From Lucinisca nassula (lineage: Eukaryota > Mollusca > Bivalvia > Lucinida > Lucinidae), in contig OY757010.1 of the NCBI GenBank assembly GCA_963580285.1, forward strand, positions 60,906,406-60,970,405: a DNA stretch of 64,000 bases. The letters run 5' to 3'. Shown piece by piece: positions 1-64,000 of this stretch. The translations under genes were made by a program, and so were the position numbers. A model generated the notes under the pieces. That model saw only the letters and a list, made by a program, of their open reading frames with translations. It did no database searches and had not been told where the DNA came from. Position 1 is the first letter of the stretch; each line of letters starts with the position of its first letter.

Positions 1-144
1 TCTGAAGAAGCCATCTGATCAGGATCTACACTGTTTGGCATTTAGTTTATGAATTTGTAGCAATAAATTACATCAAGTAATTTGATTGGTTGATAGACAG
101 AAATGGGTGTAGCTTAAATGAATATTCAGCAAGATAAGGGTTAA
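1..144. mobile_element. Right half of a TTAACCC-type MITE (family a)
   Basis: Begins inside the palindromic core (GAAGCCATCTGATCAGGATC, then CTACACTGTTTG) and ends with the family's right end, CAGCAAGATAAGGGTTAA, at the TTAA target site. The left half lies outside the window. A second, different core follows at about 160-225. Confidence 0.8.
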
Positions 145-283
145 GATAGCTGGATGAGTGGCAAACAGTGCAGATGCCCTGTTCTGTGACATCTCGTCGG
201 GATATACACTGCTCACAAGCAGTAAATATGGTATGCAGTTTCTGTGGTGATTTTATCGGAAATGGACAAACTACATGTATTTA

Positions 284-437
284 GGGGATAACTGTATTGA
301 AAATTGTCATTTGGGGAGGTAAATCGGTGGTTTTACGGTCGGAAATTTCGTTTTACGCGGAGCCGTAAAACGGAATTTGCGACCGTAAAACCGACGATTT
401 ACCTCCCCAAATGACAATTTCCAATACAGTTATCCCC
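284..437. repeat. 154-bp near-perfect inverted repeat
   Basis: The arms begin GGGGATAACTGTATTG and end CAATACAGTTATCCCC with a loop of about 8 bp near 356-365. Flanking 438-653 is a separate MITE-like unit with ends ATTCTAATGC and GCATTAGAAT. No coding sequence. A degenerate copy of the arm start is at about 29457-29500. Confidence 0.85.
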
Positions 438-653
438 ATTCTAATGCATTTATTTGGTTGTTTTCTATAAAAAGTGTGCAATTCTGCTCAAAGTGGCAAG
501 CGCTGTCAGCTGCGTAAAACCAAATTCCAGCCAATGGAAAGCGACGTTACATGATGACGTCGGGTTTCCGACAGTATATCGCAGAATATACTGTCGCAAA
601 TTTTTGACGTTATCCAATCAGTCGTCACGTTACATATGCAAGTGCATTAGAAT
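438..653. mobile_element. Small MITE with ATTCTAATGC termini
   Basis: 216 bp with 10-bp perfect inverted ends, starting directly after the inverted repeat at 284-437. It contains an internal GACAGTATAT/ATATACTGTC hairpin. The short open frame across it is not a gene. Confidence 0.55.
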
Positions 654-823
654 TTAGGTTTTAGCCCTTGTTCAGCTGTCACCAGAATAAGCACACATTT
701 TTGCAAACAGTGTAGATACAGATCTGATGGCTTCTGATATGCACCAAATTTTAAATACAACTTTTTTATGGAACAAAATGTGTATCATACACAACAAAAT
801 GCAGTAAACATTGTCAGATCTTT

Positions 824-888
824 CTGTGAATGTTGGAGATAGATGACTTGAAACTATGTTTCAAGTCATCTATCTCCAACATTCACAG
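824..888. repeat. Perfect 31-bp hairpin
   Basis: Arms 824-854 and 858-888 are exact reverse complements around the 3-bp loop TAT. The stem begins CTGTGAATGTTGGAGATAG. Probably the core of a MITE whose ends I cannot define. Confidence 0.85.
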
Positions 889-904
889 CTTAGGATACTT
901 TGAA

Positions 905-1500
905 CTATCGAAGCTCCGTCAAATGCACATGTGACTGGTGATCATGTTGGGGGTTGATACCTGCTGGGGTTGGCAACTTTCTTTCATGGAGATTGATCAT
1001 GAAATCTTTACTACGGTCATTGTTTCCCTTCCCCTGATTCAAGAAGGATATTCCCTTCCCAACAGGGCTTCGAAAGTCAGATTGGGCTGCATGATGCAGA
1101 GTTGAAACCAACCGCCCACAAGTACCCGGAAACCGCTTAGTAGGACTAAGCCTGCCCAGGCAAAGTGGTGTGAGTCGGCCGGTCCATGCATATAATCCCT
1201 ATTGGTTTCATTGGACAGCAGGAATTGAGATGTCATATCATCTTAATGTCGGGTAAAAGTCTGACAAAATTGGAAGTAATGTCTCTAAAATGACCTAAAT
1301 AGTGTTGACAGGGACGTTAAACCTCAAACAAACAAATCAAGAAGGCTAGTTGTCAGTTCTGGTAAAGGAATTGCACTGTACTGGTTAAAAGCTTAAGCAT
1401 AAGCCTGCCCAGAAAGTATTGTTAAGTAATCTGACCAGCTGGATATGACCTAAATATTGTTGACTGGGTCCTTAAACTCCAGGGGCCAGTTGTTAAAAAC
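905..1500 (+). mobile_element. SINE-A copy interrupted by a SINE-B
   Basis: SINE-A here means the tRNA-headed family with body GAGATTGATCATGAAATC and tail GTTGACTGGG...TTAAACTCC. This copy keeps the box-B-like part of its head near 950, runs to about 1050, and resumes at about 1342 to end near 1490. A SINE-B lies between, flanked by TCAAGAAGG on both sides, the target-site duplication. Confidence 0.75.
1050..1332 (+). mobile_element. SINE-B copy nested in SINE-A
   Basis: SINE-B is the commonest repeat of the window, about 290-305 bp: a GGGCTTGAAG...GATGGGCTGCATGATG head, a central GCCTGCCCAGGCAAAGCG block, and a tail GTTGACGGGGACGTTAAACC ending in CAAA repeats. Its recurring 60-115 aa open frames ([14 protein letters not shown] and similar) are by-products, not genes. 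This copy is 5'-degenerate. Confidence 0.8.
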
Positions 1501-2343
1501 TAACGATATCATTAAAATTTTGATCATTTAACAGGTCTGAGAGTTTAGCTATTTCTAAAGACTGTCCATAAAAATAAAGACAGTCTTTAAATTTATGGAC
1601 TCACGTGTCTCTAGAAAGCAATGCAAATCATAAGAATTTTCAAAAATTAAAAAATCGCAGAATGTGTATTATATAAACTTATCCGTTAAATGATGAATTG
1701 CATACACAGAAAGTTTTGTCTCAAACTGTTGTCTACTTTTCAAGTATTTATATAAAACGTCTACGGAAGATATTCTTGTTTAGGTTTTCTCCCTTCGTGT
1801 ACTTTACAACAAGTGTGCCACGCATCAGGTTACATATTTCAGTGTTTATAGTGTAAGGGAGAAAACCTGAACTACACAGAATCAATTATTTAAGTTCTTG
1901 AATTATTAATCAACAAGACAACGGATCATACTCAGTTTTCAGCTACGCGCAGATTATCATGTAATAAAGAAGGTTGCGTAACACATGTACTGCGATTTTC
2001 GAATTTTTGAAAATTCTTACGATTTGCATTGCTTTCTAGAGACACGTCAGTCCATAAATTTAAAGACTGTCTTTATTTTTATGGACAGTCTTTAGAAATA
2101 GCTAAACTCTCAGACCTGTTTAATATGGCAAATATGCTAATATTTTTGCTGAAAAAAATGTGAGCAGCTTTTGCAGTTGCAAAAGCTGCTCACATTTTTT
2201 TCAGCAAAAATACAATTGCAAAAGCTGCTCACATTTTTTCAGCAAAATACAACTGTGTTTGATATTGTACTTACTACAACAGTTAACAATATGACCACTA
2301 ACGAGTCCATTAAGCTAACGATGCTTTGAACAGCTGGGCCCAG
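1484..2343. mobile_element. GGGCCAGTTGTT-type MITE, interrupted by a foldback element
   Basis: Left end GGGGCCAGTTGTT, right end GAACAGCTGGGCCC. Its core is a palindrome, GTGAGCAGCTTTTGCA and complement, here partly duplicated at 2160-2240. A 587-bp element is inserted at 1532-2118. Other copies: 19502-19748 and 26205-26450, with fragments near 19820, 34260 and 56205. Confidence 0.75.
1532..2118. mobile_element. Foldback element copy 1 (long inverted repeats)
   Basis: Terminal inverted repeats of about 150 bp start CAGGTCTGAGAGTTTAGC and themselves contain a short inverted repeat (AAAGACTGTCC/GGACAGTCTTT). The interior carries a second inverted pair around GGTTTTCTCCCTT / AAGGGAGAAAACC. Flanked by TTTAA on both sides (1527-1531, 2119-2123). 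No open frame. Confidence 0.85.
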
Positions 2344-3620
2344 AACAAACAAAATCAAACTTTTGAAGTTTGACTGTATTTCATGAAACATTTTTGACAC
2401 CAATAATAAGGTAAGGGACAGAAATATAACACTTTTCATGATCTCTAAGACTTTTACTAATGAAACGAGTAATGTTTGTGACATGAACATGAATATTATG
2501 TACAGCTTCATACAGAGTACACACCAACCTCTCTGTAGCACTGTTCATTATAACAGTTTTGGATATAACATGGTTCAAAAGCAGATCTAAAATGTATAGT
2601 TTATATAGAAAATGGTCATTTTTCTTTATAATCTACACATTTTTGTTTTGATAAATGGCACAATTGTTGTTCTTCCATAAGTAGTGGTACAGATAGGCCT
2701 AAACAAATAGTGTAGACCAAGATCAGACTGCTCCTTCAGAGCAGTCTGATCATGGACTACACTTTTTTGCCATTCTGTCTGCACCTTTTAGACTCCTTGT
2801 TGGAGAAGGAAACAAATGTTAAATTAATTTTTAGAATTACAGGAAGTCCTCAAGGTATCCAGATTGTTAAGATTTTACGGTACTAACAAGTTTTCTGCTG
2901 TGGACCCTCAAAAACAGTGTTATAAACAGGTTTTGGTGTATTTACTCTTAAAGCACAATGAAAATTCTAGAGCAGACAACAATCTTCCTTTCTAGAGTAA
3001 TAAAGGCTTGACATTTCATGCAGATGGTTCACATGAATTGACAAGCACCATTTTATCTTAAAAACTAAGATGTAAGAATGTAAATGCGATATGTTTATAG
3101 TTGTGATAAGGATTGTTAGAGTTACCCCATTTTGTACCAGAAACCCCAAAACTGGTACCTGAGCAAACAGTGCAGGTCCAGATCAGACACCACAGAATGT
3201 TAACTTGTTACAACTTGTAGCCAAACATCTGACTGTGTGAGAAGGGTATTAGTTAAAAACTGTCTTATATCAAGATTGCATAGAAAAATGACCATTTATG
3301 GTCATTTTTCTGTACAATCTATACATTTTGGTACCATCTTTTAACAATGTAATATTAAAAATGTGTTATACAGTATAGCTCCAATATATCGCGGTAATCG
3401 GCGTCCATAGCCCAAAAACCGTGATGTGGTCCGAGCGCGATATAAGTCGCAGTAGTTTGCCGAGATGCCAATACAAGTCGTGGTGATAGTTTGGTGAGAT
3501 ACCGTTTATCAATCCACAATAATGGCTGTCAGTAATGCTATCGGCCGTATTTCACCATTAAAGTAGGTTCAGAATTACTTAATGACAGAACAAACTAGAG
3601 CTATCACTAAAGGTGATGAA

Positions 3621-3906
3621 TACCCCCACAAAAACTGCCTTGATAGTACATCAGCGCCATTTTGCAATTTTTTCACTTGAAAGGGGCCATAACTATGTCA
3701 AAAATTGACGAATTGTAGTGGAAATCGAACTTGACCTGTATTTTATGATGTTACATCAGTGTACCAAAAATTATAAAAATCGGTGAAGCGCTTTTTGAGT
3801 TATCGTCTGGAAACCAAGTCAAAAGACCGACCGACCGACAGACCGACCGACCGACAGACCGACAAGCTCACTCCTATATACCCCCCAAATTTCATTTGTG
3901 GGGGTA
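3621..3906. mobile_element. MITE with TACCCCCACAAA termini and GACCGACC tract
   Basis: Inverted ends TACCCCCACAAA and TTTGTGGGGGTA. The right part contains a short (GACCGACC/GACAGACC) simple repeat and CTCACTCCTATATACC. Related in style to the satellite-bearing elements near 40 and 45 kb. Confidence 0.65.
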
Positions 3907-4361
3907 TAATAAAGGGGACTGTGTCTACCAATTAACTTGCATTTGAGAACAGCTGAAAATCTGCGTCTGAAAACATGTGATTGCTAAAATGTCAAAACAG
4001 GACACCATTTTGGATGTGCGGGGCTCCCCTGGTTGTCTGTAACTGTGACGGCCAAGGGGTGCAACTACCATAAGCACTAAGTGCTTAGGCAATTCGAGTT
4101 GTTTCCCTTGGCTTGCCAGAGGTCAGAATCATCAAAAGTAGCGGTTGGAAAAAAATTATTTACCGTCTACCACGGGCCGAAAAACTATACAACAACAAAA
4201 CTATCATTTTATTGTGTTTTGATTTCTTTCTTTTTATTTTCACATGGAAGGCATGATAGATCACGATTAGGATGCTCTGCATGAGGGAGCACGGACATCA
4301 TTGTCTGATTGAGCATTGAGTGGATTACTCAGTTATGACAAGTTTGGGGATTAAGATTAAT

Positions 4362-4950
4362 CAGGTCTGAGAGTTTAGCTATTTCTAAAGACTGTCCATA
4401 AAAATAAAGACAGTCTTTAAATTTATGGACTCACGTGTCTCTATAAAGCAATGCAAATCGTAAGAAATTTCAAAAATTCGAAAATCGCAGATTATGTATT
4501 ATATAAACTTCTTCGTTACATGATGAATTGCGTAAAAAAGAAAGATTTTTCACGAATCTGTTGTCTAATTTTCGAGTATTTATATAAAACGGCTACAGAA
4601 GATATTCTTGTTTAGGTTTTCTCCCTTCATATACTTTACAACAAGTGTGCCACGCTTTAGGTGACATATTTCATTGTTTATGGTGTAAGGGAGAAAACCT
4701 GAACTACACAGAATCAATTATTTAGTTTCTTGAATTATTAATCAACAAGACAACGGATCATACTCAGTTTTCAGCTACATGCAGATTATCATGTAATAAA
4801 GAAGGTTGCATAACACATGTACTGCGATTTTCGAATTTTTGAAAATTTGTGCAATTTGCATTGCTTTCTACAGACACGTGAGTCCATAAATTTAAAGACT
4901 GTCTTTATTTTTATGGACAGTCTTTAGAAATAGCTAAACTCTCAGACCTG
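4362..4950. mobile_element. Foldback element copy 2
   Basis: The same element as 1532-2118, 589 bp, flanked by TTAAT (4357-4361, 4951-4955). It is nested inside the pogo-like element 3371-5186. High similarity between the copies suggests recent activity. Confidence 0.85.
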
Positions 4951-5417
4951 TTAATTGTTCGCCAATACCTGTTCTAACTGACGCTAATTGGATTATTTGG
5001 TTATAATGTGTGAACTAACAATTGGCGCCTGGTTTAACCTGGTTTTAAATAAATTTTAACAACTTAAAGCTCTATTTTTTTTTTAATTATGAATTTTTAA
5101 GGGAAAAAAAAAAAAAAGGATCCACGGCGCAACCACGATAGATTGGACCGCAAAATATCGGAATGTGATATATTGGAGCTCTACTGTAACAAACAGTGAT
5201 ATAATGGGTTTAAGTGTGAAAGAATTTCAGCAGCCTTAATATGTAGATTGAAAAATTTATCTTGAGAGCTTGTGACACCAAATACTTATCCTTTTTTCTT
5301 TGATGCTCCTAGCAAAAATTGAAGATATCAACATTTTATTCTTCATCCATTTGTAAGTCAAGCCATATTTTTCTGTTTTCAAATATTTTTTTTTCTGAAA
5401 CTTTGAGGATCACTGTA

Positions 5418-5630
5418 TTAACCCTTCTCTTGCTGAATATTCAGTTTAGCCACACCCATTTCTGACTTTGAACCAATCAGATAACTCAATGTAATTTATT
5501 CCTACAAAGCCATAAACTGAATGTCAAACAGTGTAGATCCTGATCAGATGGCTTCTTCAGAAGCCATCTGATCTGGATCTACACTGTTTCCAAAGATAGG
5601 GGTTGTCATGAACAGCATGATAAGAGTTAA
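5418..5630. mobile_element. TTAACCC MITE family a
   Basis: TTAACCCTTCTCTTGCTGAA to AACAGCATGATAAGAGTTAA with the core hairpin GTGTAGATCCTGATCAGATG / CATCTGATCTGGATCTACAC in the middle. TTAA at both ends and a CCC start fit piggyBac-type target choice. Other copies: 18098-18246, 18337-18546, 21850-22040, 22869-23068, 25399-25611, 38633-38815, 43650-43853, 44235-44405. Confidence 0.8.
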
Positions 5631-5858
5631 CCCATTGCAGGCAGAAAACCCCTATAGGGGTACCTTGGCATACAGTGCAGACCCAGATCAGATGCCGCAG
5701 AACGCGGCATCTGATCAGGGCCTGCACTATTTGCTAACAGAATTTTCCATTAAAAAGTAGAATAAAAACAAAATAATAGGCCTACCACCACTTATTTTGA
5801 CAAATGGACTTGTCCAACATACAGCAATGGTCGAGCCCACTAGCATACAATGGGTTAA
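5627..5858. mobile_element. TTAACCC MITE family e, abutting family a
   Basis: Left end TTAACCCATTGCAGGC, right end GCATACAATGGGTTAA. It shares the single TTAA at 5627-5630 with the neighbouring family a copy. The core hairpin has the same outer arm (CAGTGCAGACC, GATCAGATG) but a different centre (CCGCAGAACGCGG). A second copy is at 42723-42952. Confidence 0.75.
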
Positions 5859-6098
5859 AAGATTCCCTGCAAATCCATGACAGTTATTTACACAACAACT
5901 GTCATTTATCTCCCTCTGGATACCCATAGGGTGAAGAAACTCATGCGGTCAGCGAAGAATTTGACCAGACTGCACAGATGCACTAGCTCATCTAAATTAA
6001 AATTAGCTCATCTAAATTAAAATTTTAGTTCATACAGATTTACCATTTGTATGTCTATATACAACAACTTTGAAGTCTCACAAGGCACGACAATCATA

Positions 6099-6590
6099 AT
6101 TTAATCCCTATCCTGCTGAATAAATTAATTTATCAAACCCATTTCTTACTATCAGCCAACCAAACTACTTGATACAATAATTTTCATTCAATGTAACAAT
6201 ATGAATGACAAACAGTGTAGATCCTGATCAGATGGCTTTGGTAGCCATCTGATCTAGATTTACAGTTTGCAAAGGTAGGGGATATCATTACGATAACACA
6301 CTCGTGCGACATAGTGTATTTTTTCACGTCTCCAAAAATGGCTACTTTTCTGATGAAAGTCTGTGATATTTTTCTTATTTATACCGCAAACATAGGCTGT
6401 AGGTACTCGTTGGCACCACCTCATTGAGGCGGTTCTAACGAGTACCCACAACTAATGTCTTGGAGGAGGAATAAGAAAAATAATGTACACCCCCGTAAAC
6501 CCAGTTTTCTCTATATAAACTGGGGTTTAGAGGGGTGTTCATTTCATGGACTTGTTCACGTGATGTTGTGTTCAGCAGGACAAGGGTTAA
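6099..6590. mobile_element. Family a MITE split by a second element
   Basis: The left half at 6099-6288 contains the usual core; the right end TTCAGCAGGACAAGGGTTAA is at 6571-6590. Between them (about 6289-6560) lies the GTTATCG...AATGAACACCCC element, also found at about 47735-48000 and 48675-48960. The whole composite begins 22 bp after the host gene's stop codon. Confidence 0.7.
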
Positions 6591-6611
6591 GAGTGTTTCA
6601 TGGGCTTACAA

Positions 6612-7121
6612 TCATTCAGACATTTTTTCTTCACCATTCTCTTTCTTGTCTTTTGAAGACTCTGCCTTCACCAATAAACTTTCAATATCTTCATGCCTTG
6701 GCAATTCCCCTTTCGGTACCAGTTCATATTTCCCGTATGGCTTTTTCCTCTTTTTAAGCAGATTAACCAGGTCTGGGTAGTTTAATTTCTTGTAAAATAT
6801 CAGGTACGCCTCTCCAAGGTGCTGACGGATATCAACCGTCAATTTCAACTCCCGCGCTCTTGTCCTTATTTCCCGGCTTTCAGTTGCAGGCATCCCTGGA
6901 CCAAAAATGACTTCCTCGAAGCCACTTGCTTGTGCGAATTTCTCAAGTATTTTAGTCATTACCACAATCAGATATCTATCAGGGAGGAAAAAGCCCTTCT
7001 CATCAGTTTTTTCCTCTGGTTCATCATCAGGCTCAGGTGGTGCCTCCTTCTTCAATTTTTCTGCCTTGTCCATAACTTGTTGCCACGGAATCCAGGTCTT
7101 AGAGTCATCCCGACGGCTAAT
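6612..7121 (-). CDS. NKRF: Exon 13: R3H-like C-terminal domain and stop
   Basis: Acceptor AATTTACAG at 7122, phase 0; stop TGA at 6612-6614. An acidic/Lys linker is followed by [40 protein letters not shown] and a [20 protein letters not shown] end. Spacing and residues match the R3H and extreme C-terminus of vertebrate NKRF. The G-patch expected just before it is absent: exon 12 joins directly in phase 0. A TTAA-flanked MITE starts 22 bp after the stop, so the 3' UTR probably contains transposon sequence. Confidence 0.85.
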   Translation of the reverse strand: MSRRDDSKTWIPWQQVMDKAEKLKKEAPPEPDDEPEEKTDEKGFFLPDRYLIVVMTKILEKFAQASGFEEVIFGPGMPATESREIRTRARELKLTVDIRQHLGEAYLIFYKKLNYPDLVNLLKKRKKPYGKYELVPKGELPRHEDIESLLVKAESSKDKKENGEEKMSE

Positions 7122-10100
7122 CTGTAAATTACATATTAACCCTTTTTATACCAAGTGGAATCTTCCACCTTATATATAGCACAAGTCCATTTCAACATTT
7201 AAGGGTGTCAGGTTGTGTTTTCTTGAAATTTAAGTTGGAAAATGGCTGAACTTTATCATGCAAACAGTGGAGGTCTGATCTGGGCCTGCACTGTTTGCCA
7301 GGGTACCCATTTTGGGGTTTCCAGTACAAAATGGGTTTTTGTTTTGTTTGATTTGAGGTTTAACGTCCCCGTCAACACTGTAAAGGTCATTTTGGAGATG
7401 TTGCTTCCAATTTTGTGGGACTTTTACCCGACATTGAAATGAAATGACATCTCAAGCCCTGTCGCCCAATGAAATTTAGCATGGATGGTCCGCCTCACAC
7501 CATGGTTGTTGGTCAGGCTTAGATCCTGTAAGCGGTTTACCAGTACTAGTGTGCGGGCCGGATTCAGCTCTGCGTGGAAGCATCGTGCAGCCCATATATT
7601 TCTTCAAGCCCCTATGGGCGGGGGCGGTGTACAAAATGGGTTAAGATGCAGCATGAGCAGCCATCTTTGTAAAAAAAAAAAAAAATATAGAAACTTATTC
7701 AATTGAAATGACTGACCACAAACTACATGTGTAACAGTTTTACTGTCAGTTAACCCATTTTGTACCAGAAACCCCAAAACGGGTATTTGGCAAACAGTCA
7801 GCAATTTTCCAAATCAGTTTAGAAGAAAACAACCTGACACCCCTAAATTTTGAAATGGACTTGTGCTATATATAAACCTAGGCTGTGGTGGCCTCTGCTG
7901 TGCAGTCAACTCTCTCCTCTAGCCAAGAGTCAATCTAAATTCCCAGTGTCAAACAGTCAAGTTAACTCTATAGCCAACATTTGAAGTTCAAAATAGCAGT
8001 TAAGGGTAATGGTATTTTCATGCCTATTTCGGCCCCCGCCCATAGGGGCTTGAAGAAATATATGGGCTGCATGATGCTTCCACGCAGAGCTGAATCCGGC
8101 CCGCACACTAGTGCTGGTAAACCGCTTAGAGGATCTAAGCCTGTCCAGGAACCGCGGTGCGAGGCGGACCTTCCATGCTAATAAACCATATTGGTTTCAT
8201 TGGGCGACAGGGCTTGAGAAGTCATTTCATCTCAATGTCAGGTAAAAGTCCCACAAAATTGGAAGCAACATCTCCAAAATGACCTTTACAGTGCTGACGG
8301 GGACGTTAAACCTCAAATCAAACAAACAAACAATGTTCATGCCTACCAAAACTACCTCAAAATTACCATTTTGTGATCATAAATTATTGCATATACCAGT
8401 GATCGACTGGCATGTACAAATGATCAATTTACATATACCAATGATTGATTTGCACCTACCAATGACTAATTTGCATATACCAATGATTGAAATGATTGAT
8501 TTGCATATACCAATGGTTGATTTGCATAGACCAATGATTGATTTGCATATACACTCGGACCTTGTTATAGCACGATTCGTTACAGCACGAATTTGGATAT
8601 AACACGGTTTTGGTTTGGACCCCAACAAACATTAATAAATATTAGCCAAGGATTGTATCGGGTTTTAAGCACAACAACTTTATTTTCCTCTCACCTTTGA
8701 CTGCGGTAATACGGTAGCTAACACAGTAGCTAACACGGTTTATAACGGTATTTTTTTATATTTATTGCAGGCCTCCAGCAGAGTTGAATATACAGTATAT
8801 AAACTTGTTTAGCTTGACACGCATGATAAACATGAACTGCCATCTGCACAATCAAAAGTTTTGGCTTAGTGAGTGAGATAAAGAGATTAAAGAATTCACT
8901 TACACAACGGGAAAAAAAATATTTATCACGCTCTGTTAAGGATCACTGCTCAGCAGAATGCAGACGATGTGATCGGTCAACTGCAATAAAACTCATTTTC
9001 TAGAGCCGCATGTAAAAGAAAGTCAGATTTATTCCAGCTTAAAAGCAAATGATAAAACATATTCAAGATCGATTTTCGCGGTAAAATAATCATTCAAAGA
9101 CCATGTGCGCCATTAAAAATCGTTTCAAATGGCTAAAATATTAAGGGTAAGACATTTCAAGGGAAGTAATTCAAATTTCTTGTAAGCGTTGATCATTGTC
9201 CGGTTCCACACTAACCCGGTAATTTCACCATTGGAATATATTAACGGTACTGTAGTTCGGTATGGTTTCGGACGCTCAGTTACAACAAAGTTAGCCGGGA
9301 ACCAGCTATCAAAATGGCGTCATACTCGCTGTCAGATCGGACGATTTCTGGATATAAAACATGGTTTATCAGCTGGTTTCGATTAAAGTGACCTGTTTGA
9401 CTTGATGGGCCATGGTATTTACTGCCATTGATTAGTTCTAAACACATTTTAGTCGGGAAATACGGTCATTAACCGGACCGCACATCATCTTGTTTGGGAA
9501 ACAATTGATCACCATTGTGTCAATGTTGATCTGTGACAAATACGGTCGGCGTTTATAACACGATTCGGTTAACTAACACGGTCCATTGGTTGGACCCGGA
9601 GTTCCGTGTTATAACGAGGTTGAGGTGTACCTATGAAATGTTAGCAAAAACCAATGATCAGTCACCGTATCTGAGCCAAGCCCAACTATTTAAACCTTTT
9701 GTAATAGGAGACTAGCTTTTTTACTAAGCCAGAACCTTTACTTGATACTGTGTTTGTCAAACAACTATGTTTAATACATACATGCAAAAATGCGGCCCCC
9801 ACCCATCGGGCTTGAAGAAATAGATGGGCTGCATGATGCTTCCACGCAGAGCTGAAATCCGACCGCACACAAGTACTGGTAAACCCAGACAGGATCTAAG
9901 CTCGCCCAGGCAAAGCGGTGCGAGTCAGACTATATATCTATCTTCTGATACTGCATCGGTCACATTTGACCATTACCGCAGGTGTATATTACATACACTC
10001 CAGGTTTTGCAGGATGAAAGCCTACACAGTAATCATGTAATTACAGTAGGGATCTTTAACCTGCACAGGGGATGGTTCTCCCTGCACAGGGGGCCTCCAG

Positions 10101-13100
10101 TTTACATCCCGATCCGAAGGACGGTGCACTTTATGACATTCATCCCTGCTAATGATGCCAATGGAGCGTGTTTGGACACCGAAATTTTATCGCCGCTGCC
10201 GGGGATCGAACCCGGGACCTCTAGCATCAGAGGCAAGTGCACTAACCACTGAGCTATCACGCTCCATCCAGACCGTCCATGCTTATAAACCCTATTGGTT
10301 CTATTGTATTGGGGGACAGGGCTTGAGATGTCATTTCATCTCAATGTCGGGTAAAAGTCCCACAAAATTGGAAGTAACGTCCCCAAAATGACCTTTATAT
10401 GTGTTGACGGGGAGGTTAAACCTCAAATCAAACAAACATGCAAAAATGTAAGATGACCATTTATGGTAATTTTTCTACGTACCTTATACATTTTTGGCAA
10501 CCATCTTTAAACCATGTTATACCCAAAACTGTGTTTAAATTAAAAGTGTTATAAATAGGTTTATCCTTCACTTATCCTTGTTACTCCAATTTAAGGGGAA
10601 TTGATACACCTTCAGGGGAGGCAACTCTGCAAAAAGTATTTTTGTCTCCCTTGACAATAGGGGTCCAACTCTTAAAGGAAAGAATTTGCTCCTCAGGAGC
10701 AAATTCTTTCCTTTAAGAGTAGACCCCTTTTCAGTAGGACACAGTTTTCAGAAAAGCGAACAGGAAGTCAAAAAAATTGTCTCCCTTTAAATCCGCCAGA
10801 TGTTCTCATTCCCCTTAATTGGAGTTATGCTATCCACTGGATGGCCTTTCGTCACCCAGTTGGAAAGAGCACTGACTCTTACTCATTAAGTGTGTCACTG
10901 CTGTGAGTTCAAGCCTTGCTATGGTCAGCAAGTGTTGCCAAGATCTGCAATGGAAAGTCGGGTGTTTTTTTCTGCAGGTACTCCAGTTTTCCCCACCTCT
11001 GACAAATTATCAATTTTATATAAGAAAAATTATCTTGATTAGGCCATAAAACTGAAATAAAAAAATATCCACTGGATCTGGATGTTGATCACTCACCCTC
11101 ACAGTATCTTGTGTGGCATACAACTTGTAGAGGGCATCTGTCATTGCCAGAGCCCTAGCATTCTGTTTTGTTGGGCCATAGGCCCCTCCCACCTTATCTT
11201 CTTCTATAAATACTTCACAGCTGAAATAAACATCATTACACAGTTAAGCCAGGGACCAGTAACTGTTGTTCACAACTTGTTTGTTTGTTTGTTTGTTTGT
11301 ATTGGAGTTTAACGACCCAGTCAACACTGTTTAGGTCATTTTTTAGCTGTCAGCTTACCTATCCACACTTTCCCTAGGCAGGCTTATACCCAAGCGCTTA
11401 ACCAGTACAGTGCACATTCTTTCGCCAGAAACTGACAACTGCCCTTCTTAATCAGCAGAAAGGAGAGAATGACCGTAGAAAAAATTTCATGATCAATCTC
11501 CATGAAAGAAGGTTGCCGTCCGTGGCAGGTATCAAAGTAGAAGTAAAACAAAGATCAGGAATTGATACAATTAACTTACTCCACCCATAAAAGACACCAA
11601 AGGGAAAGAAATACAAACATTAAGCGACCAGACCATAATGGAAACCCAAACAAAGGAAGGCCATAAGGACAGTTACTTTCCCACAAAATGGCCATATGGC
11701 CATCCAAAACCAAAAGACACAAGTGATACACACAGTAAGTAACAAACAACAACATAAATAAATCGCCACAGAAGAGCCGCCTTGGAACGGTCAGTGGAAG
11801 ATTTCCACTGGGGGGCTTAAATCGATTTTACGTGGCCACAATCCTCGCCCTTACTTCCGTCGCGATTTAGACAAATAATTTGTTCAGTCCGCATGAAGGC
11901 CTCCTAACTCATCAGTGCAACATCTCCGTGAACACAAAAATCAAAGAACCACAGAGGTGAGACAACGGTGAGGACTCGACAGCAAGAAACCACTGAAATG
12001 CTGGAGCAAAAGAAAACCAACAGTTAGACTCCGATGAGCCCGACCAGAGACAGAGCATCAGGCACCAACCAACATTACCTTGAATTAGATCTCTCTAATT
12101 CTCAATAAGCCTTTACGTTGGAGCCGTCATAGAATCTGAGGCCTGACCCATCGGCGTGCAATTAAAGAGGGAAGCAAAGTTGCCAACCGTGATTGGGTTA
12201 ACTACCATGCATGCAGTCTGTCGTATAATATCCATGTTGTACCCAATCTTTTTATATCGAAGAATGATTTTACGAAATTGGGTGCTGAAGTCATTGCGGT
12301 TATATATTTTTCTGAATTTATATGCTAAGTCACCATAAAATTCGGGTTCCGATAGACCTTGTTGCAGAAGAGATTTAAGTCCAATATTGAATTTTGAAAT
12401 TAAATCAGAATGGCGTCTATAAAATTTTGAAAAGGCTTTGCGTAGTTTATGGTACCGATAACCCTGATTAAGGAGTTTAGCCGTTAATAATTTATTACGA
12501 GTGTTGAAGTCAGTTACATGACTACACACTCTAGCAAATCGAATTAATTGCGAAATATAAACGCCATAGGATGGCGCACGAGGAACATCACCATCCAAAA
12601 AAGGAAAATTTACAATCTCAAAATCAAAGTCATCGCGTTTATCATAAATTTTGCACGGAACAAATCCATCTACAATAGACAGATGTAAATCCAAAAACGG
12701 GGCCTCGGTATCAGAAGAATTTGCTTTATTTAACTGAAGTTCAAGGGGGTAAATCTGACTGATCAAACCATCAAAATAGGTATTATCAATATTTAATAAA
12801 TCATCTAAATATCTAGAAGTAGAGCTAAAAGCTTCAATAATTTCAGATTGGTTATCAATGGAAAGCGACAAAATGAAGTCTCTTTCATAACAATACAAGA
12901 ACAGATCAGCCACAAGAGGTGCGCAATTAGTACCCATCGGAATACCCACAATTTGTCTAAATAACTTAGTACCGAATCTAATATAAATATTGTCAAGTAG
13001 AAAGGTGAGGGCATCACACACTTTCTGACATGACCAAAGTGTATAATTCTTATGCTCTTTAGAAGTGAAAAATGCATTTCTGACATTACATGCAAGATAG

Positions 13101-16100
13101 AGAGAATCTTCTCTGTGAAAAGTCCATTCAATTAAATCATTAAGCTTTTCTTTTATAAGATTATGAGGAAGTGTAGTGTAAAGAGTGGAAAAATTGTAGG
13201 TAGACAGACTAGAAGCACGAAAATGTCTAGATTTCAATTTATTTAAAACCTCATTCGAATTTTTTATAGACCAAAACAGATTTCTTCCTGATCTTTCAAA
13301 GACTTTATCACAATATTTAATTACATGCGTTTTAATAGCAGTAAGACAGGAAGTTAATAATTTAGAAAGTTCAGTGGTAGTGCAAGAGCTAGAATTTGCA
13401 ATAAACCGTGCTTTGTAAGGTTTTTTATGAAGTTTTGGTAACCAGTATAGCGTAGGAAGCTTGTCTTGGCCTTCGTTAACACACACAGCAAACTTGGTGG
13501 CTGAAAGACAAACATGTTTATCTACTATAACTCTCTCTTCAGCTAAAGGCTGAAGTTCATAGGCCATAGTACCACCAAGCTCCTGCTTAAGCGTGTTAAC
13601 ATAGTGGAGCCGTCACACAACGACGACGTTGTTAGCGGCCTTGTCTGCAGGGGCCAAAACAAACTTCTTATGAAATTCTTGAATACCTAGTTTAAGATGA
13701 CATAAAGACGTCTTGGGCTTAGGAGGTAATAAGTTAAAGGTTTACCCTGCATATAGAAGTCTATGTAAAAACCTGCTTCCTCCTGATCACCAGTCAGACG
13801 CGCATCTGACTGAGCTACTGAGGCCGGCATTGTTCACAACTAGCAGTGTCCTTTGTTAACCCATATATGCCTAGCATCCATTTTGTGGGACATTGGCAAA
13901 CAGTGTAGACCGCAAATCAGACACTGCAGTACGTGGCATCCGATCTAGGCCTACACTGTTTGCATAAAGTACATACATTTTTGTTCAATTTACAACAAAC
14001 AAAAAACCTGACATGCCTTTAATTGGAAATGAACCACTCCATTAAAGCAGGTGCAACAAAAACTATACACATTTTTTATTCAGGAAAAATATCCATACAT
14101 ACCATGATAAGTATTTGTTTATATTGTTTGTATTACATTGTACTTGTTAAAACAGTTACCATTTTGATCACTAACGAGTTTGTTAAGCTAATGAGGCTTC
14201 AACCCATTTAGTACCAGAAACCCCAAAATGGGTACCCTAGCAAACAGTGCTGGCCCAGATCAGATGCCGCAGAATGCGGCGTCTGATCAGGGCCTACACT
14301 GTTTGTAATAGAAATCGGCCATTTTCCAAATAAATTTTGATGAAAACACAATCTGACACCCCAAAAATTTTGAAATGGACTCATGCCATATATAAGGAGG
14401 AAGATTCCATGTGGTACAACTGGGCCCTGATGTTTCAATCAGAAAAACCACAGTATCAAGTCCCCCAAACACCAAGGTCATATAGAGACAGGACCTCTGC
14501 TGAAAGTCTCATCCAAAAGATTGAAGGAGAGTGGGATTGAACATGGCCTCCTGACCAGTTTACAGGGCAATTGGTTTGTCAACTGCACCATGCATGGTTT
14601 CTACTCAAGATTACAAATTTGTAACCAGAGTCCTTGTCTAGGCCAGGAGGGCATAAACTATATTCATGCTCAGCTTTTGTGAGCATGGAATTTATCCTGC
14701 TTGTAAATATTGCTCCTAAATATTAAAATGTTAATTTTGTTTGTTTGTGTTGAAGTTTAATGGCCCAGTCAACACTATTAAGGTCATTTTTGAGCTGGTT
14801 AGTCTACCTATCCACACTTTCCTGCTAAGGCTTATAAGTAAGTGGTTAACCAGTACAGAGCACATTCTTTCACCAGAAGCTGACAACTGCCCTTCTTGAA
14901 TCAGGGGATGGGAGAGAATGACCCTAGAAAAGATTTCATGATCAATCTCCATGAAAAAATGTTGCCGACCCCGGCAGGTATCGAACCTGCATCCTCCTGG
15001 TTACCAGTCAGACATGCATCTGACTGAGCTACCGAGGCCGGCAAAAATGCCAATGAGAGAGAGAGAGCAGGGAGGGAGGAAGGATCCTAATTAGATGCAA
15101 ATATGGTGTCTATTCATTTTTTTCCATTTGCAGCATGCTAACTGTCAAGGTCATAAAGAAAGCAAACAAATACTATTTACAGATATCTGCTGTTATTGCC
15201 TTCCAATGTCCATTTCAGTAACATTCCATTCTGCGTACAGCTACACTGCAGGATAGCAAAAGAATTCCGCATTCTGTCATTTGACCAATCAGCATGCTCG
15301 ACTACCACAATGTCATCTTTGAACATCTTCTCTTTTTCTCTTAGTTCATCTCTGCGAACCCGTCTCAGTGCTGCTAGATTGGACTCCGTTGTTTTACCTC
15401 CGCCTTTGAAAACAATTTGAGAATCTTCCATTAGTGCATGTACTAAATTTAGACAACATCTCAACTCTTGAGATGGAAGACAGATTGAAACTGAGGCTTT
15501 GCCTCAGTTTCAATCTGCCTGCCATTTCAAGTACAGTTGCACTTCAATGGCTCAAACATGTTTTGAATTTTGAAAATCTGTTTGATATTGGGGTAGTTTG
15601 AGCCACTGAGGGGTACTCACAGCACCAACTCAAGAGGAACAAACAAGAGGGCCCAGAGGGCTCTGGTTCGCTCACCTGATCCAATGTATAACAAGTGGGC
15701 CCCGGGCAGGGTCAATTTTGGCCCCAGGGCTATAATTTGAACAATCTTGGTAGAGGTCCACAAGATGAAGCTTCATATCGAATATGAAAGACCTGGGATT
15801 TCTGGTTTCAGAGAAGAAGATTTTAAAGGTTTACCCTGCATATAGAAGTCTATGTAAAACAAGATTTTCCCTATATAAGTCTATGTTAAACCAAAGGGCC
15901 CCGGAGCAGGGGCATTTTTGGCCCAAGGGCTATAATTTGAACAATCTTGGTAGAGGTCCACTAGCTGAAGCTTCATAACAAATATCAAAGACCTTATAAG
16001 CCTTTTGTTTCAGAGAAGATGATTTTTAAAGATTTTCCCTATATAAGTCTATGTAAAACCAAAGGGCCACATGGCGGAGGCATTTTTGGTCTCAGGGCTA

Positions 16101-19100
16101 TAATTTGAACAATCTTTATAGAGGTCCACTAGCTGAAGCTTCATAACAAATATCGAAGACCTAAGCCTTGTGGTTTCAAAGAAGAAGATTTTTCAAGATT
16201 TTCCCTATATACGTCTATGTAAAACCAAAGGGCCCCGGAGCGGCGGCATTTTTGGCCCTAGGGCTATAATTTGAACAATCTTGGTAGAGGTCCACAAGAT
16301 GAAGCTTCATACCAAATATCAAAGACCTGGGCCTTGCAGTTTCAGAGAAGTTTTTTTCAAGATTTTCCCTATATAAGCCTATGTAAAACAAAAGGGCCCT
16401 GGTGCGGGGGCATTTTTGGCCCCAGCACTATAATTTGAATAATCTTGGTAGGGGTCCACTAGATAAAGCTTCATACCAAATATCAAAGACCTGGGCCTTG
16501 CGGTTTCAGAGAAGAAGATTTTTCAAGATTTTCCCTATATAAGCCCATGTAAAACCAAAGGGCCCCCGTGTGTGTGTGTGTGTGTGTGGGGGGGGGGGCA
16601 TTTTTAGCTCCAGCACTATAATTTGAACAATCTTGGTAGGGGTCCACTAGATGAAGCTGCATACCAAATATCAAAGACCTGGGCCTTGCGGTTTCAGAGA
16701 AGAAGATTTTTAAAGATTTTCCCTATATAAGCCTATGTAAAACCAAAGGGCCCCCGTGCGGGGGCATTTTTAGATCCAGCACTATAATTTGAACAATCTT
16801 GGTAGGGGTCCACTAGATAAAGCTTCATACCAAATATCAAAGACCTGGGCCTTGTGGTTTCAGAGAAGAAGATTTTTAAAGATTTTCCCTATATTAGCCC
16901 ATGTAAAACCAAAGGGCCCCCGTACGGGGGCATTTTTGGCCCCAGCACTATAATTTGAACAATCTTGGTAGGGGTCCACTAGATGAAGCTTCATACCAAA
17001 TATCAAAGACCTGGGCCTTGCGGTTTCAGAGAAGAAGATTTTTCAAGATTTTCCCTATATAAGCCCATGTAAAACCAAAGGGCCCTCGTGCGGGGGCATT
17101 TTTAGCTCCAGCACTATAATTTGAACAATCTTGGTAGGGGTCCACTAGATGAAGCTTCATACCAAATATCAAAGACCTGGGCCTTGCGGTTTCAGAGAAA
17201 AAGATTTTTCAAGATTTTCCCTATATAAGCCCATGTAAAACCAAAGGGCCCCCGTGCGGGGGCATTTTTAGCTCCAGCACTATACAGTAGAACTTCGATC
17301 GCTCGAACACCGATAGCTCGAATACCATGGCTAAGTCGAACACGTTTTTGAGTCCCTAGAGAATTCCTTTACATATAAATAGTGATGGAAACATTCAGGA
17401 AGTTTTGTTTTTTATCTTGCTAATGTATGCTGTGTATACTCATTAGAATCGCCTCAATGAGGCGATTCTAATGAGTACACACAACATAAATTTATAATAA
17501 AGAAAACTCAGTAGCTATTTCCAAATCTCCAGGATCGCGCCCTCAATGGCACTAACAATAACCCTCCTTGGCTCGCACTACCGCTGTCTCGAACAAATTT
17601 TCATGGTCCCAAAAGGGTTCGAGCCATCGAAGTTCGACTGTAATTTGAACAATCTTGGTAGGGGTCCACTAGATGAAGCTTTATACCAAATATCAAAGAC
17701 CTGGGCCTTGCGGTTTCAGAGAAGAAGATTTTTTAAGTTTGCGGTGAAAAAAATCTAATTTTGGCTACTGTGACCTATATGTGCAACGGACCGGACCCAT
17801 TTGAACAACTTTGAAAGGGGACCACCTAAGGATCAGTCCTGTGAAGTTTGGTCAAAATACGATCAGTGGTTTAGGAGGAGATGTCATTTGAAGAAAAGTT
17901 TACGGACGCACGCACGGACGCACGACGGACAAAAAGTGATCCCAAAAGCTCACCTTGTCACTACGTGACAGGTGAGCTAAAAAGTGTTATGGATGGACAG
18001 ACATACAGATGGACAGACACAGGAAGGCCAGCCCTATAACCCCCACTCTGCTTTGTGGTTGGGGATTAACAATATGAATAACTTTCTGGATTTCCTTTTA
18101 ACCCTTATCCTGCTGAATAAATCATTTTTTCTGCTGGATATCAACCAAACAGTGTAGATCCTGATCAGATGGCTTGAAGAAGCCATCTGATCTGGGTCTA
18201 CACTGTTTGCAAAGACAGGTGTTGTAGTGTTCAGCGGGACAATGGCTTTCTATAAAATAAAGGTATTTGTATGTTCTAATGTGTTCTTATTTGTAACATA
18301 TTATTTTCAAGATGTAAGTAAGTAAGAACATCAACATAACCCTTATCCTGCTGCTCACGACCACCCCTATCTTTGCAAACAGGGTAGATCCTGATCAGAT
18401 GGCTTCTGAGAAGCCATCTGATCAGGATCTACATTGTTTCACATTCGGATTGTGAATTTATAGCAATAAAATTACATCAAGTAATCTGATTGGTTCAAAA
18501 TCAAAAATGGGTGTGGCTAAATTAATTATGCAGCTGGATAAGGATTAAATTATCCCTCATTATTTCTAATGTGGAACAATGGAAAGAATTCATAGGGACT
18601 CATGAATGGGTTTGGTAAACGAGTCAGCAGATTTTGAGTTATTGAAATATCTCTGTTCTTGAAAATCTCGACTCTGATACCAATGATTTTTTATATTCAT
18701 TATCTAGTTTACTCTGACTTCACTGAAAGCTCACTCAGACTTATTCACGGTTTTCAAAAAAGTGAAGTTGGCAAACCACAGTTTAACATGATGGTGGAAC
18801 CCTGAGCACAGACGGAAACCACCAAACCTGGTTGGGTTACCACTGCCACAACACAGGTCGAGTTAAACATTGTTGTTGAATGATATTGCAATAAAAAAAC
18901 TCCCAGAAAAAGGTGAGAAAAGAAATAAATGGGCCCATGATAAAAGGGTTATCATTGTATAGATGATCAGTGCCTCTGCTGCTTGCCAACATGTATACGA
19001 TACCCTCAGGTATCCATGTAGTCTGATCACAGTGTTTGCTGCATGCTATAGGGATGGTCCGAGTCCCAAAATTTCTTCACGCGATTTGTTTGTTTGTTTG

Positions 19101-22100
19101 AATTGAGGTTTAAATCCCCGTCAACACTGTAAAGGTCATTTTGGATACATTGCTTCCAATTTTGTGAGACTTTACCCTACAATGTGATGAAATGACATAT
19201 CAAGCCCTGCCGCCCAATGAAACCAATAGGGTTTATATGCATGTACATTCCAACAATGCAGCACTTTGCCTGGGCCGATTTACATGTAGACCTCCTAAAA
19301 GGTTTACTAGTACTCATGTGCAGTCGGTTTCAGCTCTGCATGGAAGCATCATGCAGCCCAATCTATTTCTCCAAGCCACAACGGGTGGCAGCTATTCATG
19401 CGATCACAGAAGTTTATATTCTGACCAAGTTTGTGTTCACCTTGATTACACACTTTGCTCAGCACAGGTGATCGAAGACCTCTTTTCAGACCTTGGTTTC
19501 ATGGGCCAGTTGTTCAAAGCATCGTTAGCTTAACCAGCTCGTTAGTGGTCATATTATTAACTGTCCTAGCAAGTACAATATCTAATTTTTTTTTATTTTT
19601 GTTTTATTTTGCTGAAAAAAAATGTGCATTTGCAAAAGCTGCTGACATTTTTTTTCAGCAAAAATATTAGCATATTAGACATATTAAATGATCAAAGTTT
19701 TAACAAAACATTAACTAATGATATCATCACTTTTGAACAACTGGCCCCAGGTCTCATCTTGATAACCAAAGAAATTCCTGCATAACAAAGCATGTGGGTC
19801 ATGTTAGCCTCAACACCAGGAGCTAGTTGTTCAAAGCAGCTTAACAAGCTCGTTACTGGTCAAATTGATAACTATTTTAGCAAGTTCAATATAAAAAAAT
19901 TTTGGTATTTTTGCTGAAAAAAAGTGAAGAGCTTTTGCATTTGAAGTTTCTTAAGGCCAGATCAAATACTTTTTTGAAGTTATAGCCAAGGTGAAGGTTT
20001 TTCGGAACGACGACAACGATGACAACAACGACAACGCAGATCTGGAGTGACTACAATGGCTCGAAAGTTTTTTTTCTTAAAACAAAAAAAAAAACAAAAA
20101 AAAAAACAGAAAGCTAAAAATTATCCTATAATTAGCCTTGTTACTGATTTTTATCTGCAGCAATATTAATTTTATACCTTTTTTACCCTAAGTATTCTGA
20201 CACCTAAACACCAAAACATCATACCATACTCAATGTCAAGTAAAAGTCCCACAAAACTGGAAGCAATGTCTCCAAAATGACCTATACAGTGTTGATGGGG
20301 ACGGTAAACCTCAAATCAAACAAAACCATACTTGTTCTAAAATTTGAACAAGTACAATTTATTACCCGATGTTGTGTTTAACCCATTTTGTACCGGAAAC
20401 CCCAAAACAGGTAGTTGGCAAACAGTGCAGGCCCAGATCAGACGCCACAGAATGCGGCATCTGATCAGGGCCTACACTGTTTGCAAAAAGTTAAGCCATT
20501 TTCCAAACAAATTTTGAAGAAAACAGAATCTGACAACCCTAAAATTTGAGATGGACTCATGCTATATATGAGGAGGATTCCATTTGGTACAAAATGGGTT
20601 AAAAATAGCTGAATGAGGGGCAAACAGTGCAGACCCAGACGAGATGCCACAATTTACAGTCTGTTCAGGCCTGCTTGTCCAAATACATATGGTAAGAGGG
20701 ACTCCAAATGCACAAACCTTTGATAATGATATCGGCGATATCTTTGGCCTTCAGTTCTTCCGCACTTATAACAGCATGTTGTGTAAGTAGGGTGTCAACA
20801 TCCGTTGTTGTCAGTAATTCCCAGCCCTTATTGTAGGCTTCTTTCTGGGCTGGACCCCTTTTTCTACCTTCAGCTGTATAAAAATAATTGTATAAAAATA
20901 ATAATTCAGCTGTTCTTACTGGGCGTACTTGATTCACTGTTCCATTTGCACCGATCTGTGTTCTGTTCAATCAAGTAGTTGTCACGTGGTATGGTGCAGT
21001 GTTCTGGTGCTACACTTTTTGACACTACTCTTGACTAGGTGTGAAGTGCCCGGATGATGGAGCAGTGCACCAGCCTCGTTTTCAAATTCAAGGCATTTTG
21101 CATTTGTAGTTTCCTACCGGAATCAAAATGCGTAGATAAATGTTGAAAACGTTTCAGATCATAAAAAAACATTGATTTAAATACCTTTCAAACTGCATTC
21201 ACTAAAAGAGTATGCTTTAAATTCTTAGTCACAGTTCTGCACCACACTTGATTCACCGGAGCAAGGTTCGGTCAAAGTTCGGCACCATACTTGATTCACC
21301 GGAGCAAGGTCCAGTGCAATGTTCCATGTTTTGTTCGATTTTGGGATACATTAATTACTTGAACGGCTCATCTTTTGAAACTGAATGATTTTGAATGATT
21401 TCAGTCAGGTAGCTAATAAAATAAACAAATGCATGTAAGAAAATAGACTAAGCGTCGTATGTAGGGAAGCTGTGTATGTTCTGTGCTTGATTCAAAACAC
21501 GACACACTCCTACGTCATGGGAACATTGCAATGCACTTGATTTAAAAACAGAACAGTCACGTGACAGTGCAACGTTCAGGAACAGTAAGAACAGCTGAAT
21601 CAAGTACGCCCACTGTTCCAGCACGTTGCACTGTCATGTGACTGTCCTGTTTTTAAATCAAGTGCAATGCAATGTTCCCATGACGTAAGAGTGGGTCGTC
21701 TGTTTTGAATCAAGCACAGAACATACACAGCTTCCCTACATATAGTGCATAGTCTAATTTCTTAAATGCGTTTGTTTATTTTACTAGCTACCTGACTGAA
21801 ATCATTCAAAATCATTCAGTTTCAAAAGATGAGCCATTCAAATAATTAACCCTTGTTCTGCTGAGCCCGGATATGCCTTTTCTTTGAAACATTGATGGTT
21901 TCTGAAGAAGCCATCTGATCAGGATCTACATTGTTTGTCATTCAGATTGTGAATTTGTTGCAATAATTTGCATCAAGTAATCTGATTGGCTGATAATTGG
22001 TAGTGGGTGTGGCATATATGAATATTCAGCAGGACAAGGGTTAATGTATCCAAAAATCAAACAAAACATGGAACATTGCACTGAACCTTGCTCTGGTGAA

Positions 22101-25100
22101 TCAAGTATGGTGCCGAACTTTGACTGAACCTTGCTCCGGTGAATCTAGTATGGTGCCGAACTGTGACTGAACCTTGCTCCGGTGAATCAAGTATGGTGCC
22201 GAACTTTGACTGAACCTTGCTCCGGTGAATCAAGTATGGTGCAGAACTTTGACTGAACCTTGCTCTGGTGAATCAAGTATGGTGCCGAACTGTGACTGAA
22301 CCTTGCTCTGGTGAATCAAGTATGGTGCCGAACTTTGACTGAACCTTGCTCCGGTGAATCAAGTATGGTGCCGAACTGTGACTGAACCTTGCTCTGGTGA
22401 ATCAAGTATGGTGCCGAACTTTGACTGAACCTTGCTCCGGTGAATCAAGTATGGTGCAGAACTTTGACTGAACCTTGCTCTGGTGAATCAAGTATGGTGC
22501 AGAACTGTGACTGAACCTTGCTCCGGTGAATCAAGTATGGTGCCGAACTTTGACTGAACCTTGCTCCGGTGAATCAAGTATGGTATTTAAATCAATGTTT
22601 TTTAATGATCTGAAACGTTTTCAACATTTATCTACGCTTCTCGATTCTGTTGGGAAGCTACAAATGCAAAATGCCTTGAATATGGAAACGAGGCTGGTGC
22701 ACTGCTCCATCATCAGGGCACTTCACACCTAGTCAAGAGTAGAGTCAAAAAGTGTAGCACCAGAACACTGCGCCATACCACGTGACAACTACTTGATTGA
22801 ACAGAACACAGATCGGTGCAAATGGAAAAATGAATCAAGTACGCCCTAAGTCAGGGCTGAGTTTGGGTATAACCATTATCCTGCTGAATAAATGAATTTT
22901 GCTACACCCTTTTTGGATTATTGACCAATCAAAATTCTTGATATAATGTTTTATTCACATTCACAAACTAATTGATGAACAGTGTTGATCCTCATCAGCT
23001 GGCTTCTTCCGAAAGCCATCTGATCTGGGTCTACACTGTTGGCTGCTATGTTCAGCAGGATAGGGGTTAGTTGACTATATGCCGAACTATGGTGCCGAAC
23101 TTTGACTGAACCTTGCTCTGGTTAATCAGATTTCCATGTTTGTCATTTTGTGTTGTTTGCCAGAAAAATGACAGAAGACAGAAGTTGAGATGAAAGAGGG
23201 GGAAAGGGATAAGAGGCAAATTCAATGGCCCAGTCAACATCATTAATGTCATGTAGAGCCAGTCAATTTATCTAACCACCCTTTCCTTGACAGACTTATA
23301 CATAAGGGTTAATTTTCTATGGTCATTCTCCCTCTTCCGCTATGATTCAAGAAGGGTAGTTGTCAGTTTCTGGCGAAAGAATGTGCACTGTATTGGTTAA
23401 CCGCTTACAAAAAAAGCCTGCCCAGGCAAAGTGTGGATAGGTAAACTGACCGGCTCAAAAATGACCTAAAATAGTGTTGACTGGGCCGATAAACCGCAAT
23501 ACAAACAAACAAACATAAGGGTTAACCAGTAGAGTGCATAGTCTTTTGCCAGTAAATGACAACTGGCCTTCTAAAGGGGAATGGGTATACCTATCCGTCA
23601 TGTTTCAAAGGGTAACAACTTTTGGAACTTCCTGTTCACTTTTCTATAAGCTCTGTCCCACGGAAAAAATGGGGTCAACTCTTAAAGGAAAGAATTTGCT
23701 CCTTAGGAGCAAATTCTTTCCTTTAAGAGTTGACCCCTATTTGCATGGGAGACAAAAATACTGCCTCCCCAGGTGTATCCATTCCCCTTAAATCAGTGGG
23801 AGGAAGAGAATGGCCATAGAAAATATTTCCACTAAAGAATGCAACATTCAGATGCACACATGACCTGATGGCCCCCACCCATCGGGGCTTGAAGAAATAT
23901 ATGGGCTGCATGATGCTTCCACATACAGCTGAAATCAACCCGGACACAAGTACTGTAAACCGCTTAAATGATCTAAGCCTGCCCAGGCCGAGCGGTGCGA
24001 GTGTCGGACCGTCCATGCTTATAAACCCTATTGTTTCATTGGGCGACAGGGCTTGAGATGTCATTTCATCTCAATGTTGGGTAAAAGCCCCACAAAATTG
24101 GAAGCAACGTCTCCAAAATGACCTTTACAATGTTGACCGGGACCTTAAACCTCAAATCAAACATACAAAACACCACCTTACCTGCTCTAAGGACAACACC
24201 CCTTGTCCAACTGTATCAGTTTAATGCCCCCATGCCGAACAGGAAGTCAGCTGAAGACTATGTTGCGCCTGTGATTGTAGGGCTTGAGCGATTGACCTGA
24301 ACATGTGAGTTGATGCAAGGATTGCACAAATGTTGAGACAGATCAAGAGACAAACTGACAAACAGACAGCAAACCTAACTCCTATATCGCACCATGCTTT
24401 TTTGTAGGTACGACAAAAATATTTTACACTTTTGCATCACCCAATCACTCCCTATTTATAAACATACATTCAGACAAAACATGCTATTTTGTTTGTTTGC
24501 TCATGCTTAACTGATATTTTAACCAGATGTTTTTTTTGGGGCTACTTCACAAATGACTCTGTTCGCAACAGGTGGCATTACCAGCTTTACGGGGATGGGA
24601 CTACTTTTATTCAATATATCTTTCAGGTTTTTTTTAGAAATGTTTGATCAAAGACATTAGATGTGTCAAGACAGAGTTTAAGCTGGACTTACCTGAAGTA
24701 ATAAAGATGTTATCAAGATAAAGTTCACAGCAGAGACCGCAGTGGGGGGACTACTTTTATTCAATATATCTTTCAGTTCCTTTCGAAACATTTGATCAAA
24801 GACATTAGATGTTATCAAGACAGAGTTTAAGCTTGACTTACCTGAAGTAATAAAGATGTTATCGATAGATTTCACAACAGAGACAGTCCTCTTCATCTCG
24901 TTTAGTATCCAGCTTCCTATAGACTGCCATAGGTGCAATACCAAACTGTATTGATGTAATATCTATAGGGTTGATGTTGCTGTTCTTGAATGGCATCGCT
25001 TTTAGAGATTTGAGGGGGGGGGGGGGAGAGGGGGGGGAGACGGGGTTCCTTTTGAAACGTTTGATCAAAGATATTAGATGTTATCAAGACAGAGTTTAAG

Positions 25101-28100
25101 CTAGACTTACCTGAAGTAATAAAGATGTTATCAAGATAAAGTTCACAGCAGAGACAGTCCTCTTCGTCCCTTTTAGTATCCAGCTTCCTGTACACTGCCA
25201 TAGGTGCAATACCAAACTGCATTGATGTAACATCTATAGGGTTGATGTTGCTGTCCTTGAATGGCATGGCTTTTAGAGACTTGAGTAACTCTGCAAACTT
25301 CTCTTTCTTGGACATTGCTGATATATTTGGGCCCTTGCTGGCCTTTGAGGATTTTTTCACCCGCGATACCTGTAGTTCTTCCTACAAAATTAATACAGTT
25401 AACCCTTGTCCTGCTGAACCAGGATATGCCTTATCTTTCAAATAATGAAGATCCAGATCAGATGGCTTCTGAAGAAGCCATCTGATCAGGATCTTCATTG
25501 TTTGTCATTCAGTTTGTAAATTTGTCGCAATAATTTGCATCAAGTAATCTGACTGGTTGATAATCAGTTGTGGGTGTGGCATATTTAAATATTCAGCAGG
25601 TCAAGGGTTAAGACGAGCTAAAATTAAGGCTAATTCCTCTTTTCTAACATTACTGTAAAAATCCTAAAAAGTTCGGGCACCTTGAGAACTTGCTGTAATT
25701 CTCCAAAAATGTTAACAAATTTGTTTCATGATCTAGCATGGAGTCCAGAAAGTGCAGACAATGAAAAACAGTGTATACCTGATCACACTGCTCCTGAAGG
25801 GGCAGTCTGATCTGGGTCGGCACTGTTGGTGTGGGCCTATCTGTCACAACACTTAGGATCATTACAGTATTTAAAAGTTTCAGTTTTTCTCTCTTCATGT
25901 TTTTGACACCTTTGTCATACAGTAAGAGACCAGCTCTGGGACTGTTCAAAAGTGGTCTTAAAGATCACTTTTGAACAGTCCCAAAGGTGGTCTTAATACA
26001 GGAACTTTACTGTATTTAATTCAGCCAATTTTATGGTGAAAGGGACAAATGTAAAAATAAAACTCCCTGTTCAAACATGCATGCGCAAACACTTCAAAGT
26101 GGCTGATACGCCAAATATACTTTCTTATGGAGGGCTGATACTGTCAAAAAATTTTACCATATAATGATCCTAAGTACTGGGACAGCTAGGCCTTAGCAAA
26201 GAGGGGCCATTTTTTCAAAACTAGCGACACCATTAGTTAATGTATCGTTAAAACTTTGATCATTTATTATGGCAAATATGCTAAAATTTTTGATGAAAAA
26301 ATGTGAGCAGCTTTTGCATTTGCAAAAGCTGCTCACATTTTTTCAGCAAAAATACCAAAAATGTAAATATTAAACTTGCCAGAACAGTTGACAATATGAC
26401 CACTAACAAGCTTAAGCTAACGATGCTTTGAACAACTGGACCCAGTTCATTTTGCACCTTTTGCACTCCTTGCAGGATAGTTAAACAAATTTGTTAACAT
26501 TTTAGGAGAATTACAGCAAGTCCTAAAGGTGTCCCAATTTTTAGAATTTTAACGGTATTTGCAAACAAAACAAGCAAATTTGGAATTAACTACGAAAACA
26601 ATTTCAAATGAAACAGCTCAACATAAACAAATAGAACAATAACTTTTCAAATGATAAAATCAAAGATAGCAAATAAAATAAGAAATGCTATCAAATTGTC
26701 ATAACAAAAGAATAAGGGACAACCCTATCAAATTTTCTTAACAGAAGAATACTGGACATCCATGAAAGCCAGCAAGACACAATGAGACACTGGTTGATTC
26801 TTAGCTGTCAAGATTCCAAGAAACAATGGCTCTTAGCTCTAAAGACTCACTGAGATATTGTTACCTGTAAAAACACTGTTTCTTAGCTTTCTAGACTCCA
26901 TGATACACTGATTCTTAGCTGTCAAAACTCCTTGATACCCTGTTTCTAAGCTTTCAAGACTCTATGAGACACTGACTGATAGCTGTCAAAACTCTTTGAT
27001 ACCCTGTTTCTTAGCTTTCAAGACTCTATGAGACACTGACTGATAGCTGTCAAAACTCCATGATACCCTGTTTCTTAGCTTTCAAGACTCTATGAGACAC
27101 TGACTGATAGCTGTCAAAACTCCATGATACCCTGTTTCTTAGCTTTCAAGATTCTATGAGACACTGATTCATAGCTGTCAAAACTCCATGATACCCTGTT
27201 TCTTAGCTTTCAAGACTCTTATGAGATGCCGATTCTTAGCTGTTGAGACATTCATAGCTGTCAAGACTCCACAAGATACTGATTCATAGGTGTCAAGACT
27301 CAGTGGGACCATGTTTCTTAGATATCTGGACCCAGTGAGACACAGAACCTTGATAATTTTTGCAGATTTCCATTGACACTGATTCTTAGCTGTCAAGACT
27401 CTGTGGGACCCTGTGTATATATGTAAGATAACTTACAAATTGTCATACCGATATTTGCCTAAATCATTTAACTACTTCTGTATTTGTAAGATTATTGTGG
27501 TGTTTGTATATGTTTTATGCGAGATGTGCTAAAATTTATTTGGCAATCTGAATGAAATTTGAATTGAATTCCCACTGTGATAAATTTTCATAATCATGCA
27601 TACCTCTGCCTCTTCTTCTTCTTCTACGTCCGGTACAGGAATCAACAGCTCTTCTATCGACTTAGTCTTTAAATTCTCCATTGCACTGCCATACGTCAGC
27701 CTTTTACAAATTTTCTTAGACGAGGCTAAACCTCTCCCTATGATAATGTTGTTAATCTCCAGAGCACCCTTGTAAGTAACGCGCCCAGTCTTGTGCTTTA
27801 TGGCATCCATCACATACTGATGCCTGATCACACATTGGACTGCCGTGATGGCTTGTTCTATCCGTGATATATCACTGTCAACTGTAGGGGTATTATTCTG
27901 AAAACAGACATTCAATGATGGATACGCAATCTTCTCTCCTGAACGGCAACATTGTCAACAATGCAGAGGACCTGCGCTATAACGACAGTATTTGTTCCCT
28001 ATTATTGTGCCGTTATAATGAATTTCCGTTATAAAGAATGCCATTTAGGAGTACAATAGGTTATAAAAGGTCAATTCCACATCATTACTCCAAGAAACAA

Positions 28101-31100
28101 ATGTTATAGACATTTGTTAGAATCGCCTTGGTGAGGTGATTCTAACAAATATCTATAACATTTGTTTCTTGGAGTATTAAATTACAAGACTCTTTCATGA
28201 CTATGGATTCGATTTCCAACCGAAGACCACATTGCTAGTAATTATGGCTAAGACTTCAGCTAAGAATTCATTCCATTGAGACTGTCGTTATAACGAGTTT
28301 TGCCGTTATAACGAATGTCAGTATAAGGAGGGCTGACGTTATCTTTTCACACCTTATCATTAAGGTACCATACTCACCCTGAGTATTTGGACACCTCAAC
28401 TCCTTACCATACTTGTTCTAAAATTTGAGCAAGTACAATTTACTTCCGTGTTGAGTCTAAAAATAGCTGGATGAGTGGCAAATAGTGTAGAGCCTGATAA
28501 CATGCCATGTTCTGCAGCCTCTCATCTGGGTCTGCACTATTTGCTCAGACCTTTCTGTCCAAATAATGTACATACTGTAAATACAGTATACTCTAACAAA
28601 GAAAGAAAACAAATTCTACTTTTCAAGGAAAGAATTTGTTCCAGAGGAGCCAATTTTTTCCTTGAAAAGTAGAATCTTTTTGAAGGAATCAGGAAAACAC
28701 ACAGGAAATGCAAAAAGTTGTAAAATAAAATACAGATCAAACTTTGGTGAAGTTGATGTTGCACCTGCCCCCACCTGCACCATCCAGGAAAAGTAATGTT
28801 TATTTCAGGTACAAGAAATAAACCCACAGTCTATATGTTTGAGGTCAGAAAATAACTAAGTTAATAAAGACCACTTTTGAACAGCCCCCTTGGTGGTCTT
28901 ATAATAGGTATTTTACTGTACATTCTCTTTCTTGGAAAGTGTGGAGGAGAGCATTCTGTTACGACATCAGGTTTAATGATATAGAGTTTGAAATATAATT
29001 CCCCGTCCATTCTGCTTGCCATTCAGACATGATGAGTGTGTTGATAAATGGTTTAAAATTGTTAAAAGGGATTTTAAAAACAGGCAGATCAATATTGAGT
29101 GATTCCTTTGCTTTCTTGTCAGCATACTCATTGCCGGCAATTTTTAGTGTGTTAGAACTGAAATAGATCAGCTCTTGTGTGTGACTTGTTGAAAAAATAA
29201 ATCAAAGTTTGTCAGTCAGTTTTAAGTAGACAAATCAGTCATCCTATGTGATCATGATTTGATCTACTTTACAACTGACCTCCAAACTGTGATTTGCAAC
29301 GGTATATTCTGCAATATATTATTGGAAATTCCAACACCAACATGTATTAAATGTTGTTTTTCATTTGGTTGACTTCTATTTCATCCAGTCGACTGTTGTT
29401 TTTGGCAAAACATCTACGTTTTACAAACCTTACAAATAAATAAGTGCAATAGAAAGAGGATAACTGCATGAGCAGTGTCATCTGGGGAGGTACATTGACA
29501 GATCTAAGGGTACAAAAGTAGTGTTGGTGATATGCTTGATGAGCTGGAATGACCATCGTTGGAGGCCCGTCGTAAGCAGTCCTCTTTCACCTTCTTTTAT
29601 AAGATACACTCTGATACAGTGTCTCTTAATAAAGATAAATACTTGACCCCTGTGACTAGTTCAACTCGAATAAAGGCATCAAAATTAAACAACAGTCAAT
29701 ATTGCAGGTACCAGGCTTATAGTGATGCCCTGAATAATTCCTTCTTCCCTAGAACTATTCCTCAGAGAAACAGTCTACCCTCCTCTGTGGTAAATGCCAA
29801 AACTGCAGAGGAGTTCAAAGCCCACATGGTAAAGATTGGGCTTCAGAGGTATGCGTTTGTGTATACCTCTGTAAGCAGAATGTAAAGTTTTAAGAACTAA
29901 TCCAGTGATTTTCTTTTTTTGCTGAATTCTAAATTTAGCCCATCACCTAACTTAGGTAATGGCCATGTATCACCGACTCAGTATATGAAGATAGATAGAT
30001 GTATGTATGTTTTATGGCTTCAATGGTGTCACAGCAGAACAAAATAGCTGACCATATATACCTGATGTACCTCCTTAAGTGACAATTGTGCACAATTATT
30101 TGCTAACAGTACCTTTAGTTTATCAATGATAATCTGGAATGCCTCGCCAATATCCTGTCCCATCCAGTCCCGAGACCTGGTGTCCTTCTTCCGGTTCTCA
30201 GCTTCTTCTTCTCGCTCTAACTCTTCTCTGTAATGACAGCAATTTACAGTAAAACCTATACTAACAGTCAGCTCTGTTCAGCAGCCACCTCCGCTCAATA
30301 CAACCACCTCCCCTCAGTACAGCCACCTCCCCTCATTACAACCACCTCCCCTCAGTACAGCCACCTCTCCTCAGTACTCAGAATTATTCCACGAAAACAT
30401 TTCTCTATATATTTAACCTCTGCTGAACTCCAATTCTCTCTTCCAGTCGGTAGCCACTTGACTAAATCTAAATTTTCTCTATTAAGGGGAATTGGTACAC
30501 CTTCAGGGGAGGCAACTCCTTCAAAAGTATTTTTGTCTTCTATGTCAATAGGAGTCAACTCTAAGGAGCAAATTCTTTCCTTTAAGAGTAGACCCTTTTC
30601 TCCATGGTATAGAGTTGATAGAAAAGCAAATAGGAAGTACTGAAAGTTGTTTCCCTTTGAAAAATGGCAGAAAAAAATCTGCTTTTCTGCCAGGTGTATC
30701 CATTCCCCTTAAGTTGTCATACTTGCAATTTGGTTAACCCTCATTGGGTCAAACTTTCCCTACCTCAAACAAATTGTTGTGGTCCCAAAGGTGTTTGAGC
30801 CATTGAAATGTAGTCTGATTGTATACCACAACCTCTTTATAACACTATTAACGGGGTCCAAAGCAGAAACTGTGTTAGTTACACCATACTGTTATAGTCA
30901 AACAAAAAAGTAAAGATTATATAGAAAAATGACCATTTACGGTCATTTTTCTATATATTCTATACATTTTTTGGATCCATCTTCATACTGTGTTATATCC
31001 AAACTGCCCTATTACAAACAGTGTTAGAGGCCTCCTTGGAGTAGTGGTTATGCTACTCACCTTGTAAACCAGGGGTCACAGGATCGATCCCGGGCTTCTC

Positions 31101-34100
31101 CAAAATCTCGTATGAGTCTTTAAAACCATGGAACACATCATTGCATCAAACCTGACCAAGCACTTTGACAAACATAATGTACTCTATGACTTACAGCATG
31201 GTTTCCGTCAACGCAGGTCTTGTGAAACTCAGCTTATTCAACTTGTTGAGGACCTTACTAGATCGATGACAGGAGGCAGGCAAACTGACCTCATTCTGTT
31301 AGATTTTAGTAAGGCCTTTGACAAGGTAAACCATCTCAAACTGCTTTACAAACTTAGACTTCATGGTGTTCAAGGTAATGTCTTGTATTGGATCCAGTCC
31401 TTTCTCATAGGGAGAAGCCAGACCGTTGTGCTTGAAGGTGACAGTTCTAATGAGGTACCAGTATCCTCAGGTGTACCGCAGGGGTCAGTCCTGGGCCCCA
31501 TCTTATTCTTACTGTACATTAACGATTTGCCCGATAATGTGCAGTCTCAAGTTCGCCTCTTTGCGGATGACACTGCGGTATACCTGACCATTAATAACCC
31601 AGATGACTCTTCCAACCTCCAGAAGGACCTTGACCAACTACAAAAGTGGGAGGAACAATGGGATATGGAATTTAACCCTGGTAAGTGCCAAGTTTTACAT
31701 ATCACCAGGTCACAAGATCTAATCGAGTCTACCTACACCATGCATAAGAAAACCCTTGAAAGTGTATCCTCCGCCAGATACCTTGGTGTTGATCTATCCA
31801 CCGACTTAAGTTTCAACACACATATTAATAGAATTTCGGCAAACGCAAATAAATCACTTGGTTTTATTAAACGGAACATAAAAACTAAACATAAAGGTGT
31901 CCGTGAGGCTGCATATAAAACTATTGTGCACCCACAACTCGAGTACGCCTCCACTTCATGGAGCCCTTATACCGAATGGTCCAGAGGAGAGCTATTCGCT
32001 GGACCATGAGTGACTATTCGCCTTACAACAGCGTTTCAAAGATGCAGAAAGTACTTGGCTGGCGGTCTCTGGAACAGAGGAGGGCTGATGCTCGCCTCTG
32101 TATGTTATATAAAATTACACACGCCATGGTTGCCGTTCAAATGCCACCGTATTTCCAGCAGCCAACAAGAGTAACCCGTCAAAGCCTGCGCCATCCCTTC
32201 GTGTATCGTCAAATCCATACCTCAACTGATTATTACAAGTATTCGTTTTTCCCTTTGGCTGTTGTGCAATGGAACAGCTTGCCATCTTCCTTGGTCATGC
32301 TGTCAACACTGAATCAGTTCAGTGTGGCAGTTCGGTCTCTTGACCACCAGTTACCCTAAACACAGCAGACCTGTTTTTAAACTGATTTTAATCTCATCTT
32401 ATTAACTAACACTTTCATCTGTTTTTATTCATCTCACTATTGCACTTTTATTCTCACTATTCACTCTACCTTTTTCTTCACGGCGCGCAATCACCTACAC
32501 GTAATCCTCGTCAGGGGGTGTTGTAGTGAACCTAGATAGAACAGAGGTCCTGGAGTACATGTAAAAGTAGATGTCTCCCTACTACCTTAGCTGTTGGTGA
32601 GACGTAAAACTCAAACACAAGCAAAATGAAAATCTTACACAAAATTATGTATAAAACTGAACAAAGAGAACATGCATACATACCTTAGCGTGTCTACACC
32701 AGGATCTACCAAATTATAAATTTCTGCCACTGTTTTTGTGAGTAGAACATTTAATGCCTTCTGGAACACTAGATGTTTCAGCTCTTTCTTGTTGACACAG
32801 ACTGCCCGGGCAAGGAACACACGCTCTATTGCTATTCGTCCTGTGTACATGTGTTTACTGCCAACTTTGGCTAATTCCTCTGCTTCATAGTCAATCTGCA
32901 GAAAACAAACCAACGTGACTGTATATGTGTACATCAGTACTTTTTCAAGAACTCAAGTTGAAACCAATTTAGACTGCAACATTTTGCAATCCAGTGCTAA
33001 AAGATCACTCTTATGGGGAATGGGAACACCTGGCAAATCTTTCCGCCATTTTTCAAAGGGAGACAACTTTCGGGACTTCTTGTTTGCTTTTCTATAAGCC
33101 CTGTCTCACTGAAAAAGGGGTCTACTCTTAAAGGAAAGAATTTGCTCCTTAGGAGCAAATTCTTTCCTTTCAGAGTTGACCCCTATTGACATAGGAAACA
33201 AAAATACTTTTGCAGGAGTTGCCTCCCCTGAAGATGTATCCACTATCCGTTCCACTTAACATATCAATTATTATGATCTGACAAATTGCTCAATTATATC
33301 TATTGAAAAAACGTTTTTTATACATTTACTTCTGTCCAATTTTGGACATCCTTGGTTCAACCAAATGTGTATACAGTTGAGCCTGGCCATATGTTTCACA
33401 AAACAAACTTTCGAGGGCTTCTTTTTAGAAAGTATTCAGCAGTGACTCTTGTCAGACTGTTTTGATTGACCAGAAGGACCCCGAGTCTTCCTTCCAGGTA
33501 GTTTTGTTCTGCCCTGTTTCTTACATTTTTCAATTTTTACCGTATTTACCCTAAATTTTCAGATATCTGAACTGCTTTAATTGCTTGCTCTAAAATTTGT
33601 GGTAGTACATTTAACTACCAGATGTTGTGTCTAAAAATAGGTGGAACAGTGTAGACCCTCATGACTTATGAGACCCCACATTTTATGGCATCTCATCTGG
33701 ATTTGCACTGTTTGCTCAGGCCTATCTGTCTGAATACATACTTGTTTTGTTTGTTTGTTTCAAGGTTTAACGTCCCCGTAAACTCTGTATAGGGCATTTT
33801 GGAGACGTTGCTTCCGATTTTGTGGGACTTTTACGATATTGAGATGAAATGACATCTCAAACCCTGTCACCAATTGAAACCAATAGGATTTATAAGCATG
33901 GACGGACCAACTCGCACCACTTTATCTAGGCAGGCTTAGATCCTCTAAGTGGTTTACCAGTACTCGTGTGCAGTCGGTTTCAGCTCTGCATGAAAGTGTC
34001 ATGCAGCCCATCTATTTCTTCAAGCCCCGATGGGTGGGGGCCTTCCCAATACATACTGTAAATACAGCAAGCAGCCAATTCTAATTTTTAATTCTTTCTT

Positions 34101-37100
34101 GCCTTAAGCATAAGCTTGCTTCCTGTCTGAGCATTCATTAGGTGCTGGATGGCATTCTCCTTCATTTGATCATTCCGCACATACAAACTGAATCTGTGAA
34201 TCTGAAAAAAAATCACAAGAGTCTCTTTAAAAATCTGAAACGGGAAACATGAACATCATGGTCCGGTTGTTCAAAGTATTTTTAGCTTAACGAGTTTGTC
34301 AGTGGTCAAATTGTTAACTGTTCTATTAAGTACAATACAGTGGTATTTTTGCTGAAAAAATGTGAGTAGCTTTTGCATTCGCCTCAACATAGTATTATTA
34401 TGTTCAAACCCTTGTCCTGCTGAACAGGATCTACACTGTTGGTCATTCTGTTGGTATGTGCGTGACCAGCAAAGACTCAGATCAGACTGTGCATTCATAC
34501 ACACGACGGGCCGGCTCGCACCGTATTGCCAGGGCAGGCTTAGATCCTCGAAGCGGTTTACCAGTACTCGTGTGCGGGCCAGTTTCAGAGCTGTGTGGAA
34601 GCATCATGCAGCCCATCTATTTCTTCAAGCCCCGATGGACGGGGGCTATAGATGAAGCTACACACCAAATTTCAAAGACCTAGGCCTTGGGGTTTCAGAG
34701 GAGAAGATTTTTTCTATATAAATCAATGTAAAACCAAAAACCAAAGGACCCGGGGGCAGGATTAGTTTTGGCCCCAACAATCTTGATAGAGGTCCACAAG
34801 ACAAAGCTTCATACCAAATGTCAAACACCTGAGCCTTCTGGTTTCAGACAAGAAGATTTCTAAAGGTTTTCCCTATATAAGTCAATGTAAAACCAAAGGG
34901 CCAAAGGAGGGGGGCATTTTTGGCCCAATGGTTCTAATTTGAACAATCTTGGTAGAGGTCCACTAGATGAAGCTTCAAACCAAATATCAAAGATCACGGC
35001 CTTGTGGTTTGAGAGAAGATGAGTTTTTTCAAGATTTTTCCTATATAAGTCAATGTAAAACCAAAGGACCCTGGGGTGGGAGCATTTTTGGTGCAATGGC
35101 TACTATTTGAACAATATTGGTAGAGGTCCACTAGATCAAGCTCAACACCAAATACCAAAAACCTGGGCCTTGCGGTTTCGGGGTAGAAGGTTTTTTAAGA
35201 TTTTTTCCCATATAAGTCAATGTAAAACCAAAGGGCCCTGGGGCGAGGCAGTTTTGGCACCAGGGCTATAATTTGAACAAACTTGATAGAGGTCCATAAG
35301 ATGAAGCTACACACCAAATATCAAAGACCTGGGCCTTGCAGTTTGAGAGGAGAAGATCTTTTAAGATTATTCCTATATAAGTCAATGTAAAACCAAAGGG
35401 CCCCAGAGCGGGGACATTTGTGGCCCCAGGGCTATAATTTGAACAATCTTGATAGAGGTCCACTAGATGAAGCTACACACCAAATATCAAAGACCTAGGC
35501 CTTGGGGTTTCAGAGGAGAAGATTTTTTAAGATTTTTTCTATATAAGTCAATGTAAAACCAAATGGTCCCAGGGCGGGGGCATTTTTGGCCCTAGGGCTA
35601 TAATCTGAACAATCTTGATAATGGTCCACAAGATGAACCTTCATACTACAAATCAAACACCTGAGCCTTCTGGTTTCAGACAAAAAGATTTTTAAAGATT
35701 TTCCCTATATAAATCAATGTAAAACCAAAGGCCCCCGGGGCGGAGGCATTTTAGGTCCAAGGGCTATAATTTAAACAATCTTGATAGAGGTCCATAAGAC
35801 AAAGCTTCATACCAAATATTAAACACCTGAGCCTTCTGGTTTCAGACAAGAAGATTTTTAAAGGTTTTCCCTATGTAAGTCTATGTATAACCAAAGGGCC
35901 CCAGAGCGGGGGCATTTTTGGCTCCAGAGCTATAATTTGAACAATCTTGGTAGAGGTCCAATAGATGAAGCTACACACCAAATATTGAAGACCTGGGCCT
36001 TGCGGTTTCAGAGGAGAAGATTTTTAAGTTTTCATTAAAAAAATCTATTTTTGGCTCCTGTGATCGTGATGTGCAGCGGACCAGAAACATTTGAACAACT
36101 TTGAAAGGGGACCACCTAAGGATCATTCCTGTAAAGATTGGTCAAAATCCTATCAGTGGTTTAGGAGGAGATGTCGTTTGAAGAAATTGTTTACGCACTG
36201 ATGCATGGACGGCAGACATAAAGTGATCCCAAAAGCTCACCTCGCCACAACGTGACAGGTGAGCTAAAAACAAACAAAAATAAAAAAGTCTTTGACATTG
36301 AAACATGAAGGTTCTACTGTAAATACCTTTTCTGCAACTGACATGCTGGAGACGTCCAGCGTGACCTTGGCAAGGCTGTGGACTGGTGGCACTGTGGTTG
36401 GGTTCCCTCCCTGGGCTACTTGTTTTGCTGCCTTCTGTGCGTCTTTTCTTGCCTTTGCAGCTCTCCAGTCGAACATATTAGGAGGCATTCCTGAATTTTA
36501 GAAGAAAAACAAAATACAATAGAACTTCAATGGCTCACACACCGATGGCTCATTCACCATGGCTAGTCGGAACTTGTTCTTTAGTCCCTCAGATTGCTCC
36601 AGTAAACAGATACAATAGAACTTCAATGGCTCACAAACCGATGGCTCATTCACCATGGCTAGTCGGAACTTGTTCTTTAGTTCCTCAGATTGCTCCAGGT
36701 AACATATACAGTAGAACTTCAATGGCTCACAAACCGATGGCTCATTCACCATGGCTAGTCGGAACTTGTTCTTTAGTTCCTCAGATTGCTCCAGGTAACA
36801 GATACAATAGAACTTCAATGGCTCACAAACCGATAGCTCAATCACCATGGCTAGTCGGAACTTGTTCTTTAGTTCCTCAGATTGCTCCAGGTAACAGATA
36901 CAATAGAACTTCAATGGCTCACAAACCGATGGCTCATTCACCATGGCTAGTCAGAACTTGTTCTTTAGTTCCTCAGATTGCTCCAGGTAACATATACAGT
37001 AGAACTTCAATGGCTCACACACCGATGGCTCATTCACCATGGCAAGTCAGAACTTGTTCTTTAGTTCCTCAGATTGCTCCAGGTAACAGATACAATAGAA

Positions 37101-40100
37101 CTTCAATGGCTCACACACCGATAGCTCATTCACCATGGCTAGTCGGAACTTGTTCTTTAGTCCCTCAGATTGCTCCAGGAAACATATACAATAGAACTTC
37201 AATGGCTCACAAACCGATGGCTCATTCACCATGGCTAGTCAGAACTTGTTCTTTAGTTCCTCAGATTGCTCCAGGTAACATATACAGTAGAACTGCAATG
37301 GCTCACACACCGATGGCTCATTCACCATGGCTAGTCAGAACTTGTTCTTTAGTTCCTCAGATTGCTCCAGGTAACTGATACAGTAGAACTTCAATGGCTC
37401 ACACACCGATAGCTCATTCACCATGGCTAGTCGGGACTTGTTCTTTAGTCCCTCAGATTGCTCCAGGTAACATATACAGTAGAACTTCGATGGCTCAAAC
37501 ACCGATGGCTCGTTTACCATGGCTGAGTCGAACCAGTTTTTTGGTCCCTAGGGAATTCCTCTGCATAAGAAGTAGTGCGTGATGATAAAAGAGATTTTAA
37601 ACTTTTCTCATGCAAATGTATGTTGTGTGTACTCATTAGAATCGCCTCGATGAGGCGATTCTAATGAGTACACACAGCATACATTTTTATCATAGAACAT
37701 CGAAAACATTAATATCAACCCTGTTATGCCTCCTGACCGTAACCCTCAGTGGCTCGAACTACCCCTGTCTCAAACAGATGTTCGTGGTCCAAATGGTGTT
37801 CGAGCCATTAAAGTTCGACTGTATTTAGAAATAAATGTATTGTAAAAATCCTAAAAATTTGAACACCTTGAGGACTTGCAGTTATTCTCTAAACAGTTTT
37901 AACAAATTGTTTCACGATCCAGCAAGGAGTCCAAAAGGTGCAAGCAGACTGGCAAACAGTGTAGACCCTGATCAGACTGCTCCATTAGGAGCAGTCTGAT
38001 CTGGATCTGTACTGTTTGCTTAGGCCTATCTGTCCCAATACTCAGGAACATTACAGTAGGAGGTATTTTCTTATCTTAACATGAAAATGAATGTTGTATG
38101 TACTCATCAGAATTGCCTCGATGAGGCAATTCTAATGATTACACATAACATATGTAACTTTATAGGAGAGCAAGTTCGAGCCCATCTCGGGTCACATCTG
38201 AGACGCCAAGTTCTCCAACAGAAGGTCAGGTGTTTTTTCTCCGGGTACTCCAGTTTTTGCTCACCCCTGATTAATGATCGGCTCAATATATGTGGCTATA
38301 AAACCAAAACCAAACTACACCCATCTCGAACAATTTTTCATGGTTCCAAAGGTGTTTGAGGCATTCAAGTTTTCATATCTATAGGCTATTTTAGATTAAT
38401 AATTGTGATAATAATAATAATCAACTTTATTTATAGAGGGTAACACATTTAGTAAACTAGAGCTAATCTTTCATGTGGCCCTCTTTTCTTCCTCTTCCTG
38501 GGTAGAAACCAATACTAAGCAATGTGGATAAAGTCTCTTGCTCATGGAAACAACACTTGATGCTCGCAGGACTTGAACGGCTACCTCTCGATCTCAAAGC
38601 CAATTATTTACCCTTGCACCACAGCACTCCAACCTTTTCCTGCTGAATACACCCATTTCTGACTTTGAACCAATCAGATTATTTGATGTAAAATATGCCT
38701 ACAAATTCACAAACTGAATGTCAAACAGTGTAAATCCAGATCAGATGGCTCATCTGATCTGGATCTACACTATTTGCAAAGGTATGGTTGTTGTGAACAG
38801 CAGGATAACAGTAAACAAAGAAACAGATATCTTTTTATTTCTGTCAAGTTGTTTGTTTTAAAATCTAATTTGTAAAAGGATACAAAACTAAAATGTTTTC
38901 AGACGAAAACAATACCCCCGCACCCCCGCACCCCCCACACACACACCATAAATATAACTCAAACCAACCATTGGACCTTGAAAACTAGCCTTAGGTCACC
39001 AAAATCCTGGGTGGATACAAGCCATTTTGGCCAAAAACTGACAATTTTCAGGAGCCAGTGACCATATGAGGTCAAAATCACCTAAATCTGATCCAATCTT
39101 TGGCAATTTGTAATCTATGTTGTACGAAGTTTGACCAACATGCATCAATTCTTAATTAAGACAGGGTGCAGACAAGCCATTTTCTGCCAAAAATTGACAC
39201 TTTTCATCATTTTGATTATGAGATAGGGTGCATACAAGCCAAACTTGAAAGTGTATGGGGATCTGTGCCCTTAAAAAAAAAGGTCAAGGTCGACAAAGTC
39301 TAATCGCATCTTTGGTAGATTGTAAAAATATATTGTACTGAGTTTGACTAAATTTCATGAACTCGTTCACTGACAGTTTGGGGGTGGGGGTGGTGGGGTG
39401 CTGTTTCCTTGAAAAAAAAGGCAAAGGTGACCAAAATCTTATCAAATCTTTTGTAGGTTGCAATGATATATTGCGCCAAGTTTGACTAAATTTCATCAAT
39501 TCATTCATAGACAAGCCAAAATTGAAAGCTTTTTGGGGTCAGTGCCATGGAAAATAAAGTCAAGGTCACCAATATCTAATCAAATCTTTGGTAGCTTGTA
39601 ATGATATATGGTACCAAGTTTGACCAAATTTCATCAATTCGGTCATGAGACAGGGTGCAGACAAGCCATTTTTGGCCCGAATTTGAGTTTTGGGTGACCC
39701 TGGAGATGTAACCATGCAAGTTTGAACAGAATCCATCAACATGTTCAGGAGATATAGTGCTTCAAACAAGCTACTGACACTGATGCCAACCCAAACAGGA
39801 TCCACACCTTGGTGGGTGGGGTGGGGAGGACATAAATACATTCTTATCAAATCTACTAGAGCTGTCAGTGAAACTGACTAGGGCCCCGGCAGTGCCATCA
39901 GAGGAGTTGGATATTAAGATGAAAACAAAAGACGAAAAAAAGCCGATTTTTTGTTTTTCACAAGGCAATAACTCTCAAATGATTATAGCTAGAGTTAAGT
40001 AAGTTGCCATGAAATTGTTTAATGTTGCTGTGATCTTACGTTTTAAAGGTTGAAAATGATGCGTTTGAAGGTTTGTAAGTTATGAAGAAAAAACATGAAA

Positions 40101-43100
40101 AATGTTGATGGACAGATGGTCAGATGGACAGACAGATGGATGGATGGATGGACAGATGGAGAGACAGGGCATTACTATAGGGCAACTGCCAATAACTATA
40201 GGAAGTTTCATTTGAATATCTATAGCGGTTTTAAAATAAAGATGAAAAAAAGACAAAAAAGCTGAATTTTTAAGTTTTTTAAGAGTATTGAAGCTACAGT
40301 TACGTAACTTCCTATAAAATTATGTAATGATAATGAGACCATATATTTAAAGCTTGAAATTGATAGTTTGACGGTTTATTAAGAAAAAACATGAAAAATG
40401 TGGACATTTTTAAGTTTTCAAAGGGCCATAACTCTGAGAGTATGGTAGCTAGAGTTACGTAACTTGCCATGAATTTGTGTAATGATATTGTGACCTTACG
40501 TTTAAAGTTTGAAGTTGATGCGTCTGACAGTTTGTAAGTTATTAAGAAAAAAACATAAAAAAATGTGGACGGACAGACAGGGTGATTACTATAGGGCACC
40601 CACAAATAAATTTGCGGGGCCCTAAATATACAAGTCAGTTTCATGATAAAATTCAAGGTAATTTGTGATTAGGACACCATATAGAGCACATTACACAAGT
40701 CGTCATTTCATATGAAATTTATGAAAAGAGCTCTGGGGAGTTTCATAAATTTCATATGTATTAAATGGTGCAATCTAATCTTGGTCTGCACTGTTCGATT
40801 AATTAGTTTTTATAAAGTTTTTACTGACTTCATTCAACTGTTTTTCTGTCAGTATGTATCTTATACAGATCCTTTATTTTGACTTTTTACGCCAACTGAT
40901 GTGTTTCTACTTAATGTGGTCATCACTGATGTTGAATGACATTGAAGTATTTCCCGTCTGCTTGTTTAATACACCTGATGAAGGCCATTGAAGGCTGAAA
41001 CATTGTGTAAATAAAAATATTTTGACATTTTGAAGTTGTTCTGTGAACTTATTTTATCATAAATCTCATATGAAACAGCTATGAGTGAAATATTTTGTTT
41101 ATCAAATAATGATTTTAAATTGAATTCTATTTGGCCCCCGCCACTCGGGGCTTGAAGAAATAGATGGGCTGCATGATGCTTCCACGCAGAGCTGAAACCA
41201 ACTCGCACACAAGTACTGGTAAACCGCTTAAGAGGATCTAAGCCTGCCCAGGCAAAGCAGTGCGAGTTGGACCGTCCATGCTTATAGACTCTATTGGTTT
41301 CATTTGGCGGCAGGGCTTGAGATGTCATTTCATCTCAATGTCGGGTAAAAGTCCCACAAAATTGGAAGCAACGTCTCCAAAATGACCTTTACAGTGTTGA
41401 CGTGGACGTTAAACCTCAAATCAAACAAACAAACAAAATTGAATTCTATTGCTTCAGAAGAAGTCCAAAAGAATTTTAATGGAAAACATATGGATGTCAT
41501 GGGAGATGTCATGATGTAACACTTCAGTAACTATGTGAAATTACACACGTGGTTATTTGATATTTATTATATAATGTTATCCGCTAAATAACAATGACAT
41601 TATATGATAAACCATTTTTGGTTAACAAGAGGACCATGATGGTCCTATATCTCTCACCTGAGCTAATAGATTCACATGTGGGTCCCTGCGCGGGACAATT
41701 TTGGACTCAGGGCTATAATTTGAGCAATCTTGGCAGTGGTCCACTAAATGAAGCTTAATATCAAATATCATAGATCTGGGCCTTCTGGTTTCCGCTAAAA
41801 ATTCTTGAAGGTTTTCCCTATATAAGCCTATGTAAAAGATGTGGGCCCCGTGGCAGGGCCATATTTAGCCCCTAGAACATAATTTGAACAATCTTGGAAG
41901 AGGTCCACTAGATGAAGCTTCATACCAAATATCCCAAGAATATTTTTAAAGGTATTCCCTATATTTGCCTATGTAAAACCCGGGACAGTACCTTTTTGGC
42001 CCCAGGGCTATAATTGGAACCATCTTGGTAGAGGTCCACTAGATGAAGCTTCATACCAAATATCAAAGACCTGGGCTTTCTTGTTTCAGACAAGAAGATT
42101 TTTAAAGGTTTTTCCCCATTATAGGTCTATGTAAAACCAGTGGGCCCCGGCGTGGGGGCATTTTTGGCCCTAGGGCTATAATATGAGTTCTGCAAGGAAT
42201 GGAATTCTTTGAACATCTTTGAGAGAGGACCACCCAAAGATCATTTCTGCGAAGTTTGGTCAAAATCTGTTCAGTGGTTTATGAGGAGATGTCGTTTGAA
42301 GCAATTGTGGATGGACAGAGGGATTGATGGATGGATGGATGGATGGATGGATGGATGGATGGATGGATGGATGGATGGATGGATGACGAGGATGGATGGT
42401 GAGCAATCACAATAGCTCTCCCGGAGCCTTTGGCTCAGGTGAGCTAAAAGAGAAGATAATCGACTGTGGTCCCTCATTCTATAAACATGTAGACAGTAAC
42501 ACTTACCTCTTTGAGCTTGTCCCCTACCCCGGCCCCTGGCTCCAGCAGCCCCACCTCTGTCTGAGCCTCCCTGGTTTTGTCCACCCCTGTTGCCTCTGTT
42601 TGCAGGGCCACCCCTGCCCTGGGGCCCTTGATACCCTGCTCCTCTACCTCGGAATTGGTTGATCGGGTTTGGATTGTCAAATCTCGATATTCTGCCTAGG
42701 AAAACATTGGAGTTGTTGCAATTAACCCATTGTATGCTAGTAGACTCTTCCATTGCTATATATTGGACAAGTACATTTGTCATAAAATGGATGTCAGGCC
42801 TATTTTTTCGTTTTTATTCAATTATTGACAGAAAACTCTGTTAGCAAAACAGTGTAGGCCCTCATCAGGTGCTGCGTTCTGCGGCGTCTGATCTGGGCCT
42901 GCACTGTTTGCTAAGGTACCCCTTTAGGGATTTCCAGCATACAATGTGTTAAGAATTGAAATTTCATTTTTCAATGCTAAGTGAAGAAGACAGAGTGTGT
43001 GTGTTTGAGTTTTACGTCTCACCAACAGCTAAGGTCATACGGAGACGGGACCTCGGTTTAAAGACTCATCCGAAAGTCTCAAGAACCCCGGAAGGGAAGA

Positions 43101-46100
43101 AGACAAATTTTGCAAAGCTTGAATCACTTCATTTAAGAAATGAATGTATGTTTTTCAAAGTTCTTCATGTTCAACTGCTTGTGACCACTTATATTACATT
43201 ATTTTTCCATGCATTATGTGATGGAAAATTCTGGTTGGCGCTCTGACATTAACCCATTTAGTACCAGAAACCCCAAAACGGGTACCCCGGTAAACAGTGC
43301 AGGCCCAGATCAGACGCCGCAGAACGAGGTGTCTGATCAGGGCCTCTACGGTTTGCTAAAAGTTGTCGTTTTCCAAATAAATTTTCATGAAAACACAACC
43401 AGACAGCCCCAAATTTTGAAATGGACTCCTAAGGAGGAAGATTCAATTTGGTACAAAAAGGGTTAAAACAAGAAAGTAACTGCACACAGTTTTCCTACTG
43501 ACAGCAGAGCAGTTTTGTTGGCACCATAACGTCACCATCATCCAATCATATTGGGGAAAACCATTGTTTATTTTGTCCCTGCTATTGCTTGAGAAAATGT
43601 ATTCACTGAAGTATGAACGCCATTCCATCCCAATAGTTAACCCTTTACCCTTATCCTGCTGCATAAATTAATTTAGCCACACCCATTTACGTTTCAACCA
43701 CTCATATTACTTGATGTAATTTATTCAATCAGATTCACAAACTGAATGACAAACAGTGTAGATCCTGATCAGATGGCTTCTTCAAAAGCCATCTGATCTG
43801 GATCTACACTGTTTGCAAAAGTAGGGGTTGTCATGAACAGCCGGATAAGGGTTAGGATGCAAAGAAAACCTGCATCTGAAAATATCCTCTGTCAATGTCT
43901 TCTGCTGCATTTCTTGCAAACTTTTCTAACACATTTTTTCATACTTCTTCAGAAGCCATCTGATCTGGATCTACACTGTTTGCACAAGTAGGGGTTGTCA
44001 TGAACAGCAGGATAAAGGTTAAGAAGCCAAGAAAACCTGCATCTGAAAATATGTCAATGTCGTCTGCTGAATTTCTTGCAAACTTTTCTAACACATTTTT
44101 GCATACTGCAAACTGACTGGCAAACACTGCAGACCCTTGTCAGACCGCTTCACAAATCCACACTGTTTGCAACAATGATTCTTAAAGTAACCAGCAGACA
44201 ACAAAGCAGACAATATTTGTTGTGCTTGGCATCTAAACCCTTATCCTGCTGTTCAAGACAACCATTATCTTTGCAAACAGTGGAGATCCAGATCAGCTGG
44301 CTTCTGAAGAAGCCATCTGATCAGGATCTACTCTGTTCATCAATCAGTAAGTGAATTTGAATGAATAAATTACATCAAGTAATTTGATTGGTTGAAAGGT
44401 AAATGGGTGTGGAGGAGATGGCGCTTGAAGGTTTTTCTTCTTTATTTTTTCAAATCTGGTGGCCTTCTTGTCCAGCGGCAAAACCATTAATTTTAGGCAA
44501 TTTTGGTAGAGGGTCACCCAAGAAACATTCCTGTAAAATTGTTTCAAAATCTGTTCACTAGTTTAGGAGGAGATGTCTTTTAACTAAACTGTTGACAGAC
44601 TGACGATACACAATGTACATCGAGCAGTCACAAAAGCTCACAATGACCCTTTGGTTCAGGTGAGCTAAAAATGGCTGAATTGTCTGCAAACAATGGAGGC
44701 CCTGATTACATCTGATCTGACCCTGCACTGTTTACCAATGATACGTTTTTTGGTTTCCCATATAAAAGTAGGTTAAGACAGACTCACCTCTGCCCCTATT
44801 CATGCCACCTCTGAAACCACTCGGACCTCTGCCCCGGCCATCTCCTCTTCCTGGACCAGGACTCGGACTGGAACTGAATGAGGAGCCTAAAAAACAAAAA
44901 CGACATAAATTTCATTCTTAAGGGGTTGGATACACCTAGCAGGTTTTTCTGTCATTTTTCAAAGGTAGACAAATTTTGGGATTCCTTTTCGCTTTTCTTT
45001 AACTATGTCCTGCAGAAAAAGGGGTCTACTCTTAAAGGAAAGAATTTGATCCTCAGCTGGAGCAAATTCTTTCCTTTTCGAGTTGACCCCTATTGACACG
45101 GGAGACAAAAATACTTTTGCAGGAGTTGCCTCCCCTGAAGTTGTATCCATTCCCCTGAAAGCTTCAAGAATCCAAACACTGACAGCACATAAGAAATAGC
45201 TCTAGCAGTGATTTTTTAAATCATAGTTTGGAGGTCAGTTGTAAAGAACATGTATAGTGAGCAAACAAATAGACAAAACTAGAGCTGTCAGTGAAACTGA
45301 CTAGGGCCCCGGCAGCGCTATCAGAGTAGGAAAAAATTTGTGGACAGACAGACGGACAGACAGACGGACGGACAGAGTGATTACTATAGGGCTTCCAAAC
45401 CGTCAGTGCGGGGCCCTAATTATAAAATATGTTTAGATAATGAATCTAAGACATCTAGCACATGATCTGTCGAAATTCAATCAATTTGTCTCTTTTGATG
45501 TTCAAATTATGCTGCTTTATGTGATTTACAAGTATGCTTTGTTCGTTGAATTTTGCAAAAGCGCAGATAAAATCTGTGTGGCTTATCAGAGACTGTCAAA
45601 GCCACATTGCAATTAAACACACAGCAATCTGATTTACGAGGGTAGGCTGAAAAGTTCTGAGCCTGACCAAGATTGAATGGTTTGTCCATGCTGAAATGCC
45701 TTATTTTTCAACATAGTCTCCCTTCCAGTCCACACACTTCCTCCAGCGATGCTGGAGTCCTTGGATCCCAGTGGTATAGAAGGTCTCATCTTGGTCCCTG
45801 AAAAACTCCTCCACAACAGCTATCACCTCCTCGTCTGACCGATAATGCTGCCCAGCCAAGTGCTTTTTCATGTTTGGAAACAGGAAATAATCTGATGGAG
45901 CTAGATCAGGTGAATACGGAGGGTGATCGACAAGTGTGAAGCCACAGTCATGCACAGCAGCCATTGCGACAACCAATTTATGAGCAGGCGCATTGCCCTG
46001 ATGGAACAAGACCCCTTTTGTCAATTTTCCGTGTTGTTTAGCCTTAATTGCTTTTCGCAATTGTTTTAGCAGATCTGCATAATACTCCCCTTTAATTGTT

Positions 46101-49100
46101 CTGCCCTTTTGAAGGTAATCTATGAATATTATACCCTTGGCATCCCAGAACACTGATGTCATCACCTTCCCTGCAGAGGAGACGACCTTTGCCTTCTTTG
46201 GAGGGGGCGAGCCAGGGTGCTTCCATTGCATGGATTGTCTTTTGGTCTCTGGCTCAAAGTGATGAACCCAACACTCATCCTGAGTGACAAAACGGTCAAG
46301 AAAACCATTTTGGTTTGCTTCAAAAATAGCCAAGTTGGCTTGTGACAGGTTCAGTCTGGTCAACTTTTGGTCAGGCATCAAAAGCCGTGGCACCCATCTG
46401 GCGGAAACCGTCGACATTCCTAATTCACTGTGTAGAATGTTCTCTACTCGTTCACGGGAGATGCCAACAGTGTTAGCTAACTAATTCACAGTTAAACCCC
46501 TGTCATCCATCACGGCCCTGTGCACTTGGCTGATGGTTTCCTCAGTTGTTGCCGTTGTGGGTCGTCCACACCAGTCATCATCTTCAAGGCTGTCCTTGCC
46601 CATCTTAAAATTTGCTGCCCACTTTTTCACGGTTGCATACGTAGGAGCATCATCCCCTAATGTAGCAACCATATTGGCATGAATGTTCTTAGGAGCTAAC
46701 CCCTTTTTATGGAGGTACTTGATGACACCACGATGCCAGATTTTGTCCATTTTCTCAAAAACATGCTAGTATCAATTTTCAAAGTCTAGAATTTCTATGT
46801 TATTGCAGGTAAACTTGAACTCATTTGAGTCAAATCAAATAATAAAGGTTTGGATTTAATGAATACAAAATTTCATGGCTGTTCGATGCCTGCTTCTTGG
46901 TCAGGCTCAGAATTTTTCAGCCTACCCTCGTATCTGGAAATCAATGTCTAATTTGCCAAAGTTGTAAATTATCTCCCTTTGACAAAAGCGAATAAGAAAT
47001 ATCAAATGTTTGATATCATTTGATATACTTTGATATACCATAATTTTCGTCCCAACTCTTAGCAAAATTATTGAGAACAATCAGCAAATTATTCCTACTG
47101 TTGTCTCAAACAGGAATATTTCCAGAGTTCAATGAAACAACAAATTGTTCTTCCTCTGGAAATTGTATTGATAGCATTTCAAGCTTTGCAATTTGTTGAC
47201 ATAATTGCTCTACAAAATGGAATTTTTGAACAATCAAAAACATTTGTGATAATAATAATAACAATCAACTTTATTTATAGATGGTAACACATTTAGTACA
47301 AGTACTAATTTTCCATGTGGCCCTCTTTTTTCCTTTTTCCTGGGTATAAACCAGTACTAAGCAATGTGGCTAAAGTGTCTTGCTAAAGGGCACAACACTT
47401 GGCGCCCACTGGGATCGAACTGGCTACCTCTCGGTCTACAATCCTATGATTTACCACTGCACCACAGTTTCCTGTGTTATAAGTCCTCGATATTTTTGAT
47501 TGTATGATGTCCAGTCTACCATTCCATGCAGTAGGACTGGGACTGGAATCTTCCTTTCAGATTTCTGACGAACTAAACTTGGGCCAAATTTGTGCTCAAA
47601 TTGTACTATAAAAAAATTGGGTCCCTGTCTCTCTGAAAGCATTCAGGTCTGTTCAGAGCCAGAAAAAAATCTACTGTTAGGGATAGCCCAGTCTTTGAAC
47701 TTTATGATACACTATACATCACGCTAACATTTCTGTGAAATGAACACCCCCTTACACCCCACTTTATATAGAGAAAACAGGGGTTTAAGGGGGTCTACAT
47801 TTTTTTCCTTATTTCTGCTCCTAGACATAGGTTGTGGGTACTCGTTAGAACCGCCTCAATGAGGCGGTTCTAACGAGCACCAACAACCTATGTTTGCTTT
47901 TTAAATAAGGAAAATATCATCGATTTTCGTCAGAAAAGTAGCCATTTTGGAGATGTGAAAAAATGCACTATGTCGCAAGGGTTTGTTATCGTAATGATCT
48001 GATATTCAGTCTTATTTCTAACAACAAACAATTCAGGTGCAGCATTTTCACTTTTCTTCATCAGGTACACATACAGTTCACACAACAGGGCTGATCTATT
48101 TTGATTTTAACATGCTAAAAATATACATAGTGGATCTTACACGATTGTTCATGTATTATTGAATTTATTAAACAAGTTGAGGAAAAGGGATAAAATGCTG
48201 TTTACAGGAAGGTCAATTTTAGGCCATTAGTAAACGCGACATCGTTAAGAATGTCGTACATGTAATGTTACGGGACGTATCTATCTAATTTGCATATTTA
48301 ATCCACTAGTGGATTATCGAAAATATTAGTTGACGTTATTACACTCTCAGACGCGACGTCATATGATAAAATAATTTTTTCCTACAAATTCTTCCAGCCT
48401 TTTGCCATTGTGAGAGGAAATCCTTCATGTACTATCACATGTATCTAGGTCATTTTGTAATGTTTTTGATTTGAGAAAATGTTGTTTCACCATCTTATGT
48501 TATAGACTCTGCAAGTGATATTTATAGAAGCCATCTAAAGGAGCAGTCTGATCAGGGTCTAAACTGTTTGCTAGATTTTTCAATCCTTGCTGAATCATGA
48601 AACAAATTTGTTAAAATTTGAGGAGATTCACAGCAAGTCCTCAAGGTATCCAAATTTTTATGCATCACATGAACAAGTCCGTAAAATGAACACCCCCTTA
48701 AACCCCACTTTATATACAGAAATCTGGGGTTTACGGGGATATACATTATTTTTCTTATTTCTGCTCCAAGACATAGGTTGTGGGTACTCGTTAGAACCAC
48801 CTAAATGAGGCAGTTCTAACAAGCACTCACAACTTATGTTTGCAGTATAAATAAGCAAAATATCACAGATTTTCATCGGAAAAGTAGCTATTTTCGAGAT
48901 GTGAAAATTTGCACTTTGTCTCAAGGGTGTGTTATCGCAATGATTTTTACGATAATATGCTATCCATGTATTGGACATTTGTTGTTTGCAAATAGCAACA
49001 AGAGCTCCACAAGCAGGTAAGTAACGCATACATGCATACTAACAAATAGAAGGCGGGTAAGCCAAAAAAGAAAAGCTCATGGATGGACAGATGGACATAA

Positions 49101-52100
49101 TTCTGCTAATAACTGGTGGACTGTAACCTCTAACCGCAATGTGCTGCTTCATATCATGGTCCAACTATAAATCACTTTTCAGTTTGTTGGGATGTAAACT
49201 ATAGGAGGAATTAGCTCGAAATGAAAAGTCACAGGAGAATAACTCTGCTAATATTTGGCAGATTGTAACCTCAATATGGTACATGCTTCTGCATATCATG
49301 GTCTAATTTTTTACAAAGTTTCAGCTTGATCTACACTATAGGAAGAGTCAGCTCATGATTTTTTCAAAAGGCCACTACTGCTGATATTTGGTGGACTGTA
49401 GCCTCAAAACAGTATGTATAACTATAAATCAAGGTTCAGCTTGATCAGATGTAAATTACAGAAGGACAAACAAACAGATGTTTTCAAAGGAGCATAACTC
49501 TGTTAATATTTCGAGGCTTTAGCGCGAAACTATTCTAAATGACATTTTTGGTGAAAATCACTTTTTTTGATAGTTTGAAGGTAATTTACATTTTACAGCT
49601 TGTGTGAAAATTTCCCTATGATGCCCTTTCAAATTGCTGAGAAAACCACATATTTGTCCAACTAGTTTATCTGCATTTAATGATTTCAGTCAGTGCGAAA
49701 CTAGTACATCTGCTTGTATAACCCTTACATTCCAGTATTTTCAGCAACCAGCGTAGACCTGATCAGACACTGTGCTATGACATGTTATGTGGCTTCCAAT
49801 TACATGTCCTAGTAAATAAGCCCAGTCCAGATTTTACTTTTTGCTGTCACAAGGAGAAAACCAGCACTGCTATAAATAACTGGTACCTGGATTTTGTCAG
49901 CGACAGTCACATGGACAATAGCAAACCGGAAGCTTCCTAAGTTAGTAACTAAGGGTTGATTGATATGCTAATGTCCCAGTTCACTTGCAGAAACCAGATT
50001 TAGTGATTAAATACTCTGAAATCAGAAGGAGAGAACTAGCACTGCTTAAAACAATCGGCACCTGGATTTTGTTATTGAAAGTCACATGGACATTAGCAAA
50101 TGTGAAGTGCCTTTAGTTAGTAACCAGGGATTTGATTGATAAGCCAAACCCATAGTTCACTGGTCCTGTTCAGGTTTTAGTTTTTACTCAATGCTTTGAC
50201 ATCAGAAGGAAAGGACTAGCACTGCTTAAAATAACTAGTCCCTGGATTTTGTCAGCAAAAATCACATGGACAAAGCAGACAGGAAGCTTCTTTAGTTAGT
50301 AACTAGGGTTGATTGATAAGCCAATCCCCAAGTTCACTAGGACAGTCCAGATTTAAGTTCCACACAGAACCCTGACATCACAGGGATAAGACTGGCACTG
50401 CTATAAATAACCAGTAGTGACAGTCACATGAACAATAGCAGTGAGAAGCTTCTTTAGTTAGTAACTAGGGGTTGATTGATAAATAAATAACCTTTAGTGA
50501 CAGTCACATGAACAATAGCATTGAGAAGCTTCTTTAGTTGTAACTAGGGGTTGATTGATAAACCAATCCCAAAGTTCACTAGCCATGTCAATATTTTTAG
50601 TTTCACACAGTACCCTGACATCACAAGGATGAGACTAGCACTGCTATAAATAACCAGTAGTGACAGTCACTTAACAATAGCAGAGGGAAGCTTCATTAGT
50701 TAGCAACTAGTGGTTCATTGATGAACCAATCCCAAAGTTCACTAGCTCAGTCCAGCTTTTAGTTTCTCACAGTACCCTGACATCACAAGGATAAGACTAT
50801 CAATGCTATAATTAAATAACCAGTAGTGACAGTCACATGGGCAATAGCAGTGCGAAGCTTCTAGAGTTAGTATCTAGGGGTTGATTGATAAACTAACCCC
50901 CAAAGTTCACTAGTCCTGCCAATGTTTTAGTTTCAAATAGTACCCTGACATCACAAGGATAAGACTAGCACTGCTTTAAATAACCAGTAGTGACAGTCAC
51001 ATGAACAATAGCAGTGAGACGCTTCTTTAGTTAGTAACTAGGGGTTGATTGATAAACCAATCCCAAAGTTCACTAGCTCATCCCAGCTTTTTGTTTCACA
51101 CAATACCCTGACATCACAAGTATATGACTAGCACTGCTAAAACATAATCAGTAGTGACAGTCACATGAACAATAGCAGTGAGAAGCTTCTTTATTTAGTA
51201 ACTAGGGGTTGATTGATAAACCAATCCCAAAATTCACTTGCTCAGTCCAGCTTTTAGTTTCTCACAGTACCCTGACATCACAAGGATAAGACTATCAATG
51301 CTATAATTAAATAACCAGTAGTGACAGTCACATGGGCAATAGCAGTGCGAAGCTTCTAGAGTTAGTATCTAGGGGTTGATTGATAAACTAACCCCCAAAG
51401 TTCACTAGTCCTGCCAATGTTTTAGTTTCAAATAGTACCCTGACATCACAAGGATAAGACTAGCACTGCTTTAAATAACCAGTAGTGACAGTCACATGAA
51501 CAATAGCAGTGAGACGCTTCTTTATTTAGTAACTAGGGGTTGATTGATAAACCAATCCCAAAATTCACTTGCTCAGTCCAGCTTTTAGTTTCACACAGTA
51601 CCCTGACATCCCAAGGATATGACTAGCACTGCTATAAATAACCAGTAGCTGTGTTCTGTATGTACACATGGTCAGTGATAGGCACAATGACAAGAACTTT
51701 GTTATGTACTTTCAAAATGTGTTTGTTTTGGGGTTAAATGGCCTATTCAACACTATTTAGGTCATTTTTGAGCTGCTCAGTTTTCCTATCCACACTTTGC
51801 CTGGGCAAGCTTATCAGTATAAGCTAGCTGTGCATCCAGATATTTGGTTCTTGTACTTGACATGCCTTCATAAGTTCTTACCTAGCAAGTACCAGCAATA
51901 CTAATAAAAGAGGTTAAAGCTATGGTTATCACAATATCATAATGCCACATTGTACAGTGCCATCCCTTTATAACGCTATGTTTGGGATGCATAGAATTGG
52001 ACCGTGTTATAAGTGAACCATGTTATAAAGGGATAATTTTATATAGAAATAATAGTAAAATGACAATTTCGGAGGCAAGGCCTGACCGTGTTATAACCAA

Positions 52101-54622
52101 AACCGTGCTATAATGAGAGGAGTACTAAAGGGACTGAAGTGTATCAAGTGCCATCAATACAATTCAATGGATTATATATATCCGCCCCCACCCCCGCCCA
52201 TCAGGGCTTGGAGAAATAGATGGGCTGCACAATGCTTCCACACAGAGTTGATACCGACTGCATTATGAGTACTGGTAATCTGCTTATAAGGTCTAAGCCT
52301 GCCCTGGAAAACTGCTGCGAGTCGGCCCACCCATGCATATAAACCCTATTGGTTTCATTGAGCGACAGGGCTTGAGGTGTCATTTCATCTCAGTATCGGG
52401 TAAAAGTCCCACAAAATTGGAAGCAACGTCTCCAAAATGACCTAAATAGTGTTGACGGGGATGTTAAACATCAAATCAACAAACAAACAATGGGTCATAT
52501 CCCCATGAGCGATAACTAAAATACCATGGTATCCAGAGTTCTGGTTCTTGCACATTTTACACACCTCATCCACATTTTCATTTCTGCCACATGGCATAAT
52601 TATATCTCAAAGGGGTTGAAGCTATAGCACTCACAAGGTTATATTATCAAGGGAGATAACTCCAATGAAATGACAGCAAGAATTGTGATTCTTTCCAATG
52701 ACATGCATTAATTTCATTGACTGCCCTCAATTATAACTATACAAAGTGCTTACAATATATTTCAAGCAGTGTTGGAGCCATGGCACCCAGAGTTGTGGTT
52801 CTTGCCCATGACATGACATGACTATCACTGTACCAAGTCATATCTCAAATGGTGTTGAAGTGATTATATTGTAAAGGGAGATAACTACTATACAAGGGCA
52901 ACCAGGGTTGTGGTTCTAGCATACGACATGCCTTCTACTAATTGTGTACTGTACCATGATACTAGAAACGTTATTCTTATATCAAAAAGTATTGGAGCTG
53001 TAGAAATTACAAGGTTGTGTGTATAGATAAATTAAGGGTGAAGAAGCTTCCTAATAAAATCCTCTCATCAAACTTCATATTTCATGCAAGAGAAGTAAAA
53101 TGAATTCAAAGCCCTTGTCAGTGGTTGAATTAACAATTCTCAGTCACTCTACAGTATAGTTGTTACTTTGATGTGAGAATAAAAACATATCTTTTAGGTT
53201 TCTGCTGAACCAAATTATTGCATCATGATAATTTATTCACTTTCTTCTTAATGCAAAACTATTTTGGCTTCAAAGTGCTACAAAACAAGCTTTTTTCAAA
53301 AGATAGACTAGTTTCGCACTGAAAATTACGGCCGAAAATGGTTAATTTGAGCGCGTAACTAGTCCATTTGATGATTTTTTTTATTTTTCAATTATTTTCA
53401 ATAAAAGCTACCCACAATGTTTACAATACACATTTTAAACTCAAAAACCCTTTCAGAATTATCATAGGAGTCAAAGCAGTGAAGATTTTCAGGTTTTTCC
53501 TTCTCCTGTAAAATTTTGAAAACTGCAGATAGAATAGTTTCGCGCTAAAGCCTCGATTTGGTGTCATGAACTGCGTACTTATGAAAAAATATACTTTGCT
53601 TCACATCATAGTCTAACTATAAATCTAGCTTCAGCTGGATGAGATATAAACTGTAGGCGGGGTTATCCTGAAGCAAAGAGTTTACATGAAGACTGTAACC
53701 TAGACATAATATGCACTGCCCTACATCTTGGTGCCACTATTTAAGTCTCCGCTTAGTCTGATACGTATTATAGGAGTTAGCCAAAAACAAAACCAATAAC
53801 AGAAATTTTCAAAGCAACATAATATTTGGTGGACCGTAACCTCAAAACAACATGCACTGCGCCACATCATGGTCTAACTATATATCCAGTTTCAGCTTGA
53901 TTGAATGTTAATTGTAGGAGGAGTTAGCAAGAAACCACAGAAAATTTTTTTAAGGGACAAAACTGTTAATATTTGGCCAACTACTTCTTCGAAACAATAT
54001 GCACTGCTCCACATCATGGTTTAACTGTATGTCAAGTTTCAGCTTGATCGGATCTAAATTGTAGTAGGACTTAGCCAGAACCAAATGTTTATGGAAATTT
54101 TCAAAGAGGCATCACCCAATATTTGGTGGACTGTAACCTAGAAATAATATGTGCTGCTTCACATCATGGTCTAACTATACATAGTTTCAGCTCGATCGGA
54201 TGTAAAATGTAGGAGTTATCCTGAAACGAAATGTTTACAGACAATTTCAAAGGGGCAAAACTCTATAAATATTTGGTGGACAGTACACTCGAAACAATAT
54301 GCACTGCCCCACATCTAATAAGTTTCAGTTTAATCGGATTCAGTTTCACTGAAAACTAAAAGTTTACAGACGGACGGACGTATGCCAAGGGACATAACAT
54401 AATATAACCGTTATACAAAAGGGCGAATAAAAGAGCAGGTATTCTCATTATTTGGCTCACACCGAGGTTTTGTTGCATTACCGTAGATAGCAAAATCATC
54501 ATCCGCGAAGTTTTCTTGTTCTTGCTTGGCAGGTTTACCAGGAGGGGGCGGGGGAGGGGGTGGAGCTGCTGAGGGGTACCAGTCATCTCTGTGGCCACCA
54601 TATAATTCAAAGTCAAAATCAT
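6612..54622 (-). CDS. NKRF: NKRF-like RNA-binding protein gene, 13 coding exons, 5' end missing
   Basis: Exons in transcript order: 54622-54482, 44886-44788, 42695-42507, 36490-36327, 34201-34103, 32895-32684, 30227-30113, 27897-27604, 25381-25111, 20873-20718, 15442-15181, 11220-11097, 7121-6612. Every junction keeps one frame; after two leading bases there are 877 codons and a TGA. Seen: N-terminal Asp/Pro/RGG-rich part (about residues 1-142), dsRBD-like segments near 340-437, 505-555 and 630-705, and an R3H-like C-terminus near 755-830 ending in a KYELVP motif. Known of the family: vertebrate NKRF has dsRBD-like repeats, a G-patch that recruits DHX15 and an R3H domain; it acts in the nucleus/nucleolus on NF-kB targets and pre-rRNA with XRN2. 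Inferred: a nucleolar RNA-binding orthologue or paralogue. Odd: no G-patch is visible, the N-terminal half is longer than in vertebrates, and the initiating exon is not found. Another dsRBD/R3H protein is possible. Confidence 0.75.
7136..7645. mobile_element. TTAACCC MITE family b, containing a SINE-B
   Basis: Ends TTAACCCTTTTTATACC and GTACAAAATGGGTTAA; core half GATCTGGGCCTGCACTGTTT. The left TTAA is only 15 bp upstream of the splice acceptor of exon 13. A SINE-B (7338-7628) is inserted near the right end. Other copies: 7748-7878 (truncated), 14202-14428, 20382-20598, 43249-43466. Confidence 0.8.
7338..7628 (-). mobile_element. SINE-B copy with 14-bp target duplication
   Basis: Minus-strand copy of the SINE-B family. 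The flanks GTACAAAATGGGTT at 7324-7337 and 7629-7642 are identical, so the ends are precise. Confidence 0.9.
8027..8335 (+). mobile_element. SINE-B copy
   Basis: Complete copy from GGCCCCCGCCC to (CAAA)n, flanked by TTCATGCCTA at 8017-8026 and 8336-8345. Confidence 0.88.
8390..8550 (+). repeat. Minisatellite of about 22 bp
   Basis: About seven imperfect units of the form TTGCATATACCAATGATTGA. The open frames on both strands through it are repeat translations, not genes. It ends exactly where the pogo-like element at 8552 begins. Confidence 0.75.
8552..9627. mobile_element. pogo/Tigger-like element, 1.08 kb
   Basis: Ends CACTCGGACCTTGTTATAGC and, inverted, CACCTCAACCTCGTTATAAC, with TA on each side. 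Repeated TATAACACGG motifs near both ends look like subterminal transposase sites. No transposase fragment was recognised. Confidence 0.65.
9795..10436 (+). mobile_element. SINE-B copy split by a SINE-C
   Basis: The first part, 9795-9937, stops after GTGCGAGTCAGAC; the rest, 10266-10436, resumes at CAGACCGTCCATGC. The SINE-C between is on the opposite strand. CAGAC is present on both sides. Confidence 0.85.
9938..10265 (-). mobile_element. SINE-C copy (tRNA-headed) nested in SINE-B
   Basis: Read on the minus strand it begins GGAGCGTGATAGCTCAGTGG (box A) and contains GGTTCGATCCC (box B), so the head comes from a tRNA. The body includes AGGGAGAACCATCCCCTGTG and GTGTAGGCTTTCATCCTGC. Other copies: 58440-59063 (carrying a nested SINE-B) and 60990-61262. 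Confidence 0.85.
10591..10818. mobile_element. TTAAGGGG MITE (family h)
   Basis: TTAAGGGGAATTGATACACC to ATTCCCCTTAA, with the core hairpin AAAGGAAAGAATTTGCTCCT and its complement around 10675-10715. Other copies: 23572-23790, 30483-30713, 33012-33258, 44919-45160. A TTAA flank is seen on most. Confidence 0.8.
10845..11065 (+). mobile_element. SINE-F copy
   Basis: The head GTCACCCAGTTGGAAAGAGC and GTGAGTTCAAGCC resembles a tRNA with box A and B remnants; the body is GGTACTCCAGTTTTCCCCAC and the tail A/T-rich. It ends about 30 bp from exon 12's donor. A degenerate copy lies at 38165-38305. Confidence 0.65.
11097..11220 (-). CDS. NKRF: Exon 12: third dsRBD-like unit, second part
   Basis: 124 bp, acceptor TTTATTTCAG, donor GAGG|GTGAGT; phase 2 to phase 0. 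It encodes [20 protein letters not shown] and [15 protein letters not shown], a typical final strand, glycine turn and C-terminal helix of a dsRBD. The clearest NKRF-like dsRBD half in the gene. Confidence 0.85.
11533..13733 (-). mobile_element. Penelope-like retroelement, 5' truncated
   Basis: Contains a Penelope-type reverse transcriptase frame and about 580 bp of 3' non-coding sequence (11533-12112). The 5' side stops at about 13733, where 37 bp of Helitron-like sequence is joined. No GIY-YIG endonuclease domain is seen after the RT. One-sided truncation is usual for target-primed insertion. Confidence 0.85.
12113..13733 (-). pseudogene. Penelope-like reverse transcriptase, inactivated
   Basis: The 484-codon open part starts at 13567, but the frame continues upstream through [16 protein letters not shown] to about 13733, broken by one TGA at 13613-13615. 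Family motifs: [20 protein letters not shown], the motif B region [11 protein letters not shown] (residues 208-218 of the open part) and the catalytic YLDDL (253-257). Motif A reads [13 protein letters not shown]: an Asn sits at residue 125, where Penelope RTs carry the metal-binding Asp. So it is dead twice over. The ATG at 13567 is internal and not the element's real start. Confidence 0.9.
13857..14045. mobile_element. TTAACCC MITE, divergent type
   Basis: TTAACCCATATATGCCTAGC followed by a core hairpin (AAACAGTGTAGACC / GGCCTACACTGTTTG). The right end is not clear. Confidence 0.5.
14202..14428. mobile_element. TTAACCC MITE family b
   Basis: Left end AACCCATTTAGTACCAGAAA, core GATCAGATGCCGCAGAATGC, right part TTCCATGTGGTACAACTGGG. 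The right terminus has drifted and runs into a SINE-G remnant. Confidence 0.7.
14440..14590 (-). mobile_element. SINE-G remnant
   Basis: On the minus strand it keeps a box-B-like GTTCAATCCC, the GAGGTCCTGTCTC block and GACCTTGGTGTT. Same family as 31025-32627 and 43005-43125. Confidence 0.55.
14736..15042 (-). mobile_element. SINE-A, complete copy
   Basis: On the minus strand: GCCGGCCTCGGTAGCTCAGT (box A), GGTTCGATACC (box B), then GGAGATTGATCATGAAATC, and a tail TAAACTTCAACACAAACAAAC. It is a tRNA-derived SINE, not a tRNA gene: no CCA-ready acceptor and a 230-bp body follow. The tail resembles SINE-B's, suggesting one LINE partner. Confidence 0.88.
15181..15442 (-). CDS. NKRF: Exon 11: third dsRBD-like unit, first part
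   Basis: 262 bp, acceptor AAATTTAG, donor TATCT|GTAAAT; phase 1 to phase 2. After a basic helix it encodes [20 protein letters not shown] and an [20 protein letters not shown] strand. This matches the vertebrate NKRF arrangement of a valine-rich 'VVxE' strand, an Asn/Phe turn and a hydrophobic strand with a Trp before the cysteine-led dsRBD half. Confidence 0.85.
15643..17980. mobile_element. Helitron-like element with about 10 tandem units of 167 bp
   Basis: Starts AACAAGAGGGCCCAGAGGG; ends in a hairpin (AGCTCACCTTGTCAC / GTGACAGGTGAGCT) followed by CTAA, the CTRR-type end of Helitrons. In between, units such as TATAATTTGAACAATCTTGG and AGGTCCACTAGATGAAGC repeat about every 165-168 bp from 15.73 to 17.28 kb. 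Bivalves are known to carry pearl-type elements with tandem repeats of about 160 bp; the match to BIV160 is by style, not alignment. A pogo-like MITE interrupts the last unit. Confidence 0.75.
17285..17640. mobile_element. pogo-like MITE inserted at TA in a satellite unit
   Basis: Ends CAGTAGAACTTCGATCGCTC and, inverted, CAGTCGAACTTCGATGGCTC, with TA at 17283-17284 and 17641-17642. Neighbouring units read CACTATAATTTG uninterrupted, which gives the empty site. The core is a palindrome, GAATCGCCTCAATGAGGCGA. Confidence 0.88.
18098..18546. mobile_element. Two TTAACCC family a MITEs
   Basis: First copy 18098-18246 with a decayed right end (GCGGGACAATGG); second 18337-18546 in the opposite orientation. 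Both carry the GATCAGATGGCTTC core hairpin. Confidence 0.7.
19086..19398 (-). mobile_element. SINE-B copy
   Basis: Minus-strand copy with tail TTTGTTTGTTTGAATTGAGG and a degenerate head at 19375-19398. Region 18547-19085 shows no recognisable feature. Confidence 0.8.
19502..19748. mobile_element. GGGCCAGTTGTT-type MITE
   Basis: Inverted ends GGGCCAGTTGTTCAAAGC and GAACAACTGGCCCC. The core resembles GTGAGCAGCTTTTGCA but is worn. Another worn left end is at 19820-19945. Confidence 0.7.
20184..20690. mobile_element. MITE family d with two nested insertions
   Basis: Backbone ACCCTAAGTATTCTGACACC ... AAAAATAGCTGAATGAG ... CCAAATACATATGG. Inside: a 5'-truncated SINE-B (about 20229-20325, ACCATACT on both sides) and a family b MITE (20378-20602, TTAA on both sides). 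Other family d copies: 28360-28590 and 33535-34075. Confidence 0.7.
20718..20873 (-). CDS. NKRF: Exon 10: end of second dsRBD-like unit
   Basis: 156 bp, acceptor TTTTTATACAG, donor AAAG|GTTTGT, phase 1 at both ends. [20 protein letters not shown] continues the helix of the dsRBD begun in exon 9; a linker with [15 protein letters not shown] follows. The giant palindrome at 20921 starts 47 bp upstream of this acceptor, and a MITE ends about 25 bp beyond the donor. Confidence 0.85.
21850..22040. mobile_element. TTAACCC family a MITE in the right arm
   Basis: TTAA at 21846-21849 and 22041-22044. The left arm of the palindrome keeps the uninterrupted site (TACATTAATTACTTG, 21347-21361) with a single TTAA, so insertion with TTAA duplication is shown directly. 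Confidence 0.92.
22080..22585 (+). repeat. 43-bp minisatellite, about 12 units
   Basis: Units read GAACCTTGCTCCGGTGAATC then AAGTATGGTGCCGAAC(T)TTGACT, with two alternating variants (CTCCGG/CTCTGG and TTTGACT/TGTGACT). The left arm of the palindrome has only about two units (21240-21310). One stray unit is at 23085-23127. Confidence 0.9.
22869..23068. mobile_element. TTAACCC family a MITE
   Basis: Left ATAACCATTATCCTGCTGAA, right TTCAGCAGGATAGGGGTTAG; core CTGGCTTCTTCCGAAAGCCA is slightly worn. Confidence 0.7.
23222..23825 (-). mobile_element. SINE-A with a second SINE-A and a MITE nested inside
   Basis: The outer minus-strand SINE-A is in three pieces (about 23222-23312, 23526-23572, 23790-23825). 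A plus-strand SINE-A lies at about 23313-23512, flanked by ACATAAGGGTTAA on both sides. A TTAAGGGG MITE lies at 23572-23790. Confidence 0.8.
23869..24172 (+). mobile_element. SINE-B copy
   Basis: Complete copy from GGCCCCCACCCATCGGGG to AAATCAAACATAC. Region 24172-24600 has no recognised feature. Confidence 0.85.
24600..25050 (-). pseudogene. Two decayed partial tandem copies of exon 9
   Basis: Copy B covers 24841-25012 with about 70 bp of the following intron; copy C keeps 24693-24745 plus intron. Both repeat the donor-side intron sequence at 25050-25110. Copy B encodes the same [20 protein letters not shown] stretch but has a two-base deletion just before the donor that shifts the frame to a stop, and its 5' half is replaced by a 36-bp G-rich tract. 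The donors remain, no clear acceptor does, so they are unlikely to be spliced in. Confidence 0.85.
25111..25381 (-). CDS. NKRF: Exon 9: start of second dsRBD-like unit
   Basis: 271 bp, acceptor AATTTTGTAG, donor TTCAG|GTAAGT, phase 0 to phase 1. It encodes a Lys-rich start, [16 protein letters not shown] and, at the end, [15 protein letters not shown]. The last stretch aligns by eye with the first dsRBD strand segment of vertebrate NKRF, where Cys-Glu-Val and a Leu-Thr-Thr-Gly turn occur at the same places. Two truncated copies of this exon follow at 24600-25050. Confidence 0.85.
25399..25611. mobile_element. TTAACCC family a MITE beside exon 9
   Basis: TTAACCCTTGTCCTGCTGAA to CAGCAGGTCAAGGGTTAA. 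Its TTAA lies 18 bp upstream of exon 9's acceptor, so any branch point must lie in or next to MITE sequence. Confidence 0.85.
25647..25872. mobile_element. MITE family c (TACTGTAAAAATCCTAA ends)
   Basis: Left TACTGTAAAAATCCTAAAAA, right TAGGATCATTACAGTA. The core hairpin CTGATCACACTGCTCCTGAA / GGGGCAGTCTGATCTGGGTC has the same outer arm (ACAGTGTA) as families a and b. Other copies: 37840-38057; worn ones near 2765, 26455, 48560 and 59330. Confidence 0.7.
26205..26450. mobile_element. GGGCCAGTTGTT-type MITE
   Basis: Near-perfect core GTGAGCAGCTTTTGCATTTG and complement at 26301-26340; ends GGGGCCATTTTTTCAAAAC and GAACAACTGGACCC. It also shows the uninterrupted version of the site where the foldback inserted at 1532. 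Confidence 0.75.
26760..27420 (+). repeat. 64-bp minisatellite
   Basis: About ten imperfect units made of two similar halves (CTTAGCTTTCAAGACTCTAT and GATAGCTGTCAAAACTCCAT). The units at 27000-27190 are almost identical, the outer ones diverged. Lies in the intron between exons 8 and 9. Confidence 0.85.
27604..27897 (-). CDS. NKRF: Exon 8: first dsRBD-like unit
   Basis: 294 bp, phase 0 on both sides, acceptor TGTTTTCAG, donor GCAGAG|GTATGC. After a helix ([15 protein letters not shown]) it encodes [20 protein letters not shown] and a following helix, the strand-turn-helix pattern of a degenerate dsRBD: a glycine-rich turn, then paired lysines at the helix start. It ends in an acidic [11 protein letters not shown] linker. 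Confidence 0.85.
27965..28340. mobile_element. pogo-like MITE with ATAACG motifs
   Basis: Both ends carry CGTTATAACGA-type repeats in inverted orientation. The centre is the palindrome GTTAGAATCGCCTTGGTGAG and complement, the same core type as the MITEs at 17.4 and 37.6 kb. Confidence 0.6.
28360..28590. mobile_element. MITE family d
   Basis: CCTGAGTATTTGGACACC ... AATAGCTGGATGAGTGGC ... ATACTGTAAATACAGTA. Its right end touches a separate hairpin (AAGGAAAGAATTTGTTCC, 28603-28675). Confidence 0.65.
28960..29165 (-). pseudogene. Fragment of a non-LTR RNase H domain
   Basis: Minus-strand translation gives [20 protein letters not shown] followed by [11 protein letters not shown] and MSEWQAEW, the GNExAD motif and following helix of the RNase H domain in some LINE pol proteins. 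It ends in a stop and has no RT next to it. Confidence 0.75.
29530..30015 (+). pseudogene. 3' end of a CR1/Jockey-like LINE
   Basis: The 29559-29885 frame encodes [20 protein letters not shown] and [17 protein letters not shown], typical of the region after the RT in such LINEs. Upstream the frame has a stop at 29547, where the family has Trp. The tail has GATAGATAGATG repeats. 5' truncated. Confidence 0.8.
30113..30227 (-). CDS. NKRF: Exon 7: short charged linker
   Basis: 115 bp, acceptor ATTACAG, donor AAAG|GTACTG; enters phase 2, leaves phase 0. It encodes an [15 protein letters not shown] charged run followed by [16 protein letters not shown]. Codon completion with exon 6 gives arginine. 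Confidence 0.8.
30483..30713. mobile_element. TTAAGGGG MITE (family h)
   Basis: TTAAGGGGAATTGGTACACC to CATTCCCCTTAA. The left arm of the core has a deletion, so the hairpin is shorter than in its sisters. Confidence 0.75.
30826..31020. mobile_element. pogo-like MITE with GACCATTTACGGTC core
   Basis: Ends ACCACAACCTCTTTATAACAC and an inverted TATAAC-type end; core palindrome TATAGAAAAATGACCATTTA and complement. The same core is seen near 2600-2640, 3270-3320 and 10450-10500. Confidence 0.6.
31121..32530 (+). mobile_element. CR1/Jockey-like LINE, 5' truncated
   Basis: Contains the reverse transcriptase from its finger region onward and a short 3' UTR ending GTGAACCTAGATAGA. It is inserted within SINE-G. 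The upstream endonuclease ORF is absent. Confidence 0.8.
31128..32359 (+). pseudogene. LINE reverse transcriptase, frameshifted
   Basis: Frame 31128-32009 encodes [20 protein letters not shown], motif [37 protein letters not shown] and the catalytic FADDTAVY. At about 31970 a small indel shifts to the frame 31958-32359, which carries [33 protein letters not shown] and [17 protein letters not shown]. The catalytic residues are intact; the frameshift and 5' truncation inactivate it. The nearest families are CR1/Jockey-like by motif style. Confidence 0.88.
32684..32895 (-). CDS. NKRF: Exon 6: helical segment before the first dsRBD-like unit
   Basis: 212 bp, acceptor TTTTCTGCAG, donor CTAAG|GTATGT; enters phase 0, leaves phase 2. 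It encodes a Glu/Ala/Lys start, [20 protein letters not shown], and a helical [17 protein letters not shown] stretch. No named domain is recognised; the repeated KALNVL-type helix resembles the last helix of a dsRBD. Confidence 0.8.
33012..33258. mobile_element. TTAAGGGG MITE (family h)
   Basis: The near-perfect core AGGAAAGAATTTGCTCCTTA and complement at 33130-33170; flanking GAGTTGCCTCCCCTGAAG as in the other copies. The termini are slightly mutated. Confidence 0.75.
33535..34075. mobile_element. MITE family d with a nested SINE-B
   Basis: Family d from ACCGTATTTACCCTAAATTT to ATACTGTAAATACAG, interrupted at AATACATACT, which is present on both sides of the SINE-B at about 33744-34046 (minus strand). 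Confidence 0.75.
34103..34201 (-). CDS. NKRF: Exon 5, followed by a GC donor
   Basis: 99 bp, phase 0 on both sides, acceptor TTTTTTTTCAG. It encodes [20 protein letters not shown] and a short tail. The expected donor position reads AAG|GCAAGA, which fits the consensus of GC-AG introns; no in-frame GT donor lies nearby, and joining here keeps frame with exon 6. Confidence 0.75.
34508..34647 (-). mobile_element. SINE-B, head half only
   Basis: Head half of the SINE-B family, joined on its left to a fragment of a family a MITE (34408-34450) and on its right directly to Helitron-like sequence. Confidence 0.75.
34648..36267. mobile_element. Helitron-like element, 5' truncated, tandem units
   Basis: About eight units of roughly 165-170 bp like those at 15.6-17.3 kb (GCTATAATTTGAACAATCTT, CCTATATAAGTCAATGTAAA). 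Ends CGTGACAGGTGAGCTAA. The 5' end is replaced by a SINE-B fragment. Confidence 0.7.
36327..36490 (-). CDS. NKRF: Exon 4: basic Ala/Lys/Arg segment
   Basis: 164 bp; acceptor ATTCAG, donor AAAG|GTATTT; enters in phase 1 and leaves in phase 0. The peptide begins [16 protein letters not shown] and continues with Ala/Lys/Gln helix-forming sequence, then [16 protein letters not shown]. Its first ATG is internal, not a start: the two preceding bases complete a glycine codon with exon 3. The amplified 96-bp array begins about 25 bp upstream of the acceptor. Confidence 0.8.
36517..37476 (+). repeat. 96-bp tandem array made from a transposon end
   Basis: Ten units start every 96 bp (AGAACTTCAATGGCTC at 36521, 36617, 36713 ... 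37385). Each unit holds the left end of the pogo-like MITE that follows, plus about 40 bp (TTCCTCAGATTGCTCCAGG). The long open frames on both strands (for example 36530-37378) are repeat translations: 96 is divisible by three. Confidence 0.93.
37477..37821. mobile_element. pogo-like MITE next to the array
   Basis: Ends CAGTAGAACTTCGATGGCTC and, inverted, CAGTCGAACTTTAATGGCTC, with TA on each side. Core palindrome GAATCGCCTCGATGAGGCGA. Sister of 17285-17640; worn fragments lie near 15537, 30730 and 38290. Confidence 0.85.
37840..38057. mobile_element. MITE family c
   Basis: ATTGTAAAAATCCTAAAAAT to CATTACAGTAGG with the core AGACTGCTCCATTAGGAGCA. A short separate palindrome of the GAATTGCCTCGATGAGGCAA type lies at 38100-38145. 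Confidence 0.7.
38400..38637 (-). mobile_element. SINE-E copy
   Basis: Tail ATAATAATAATCAACTTTAT (plus strand) and, on the minus strand, a head with GTGGTGCAAGGGTAAATA and a box-B-like GTTCAAGTCC. The second copy, 47245-47475, has box B GTTCGATCCC. Both share AGAGGGCCACATG. Confidence 0.7.
38880..40625. repeat. Satellite-type elements with 'GACAAGCCATTTT' and 'TTACGTAACTTGCC' units
   Basis: 38.95-39.75 kb has about four diverged units of roughly 190 bp (ACAAGCCATTTTTGGCC, AAATTTCATCAATTC). 39.86-40.62 kb is an element starting GAGCTGTCAGTGAAACTGAC and ending GCGGGGCCCTAAAT, with repeated GTTACGTAACTTGCCATGAA units and GGACAGA/GATG tracts. A short deletion version is at 45285-45420. No coding sequence. 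Confidence 0.55.
41132..41435 (+). mobile_element. SINE-B with 15-bp target duplication
   Basis: Complete copy. AAATTGAATTCTATT is repeated exactly at 41117-41131 and 41436-41450. Region 40630-41110 has no recognised feature apart from a short hairpin at 40705-40760. Confidence 0.92.
41624..42447. mobile_element. Helitron-like element, short
   Basis: Starts AACAAGAGGACCATGATGG, has about three tandem units, a (GATG)n tract at 42327-42385 and ends GGCTCAGGTGAGCTAA with a hairpin. It ends 60 bp from exon 3's donor. A related 3' fragment is at 44406-44668. Confidence 0.7.
42507..42695 (-). CDS. NKRF: Exon 3: RGG-box segment
   Basis: 189 bp, acceptor CCTAG, donor AGAG|GTAAGT, phase 1 at both ends. 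It encodes [10 protein letters not shown] followed by many RGG, GRGG and GRGRGRG repeats: a low-complexity Arg/Gly/Gln/Asn region expected to bind RNA and to be arginine-methylated. Open in this frame only; the plus-strand frames across it are shadows. Confidence 0.8.
42723..42952. mobile_element. TTAACCC MITE family e
   Basis: TTAACCCATTGTATGCTAG to CAGCATACAATGTGTTAA; core GTGCTGCGTTCTGCGGCG. It begins 28 bp upstream of exon 3's acceptor. Confidence 0.75.
43005..43125 (-). mobile_element. SINE-G tail half
   Basis: Minus-strand CTTAGCTGTTGGTGAGACG and AAACTCAAACACAC, plus the GAGGTCCCGTCTCC block. The head is missing. Confidence 0.6.
43249..43466. mobile_element. TTAACCC MITE family b
   Basis: TTAACCCATTTAGTACCAG to TTGGTACAAAAAGGGTTAA; core GATCAGACGCCGCAGAACGA. 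Confidence 0.78.
43650..44110. repeat. Tandem duplication carrying family a MITE halves
   Basis: A full family a MITE (43650-43853) is followed by about 90 bp of unique sequence (AGAAAACCTGCATCTGAAAA). Then comes a second MITE right half (43946-44022) and a second copy of the unique part (44028-44110). This fits one segment duplicated about 170 bp apart. Confidence 0.75.
44788..44886 (-). CDS. NKRF: Exon 2: Ser/Pro/Arg/Gly-rich segment
   Basis: 99 bp between a TTTTTTAG acceptor and a GAG|GTGAGT donor, phase 1 at both ends. It encodes a Ser-rich start, then RGDGRGRG and FRGG motifs typical of RGG-box RNA-binding tails. Flanked on the plus-right side by a TTAAGGGG-type MITE and on the left by a degenerate TTAACCC MITE end. 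Confidence 0.75.
44919..45160. mobile_element. TTAAGGGG MITE (family h)
   Basis: TTAAGGGGTTGGATACACC to ATTCCCCTGAA with the core GGAAAGAATTTGATCC. It begins about 33 bp upstream of exon 2's acceptor. Confidence 0.72.
45637..46930 (-). mobile_element. mariner transposon, 1294 bp
   Basis: Both ends read CGAGGGTAGGCTGAAAA... inverted, about 36 bp with one mismatch, flanked by TA (45635-45636, 46931-46932). The length is that of a complete mariner. Confidence 0.95.
45701..46750 (-). pseudogene. mariner transposase, inactivated
   Basis: One frame from 46750 to 45701 with a single TAG at 46481-46483. Seen: helix-turn-helix N-terminus ([32 protein letters not shown]), first catalytic Asp in [15 protein letters not shown], and the third in [13 protein letters not shown]. 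The second position reads [10 protein letters not shown], where active mariners have Asp: a Gly replacement. The D,D34D triad is therefore broken as well as the frame. The C-terminus [16 protein letters not shown] is typical of the family. Confidence 0.95.
47245..47475 (-). mobile_element. SINE-E copy
   Basis: tRNA-like head on the minus strand (GTGGTGCAGTGGTAAATCAT, GTTCGATCCC) and tail ending ATAATAATAACAATCAAC in plus orientation. Confidence 0.75.
47735..48960. mobile_element. Two copies of the AATGAACACCCC element
   Basis: Copies at about 47735-48000 and 48675-48960, in the same orientation; the copy at 6289-6560 is inverted. Each has an AACACCCCCTTA...CCCC / GGGG inner hairpin, the palindrome CTCGTTAGAACCGCCTCAAT and complement, and ends near GTTATCGTAATGAT. 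The DNA between them (48000-48560) is unassigned. Confidence 0.7.
49830..51660 (+). repeat. 165-bp tandem array with higher-order repeat
   Basis: About ten units: CCAGTAGTGACAGTCAC starts at 50654, 50820, 50984, 51149, 51314 and 51479. A block of three units (495 bp) is itself repeated: AGTTTCTCACAGTACCCTG at 50761 and 51256 with the same rare variants. Confidence 0.88.
51718..51825 (-). mobile_element. SINE-A tail fragment
   Basis: The tail and start of the body only (GGCCTATTCAACACTATTTA, CCACACTTTGCCTGGGC). Confidence 0.7.
51957..52133. mobile_element. pogo-like MITE
   Basis: CAGTGCCATCCCTTTATAACGC at the left, inverted CGTGCTATAATGAGAGGAG at the right, with several GTTATAA motifs. 177 bp. 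Confidence 0.6.
52190..52490 (+). mobile_element. SINE-B copy
   Basis: CCCGCCCATCAGGGCTTGG to CAACAAACAAACAA. Somewhat diverged. After it, 52.5-53.3 kb has diverged tandem units (GGTTCTTGCACATTTTACAC type). Confidence 0.82.
54482..54622 (-). CDS. NKRF: Exon 1 of those found: acidic, polyproline segment
   Basis: The acceptor TTTTCAG is followed by two bases completing a split codon, then an Asp/Phe/Tyr-rich stretch (DFDFELYGG), a run of eight prolines and a second acidic motif ([10 protein letters not shown]). The donor TACG|GTAATG leaves one base, matching the next exon's phase. A GT ten bases or so further on would break the frame with the next exon. The upstream exon must end one base into a codon. 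Confidence 0.65.
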
Positions 54623-55189
54623 CTGAAAACGAAACATATCATAAGCATCAAACAAGGATTTGTCAGAAAGTGTGTCTTTGACTGGTATACACACAAGCTA
54701 TACCATACTTAGCCTTAGTATTCAGATTCATAAAAATGTATGTTGTGTACAGTCAAATTCCTATATCAAGACCACCTTTGGGACTGTTCAAAAGTGAACA
54801 GTCGCAAATGTGGTCTCTTACCAGAGGACCCTATGCGAGGAAAACACAAAGAAAGAACAGATGAAAAATTTTAAATATGCTTTTAAAAGCAGAATTAGTC
54901 TTATTTTTGCTGGTCTTACCATAGGGGCTTGAATCATGAAAAAATTTGAAAAAAAAAAAATCATGAAAAAAAATTGAAAAAAAAAAAAAAAAAAAAAAAT
55001 TTTTTTTTTTTTTGGTACTATAATAGAGACAAGGGGGGAAACTTCGGCTCCATTTTTTGGGGGGTTACCTCATGTTACCCAGTGTATCTTTTTCGCAAAT
55101 GCAGTTTTTCACCTGCTTATTACGAAATATACAAGTTAAATAAGTCCACTTTGCAACAATAATCCACCTCTGTCTGTCACTTCCCATAT

Positions 55190-55480
55190 GAAATTTTGGA
55201 GCGGATTTCGCCCGTAAAATGAGCGGAAATGGGGCGAAATACCAGTTTTCCGGGCGAAAAAAGGGCGGAATCTATAATTCCGCTTCGAAAGTTTAAAAGC
55301 AACAAGTTTCTCCGGGCGAATTTCTTTTTTATTCCGCCTGTAAAGGTGAGGCGGAATAGTTTGAAGACGGAAAAATAGGACTTAAACTTTTTTCAGAGGC
55401 GAAACATTTTACTTAGAAGAAAATTTGGGGCGGAAATTTGTCAGCATCATTTCTTTAAAAATTTCTGCTGGCGGAAAAAG
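55190..55480. repeat. Array of CGCCCG / GGCGGAA motifs, left
   Basis: About a dozen scattered GCGGAA, GGGCGAAA and TTCGCCC motifs in 290 bp of otherwise A/T-rich DNA. The outermost reads GATTTCGCCCGTAAAAT. Mirrored by the array at 60260-60570. Confidence 0.65.
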
Positions 55481-56372
55481 TTGACTTAGACATTTTTAGT
55501 GTTGCTAGAAATTTTAACTTATACACTTACAAACAAAATACTGGCAAGTTTAATATTTGCTCTAAACCAACATTACAATAGCACTCCCGTGCGACGTAGT
55601 GTAAAGAAAAATATACCATTGACATTCAAGTCTCCGATTTAAAGAAATAATGTGCCTATTGAATTTCTATGCATTACTACTTGTCAAAGGAAACAAAATT
55701 TGAATGTGACCAGCATTGAAAATAATGAAATCTAGAATTAGAAACTAGATTTTTTGTTATGTAACACGAACATCATTATTACTTTCTATTTTATGATATG
55801 TAAACAAATATGTTTCGTTGACTATAAAATAATGAGGATTTGCAGACTTCCTGGCATTTAGTAAAAAGAATTTTTTATAATTTCTGATGTGTTTGCCAAT
55901 AGTAAGCCATAGGAAGACTTCCAAAATCTCGGACATACCCTTCTTGGCATTTACTCCATTTCTTCGTTCAGGTCGCTAGGCATGGTGGGCGAAGCTTGCT
56001 TACCAAGTAATGCTTACTATCCTAGGACGCCTGATTACACTCTTCTGGAGTCAATGTCTGTTGATCTGAACATTAATATTTGCCATTTGTCTATGGATTG
56101 ATGATTTTAGATCAACGCTTTGGTACTACGACCTAAATTACTTATTAGAAAAAAAGCTAACCCAGGTATTGAATTCCTTTTTTGAAGGAAACCATCTTGT
56201 TTCAACTTTTTCAAACTAATGATGGCGTTAATTAATGCATTGTTAAAACTTTAATCATCAATTATGGCATGTACACTTACTTTTATTTTGCTGTATAAGA
56301 AAATGCGAGTTGCTTTTTCCAATGCAAATAAGTAAATAGGTACTGTAGCATACTCACTATTTACATCATGGT

Positions 56373-56700
56373 TCATAGCATTGGATGATGGAGGGTGCAT
56401 ATGACTGATCTGACGGAATCGAGACCAGAGCACACAACAGCCCGAGACAGTAGATAATTCAACTGTAAACTGTATAGCAACCAAAGGAAAGAAACTTTAT
56501 TTGTAGTAACTGGCAGTAGTAGGAATTTGTACAAATTGCATTGGATGCGTGTGCTTAGTGGTTCTGTTTCGGTGGCAGATATATGGAGGCAGTGGTATCT
56601 CGACAAGGCCATAAGGCAGTGGTATCTTGACAAGGCCATAAACTATCTTGTAGAACAATATGAGGCGTGCATCAGCACGTCTCTGTTCCAAGGATCTCCA
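56373..56700 (-). pseudogene. LINE 3' fragment, CR1/Jockey-like
   Basis: The minus strand gives [20 protein letters not shown] and then, after a frame change, a TTKHTHPMQFVQIPTTASYYK stretch, homologous to the tail of the LINE at 31-32 kb. A GAAATACCACTGCC-like 21-bp segment is duplicated inside. Region 55480-56370 has no other recognised gene. Confidence 0.75.
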
Positions 56701-57060
56701 CCCAAGATCATCTGGGCCCAGTCAAGCGATTTTGGTACTTATCGCCTATGCGAGCAGCGAAGGTTCAGGCGAGCCTGTGCATCCGCGCAGTCTCGCCAGA
56801 ACATTCGCTGCTCGCTCATACAAGCAGTGAATCAAGAGGAACCTTCAGACAGAAAGCCATATCCCTGGCCCCTCTGAATGGCTGGGCATGCGCAGTTAAA
56901 ATTTGTCATGACGGAATGCTCGAAGACACAAATTCGCTTGGCGGGGCTCATCTAGCGTCTGGGTCACATCTATATGATAAGTAATCATTTTTGACCAATC
57001 TAGCAGCTCTTCTTTGAAGCCTTTCAATTCTGGTAATGTTGGACTGGGTGAACGGAGGCT
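56695..57060 (+). mobile_element. SINE-like repeat of unassigned family
   Basis: The block with GGTACTTATCGCCTATGCG, CATCCGCGCAGTCTCGCCAG and GGCTGGGCATGCGCAG is G/C-rich against its surroundings. It resembles a repeat class I have seen in several marine invertebrates; the family name is not certain. Open frames through it are not genes. Confidence 0.45.
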
Positions 57061-57375
57061 TACTCGACTTTGGAAAGTATTGTATGCTGTGTCTCGTATG
57101 CCGATGTTTGGTGTGAATATTTCTACGCGTGAAGCCAATGGTCCTATTTGCCCACGTTTATCTACTACTGCGGTTTATAGGGGTATACGGGTAAGTCATT
57201 TTATTTCTACTCAGAGACAGATTGTGGGTGCTCATCAGAACCGCATCAAGGCTGTTCTAAAAATACGAAACATATGTTTTTCACCTGATTTGTTTCCGGC
57301 CACAAGTGCTCAAGGTGAGCTATTGTCATCACCCTGTCTCCGTCGTACCTGCGTCGTCCGCCGTATAGATTCACT

Positions 57376-57570
57376 TCCCAGCAGGCACATGACGTCCGTT
57401 TGACGTCAGATCTTGGTTGGATTTTGGTCACGACGTCATATAACCAAAAAACAACGTCGATTAGACGTCATATCCTGACGTCAGCCAGACGTAATGATTA
57501 GACGTTGAACAGACGTCAGAACAAACGTCAATTAGACGTCTTAATCTCAACGTCGTTTTACGTTGCATTT
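57376..57570 (+). repeat. GACGTC / AACGTC motif array
   Basis: About fifteen ACGTC-type motifs in both orientations within 190 bp, starting after CCCAGCAGGCACATGACGTC. It looks like the subterminal site array of a DNA transposon end; the matching end is not found. Region 57570-58160 has no recognised feature. Confidence 0.7.
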
Positions 57571-58169
57571 TTGTTCTTTTTTGCAACCTGTATGCGAACT
57601 TTACTTGCATGCATCATATGTACCGACCGGAGTGACAGGCACTCTACCGCCGGCTCGAGCCTCTAGGCGTAGTACACCTACTTTATACCTGTCACTTCTA
57701 CATGATGTTATAATTATTAAATTAAAAACAATTGGTTGGTATTTAGTAATTAGACATTATTCGCAACTGACTCAAGCTTTTTTTGAAAGCTAATAGTTGT
57801 GTACATGTATTTACATATTTGAAATCAGGCGCCATGTTCGATTTCCGGTAGAAGGTCAAGATTGAAGAAACCTGCAAAACGGGCGTATAATGTCACATTG
57901 TGAGTGTTTTAGTAAATATGACGCATCAGAAAAAAACCGACAAAGTAATCTCAAAATCAACCAGTATGTAATCTTTTTAAATGTATGTCGTATGAATGGC
58001 ACAGTTGCAGATTTGCTACATTGACATATGTTTTCGCGATCATATTCAAAATATTTGTTCTGTCAGACACTAAAGTTGACGTCAGAGTAACACCATAATA
58101 TGTTAACTAGTTATTTGCATATTATATATCACATATATTTTAAATATAAACTTGTTTTTGTTTGTTTTG

Positions 58170-58222
58170 GGGGGCTTGTTCTAAAAGGAAAGAATTTGCT
58201 CCCAAGGAGCAAATTCTTTTAG
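58170..58222. repeat. Isolated palindromic core of the family h type
   Basis: AAAGGAAAGAATTTGCTCCC and complement, with no TTAAGGGG MITE around it: left flank GTTTTGGGGGGCTTG, right flank GCAGTCTGGCTAGCC. Confidence 0.75.
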
Positions 58223-58439
58223 GCAGTCTGGCTAGCCGGCCGGTAGCGGACGACCAGTGTAAGTCTGCCCGTCCGTACCGGGCGACCAGCCTACAAAACT
58301 GCTCGTACCGGAAAGCAAGCCAACCCACAAAGGAATGGCTAGCCATCTGGTAGTTAATTTTAGCCTCTCATTTCAGATAGGGTATGAAGGGCTGTCAAAG
58401 GTTTTTTCTTTTTTTTTTTCTATATATTATATACAGTGC

Positions 58440-59063
58440 CATATGCCCTCGCGCGCATTCTAGGCAGGTGTATTTTACATTCACTCCAGTCTTTGCAGGA
58501 TGAAAGCCTACACAGTAATCATGTAATTATGGTAGGGTTCTTTAACCTGCACAGGGGATGGTTCTCCCTGCACAGGGGGCCTCCGCCCATAGGGGCTTGA
58601 AGAAATATATGGGCTGCACGATGCTTCCACACAGAGCTGAATCCGGCCCGCACACTAGTACTAGTAAACCGCTTAGAGGATCTAAGCCTGTTCAGGAACC
58701 GCAGTGCGAGGCGGACCGTCCATGCCAATAAACCCTATAGGTTTCATTGGGCGACAGGGCTTGAGATGTCATTTCATCTCAATGTCGGGTAAAAGTCCCA
58801 CAAAATTGGAAGCAACGTCTCCAAAATGACCTTTACAGTGTTGACGGGAACGTTAAGCCTCAAATCAATCAAACAAACAAAAACAGGGGGCCTCCAGTTT
58901 ACATCCCGATCCGAAGGACGGTGCACTTTATGACATTCATCCCTGCAAATGATGTCAGTGGAGCGTGTTCGGACACCGAAATTTTATCGCCGCTGCCAGG
59001 GATCGAACCCTGGACCTCTAGCATCAGAGGCAAGTGCACTAACCACTGAGCTATCACGCTCCA
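58440..59063 (-). mobile_element. SINE-C with a nested SINE-B
   Basis: The tRNA-like head is at 58980-59063 on the minus strand (box A TAGCTCAGTGG, box B GGTTCGATCCC). A SINE-B (about 58585-58884, plus strand) sits inside, flanked by ACAGGGGGCCTCC on both sides. Confidence 0.88.
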
Positions 59064-59665
59064 CGAGCGTTAAATAACACAAGTTTGTAACTGGATGATA
59101 AACTTTACTTTGAGACTATGTAAATGGTGTGAGATTTTCCTCGTCCGTAATTACCAATGGGTGATATAACTTAATATTTCTTATAAATTTATATATTTTA
59201 CATGTACCTTTCCTTTCTTTATGTATTTGGGGCTTGAAGGTACTTAAACGTTTGATCCTAGCATCGTGAAAAGTGAGCAGTACTGTAAAAAAAAAAAAAA
59301 ATTGGTTCTTGGTGACTTTCAGTTATTTTTCTAAAGTTTAAACAAATTTGTTTTTCACGATCCAGCAAGAGTCCAGAAGGTGTCGATGGAATGGCAAACA
59401 GTGTAGACCCTGCTTAAGGAGCAGTCTGATCTGGGACTACATTGTTTGCTGAAGCCTATATTTTCCAATAAATATGACCATTAGGGTAATTGCTCTACTC
59501 ATCATTGAAAGAATAATTGCCTTTATATGCACCCTGCTAACAAGATAATTACCCCAATTGATATTTCTTGTTGCCTATCACGTGGTTGAACTGATAAGTA
59601 AAATAAATATGCTCAACAAATTTAATGTTAATTGATCTATCACGATTAATAACAGGCCAACATTG

Positions 59666-59935
59666 TACAAAGATGAAGATAAAGAAGCTTTATTTAACGT
59701 CGCATATTCGAAACAAATAACATAAGCTCTGTAGAGCTTTTATTGCCACAAACAAAGTATTCTCTAACAAATACTTACCTGCCTTCATTTATCTTCCTAG
59801 GACTACCCCTGATAATGCGAGCGTCAGCCAAGGGAGCTCCTAGTACCATTTTTCAGGCCTTTGGTATGACACGGCCTGGGATCGAACCCAATTCCCGAAG
59901 CGTACGTTCTACCACTGAGCTATCGGGGCCGGTAA
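59666..59935 (-). mobile_element. SINE-D (tRNA-headed)
   Basis: Minus strand: GGCCCCGATAGCTCAGTGGT (box A), GGGTTCGATCCC (box B), then a body with GGCCTGAAAAATGGTAC and a tail ending GACGTTAAATAAAGC. It contains a strong donor-like CAG|GTAAGTATTT. Region 59070-59660 holds only a worn family c MITE near 59330-59480. Confidence 0.75.
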
Positions 59936-60259
59936 ACATTTGCATATTTTGTAGATTTCAATAATAATAATATAAAGATAGAAATAATACTATTAAAATA
60001 ATAATAATAATGATAATAATAATAATATCTGTCATAGTGCCTGGACAAAGCTTTAAGTACAACATTCTATTGCATTAGGGTCAATTACAGTTACGTCCCT
60101 TACTGAAATGGCGACACTCAGGGGATAAGAATACAGTTAGAGTAAATTAGAAATATTTTTATTACATCATAAAGTGGGTAATATATATTGTTCAGTCTTA
60201 AGCTTCTCGTAGAGAATACGAGTGGAAAATATTTTTTTATCCTAGCAACATAGCCTTCA

Positions 60260-60570
60260 TCCAGATTTTTTTATTCCGCCCGGAATATTTTATGCCCTGG
60301 ACGGAATCAAAGTATTCCGGGCGGATTTCTGTTGACCTATTGTGATTCCGCCCGGAACCTATTGGGATTCCGCCCGGAGGCGTTCTTGAATCTCGCCCGT
60401 AAACGTTTGCAGAATTCCGTCTAATTTGCATATTTCGCCCCAATATTACGCCAAGATTTCGCCCGGAAGCTTATATATCTTCATTAAGTTTCAAAAGCGT
60501 AAAAAGGGCAAATTTCCGGTCAAAATAGAAGAAAAATTTCGCCTTTATTACGGGCGAAACGTTTCATACA
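60260..60570. repeat. Array of CGCCCG / GGCGGAA motifs, right
   Basis: At least ten TTCCGCCCGGAA, TTTCGCCC and GGGCGGA motifs. The outermost, TTACGGGCGAAACG, is inverted relative to the left array's outermost motif. The 68-codon frame here is a by-product. Confidence 0.65.
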
Positions 60571-60989
60571 GGTTGCAGGAAACATGTTTTTCTCGCATGG
60601 ATTAACTCAGCAAAGCAAAATTCGGCATAAACGTGTGACAACAATTTTCAGGTTTTCATCAATCACAAGCGAGCTAGTGTTACGGAGGAAACTTTTTTCG
60701 CTTTCAACTGATGTCTTTCATTAAAATGAACCTCTCTTGACCAATTTGAATCCAAAATGATGTATTTGCAGCTCTAAATTTAGATTTTATTACTTTTACA
60801 TCGCTTTATGTAACAGATCAAGAAAACAATCGTCGCGAAGCTTGGTTTTCTGCTGATTTCGGGCTACTCTATAGATGCACTAACGACCGGAACGACCGGT
60901 GCTGTTTAATTTTTATACCGTTCGAAGTAGTGACAAATGAGCATTATCGCTATTTTTCTTCCATTTTCAACTAAACCCAAAGAAGGGAC

Positions 60990-61262
60990 AGACGATGTAT
61001 ACTGCATATACTCCAGTTTTGAAGGCTGAAAGAGTACACAGTCACTATGTAATTACGGTAGGGTTCTTTAACCTGCACAGGGGATGGTTCTCCCTGCACA
61101 GGGGGTCTCCAGTTAACGTCCAGATTCGAAGGACGATGCACTTTATGATATTCATACCTTCAAAATTTAGGATGCCAATGGAACGTGTTCTGACACGCCG
61201 AAATTTTGTCACCGCAGCTGGGGATCGAACTTGGGACCTTTAGCATCTGAGGCACTGAGCTA
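60990..61262 (-). mobile_element. SINE-C copy, head damaged
   Basis: The body (AGGGAGAACCATCCCCTGTG) and box B (GTTCGATCCC) are present; the box A part is lost at 61255. Region 60580-60985 has no recognised feature. Confidence 0.75.
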
Positions 61263-62312
61263 GGTGGGTGGCTAATTTTAGGAAGGCAGGGATTAGTCGT
61301 AGTTATCTCCTTACCGGACTCAGAAAAAGTGAAATGTATTTTTTGTTGAAATCGTGGACGTTTTGTGTTATTTTCAAAACAGTTTCACTCATGCTTGTGT
61401 AGACAGAAAAAAAAAAAAAAAAAAAAAAAAAAAAAGCCAGCTTGTTAAAAAGCCACAAATACGTAAATGTTCAAAATGATGCAGCATGGAATCAATTTGT
61501 TCCCTATTGCAATAATTCCTTTTTATGTTTTGAAATTTTGATCCTGGGTCGCTAATGGCCAGTAAATGACAATAAGCACTGCTTAGGTTGGGCCCATTGG
61601 GTCCTTTTCCAACAGGGATTTAAGGGGACAGAACCCCTACAGTGCAGCACACACATGCTCTCTCATCCGCGAGTTTCTGAAGTGGACGCTTCTATTTATG
61701 AATTCGGCCAAATCCATTGATGTAGGGACTTTGGTAAAAAAAAAACACTGCTCAATTCTTCTGCTCAGCAACTTTGTATTAATCTGAATAGGCACCATAA
61801 TTCACCACAACACGGTAAACAAAAAAGGTCAGAATAAGCTAGAGCATATCAACCTTGATTTTTGTGTGTGTGTGGGGGAGGGGGAGGGGAGGGGGATCAT
61901 TTTACGGTTCTCTCGAGTTTATTTCACTCATATCGAGCCGATTGTTAATCACATGTGGTCGAAGACCGTAGTATCCGGTAAAAAAAAAAAAAAAAAAACA
62001 CCAGGCCTTCCGTTGCAGAACTCTTGAATGCCTTAAAAATAGATGACTTTTATGAAAAGTTTGATTGTGAAGTGCTTAGATCTGTTGAAACAGTACTTGT
62101 ATTAGCCTAGAGTGTATTGGAAAGTAAGTGAGAAATGGGGCCTTTTCAATATATATGACATTTAATTTTGATGCTGTTGAGTAAAGCGGCATTCCAATCA
62201 TAGTGTTTCTCGACCAGGCTATTAAAAGGTTATAAAACGTTTTTCATGCTCAATTCAGTCGAGCGTTAAATTTGTAATGCTCGCTATTTTTAAATACTAA
62301 CAGTTCATAAAT
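61263..62312. other. Unassigned region
   Basis: No gene or clear repeat family. It contains poly(A) tracts at 61409-61436 and 61980-61998 and a G-rich tract near 61870-61895. A short minus-strand open stretch (61398-61320) ends in a donor-like site but has the wrong phase for the host gene. Confidence 0.5.
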
Positions 62313-62326
62313 TTTCCTGCTTAGAT

Positions 62327-62602
62327 TTGTTTGCTTGATTTTAGGTTTAACGTCCCCGTCAACACTGCAAAGGTCATTTTGGAGACCATGCTTCCAATTT
62401 TGTGGGACTTTTACCCGACCTTAAGATGAAATGACATCTCAAGCCAATGAACCAATAGGGTTAATTAACATGGACGGGCCGACTCGCACCGCTTTGCCTG
62501 GGCAGGCTTAGATGCTCTAAGCGGATTACCAGTACTCGTGTGCGGGTCGGTTTCAGCTCTGCGTGGAAACATCATTTCTTCATGCCCCGATTGGCGGGGC
62601 CG
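62327..62602 (-). mobile_element. SINE-B with 14-bp target duplication
   Basis: TTTCCTGCTTAGAT at 62313-62326 and 62603-62616 flanks a slightly deleted copy. Confidence 0.9.
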
Positions 62603-62799
62603 TTTCCTGCTTAGATAAGAACTGAATAATAGAATGTATGATGGGATTGAGGCCGAAACAAGGAATTTTCAAGCAAGTTTTCATTTTAGTTAAGTATCAT
62701 GTAGGGTTTTGTCGAGCAGGAGACTTTAATTCACTGAAAACGAGCCCGAAGCCACGACCGCAATATTAATTATTTTTCTCACCCAAACACTTTAAGGAA

Positions 62800-63088
62800 T
62801 TTATTTGTTTGATTAGATGTTTAAAGTGCCCATCAACAGGTCATTTTGGAGACGTTGAATCCATTTTGTGGGACTTTTACTCGACATTGAGATAAAATGA
62901 CATCTCAGGCCCTGTCGCCCAATGAAACCAATAGGGTTTATAAGCATGAACAGTCTGACTCGCACCGCTTTGCCCGGGCAGGCATAGATTCTCTGAGCGG
63001 TTTAGCAGTACTCGCATGCGGTCGGTTTCAGCTCTGCTTGGAAGGGTCACGCAGCCCACCTATTTCTTTAAGCCCCGATGGGCAGGTC
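62800..63088 (-). mobile_element. SINE-B copy
   Basis: Flanked by ACTTTAAGGAAT and ACTTTAAAGAAT, a target duplication with one change. Region 63090-63600 has no recognised feature. Confidence 0.82.
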
Positions 63089-63604
63089 CGAAAACTTTAA
63101 AGAATGCGTTGTGAACTGGATAAATATACAGAAATTAATAGGCGATAAAGCACATTCACACCAATGTAACACAACAAAATGTCCGTATTTTAATATTCAT
63201 ACCTCATAAAGATTTCCAGTGAGCCGCTAAAGTTTGTGTCTAAAGCATCCGTTTGTACATGTAAAGTGCTACGCATGAAATAAAAAGCAGTCCATGTACA
63301 TTTCATGACCTGCTTTCTTTGACACTTGACAGCAGTTTGATGACAAATTGAATGTCCATTTCATTAAAAGTCAATAAGGACATGTCATTCTGACTGTTAA
63401 AAATGTACATTTAAGGGGAAACTGAGAAGCTGCTCCCCTAATTGCATGGATAACAAAACATGCTACAGAAGACGGATTTGAAAACAAAATTACCTCCGGC
63501 TCAATGTGGGTGTTTTGCAATGACTGACATAATGAGATAGCTAATAAACCCTAGAGTGAGGCAGCAGTATGAGGCAAAGAAAACAAACACATAAGAAATG
63601 AAAT

Positions 63605-63745
63605 TTATTTTTCTGCTGTTCATGATAGTACGAACGCAGCGAGTTGTGTGAAAAGTAAGTGAACCCCGAAGGGGTTCATGTAAACTTTGTTAGCGACTCG
63701 CTGTCGTTCATACTTTCATGAAAAGCAGAAAAATTAAGTTTATTG
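63605..63745. repeat. Inverted repeat with CGAACGCAGCGAGT arms
   Basis: Arms of about 45 bp (TTTTTCTGCTGTTCATGA ... and its worn complement) around an inner hairpin GAACCCCGAAGGGGTTC. MITE-like; its ends are not defined. Confidence 0.65.
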
Positions 63746-64000
63746 TTTTATAATTACATTCTTTGCCCCTCATCACTGGGCGACAAATAATGCTTATAGG
63801 GCAAACTTTTTAAACTGAAAAAACATTTACACGCCATTTTACTACAAAGAGAGGAACAGCGTTGACCTCACCAACGCCCGTAGAGAACCATGGTTTAGAA
63901 TGACGGCACTTGATGTCACTGAAAATCGTGTGACTCGATGCGTTCACGGAAGTATGAACTACACTGTTTTCTATGTGTTTCACATTACATTTTTTTATTT

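What the first reader, a model, noticed from the sequence alone, without database searches (positions are those of the whole stretch)
5418..5858. The same palindromic core arm sits inside several MITE families with different ends
The arm AAACAGTGYAGAYCC + GATCAGA recurs in families with different terminal repeats: a (CCTTATCCTGCTGAA), b (CCATTTTGTACCAG), e (CCATTGTATGCTAG), c (TACTGTAAAAATCCTAA) and d (ACCCTAAGTATT). Only the innermost 10-12 bp change by family. Seen about 25 times here. Shared ancestry of the cores with unrelated shells suggests that a palindrome module moves between transposons, or that gene conversion or strong selection keeps it. I know of no described mechanism that fits.
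Basis: partly seen in the sequence, partly recalled or inferred. Interest (0 to 1): 0.75.

Follow-up and report, generated by a model that had tools for sequence, protein, structure and literature searches.

The report
One palindrome shared by many mini-transposons
Short jumping-gene relics in this animal genome, probably hundreds of thousands of them, carry the same 64-base mirror-image sequence near one end; it looks like an old, built-in and strongly conserved part of the elements that also occurs in a second kind of element with different ends, and not like a piece that hops freely between them.

Summary
A 63-64 bp near-palindrome (arm AAACAGTGYAGRYCC-W-GATCAGA, variable inner 17-18 bp) occurs 32 times in the window and roughly 450,000 times genome-wide, extrapolated from 31 copies in 200 kb; the exact 15-mer arm has 244,548 matches against 7 for its reversed control. 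The five shells reduce to two classes: a, b, e (plus F4) are drifted versions of one TTAA-target element; c and d are subfamilies of one TA-target element. Flanks mostly stay together, core trees largely follow shells (7 changes, minimum 5, shuffled 26.6), and none of 137 shell halves showed a clean core-free site. In both classes the core starts about 34-43 bp from one end, mostly in one orientation (79 of 88 assigned cores), marked by an A.A mismatch (114,326 copies). Inner arms change in compensated pairs. Best reading: an ancestral, subterminal, oriented dyad kept by selection on active copies, in two transposon classes through deep ancestry or one transfer. A possible core/shell conflict (F5/F6, AU p=0.0475) leaves rare exchange open. 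No transposase partner is known: that search never ran.

The parts
5418..5630 (-). family a (F1) element, TTAA to TTAA, read on the minus strand: 41-bp short side, core, long side
   Evidence: Read by eye; F1 profile match 5407-5632
5526..5589 (-). 64-bp core of the family a element (inner arm TGGCTTC)
   Evidence: DNA fold -31 kcal/mol, z -13
5627..5858 (+). family e (F3) element, TTAA to TTAA, shares TTAA 5627-5630 with its neighbour
   Evidence: Read by eye; family alignment
5670..5732 (+). 63-bp core of the family e element
14242..14304 (+). core in a family b (F2) shell
20420..20482 (+). core in a family b (F2) shell
43292..43354 (+). core in a family b (F2) shell
42847..42909 (-). core in a family e (F3) shell
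13898..13961 (+). core in an F4 shell (TTAACCCATATATGCC end), read flipped relative to the other families
37838..38058 (-). family c (F5) element with TAC..RTA ends; core 37954-38017; outer ends approximate
28480..28542 (-). core in a family d (F6) shell
18333..18554 (+). family a (F1) element, core 18377-18439
   Evidence: F1 profile
25396..25619 (+). family a (F1) element, core 25440-25503
   Evidence: F1 profile
43639..43859 (-). family a (F1) element, core 43751-43814
   Evidence: F1 profile
7750..7875 (+). family b (F2) copy without core: AAACAG of the left arm is left, the rest is deleted into the right flank, so a deletion and not an empty site
26162..26557 (+). family c (F5) copy whose core is broken by another palindrome-bearing MITE-like insert (palindrome 26286-26353)
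6101..6590 (-). family a (F1) copy with core 6209-6266 and a long insert that carries a second, different palindrome (near 6395-6467) and a third (about 6488-6538, by eye)

Best explanation
The core is a built-in cis element of a large clan of about 205-230 bp non-autonomous DNA transposons, not a mobile module. Shown: in the TTAA class (a, b, e, F4) and the TA class (c, d) it lies roughly 34-43 bp from the short end, mostly in one orientation (F4 is mixed); shells and cores are largely inherited together; outer arms are nearly fixed while inner arms change in compensated pairs; the core-less copies seen are deletions, truncations or interruptions. Inferred: active copies need the dyad, most likely as a binding site for a dimeric protein (the transposase, or a host factor both classes exploit) next to the tip. 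Selection acts on the few copies that transpose, so each new wave of copies shows the same core while shells drift. The TTAA class looks like piggyBac-type MITEs: tip CCC, TTAA, and in b, e and part of F4 also a small palindrome near bp 17-33, where piggyBac's C-terminal domain dimer binds. The core would be an extra inner dyad. The TA class got the core by common descent with replaced ends, or by one old transfer.
For: Copy number: 244,548 exact arms against 7 control; 112 cores in about 336 kb, 31 of them in 200 kb of preset stretches. Position: TTAACCC + 34-36 nt + CAAACAGTG 52,134 times against 3 control (the main a subfamily, at 33 nt, is not in this count); of 75 near-complete cores 38 TTAACCC-like matches lie 37-46 bp from the A-arm side and 3 at that distance on the other side, with 11 matches at other distances on each side. 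TA class: of 10 extra copies fetched by their core-near flank, 10 have a recognisable core start and 9 an AATNATC-like stretch at the expected place near the tip, 5 with a TAC tip. Orientation: 79 of 88 assigned cores; 114,326 A.A cores against 7,425 in one of the two paired states, the other state not counted. Shells. Tree. Covariation: 69 cells changed on both sides against 29.9 shuffled, 0 of 500 as high; 12 of 28 pairs against 8.3, 1 of 500. Small palindrome: 15 of 29 TTAACCC-type ends have 4 or more pairs near bp 15-37 against 13.6% of shuffles. piggyBac precedent: passages of PMC7351741 and PMC11707139.
Against: No transposase with these ends was found: the whole-genome family search did not complete. 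Nine of 88 assigned cores read flipped, 5 of them F4. 24 of 112 cores fit none of F1-F6, so some cores sit in other or no shells, e.g. two cores flanking one unit in L027. The two classes share no clear shell sequence (103 and 28 of 300 shuffles as high; single nominal hits F2-F6 p about 0.03), so common descent across classes rests on position, orientation and length. A core/shell conflict exists (AU p=0.0475). One core (window 44686) has an F2-like left and an F6-like right side. Mismatched pairs show no strand bias (56 G.T against 63 A.C). The shuffle controls do not correct for relatedness of copies.
Confidence: 0.55

Rival explanations
1. Exchange: the inner core is copied between elements by ectopic gene conversion or template switching, using the near-identical outer arms as homology. 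Position and orientation are kept automatically, and shells and cores can then disagree.
For: Core tree joins F1 with F5 (99/97) and F6 with F2-F4, while shells join F5 with F6 (AU p=0.0475). F6 inner arm is 94% identical to F2 although their left sides are 51% identical.
Against: Labels otherwise track the tree (7 changes, minimum 5). F6 and F2-F4 may simply retain the ancestral inner arm; F1-F5 inner similarity is weak (728 of 20,000 palindrome-preserving shuffles as high). 70 columns only, and the tested group was named after a first tree was seen.
Confidence: 0.2
2. Mobile palindrome: the core is itself a tiny element that inserted into several MITEs.
For: 24 of 112 cores fit none of the six shells; a tandem double core in L018.
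Against: No clean empty shell among 137 shell halves, preferred position and orientation, no direct repeat at core edges in the consensus sequences (by eye; the flanks are inverted, GC..GC).
Confidence: 0.06
3. No selection: arm complementarity is renewed by hairpin-guided replication or repair, and the rest is founder effect of a few masters.
For: Centre deletions are common (14 of 75 paired rows are 46-53 bp), so the hairpin is unstable; many compensated changes lie in the inner arm.
Against: The A.A mismatch persists in 114,326 exact copies, although arm copying through it would erase it; outer arms are 87-96% identical between all six families, whose left sides fall to 41%.
Confidence: 0.12
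4. RNA hairpin: the core is kept as a transcript hairpin, for example a small-RNA precursor.
For: Pre-miRNA-like length; several below-threshold miRNA models hit these and other palindromes in the first 30 kb.
Against: No RNA family reached its gathering score at a core in the window; wobble pairs show no strand bias in 41 cores. No expression data were seen.
Confidence: 0.07

Closest known systems
MITE-like repeat 1 of the clam Lucina (Phacoides) pectinata haemoglobin genes (PMC4732748; section 17 read, other passages seen)
   Same: 210 bp, imperfect inverted ends, a palindromic central segment of 77 bp (96%); a second repeat (92 bp, 68 bp self-complementary) shares a short segment with it; similar pieces reported in other molluscs. 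A half core plus a 43-bp e-like TTAA end (L051) lies on a contig of a bacterial bin whose label fits the P. pectinatus gill study.
   Different: The paper could not identify a target duplication, calls the palindrome central (here it is off-centre), and in the text seen does not treat it as a unit shared across classes. Its sequences are in figures that are not held, so identity with this core is untested.
piggyBac and piggyBat ends (PMC7351741, PMC11707139; passages)
   Same: TTAA target, asymmetric ends, subterminal palindromes bound by a transposase domain dimer (bp 17-33 in piggyBac).
   Different: Their palindromes are 14-19 bp; this core is 63-64 bp and starts some 37-39 bp inside the tip.
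Highly conserved domains of SINEs, e.g. V domain also in the MITE MER6 (PMC6887750; passages)
   Same: A conserved internal domain shared by elements with different ends.
   Different: Retroelement origin; about 120 bp; no 64-bp palindrome or fixed subterminal place in the passages seen.
pearl-type modular MITEs of bivalves (PMC5139131; passages)
   Same: Bivalve MITEs of modular build; a conserved palindrome near the repeat junction in DTC84.
   Different: Internal tandem repeats; no shared 64-bp palindrome in the passages seen.
Palindromic TTAA and TA elements of nematodes (PALTTAA, PALTA; recalled, no call)
   Same: Palindromic short elements with TTAA or TA duplications.
   Different: Recalled only; not compared.

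Membership tests
piggyBac-type MITE (TTAA class: a, b, e, F4) | TTAA target duplication at both ends | tested here: met
   TTAA at both ends of elements in the window and in the F1, F2, F3 alignments; no empty target sites compared, so duplication is inferred
piggyBac-type MITE (TTAA class: a, b, e, F4) | tip beginning CCY | tested here: met
   TTAACCC in consensus; that piggyBac tips begin so is recalled
piggyBac-type MITE (TTAA class: a, b, e, F4) | small subterminal palindrome near bp 17-33 | tested here: inconclusive
   15 of 29 ends with 4+ pairs against 13.6% of shuffles; of the 7 family a rows among them, 4 have only 2 pairs
piggyBac-type MITE (TTAA class: a, b, e, F4) | a piggyBac transposase gene with the same ends in the genome | not tested
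   PF13843 search asked repeatedly, never answered
Tc1/mariner-type MITE (TA class: c, d) | TA target duplication | tested here: inconclusive
   Both tips readable as TAC..RTA in 4 of 12 aligned rows, one tip or neither in the rest; no empty target sites compared
Tc1/mariner-type MITE (TA class: c, d) | ends shared with a mariner-type transposase | tested here: inconclusive
   The one mariner-type gene found in the window (45701-46480) has other ends; only 10 window ORFs scanned, rest of genome not searched
Lucina pectinata repeat 1 | 210-bp element with 77-bp palindromic centre | tested here: inconclusive
   Elements of about 205-230 bp with palindromes of 63-64 bp that lie off-centre
Lucina pectinata repeat 1 | same sequence | not testable with these tools
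   Sequences only in figures
Mobile module (own transposon) | clean empty sites or own target duplications | tested here: not met
   0 of 137 shell halves show a clean empty site (15 without a core read one by one); core edges judged by eye

The most novel reading that the evidence does not exclude
One oriented palindromic cassette serves as a shared cis element for two transposon classes with different target sites (TTAA and TA), keeping its distance from the tip and its orientation, so that two different transposases, or one host factor used by both, select the same 64-bp dyad; inner arms can be swapped between classes through the conserved outer arms.
Probability: 0.3. Interest if true: 0.75.

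Novelty: new variant of a known kind. Interest (0 to 1): 0.5.

Why it matters
Internal sequences of MITEs are usually treated as filler between the ends (general knowledge). Here an internal dyad is the best conserved part of perhaps 450,000 elements and is common to two target classes. If it is a binding site, it points to a factor that lets some MITEs explode in copy number, a long-open question; the genome offers a natural library of very many variants. It also warns repeat annotators: a shared palindrome can join unrelated shells into one family, or split one family by its ends.

Tried and rejected
Rejected: five unrelated shells; core as a free insert; RNA hairpin as the main reason (no strand bias; no Rfam family at threshold at a core in the window); the window's mariner-type gene as partner of c/d (other ends). 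Tried without yield: IMG/VR scan, 0 matches; GTDB scan, 1 contig; two literature searches with strings of the core, whose listings (19 papers; 15 of 29) showed no mollusc repeat paper; searches on MITE, palindrome and bivalve or mollusc terms, of which PMC4732748 was closest. These searches are the only basis for saying that I found no description of the shared core in print; subscription papers and figures are not covered, and only passages of most papers were seen. First clustering of flanks by BLAST chained neighbouring repeats into one group of 103 and was dropped. A first script printed far too much because of a slice error. The counts at other spacings (TTAACCCN{8,32}CAAACAGTG) and of one family b end did not complete.

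Full report
What is there. The reported stretch holds two complete elements that share one TTAA: a family a element on the minus strand (5418-5630) and a family e element on the plus strand (5627-5858), each with a core. The arm with up to 3 mismatches has 69 matches in the window against 6.4 expected. A profile built from 52 cores finds 112 cores in about 336 kb (354,450 bases held, less six overlapping loci): 32 in the window, 49 in the 3-kb loci picked by the arm itself, 31 in 200 kb of preset stretches. The last figure, free of selection by the arm, gives about 0.155 per kb, or about 450,000 in 2.93 Gb; this is an extrapolation from 31 copies on five contigs. Exact arms number 122,227 + 122,321 against 4 + 3 for the reversed pattern.

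Anatomy of the core. The core is 63-64 bp with 28 pairs. Outer arms are almost fixed; the inner arm differs by family: TGGCTTC (a), mostly CGCCGCA or TGCCGCA (b, e, d, F4), CTGCTCC (c). Position 16 holds A on both arms (44 of 52 cores, counting T/T as the other strand), which gives the palindrome a direction. Genome-wide 114,326 cores match the A/A pattern, 7,425 one of the two paired patterns (the other was not counted) and none the controls. On 35 cores that I chose (32 distinct), 12 of 28 pairs changed on both sides (shuffled 8.3, 1 of 500 as high), 69 cells against 29.9 (0 of 500); the slid controls reach at most 27 cells. The shuffles ignore relatedness. Five cores fold as DNA hairpins with z from -9 to -13. 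Mismatches show no strand preference, 56 G.T against 63 A.C in 41 cores. Centre deletions are common: 14 of 75 paired rows are 46-53 bp.

Anatomy of the shells. I name six: F1 = a, F2 = b, F3 = e, F4 (TTAACCCATATATGCC end), F5 = c, F6 = d. Left sides are about 34-43 bp, right sides about 108-124 bp (the F4 right end was not fixed). Consensus strings were written by eye. With tips and the last two bases cut off, F2, F3 and a lucinid end are alike (p 0.0005 each), F4 is like them by global alignment (left p 0.001 to 0.07; F2-F4 right p 0.001) but not by local alignment on the left, and F5 is like F6 (left 0.0005, right 0.001). F1 is only weakly like F3 (0.014 global, 0.0055 local). F5/F6 show nothing clear with the others, apart from single nominal values for F2-F6 (0.03) among many pairs. 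With 7 F1-type and 17 F2/F3/F4-type rows, most of them picked by eye, F1 is significantly like that group (0 of 300), while the TA class is not like either (103 and 28 of 300). So there are two classes: TTAA (a, b, e, F4) and TA (c, d). The TA ends rest on 12 aligned copies of F5: both tips are readable as TAC..RTA in 4 of them (L052, L058, two window copies); L054 has no recognisable tip. I did not see empty target sites for either class.

Position and orientation. In 75 near-complete cores, 38 TTAACCC-like matches lie 37-46 bp from the A-arm side and 3 at that distance on the other side; 11 more lie elsewhere on each side, on the other side mostly 79-80 bp away. Genome-wide, TTAACCC + 34-36 nt + CAAACAGTG occurs 26,133 + 26,001 times against 1 + 2 for the reversed pattern. 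The main a subfamily has 33 nt and lies outside that count; counts at other spacings did not complete. In the TA class the core starts 34-41 bp from the end. Of 88 cores assigned to a shell, 79 read in the expected direction and 9 flipped: 5 F4 (against 6 F4 unflipped) and 4 others, at least two of them weak or decayed.

Does the core move? Assignment of the 112 cores by left and right flank leaves 24 with neither side; of the 88 others, 7 have sides from two families. Five of these are between related shells or near the threshold; F4/F5 in L036 has a right side just above it; window 44686 has an F2-like left and an F6-like right side clearly above it, though by eye its right side also resembles F2. 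Of 137 shell halves found by BLAST, 121 lie beside a core or arm, 1 at a locus edge and 15 do not. I read the 15: two in L007 have a decayed arm, the others are truncated, interrupted or deleted, or weak matches; none is a clean junction of left and right shell. A core tree of 46 rows (43 of the 112 cores and 3 of the 10 later F5 copies, chosen for full length) needs 7 label changes (minimum 5, shuffled mean 26.6, none of 200 as low); F2 and F3 cores are not separated in it. An earlier tree of 68 rows needed 11 with unassigned rows included (shuffled mean 38.6), 9 without. Both use 70 columns and are weakly resolved. One conflict: F1 with F5 (99/97) and F6 with F2-F4, while shells join F5 and F6; AU p 0.0475, and the group was tested after the first tree was seen, so this is not strong. 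F6's inner arm is 94% identical to that of F2, which may be ancestral.

Likely mechanism. Shown: preferred place, preferred direction, outer sequence conserved, inner pairing conserved. Inferred: a dyad needed by the copies that transpose. piggyBac and piggyBat have subterminal palindromes bound by a dimer of C-terminal domains, at bp 17-33 in piggyBac (passages). In b, e and part of F4 a small palindrome lies near that place (15 of 29 ends with 4 or more pairs, shuffles 13.6%; related copies, so the excess is inflated); the core is a second, larger dyad further in. Which protein binds is unknown. How two target classes came to hold it is unknown: old common descent with new ends, or one transfer.

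Other species. An exact scan of GTDB genomes found one contig of a Spirochaeta bin; its first 89 bases are half a core plus a 43-bp e-like TTAA end. The bin label (LUC14.., P3) fits the entry P3, 2014, Spirochaeta-like, in Table 1 of the Phacoides pectinatus gill study, whose main text does not print the label itself; that this DNA is the clam's is inference. In that same clam, under the name Lucina pectinata, a 210-bp MITE-like repeat with a 77-bp palindromic centre was reported in 2016. This is the closest prior description found; its letters could not be compared. The genome searched here is unnamed; its size is near the 2.90 Gb given for Sinohyriopsis cumingii in a search listing, which proves nothing.

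A second case. Another palindrome (arm GTACTCRTTAGAAYCGCCTC) has 61 matches in the same DNA: 44 beside one flank type, 7 beside another, 10 unassigned. Here the centre is shared and the outer arms differ. Sharing of palindromes between flank types is thus not unique to this core in this genome.

Noticed in passing
window 6403, 17432, 28117, 37625, 38096, 47834, 48780 (starts): A second shared palindrome (GTACTCRTTAGAAYCGCCTC arm) occurs in at least two flank types; 61 matches in about 336 kb.
   Followed up: partly
L007:1360-2290: Period-68 array of F4-type ends and core half-arms, mirrored on both sides, like elements nested in each other's core centre.
   Followed up: partly
window 10668, 23671, 33116, 45020 (palindrome starts): A third palindrome family (CTCTTAAAGGAAAGAATTTGCTCCT) seems to lie inside a MITE-like element with GGGGAATGGATAC-like ends (by eye).
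   Followed up: partly
window 45635-46932: Mariner-type element: DDE gene fragment 45701-46480 between 38-bp inverted ends, 97% complementary.
   Followed up: partly
window 15860-17284 and 34776-36027: Two arrays of a similar 166-bp tandem unit about 17 kb apart.
   Followed up: no
window 36514-37530: 96-bp unit repeated 10.6 times just before a copy of the second palindrome, with wording similar to that element's flank.
   Followed up: no
window 22071-22584 and 21228-21310: 43-bp tandem unit, 11.9 copies, and about 1.9 copies of what looks like its reverse complement nearby.
   Followed up: no
window 10199-10256 and 58997-59053 (-): tRNA-like matches above the Rfam threshold, possibly SINE heads.
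   Followed up: no
L018:1490-1625: Two cores in tandem within one d-type (F6) shell.
   Followed up: no
window 31116-32009: Reverse transcriptase domain (RVT_1, E 3e-32).
   Followed up: no
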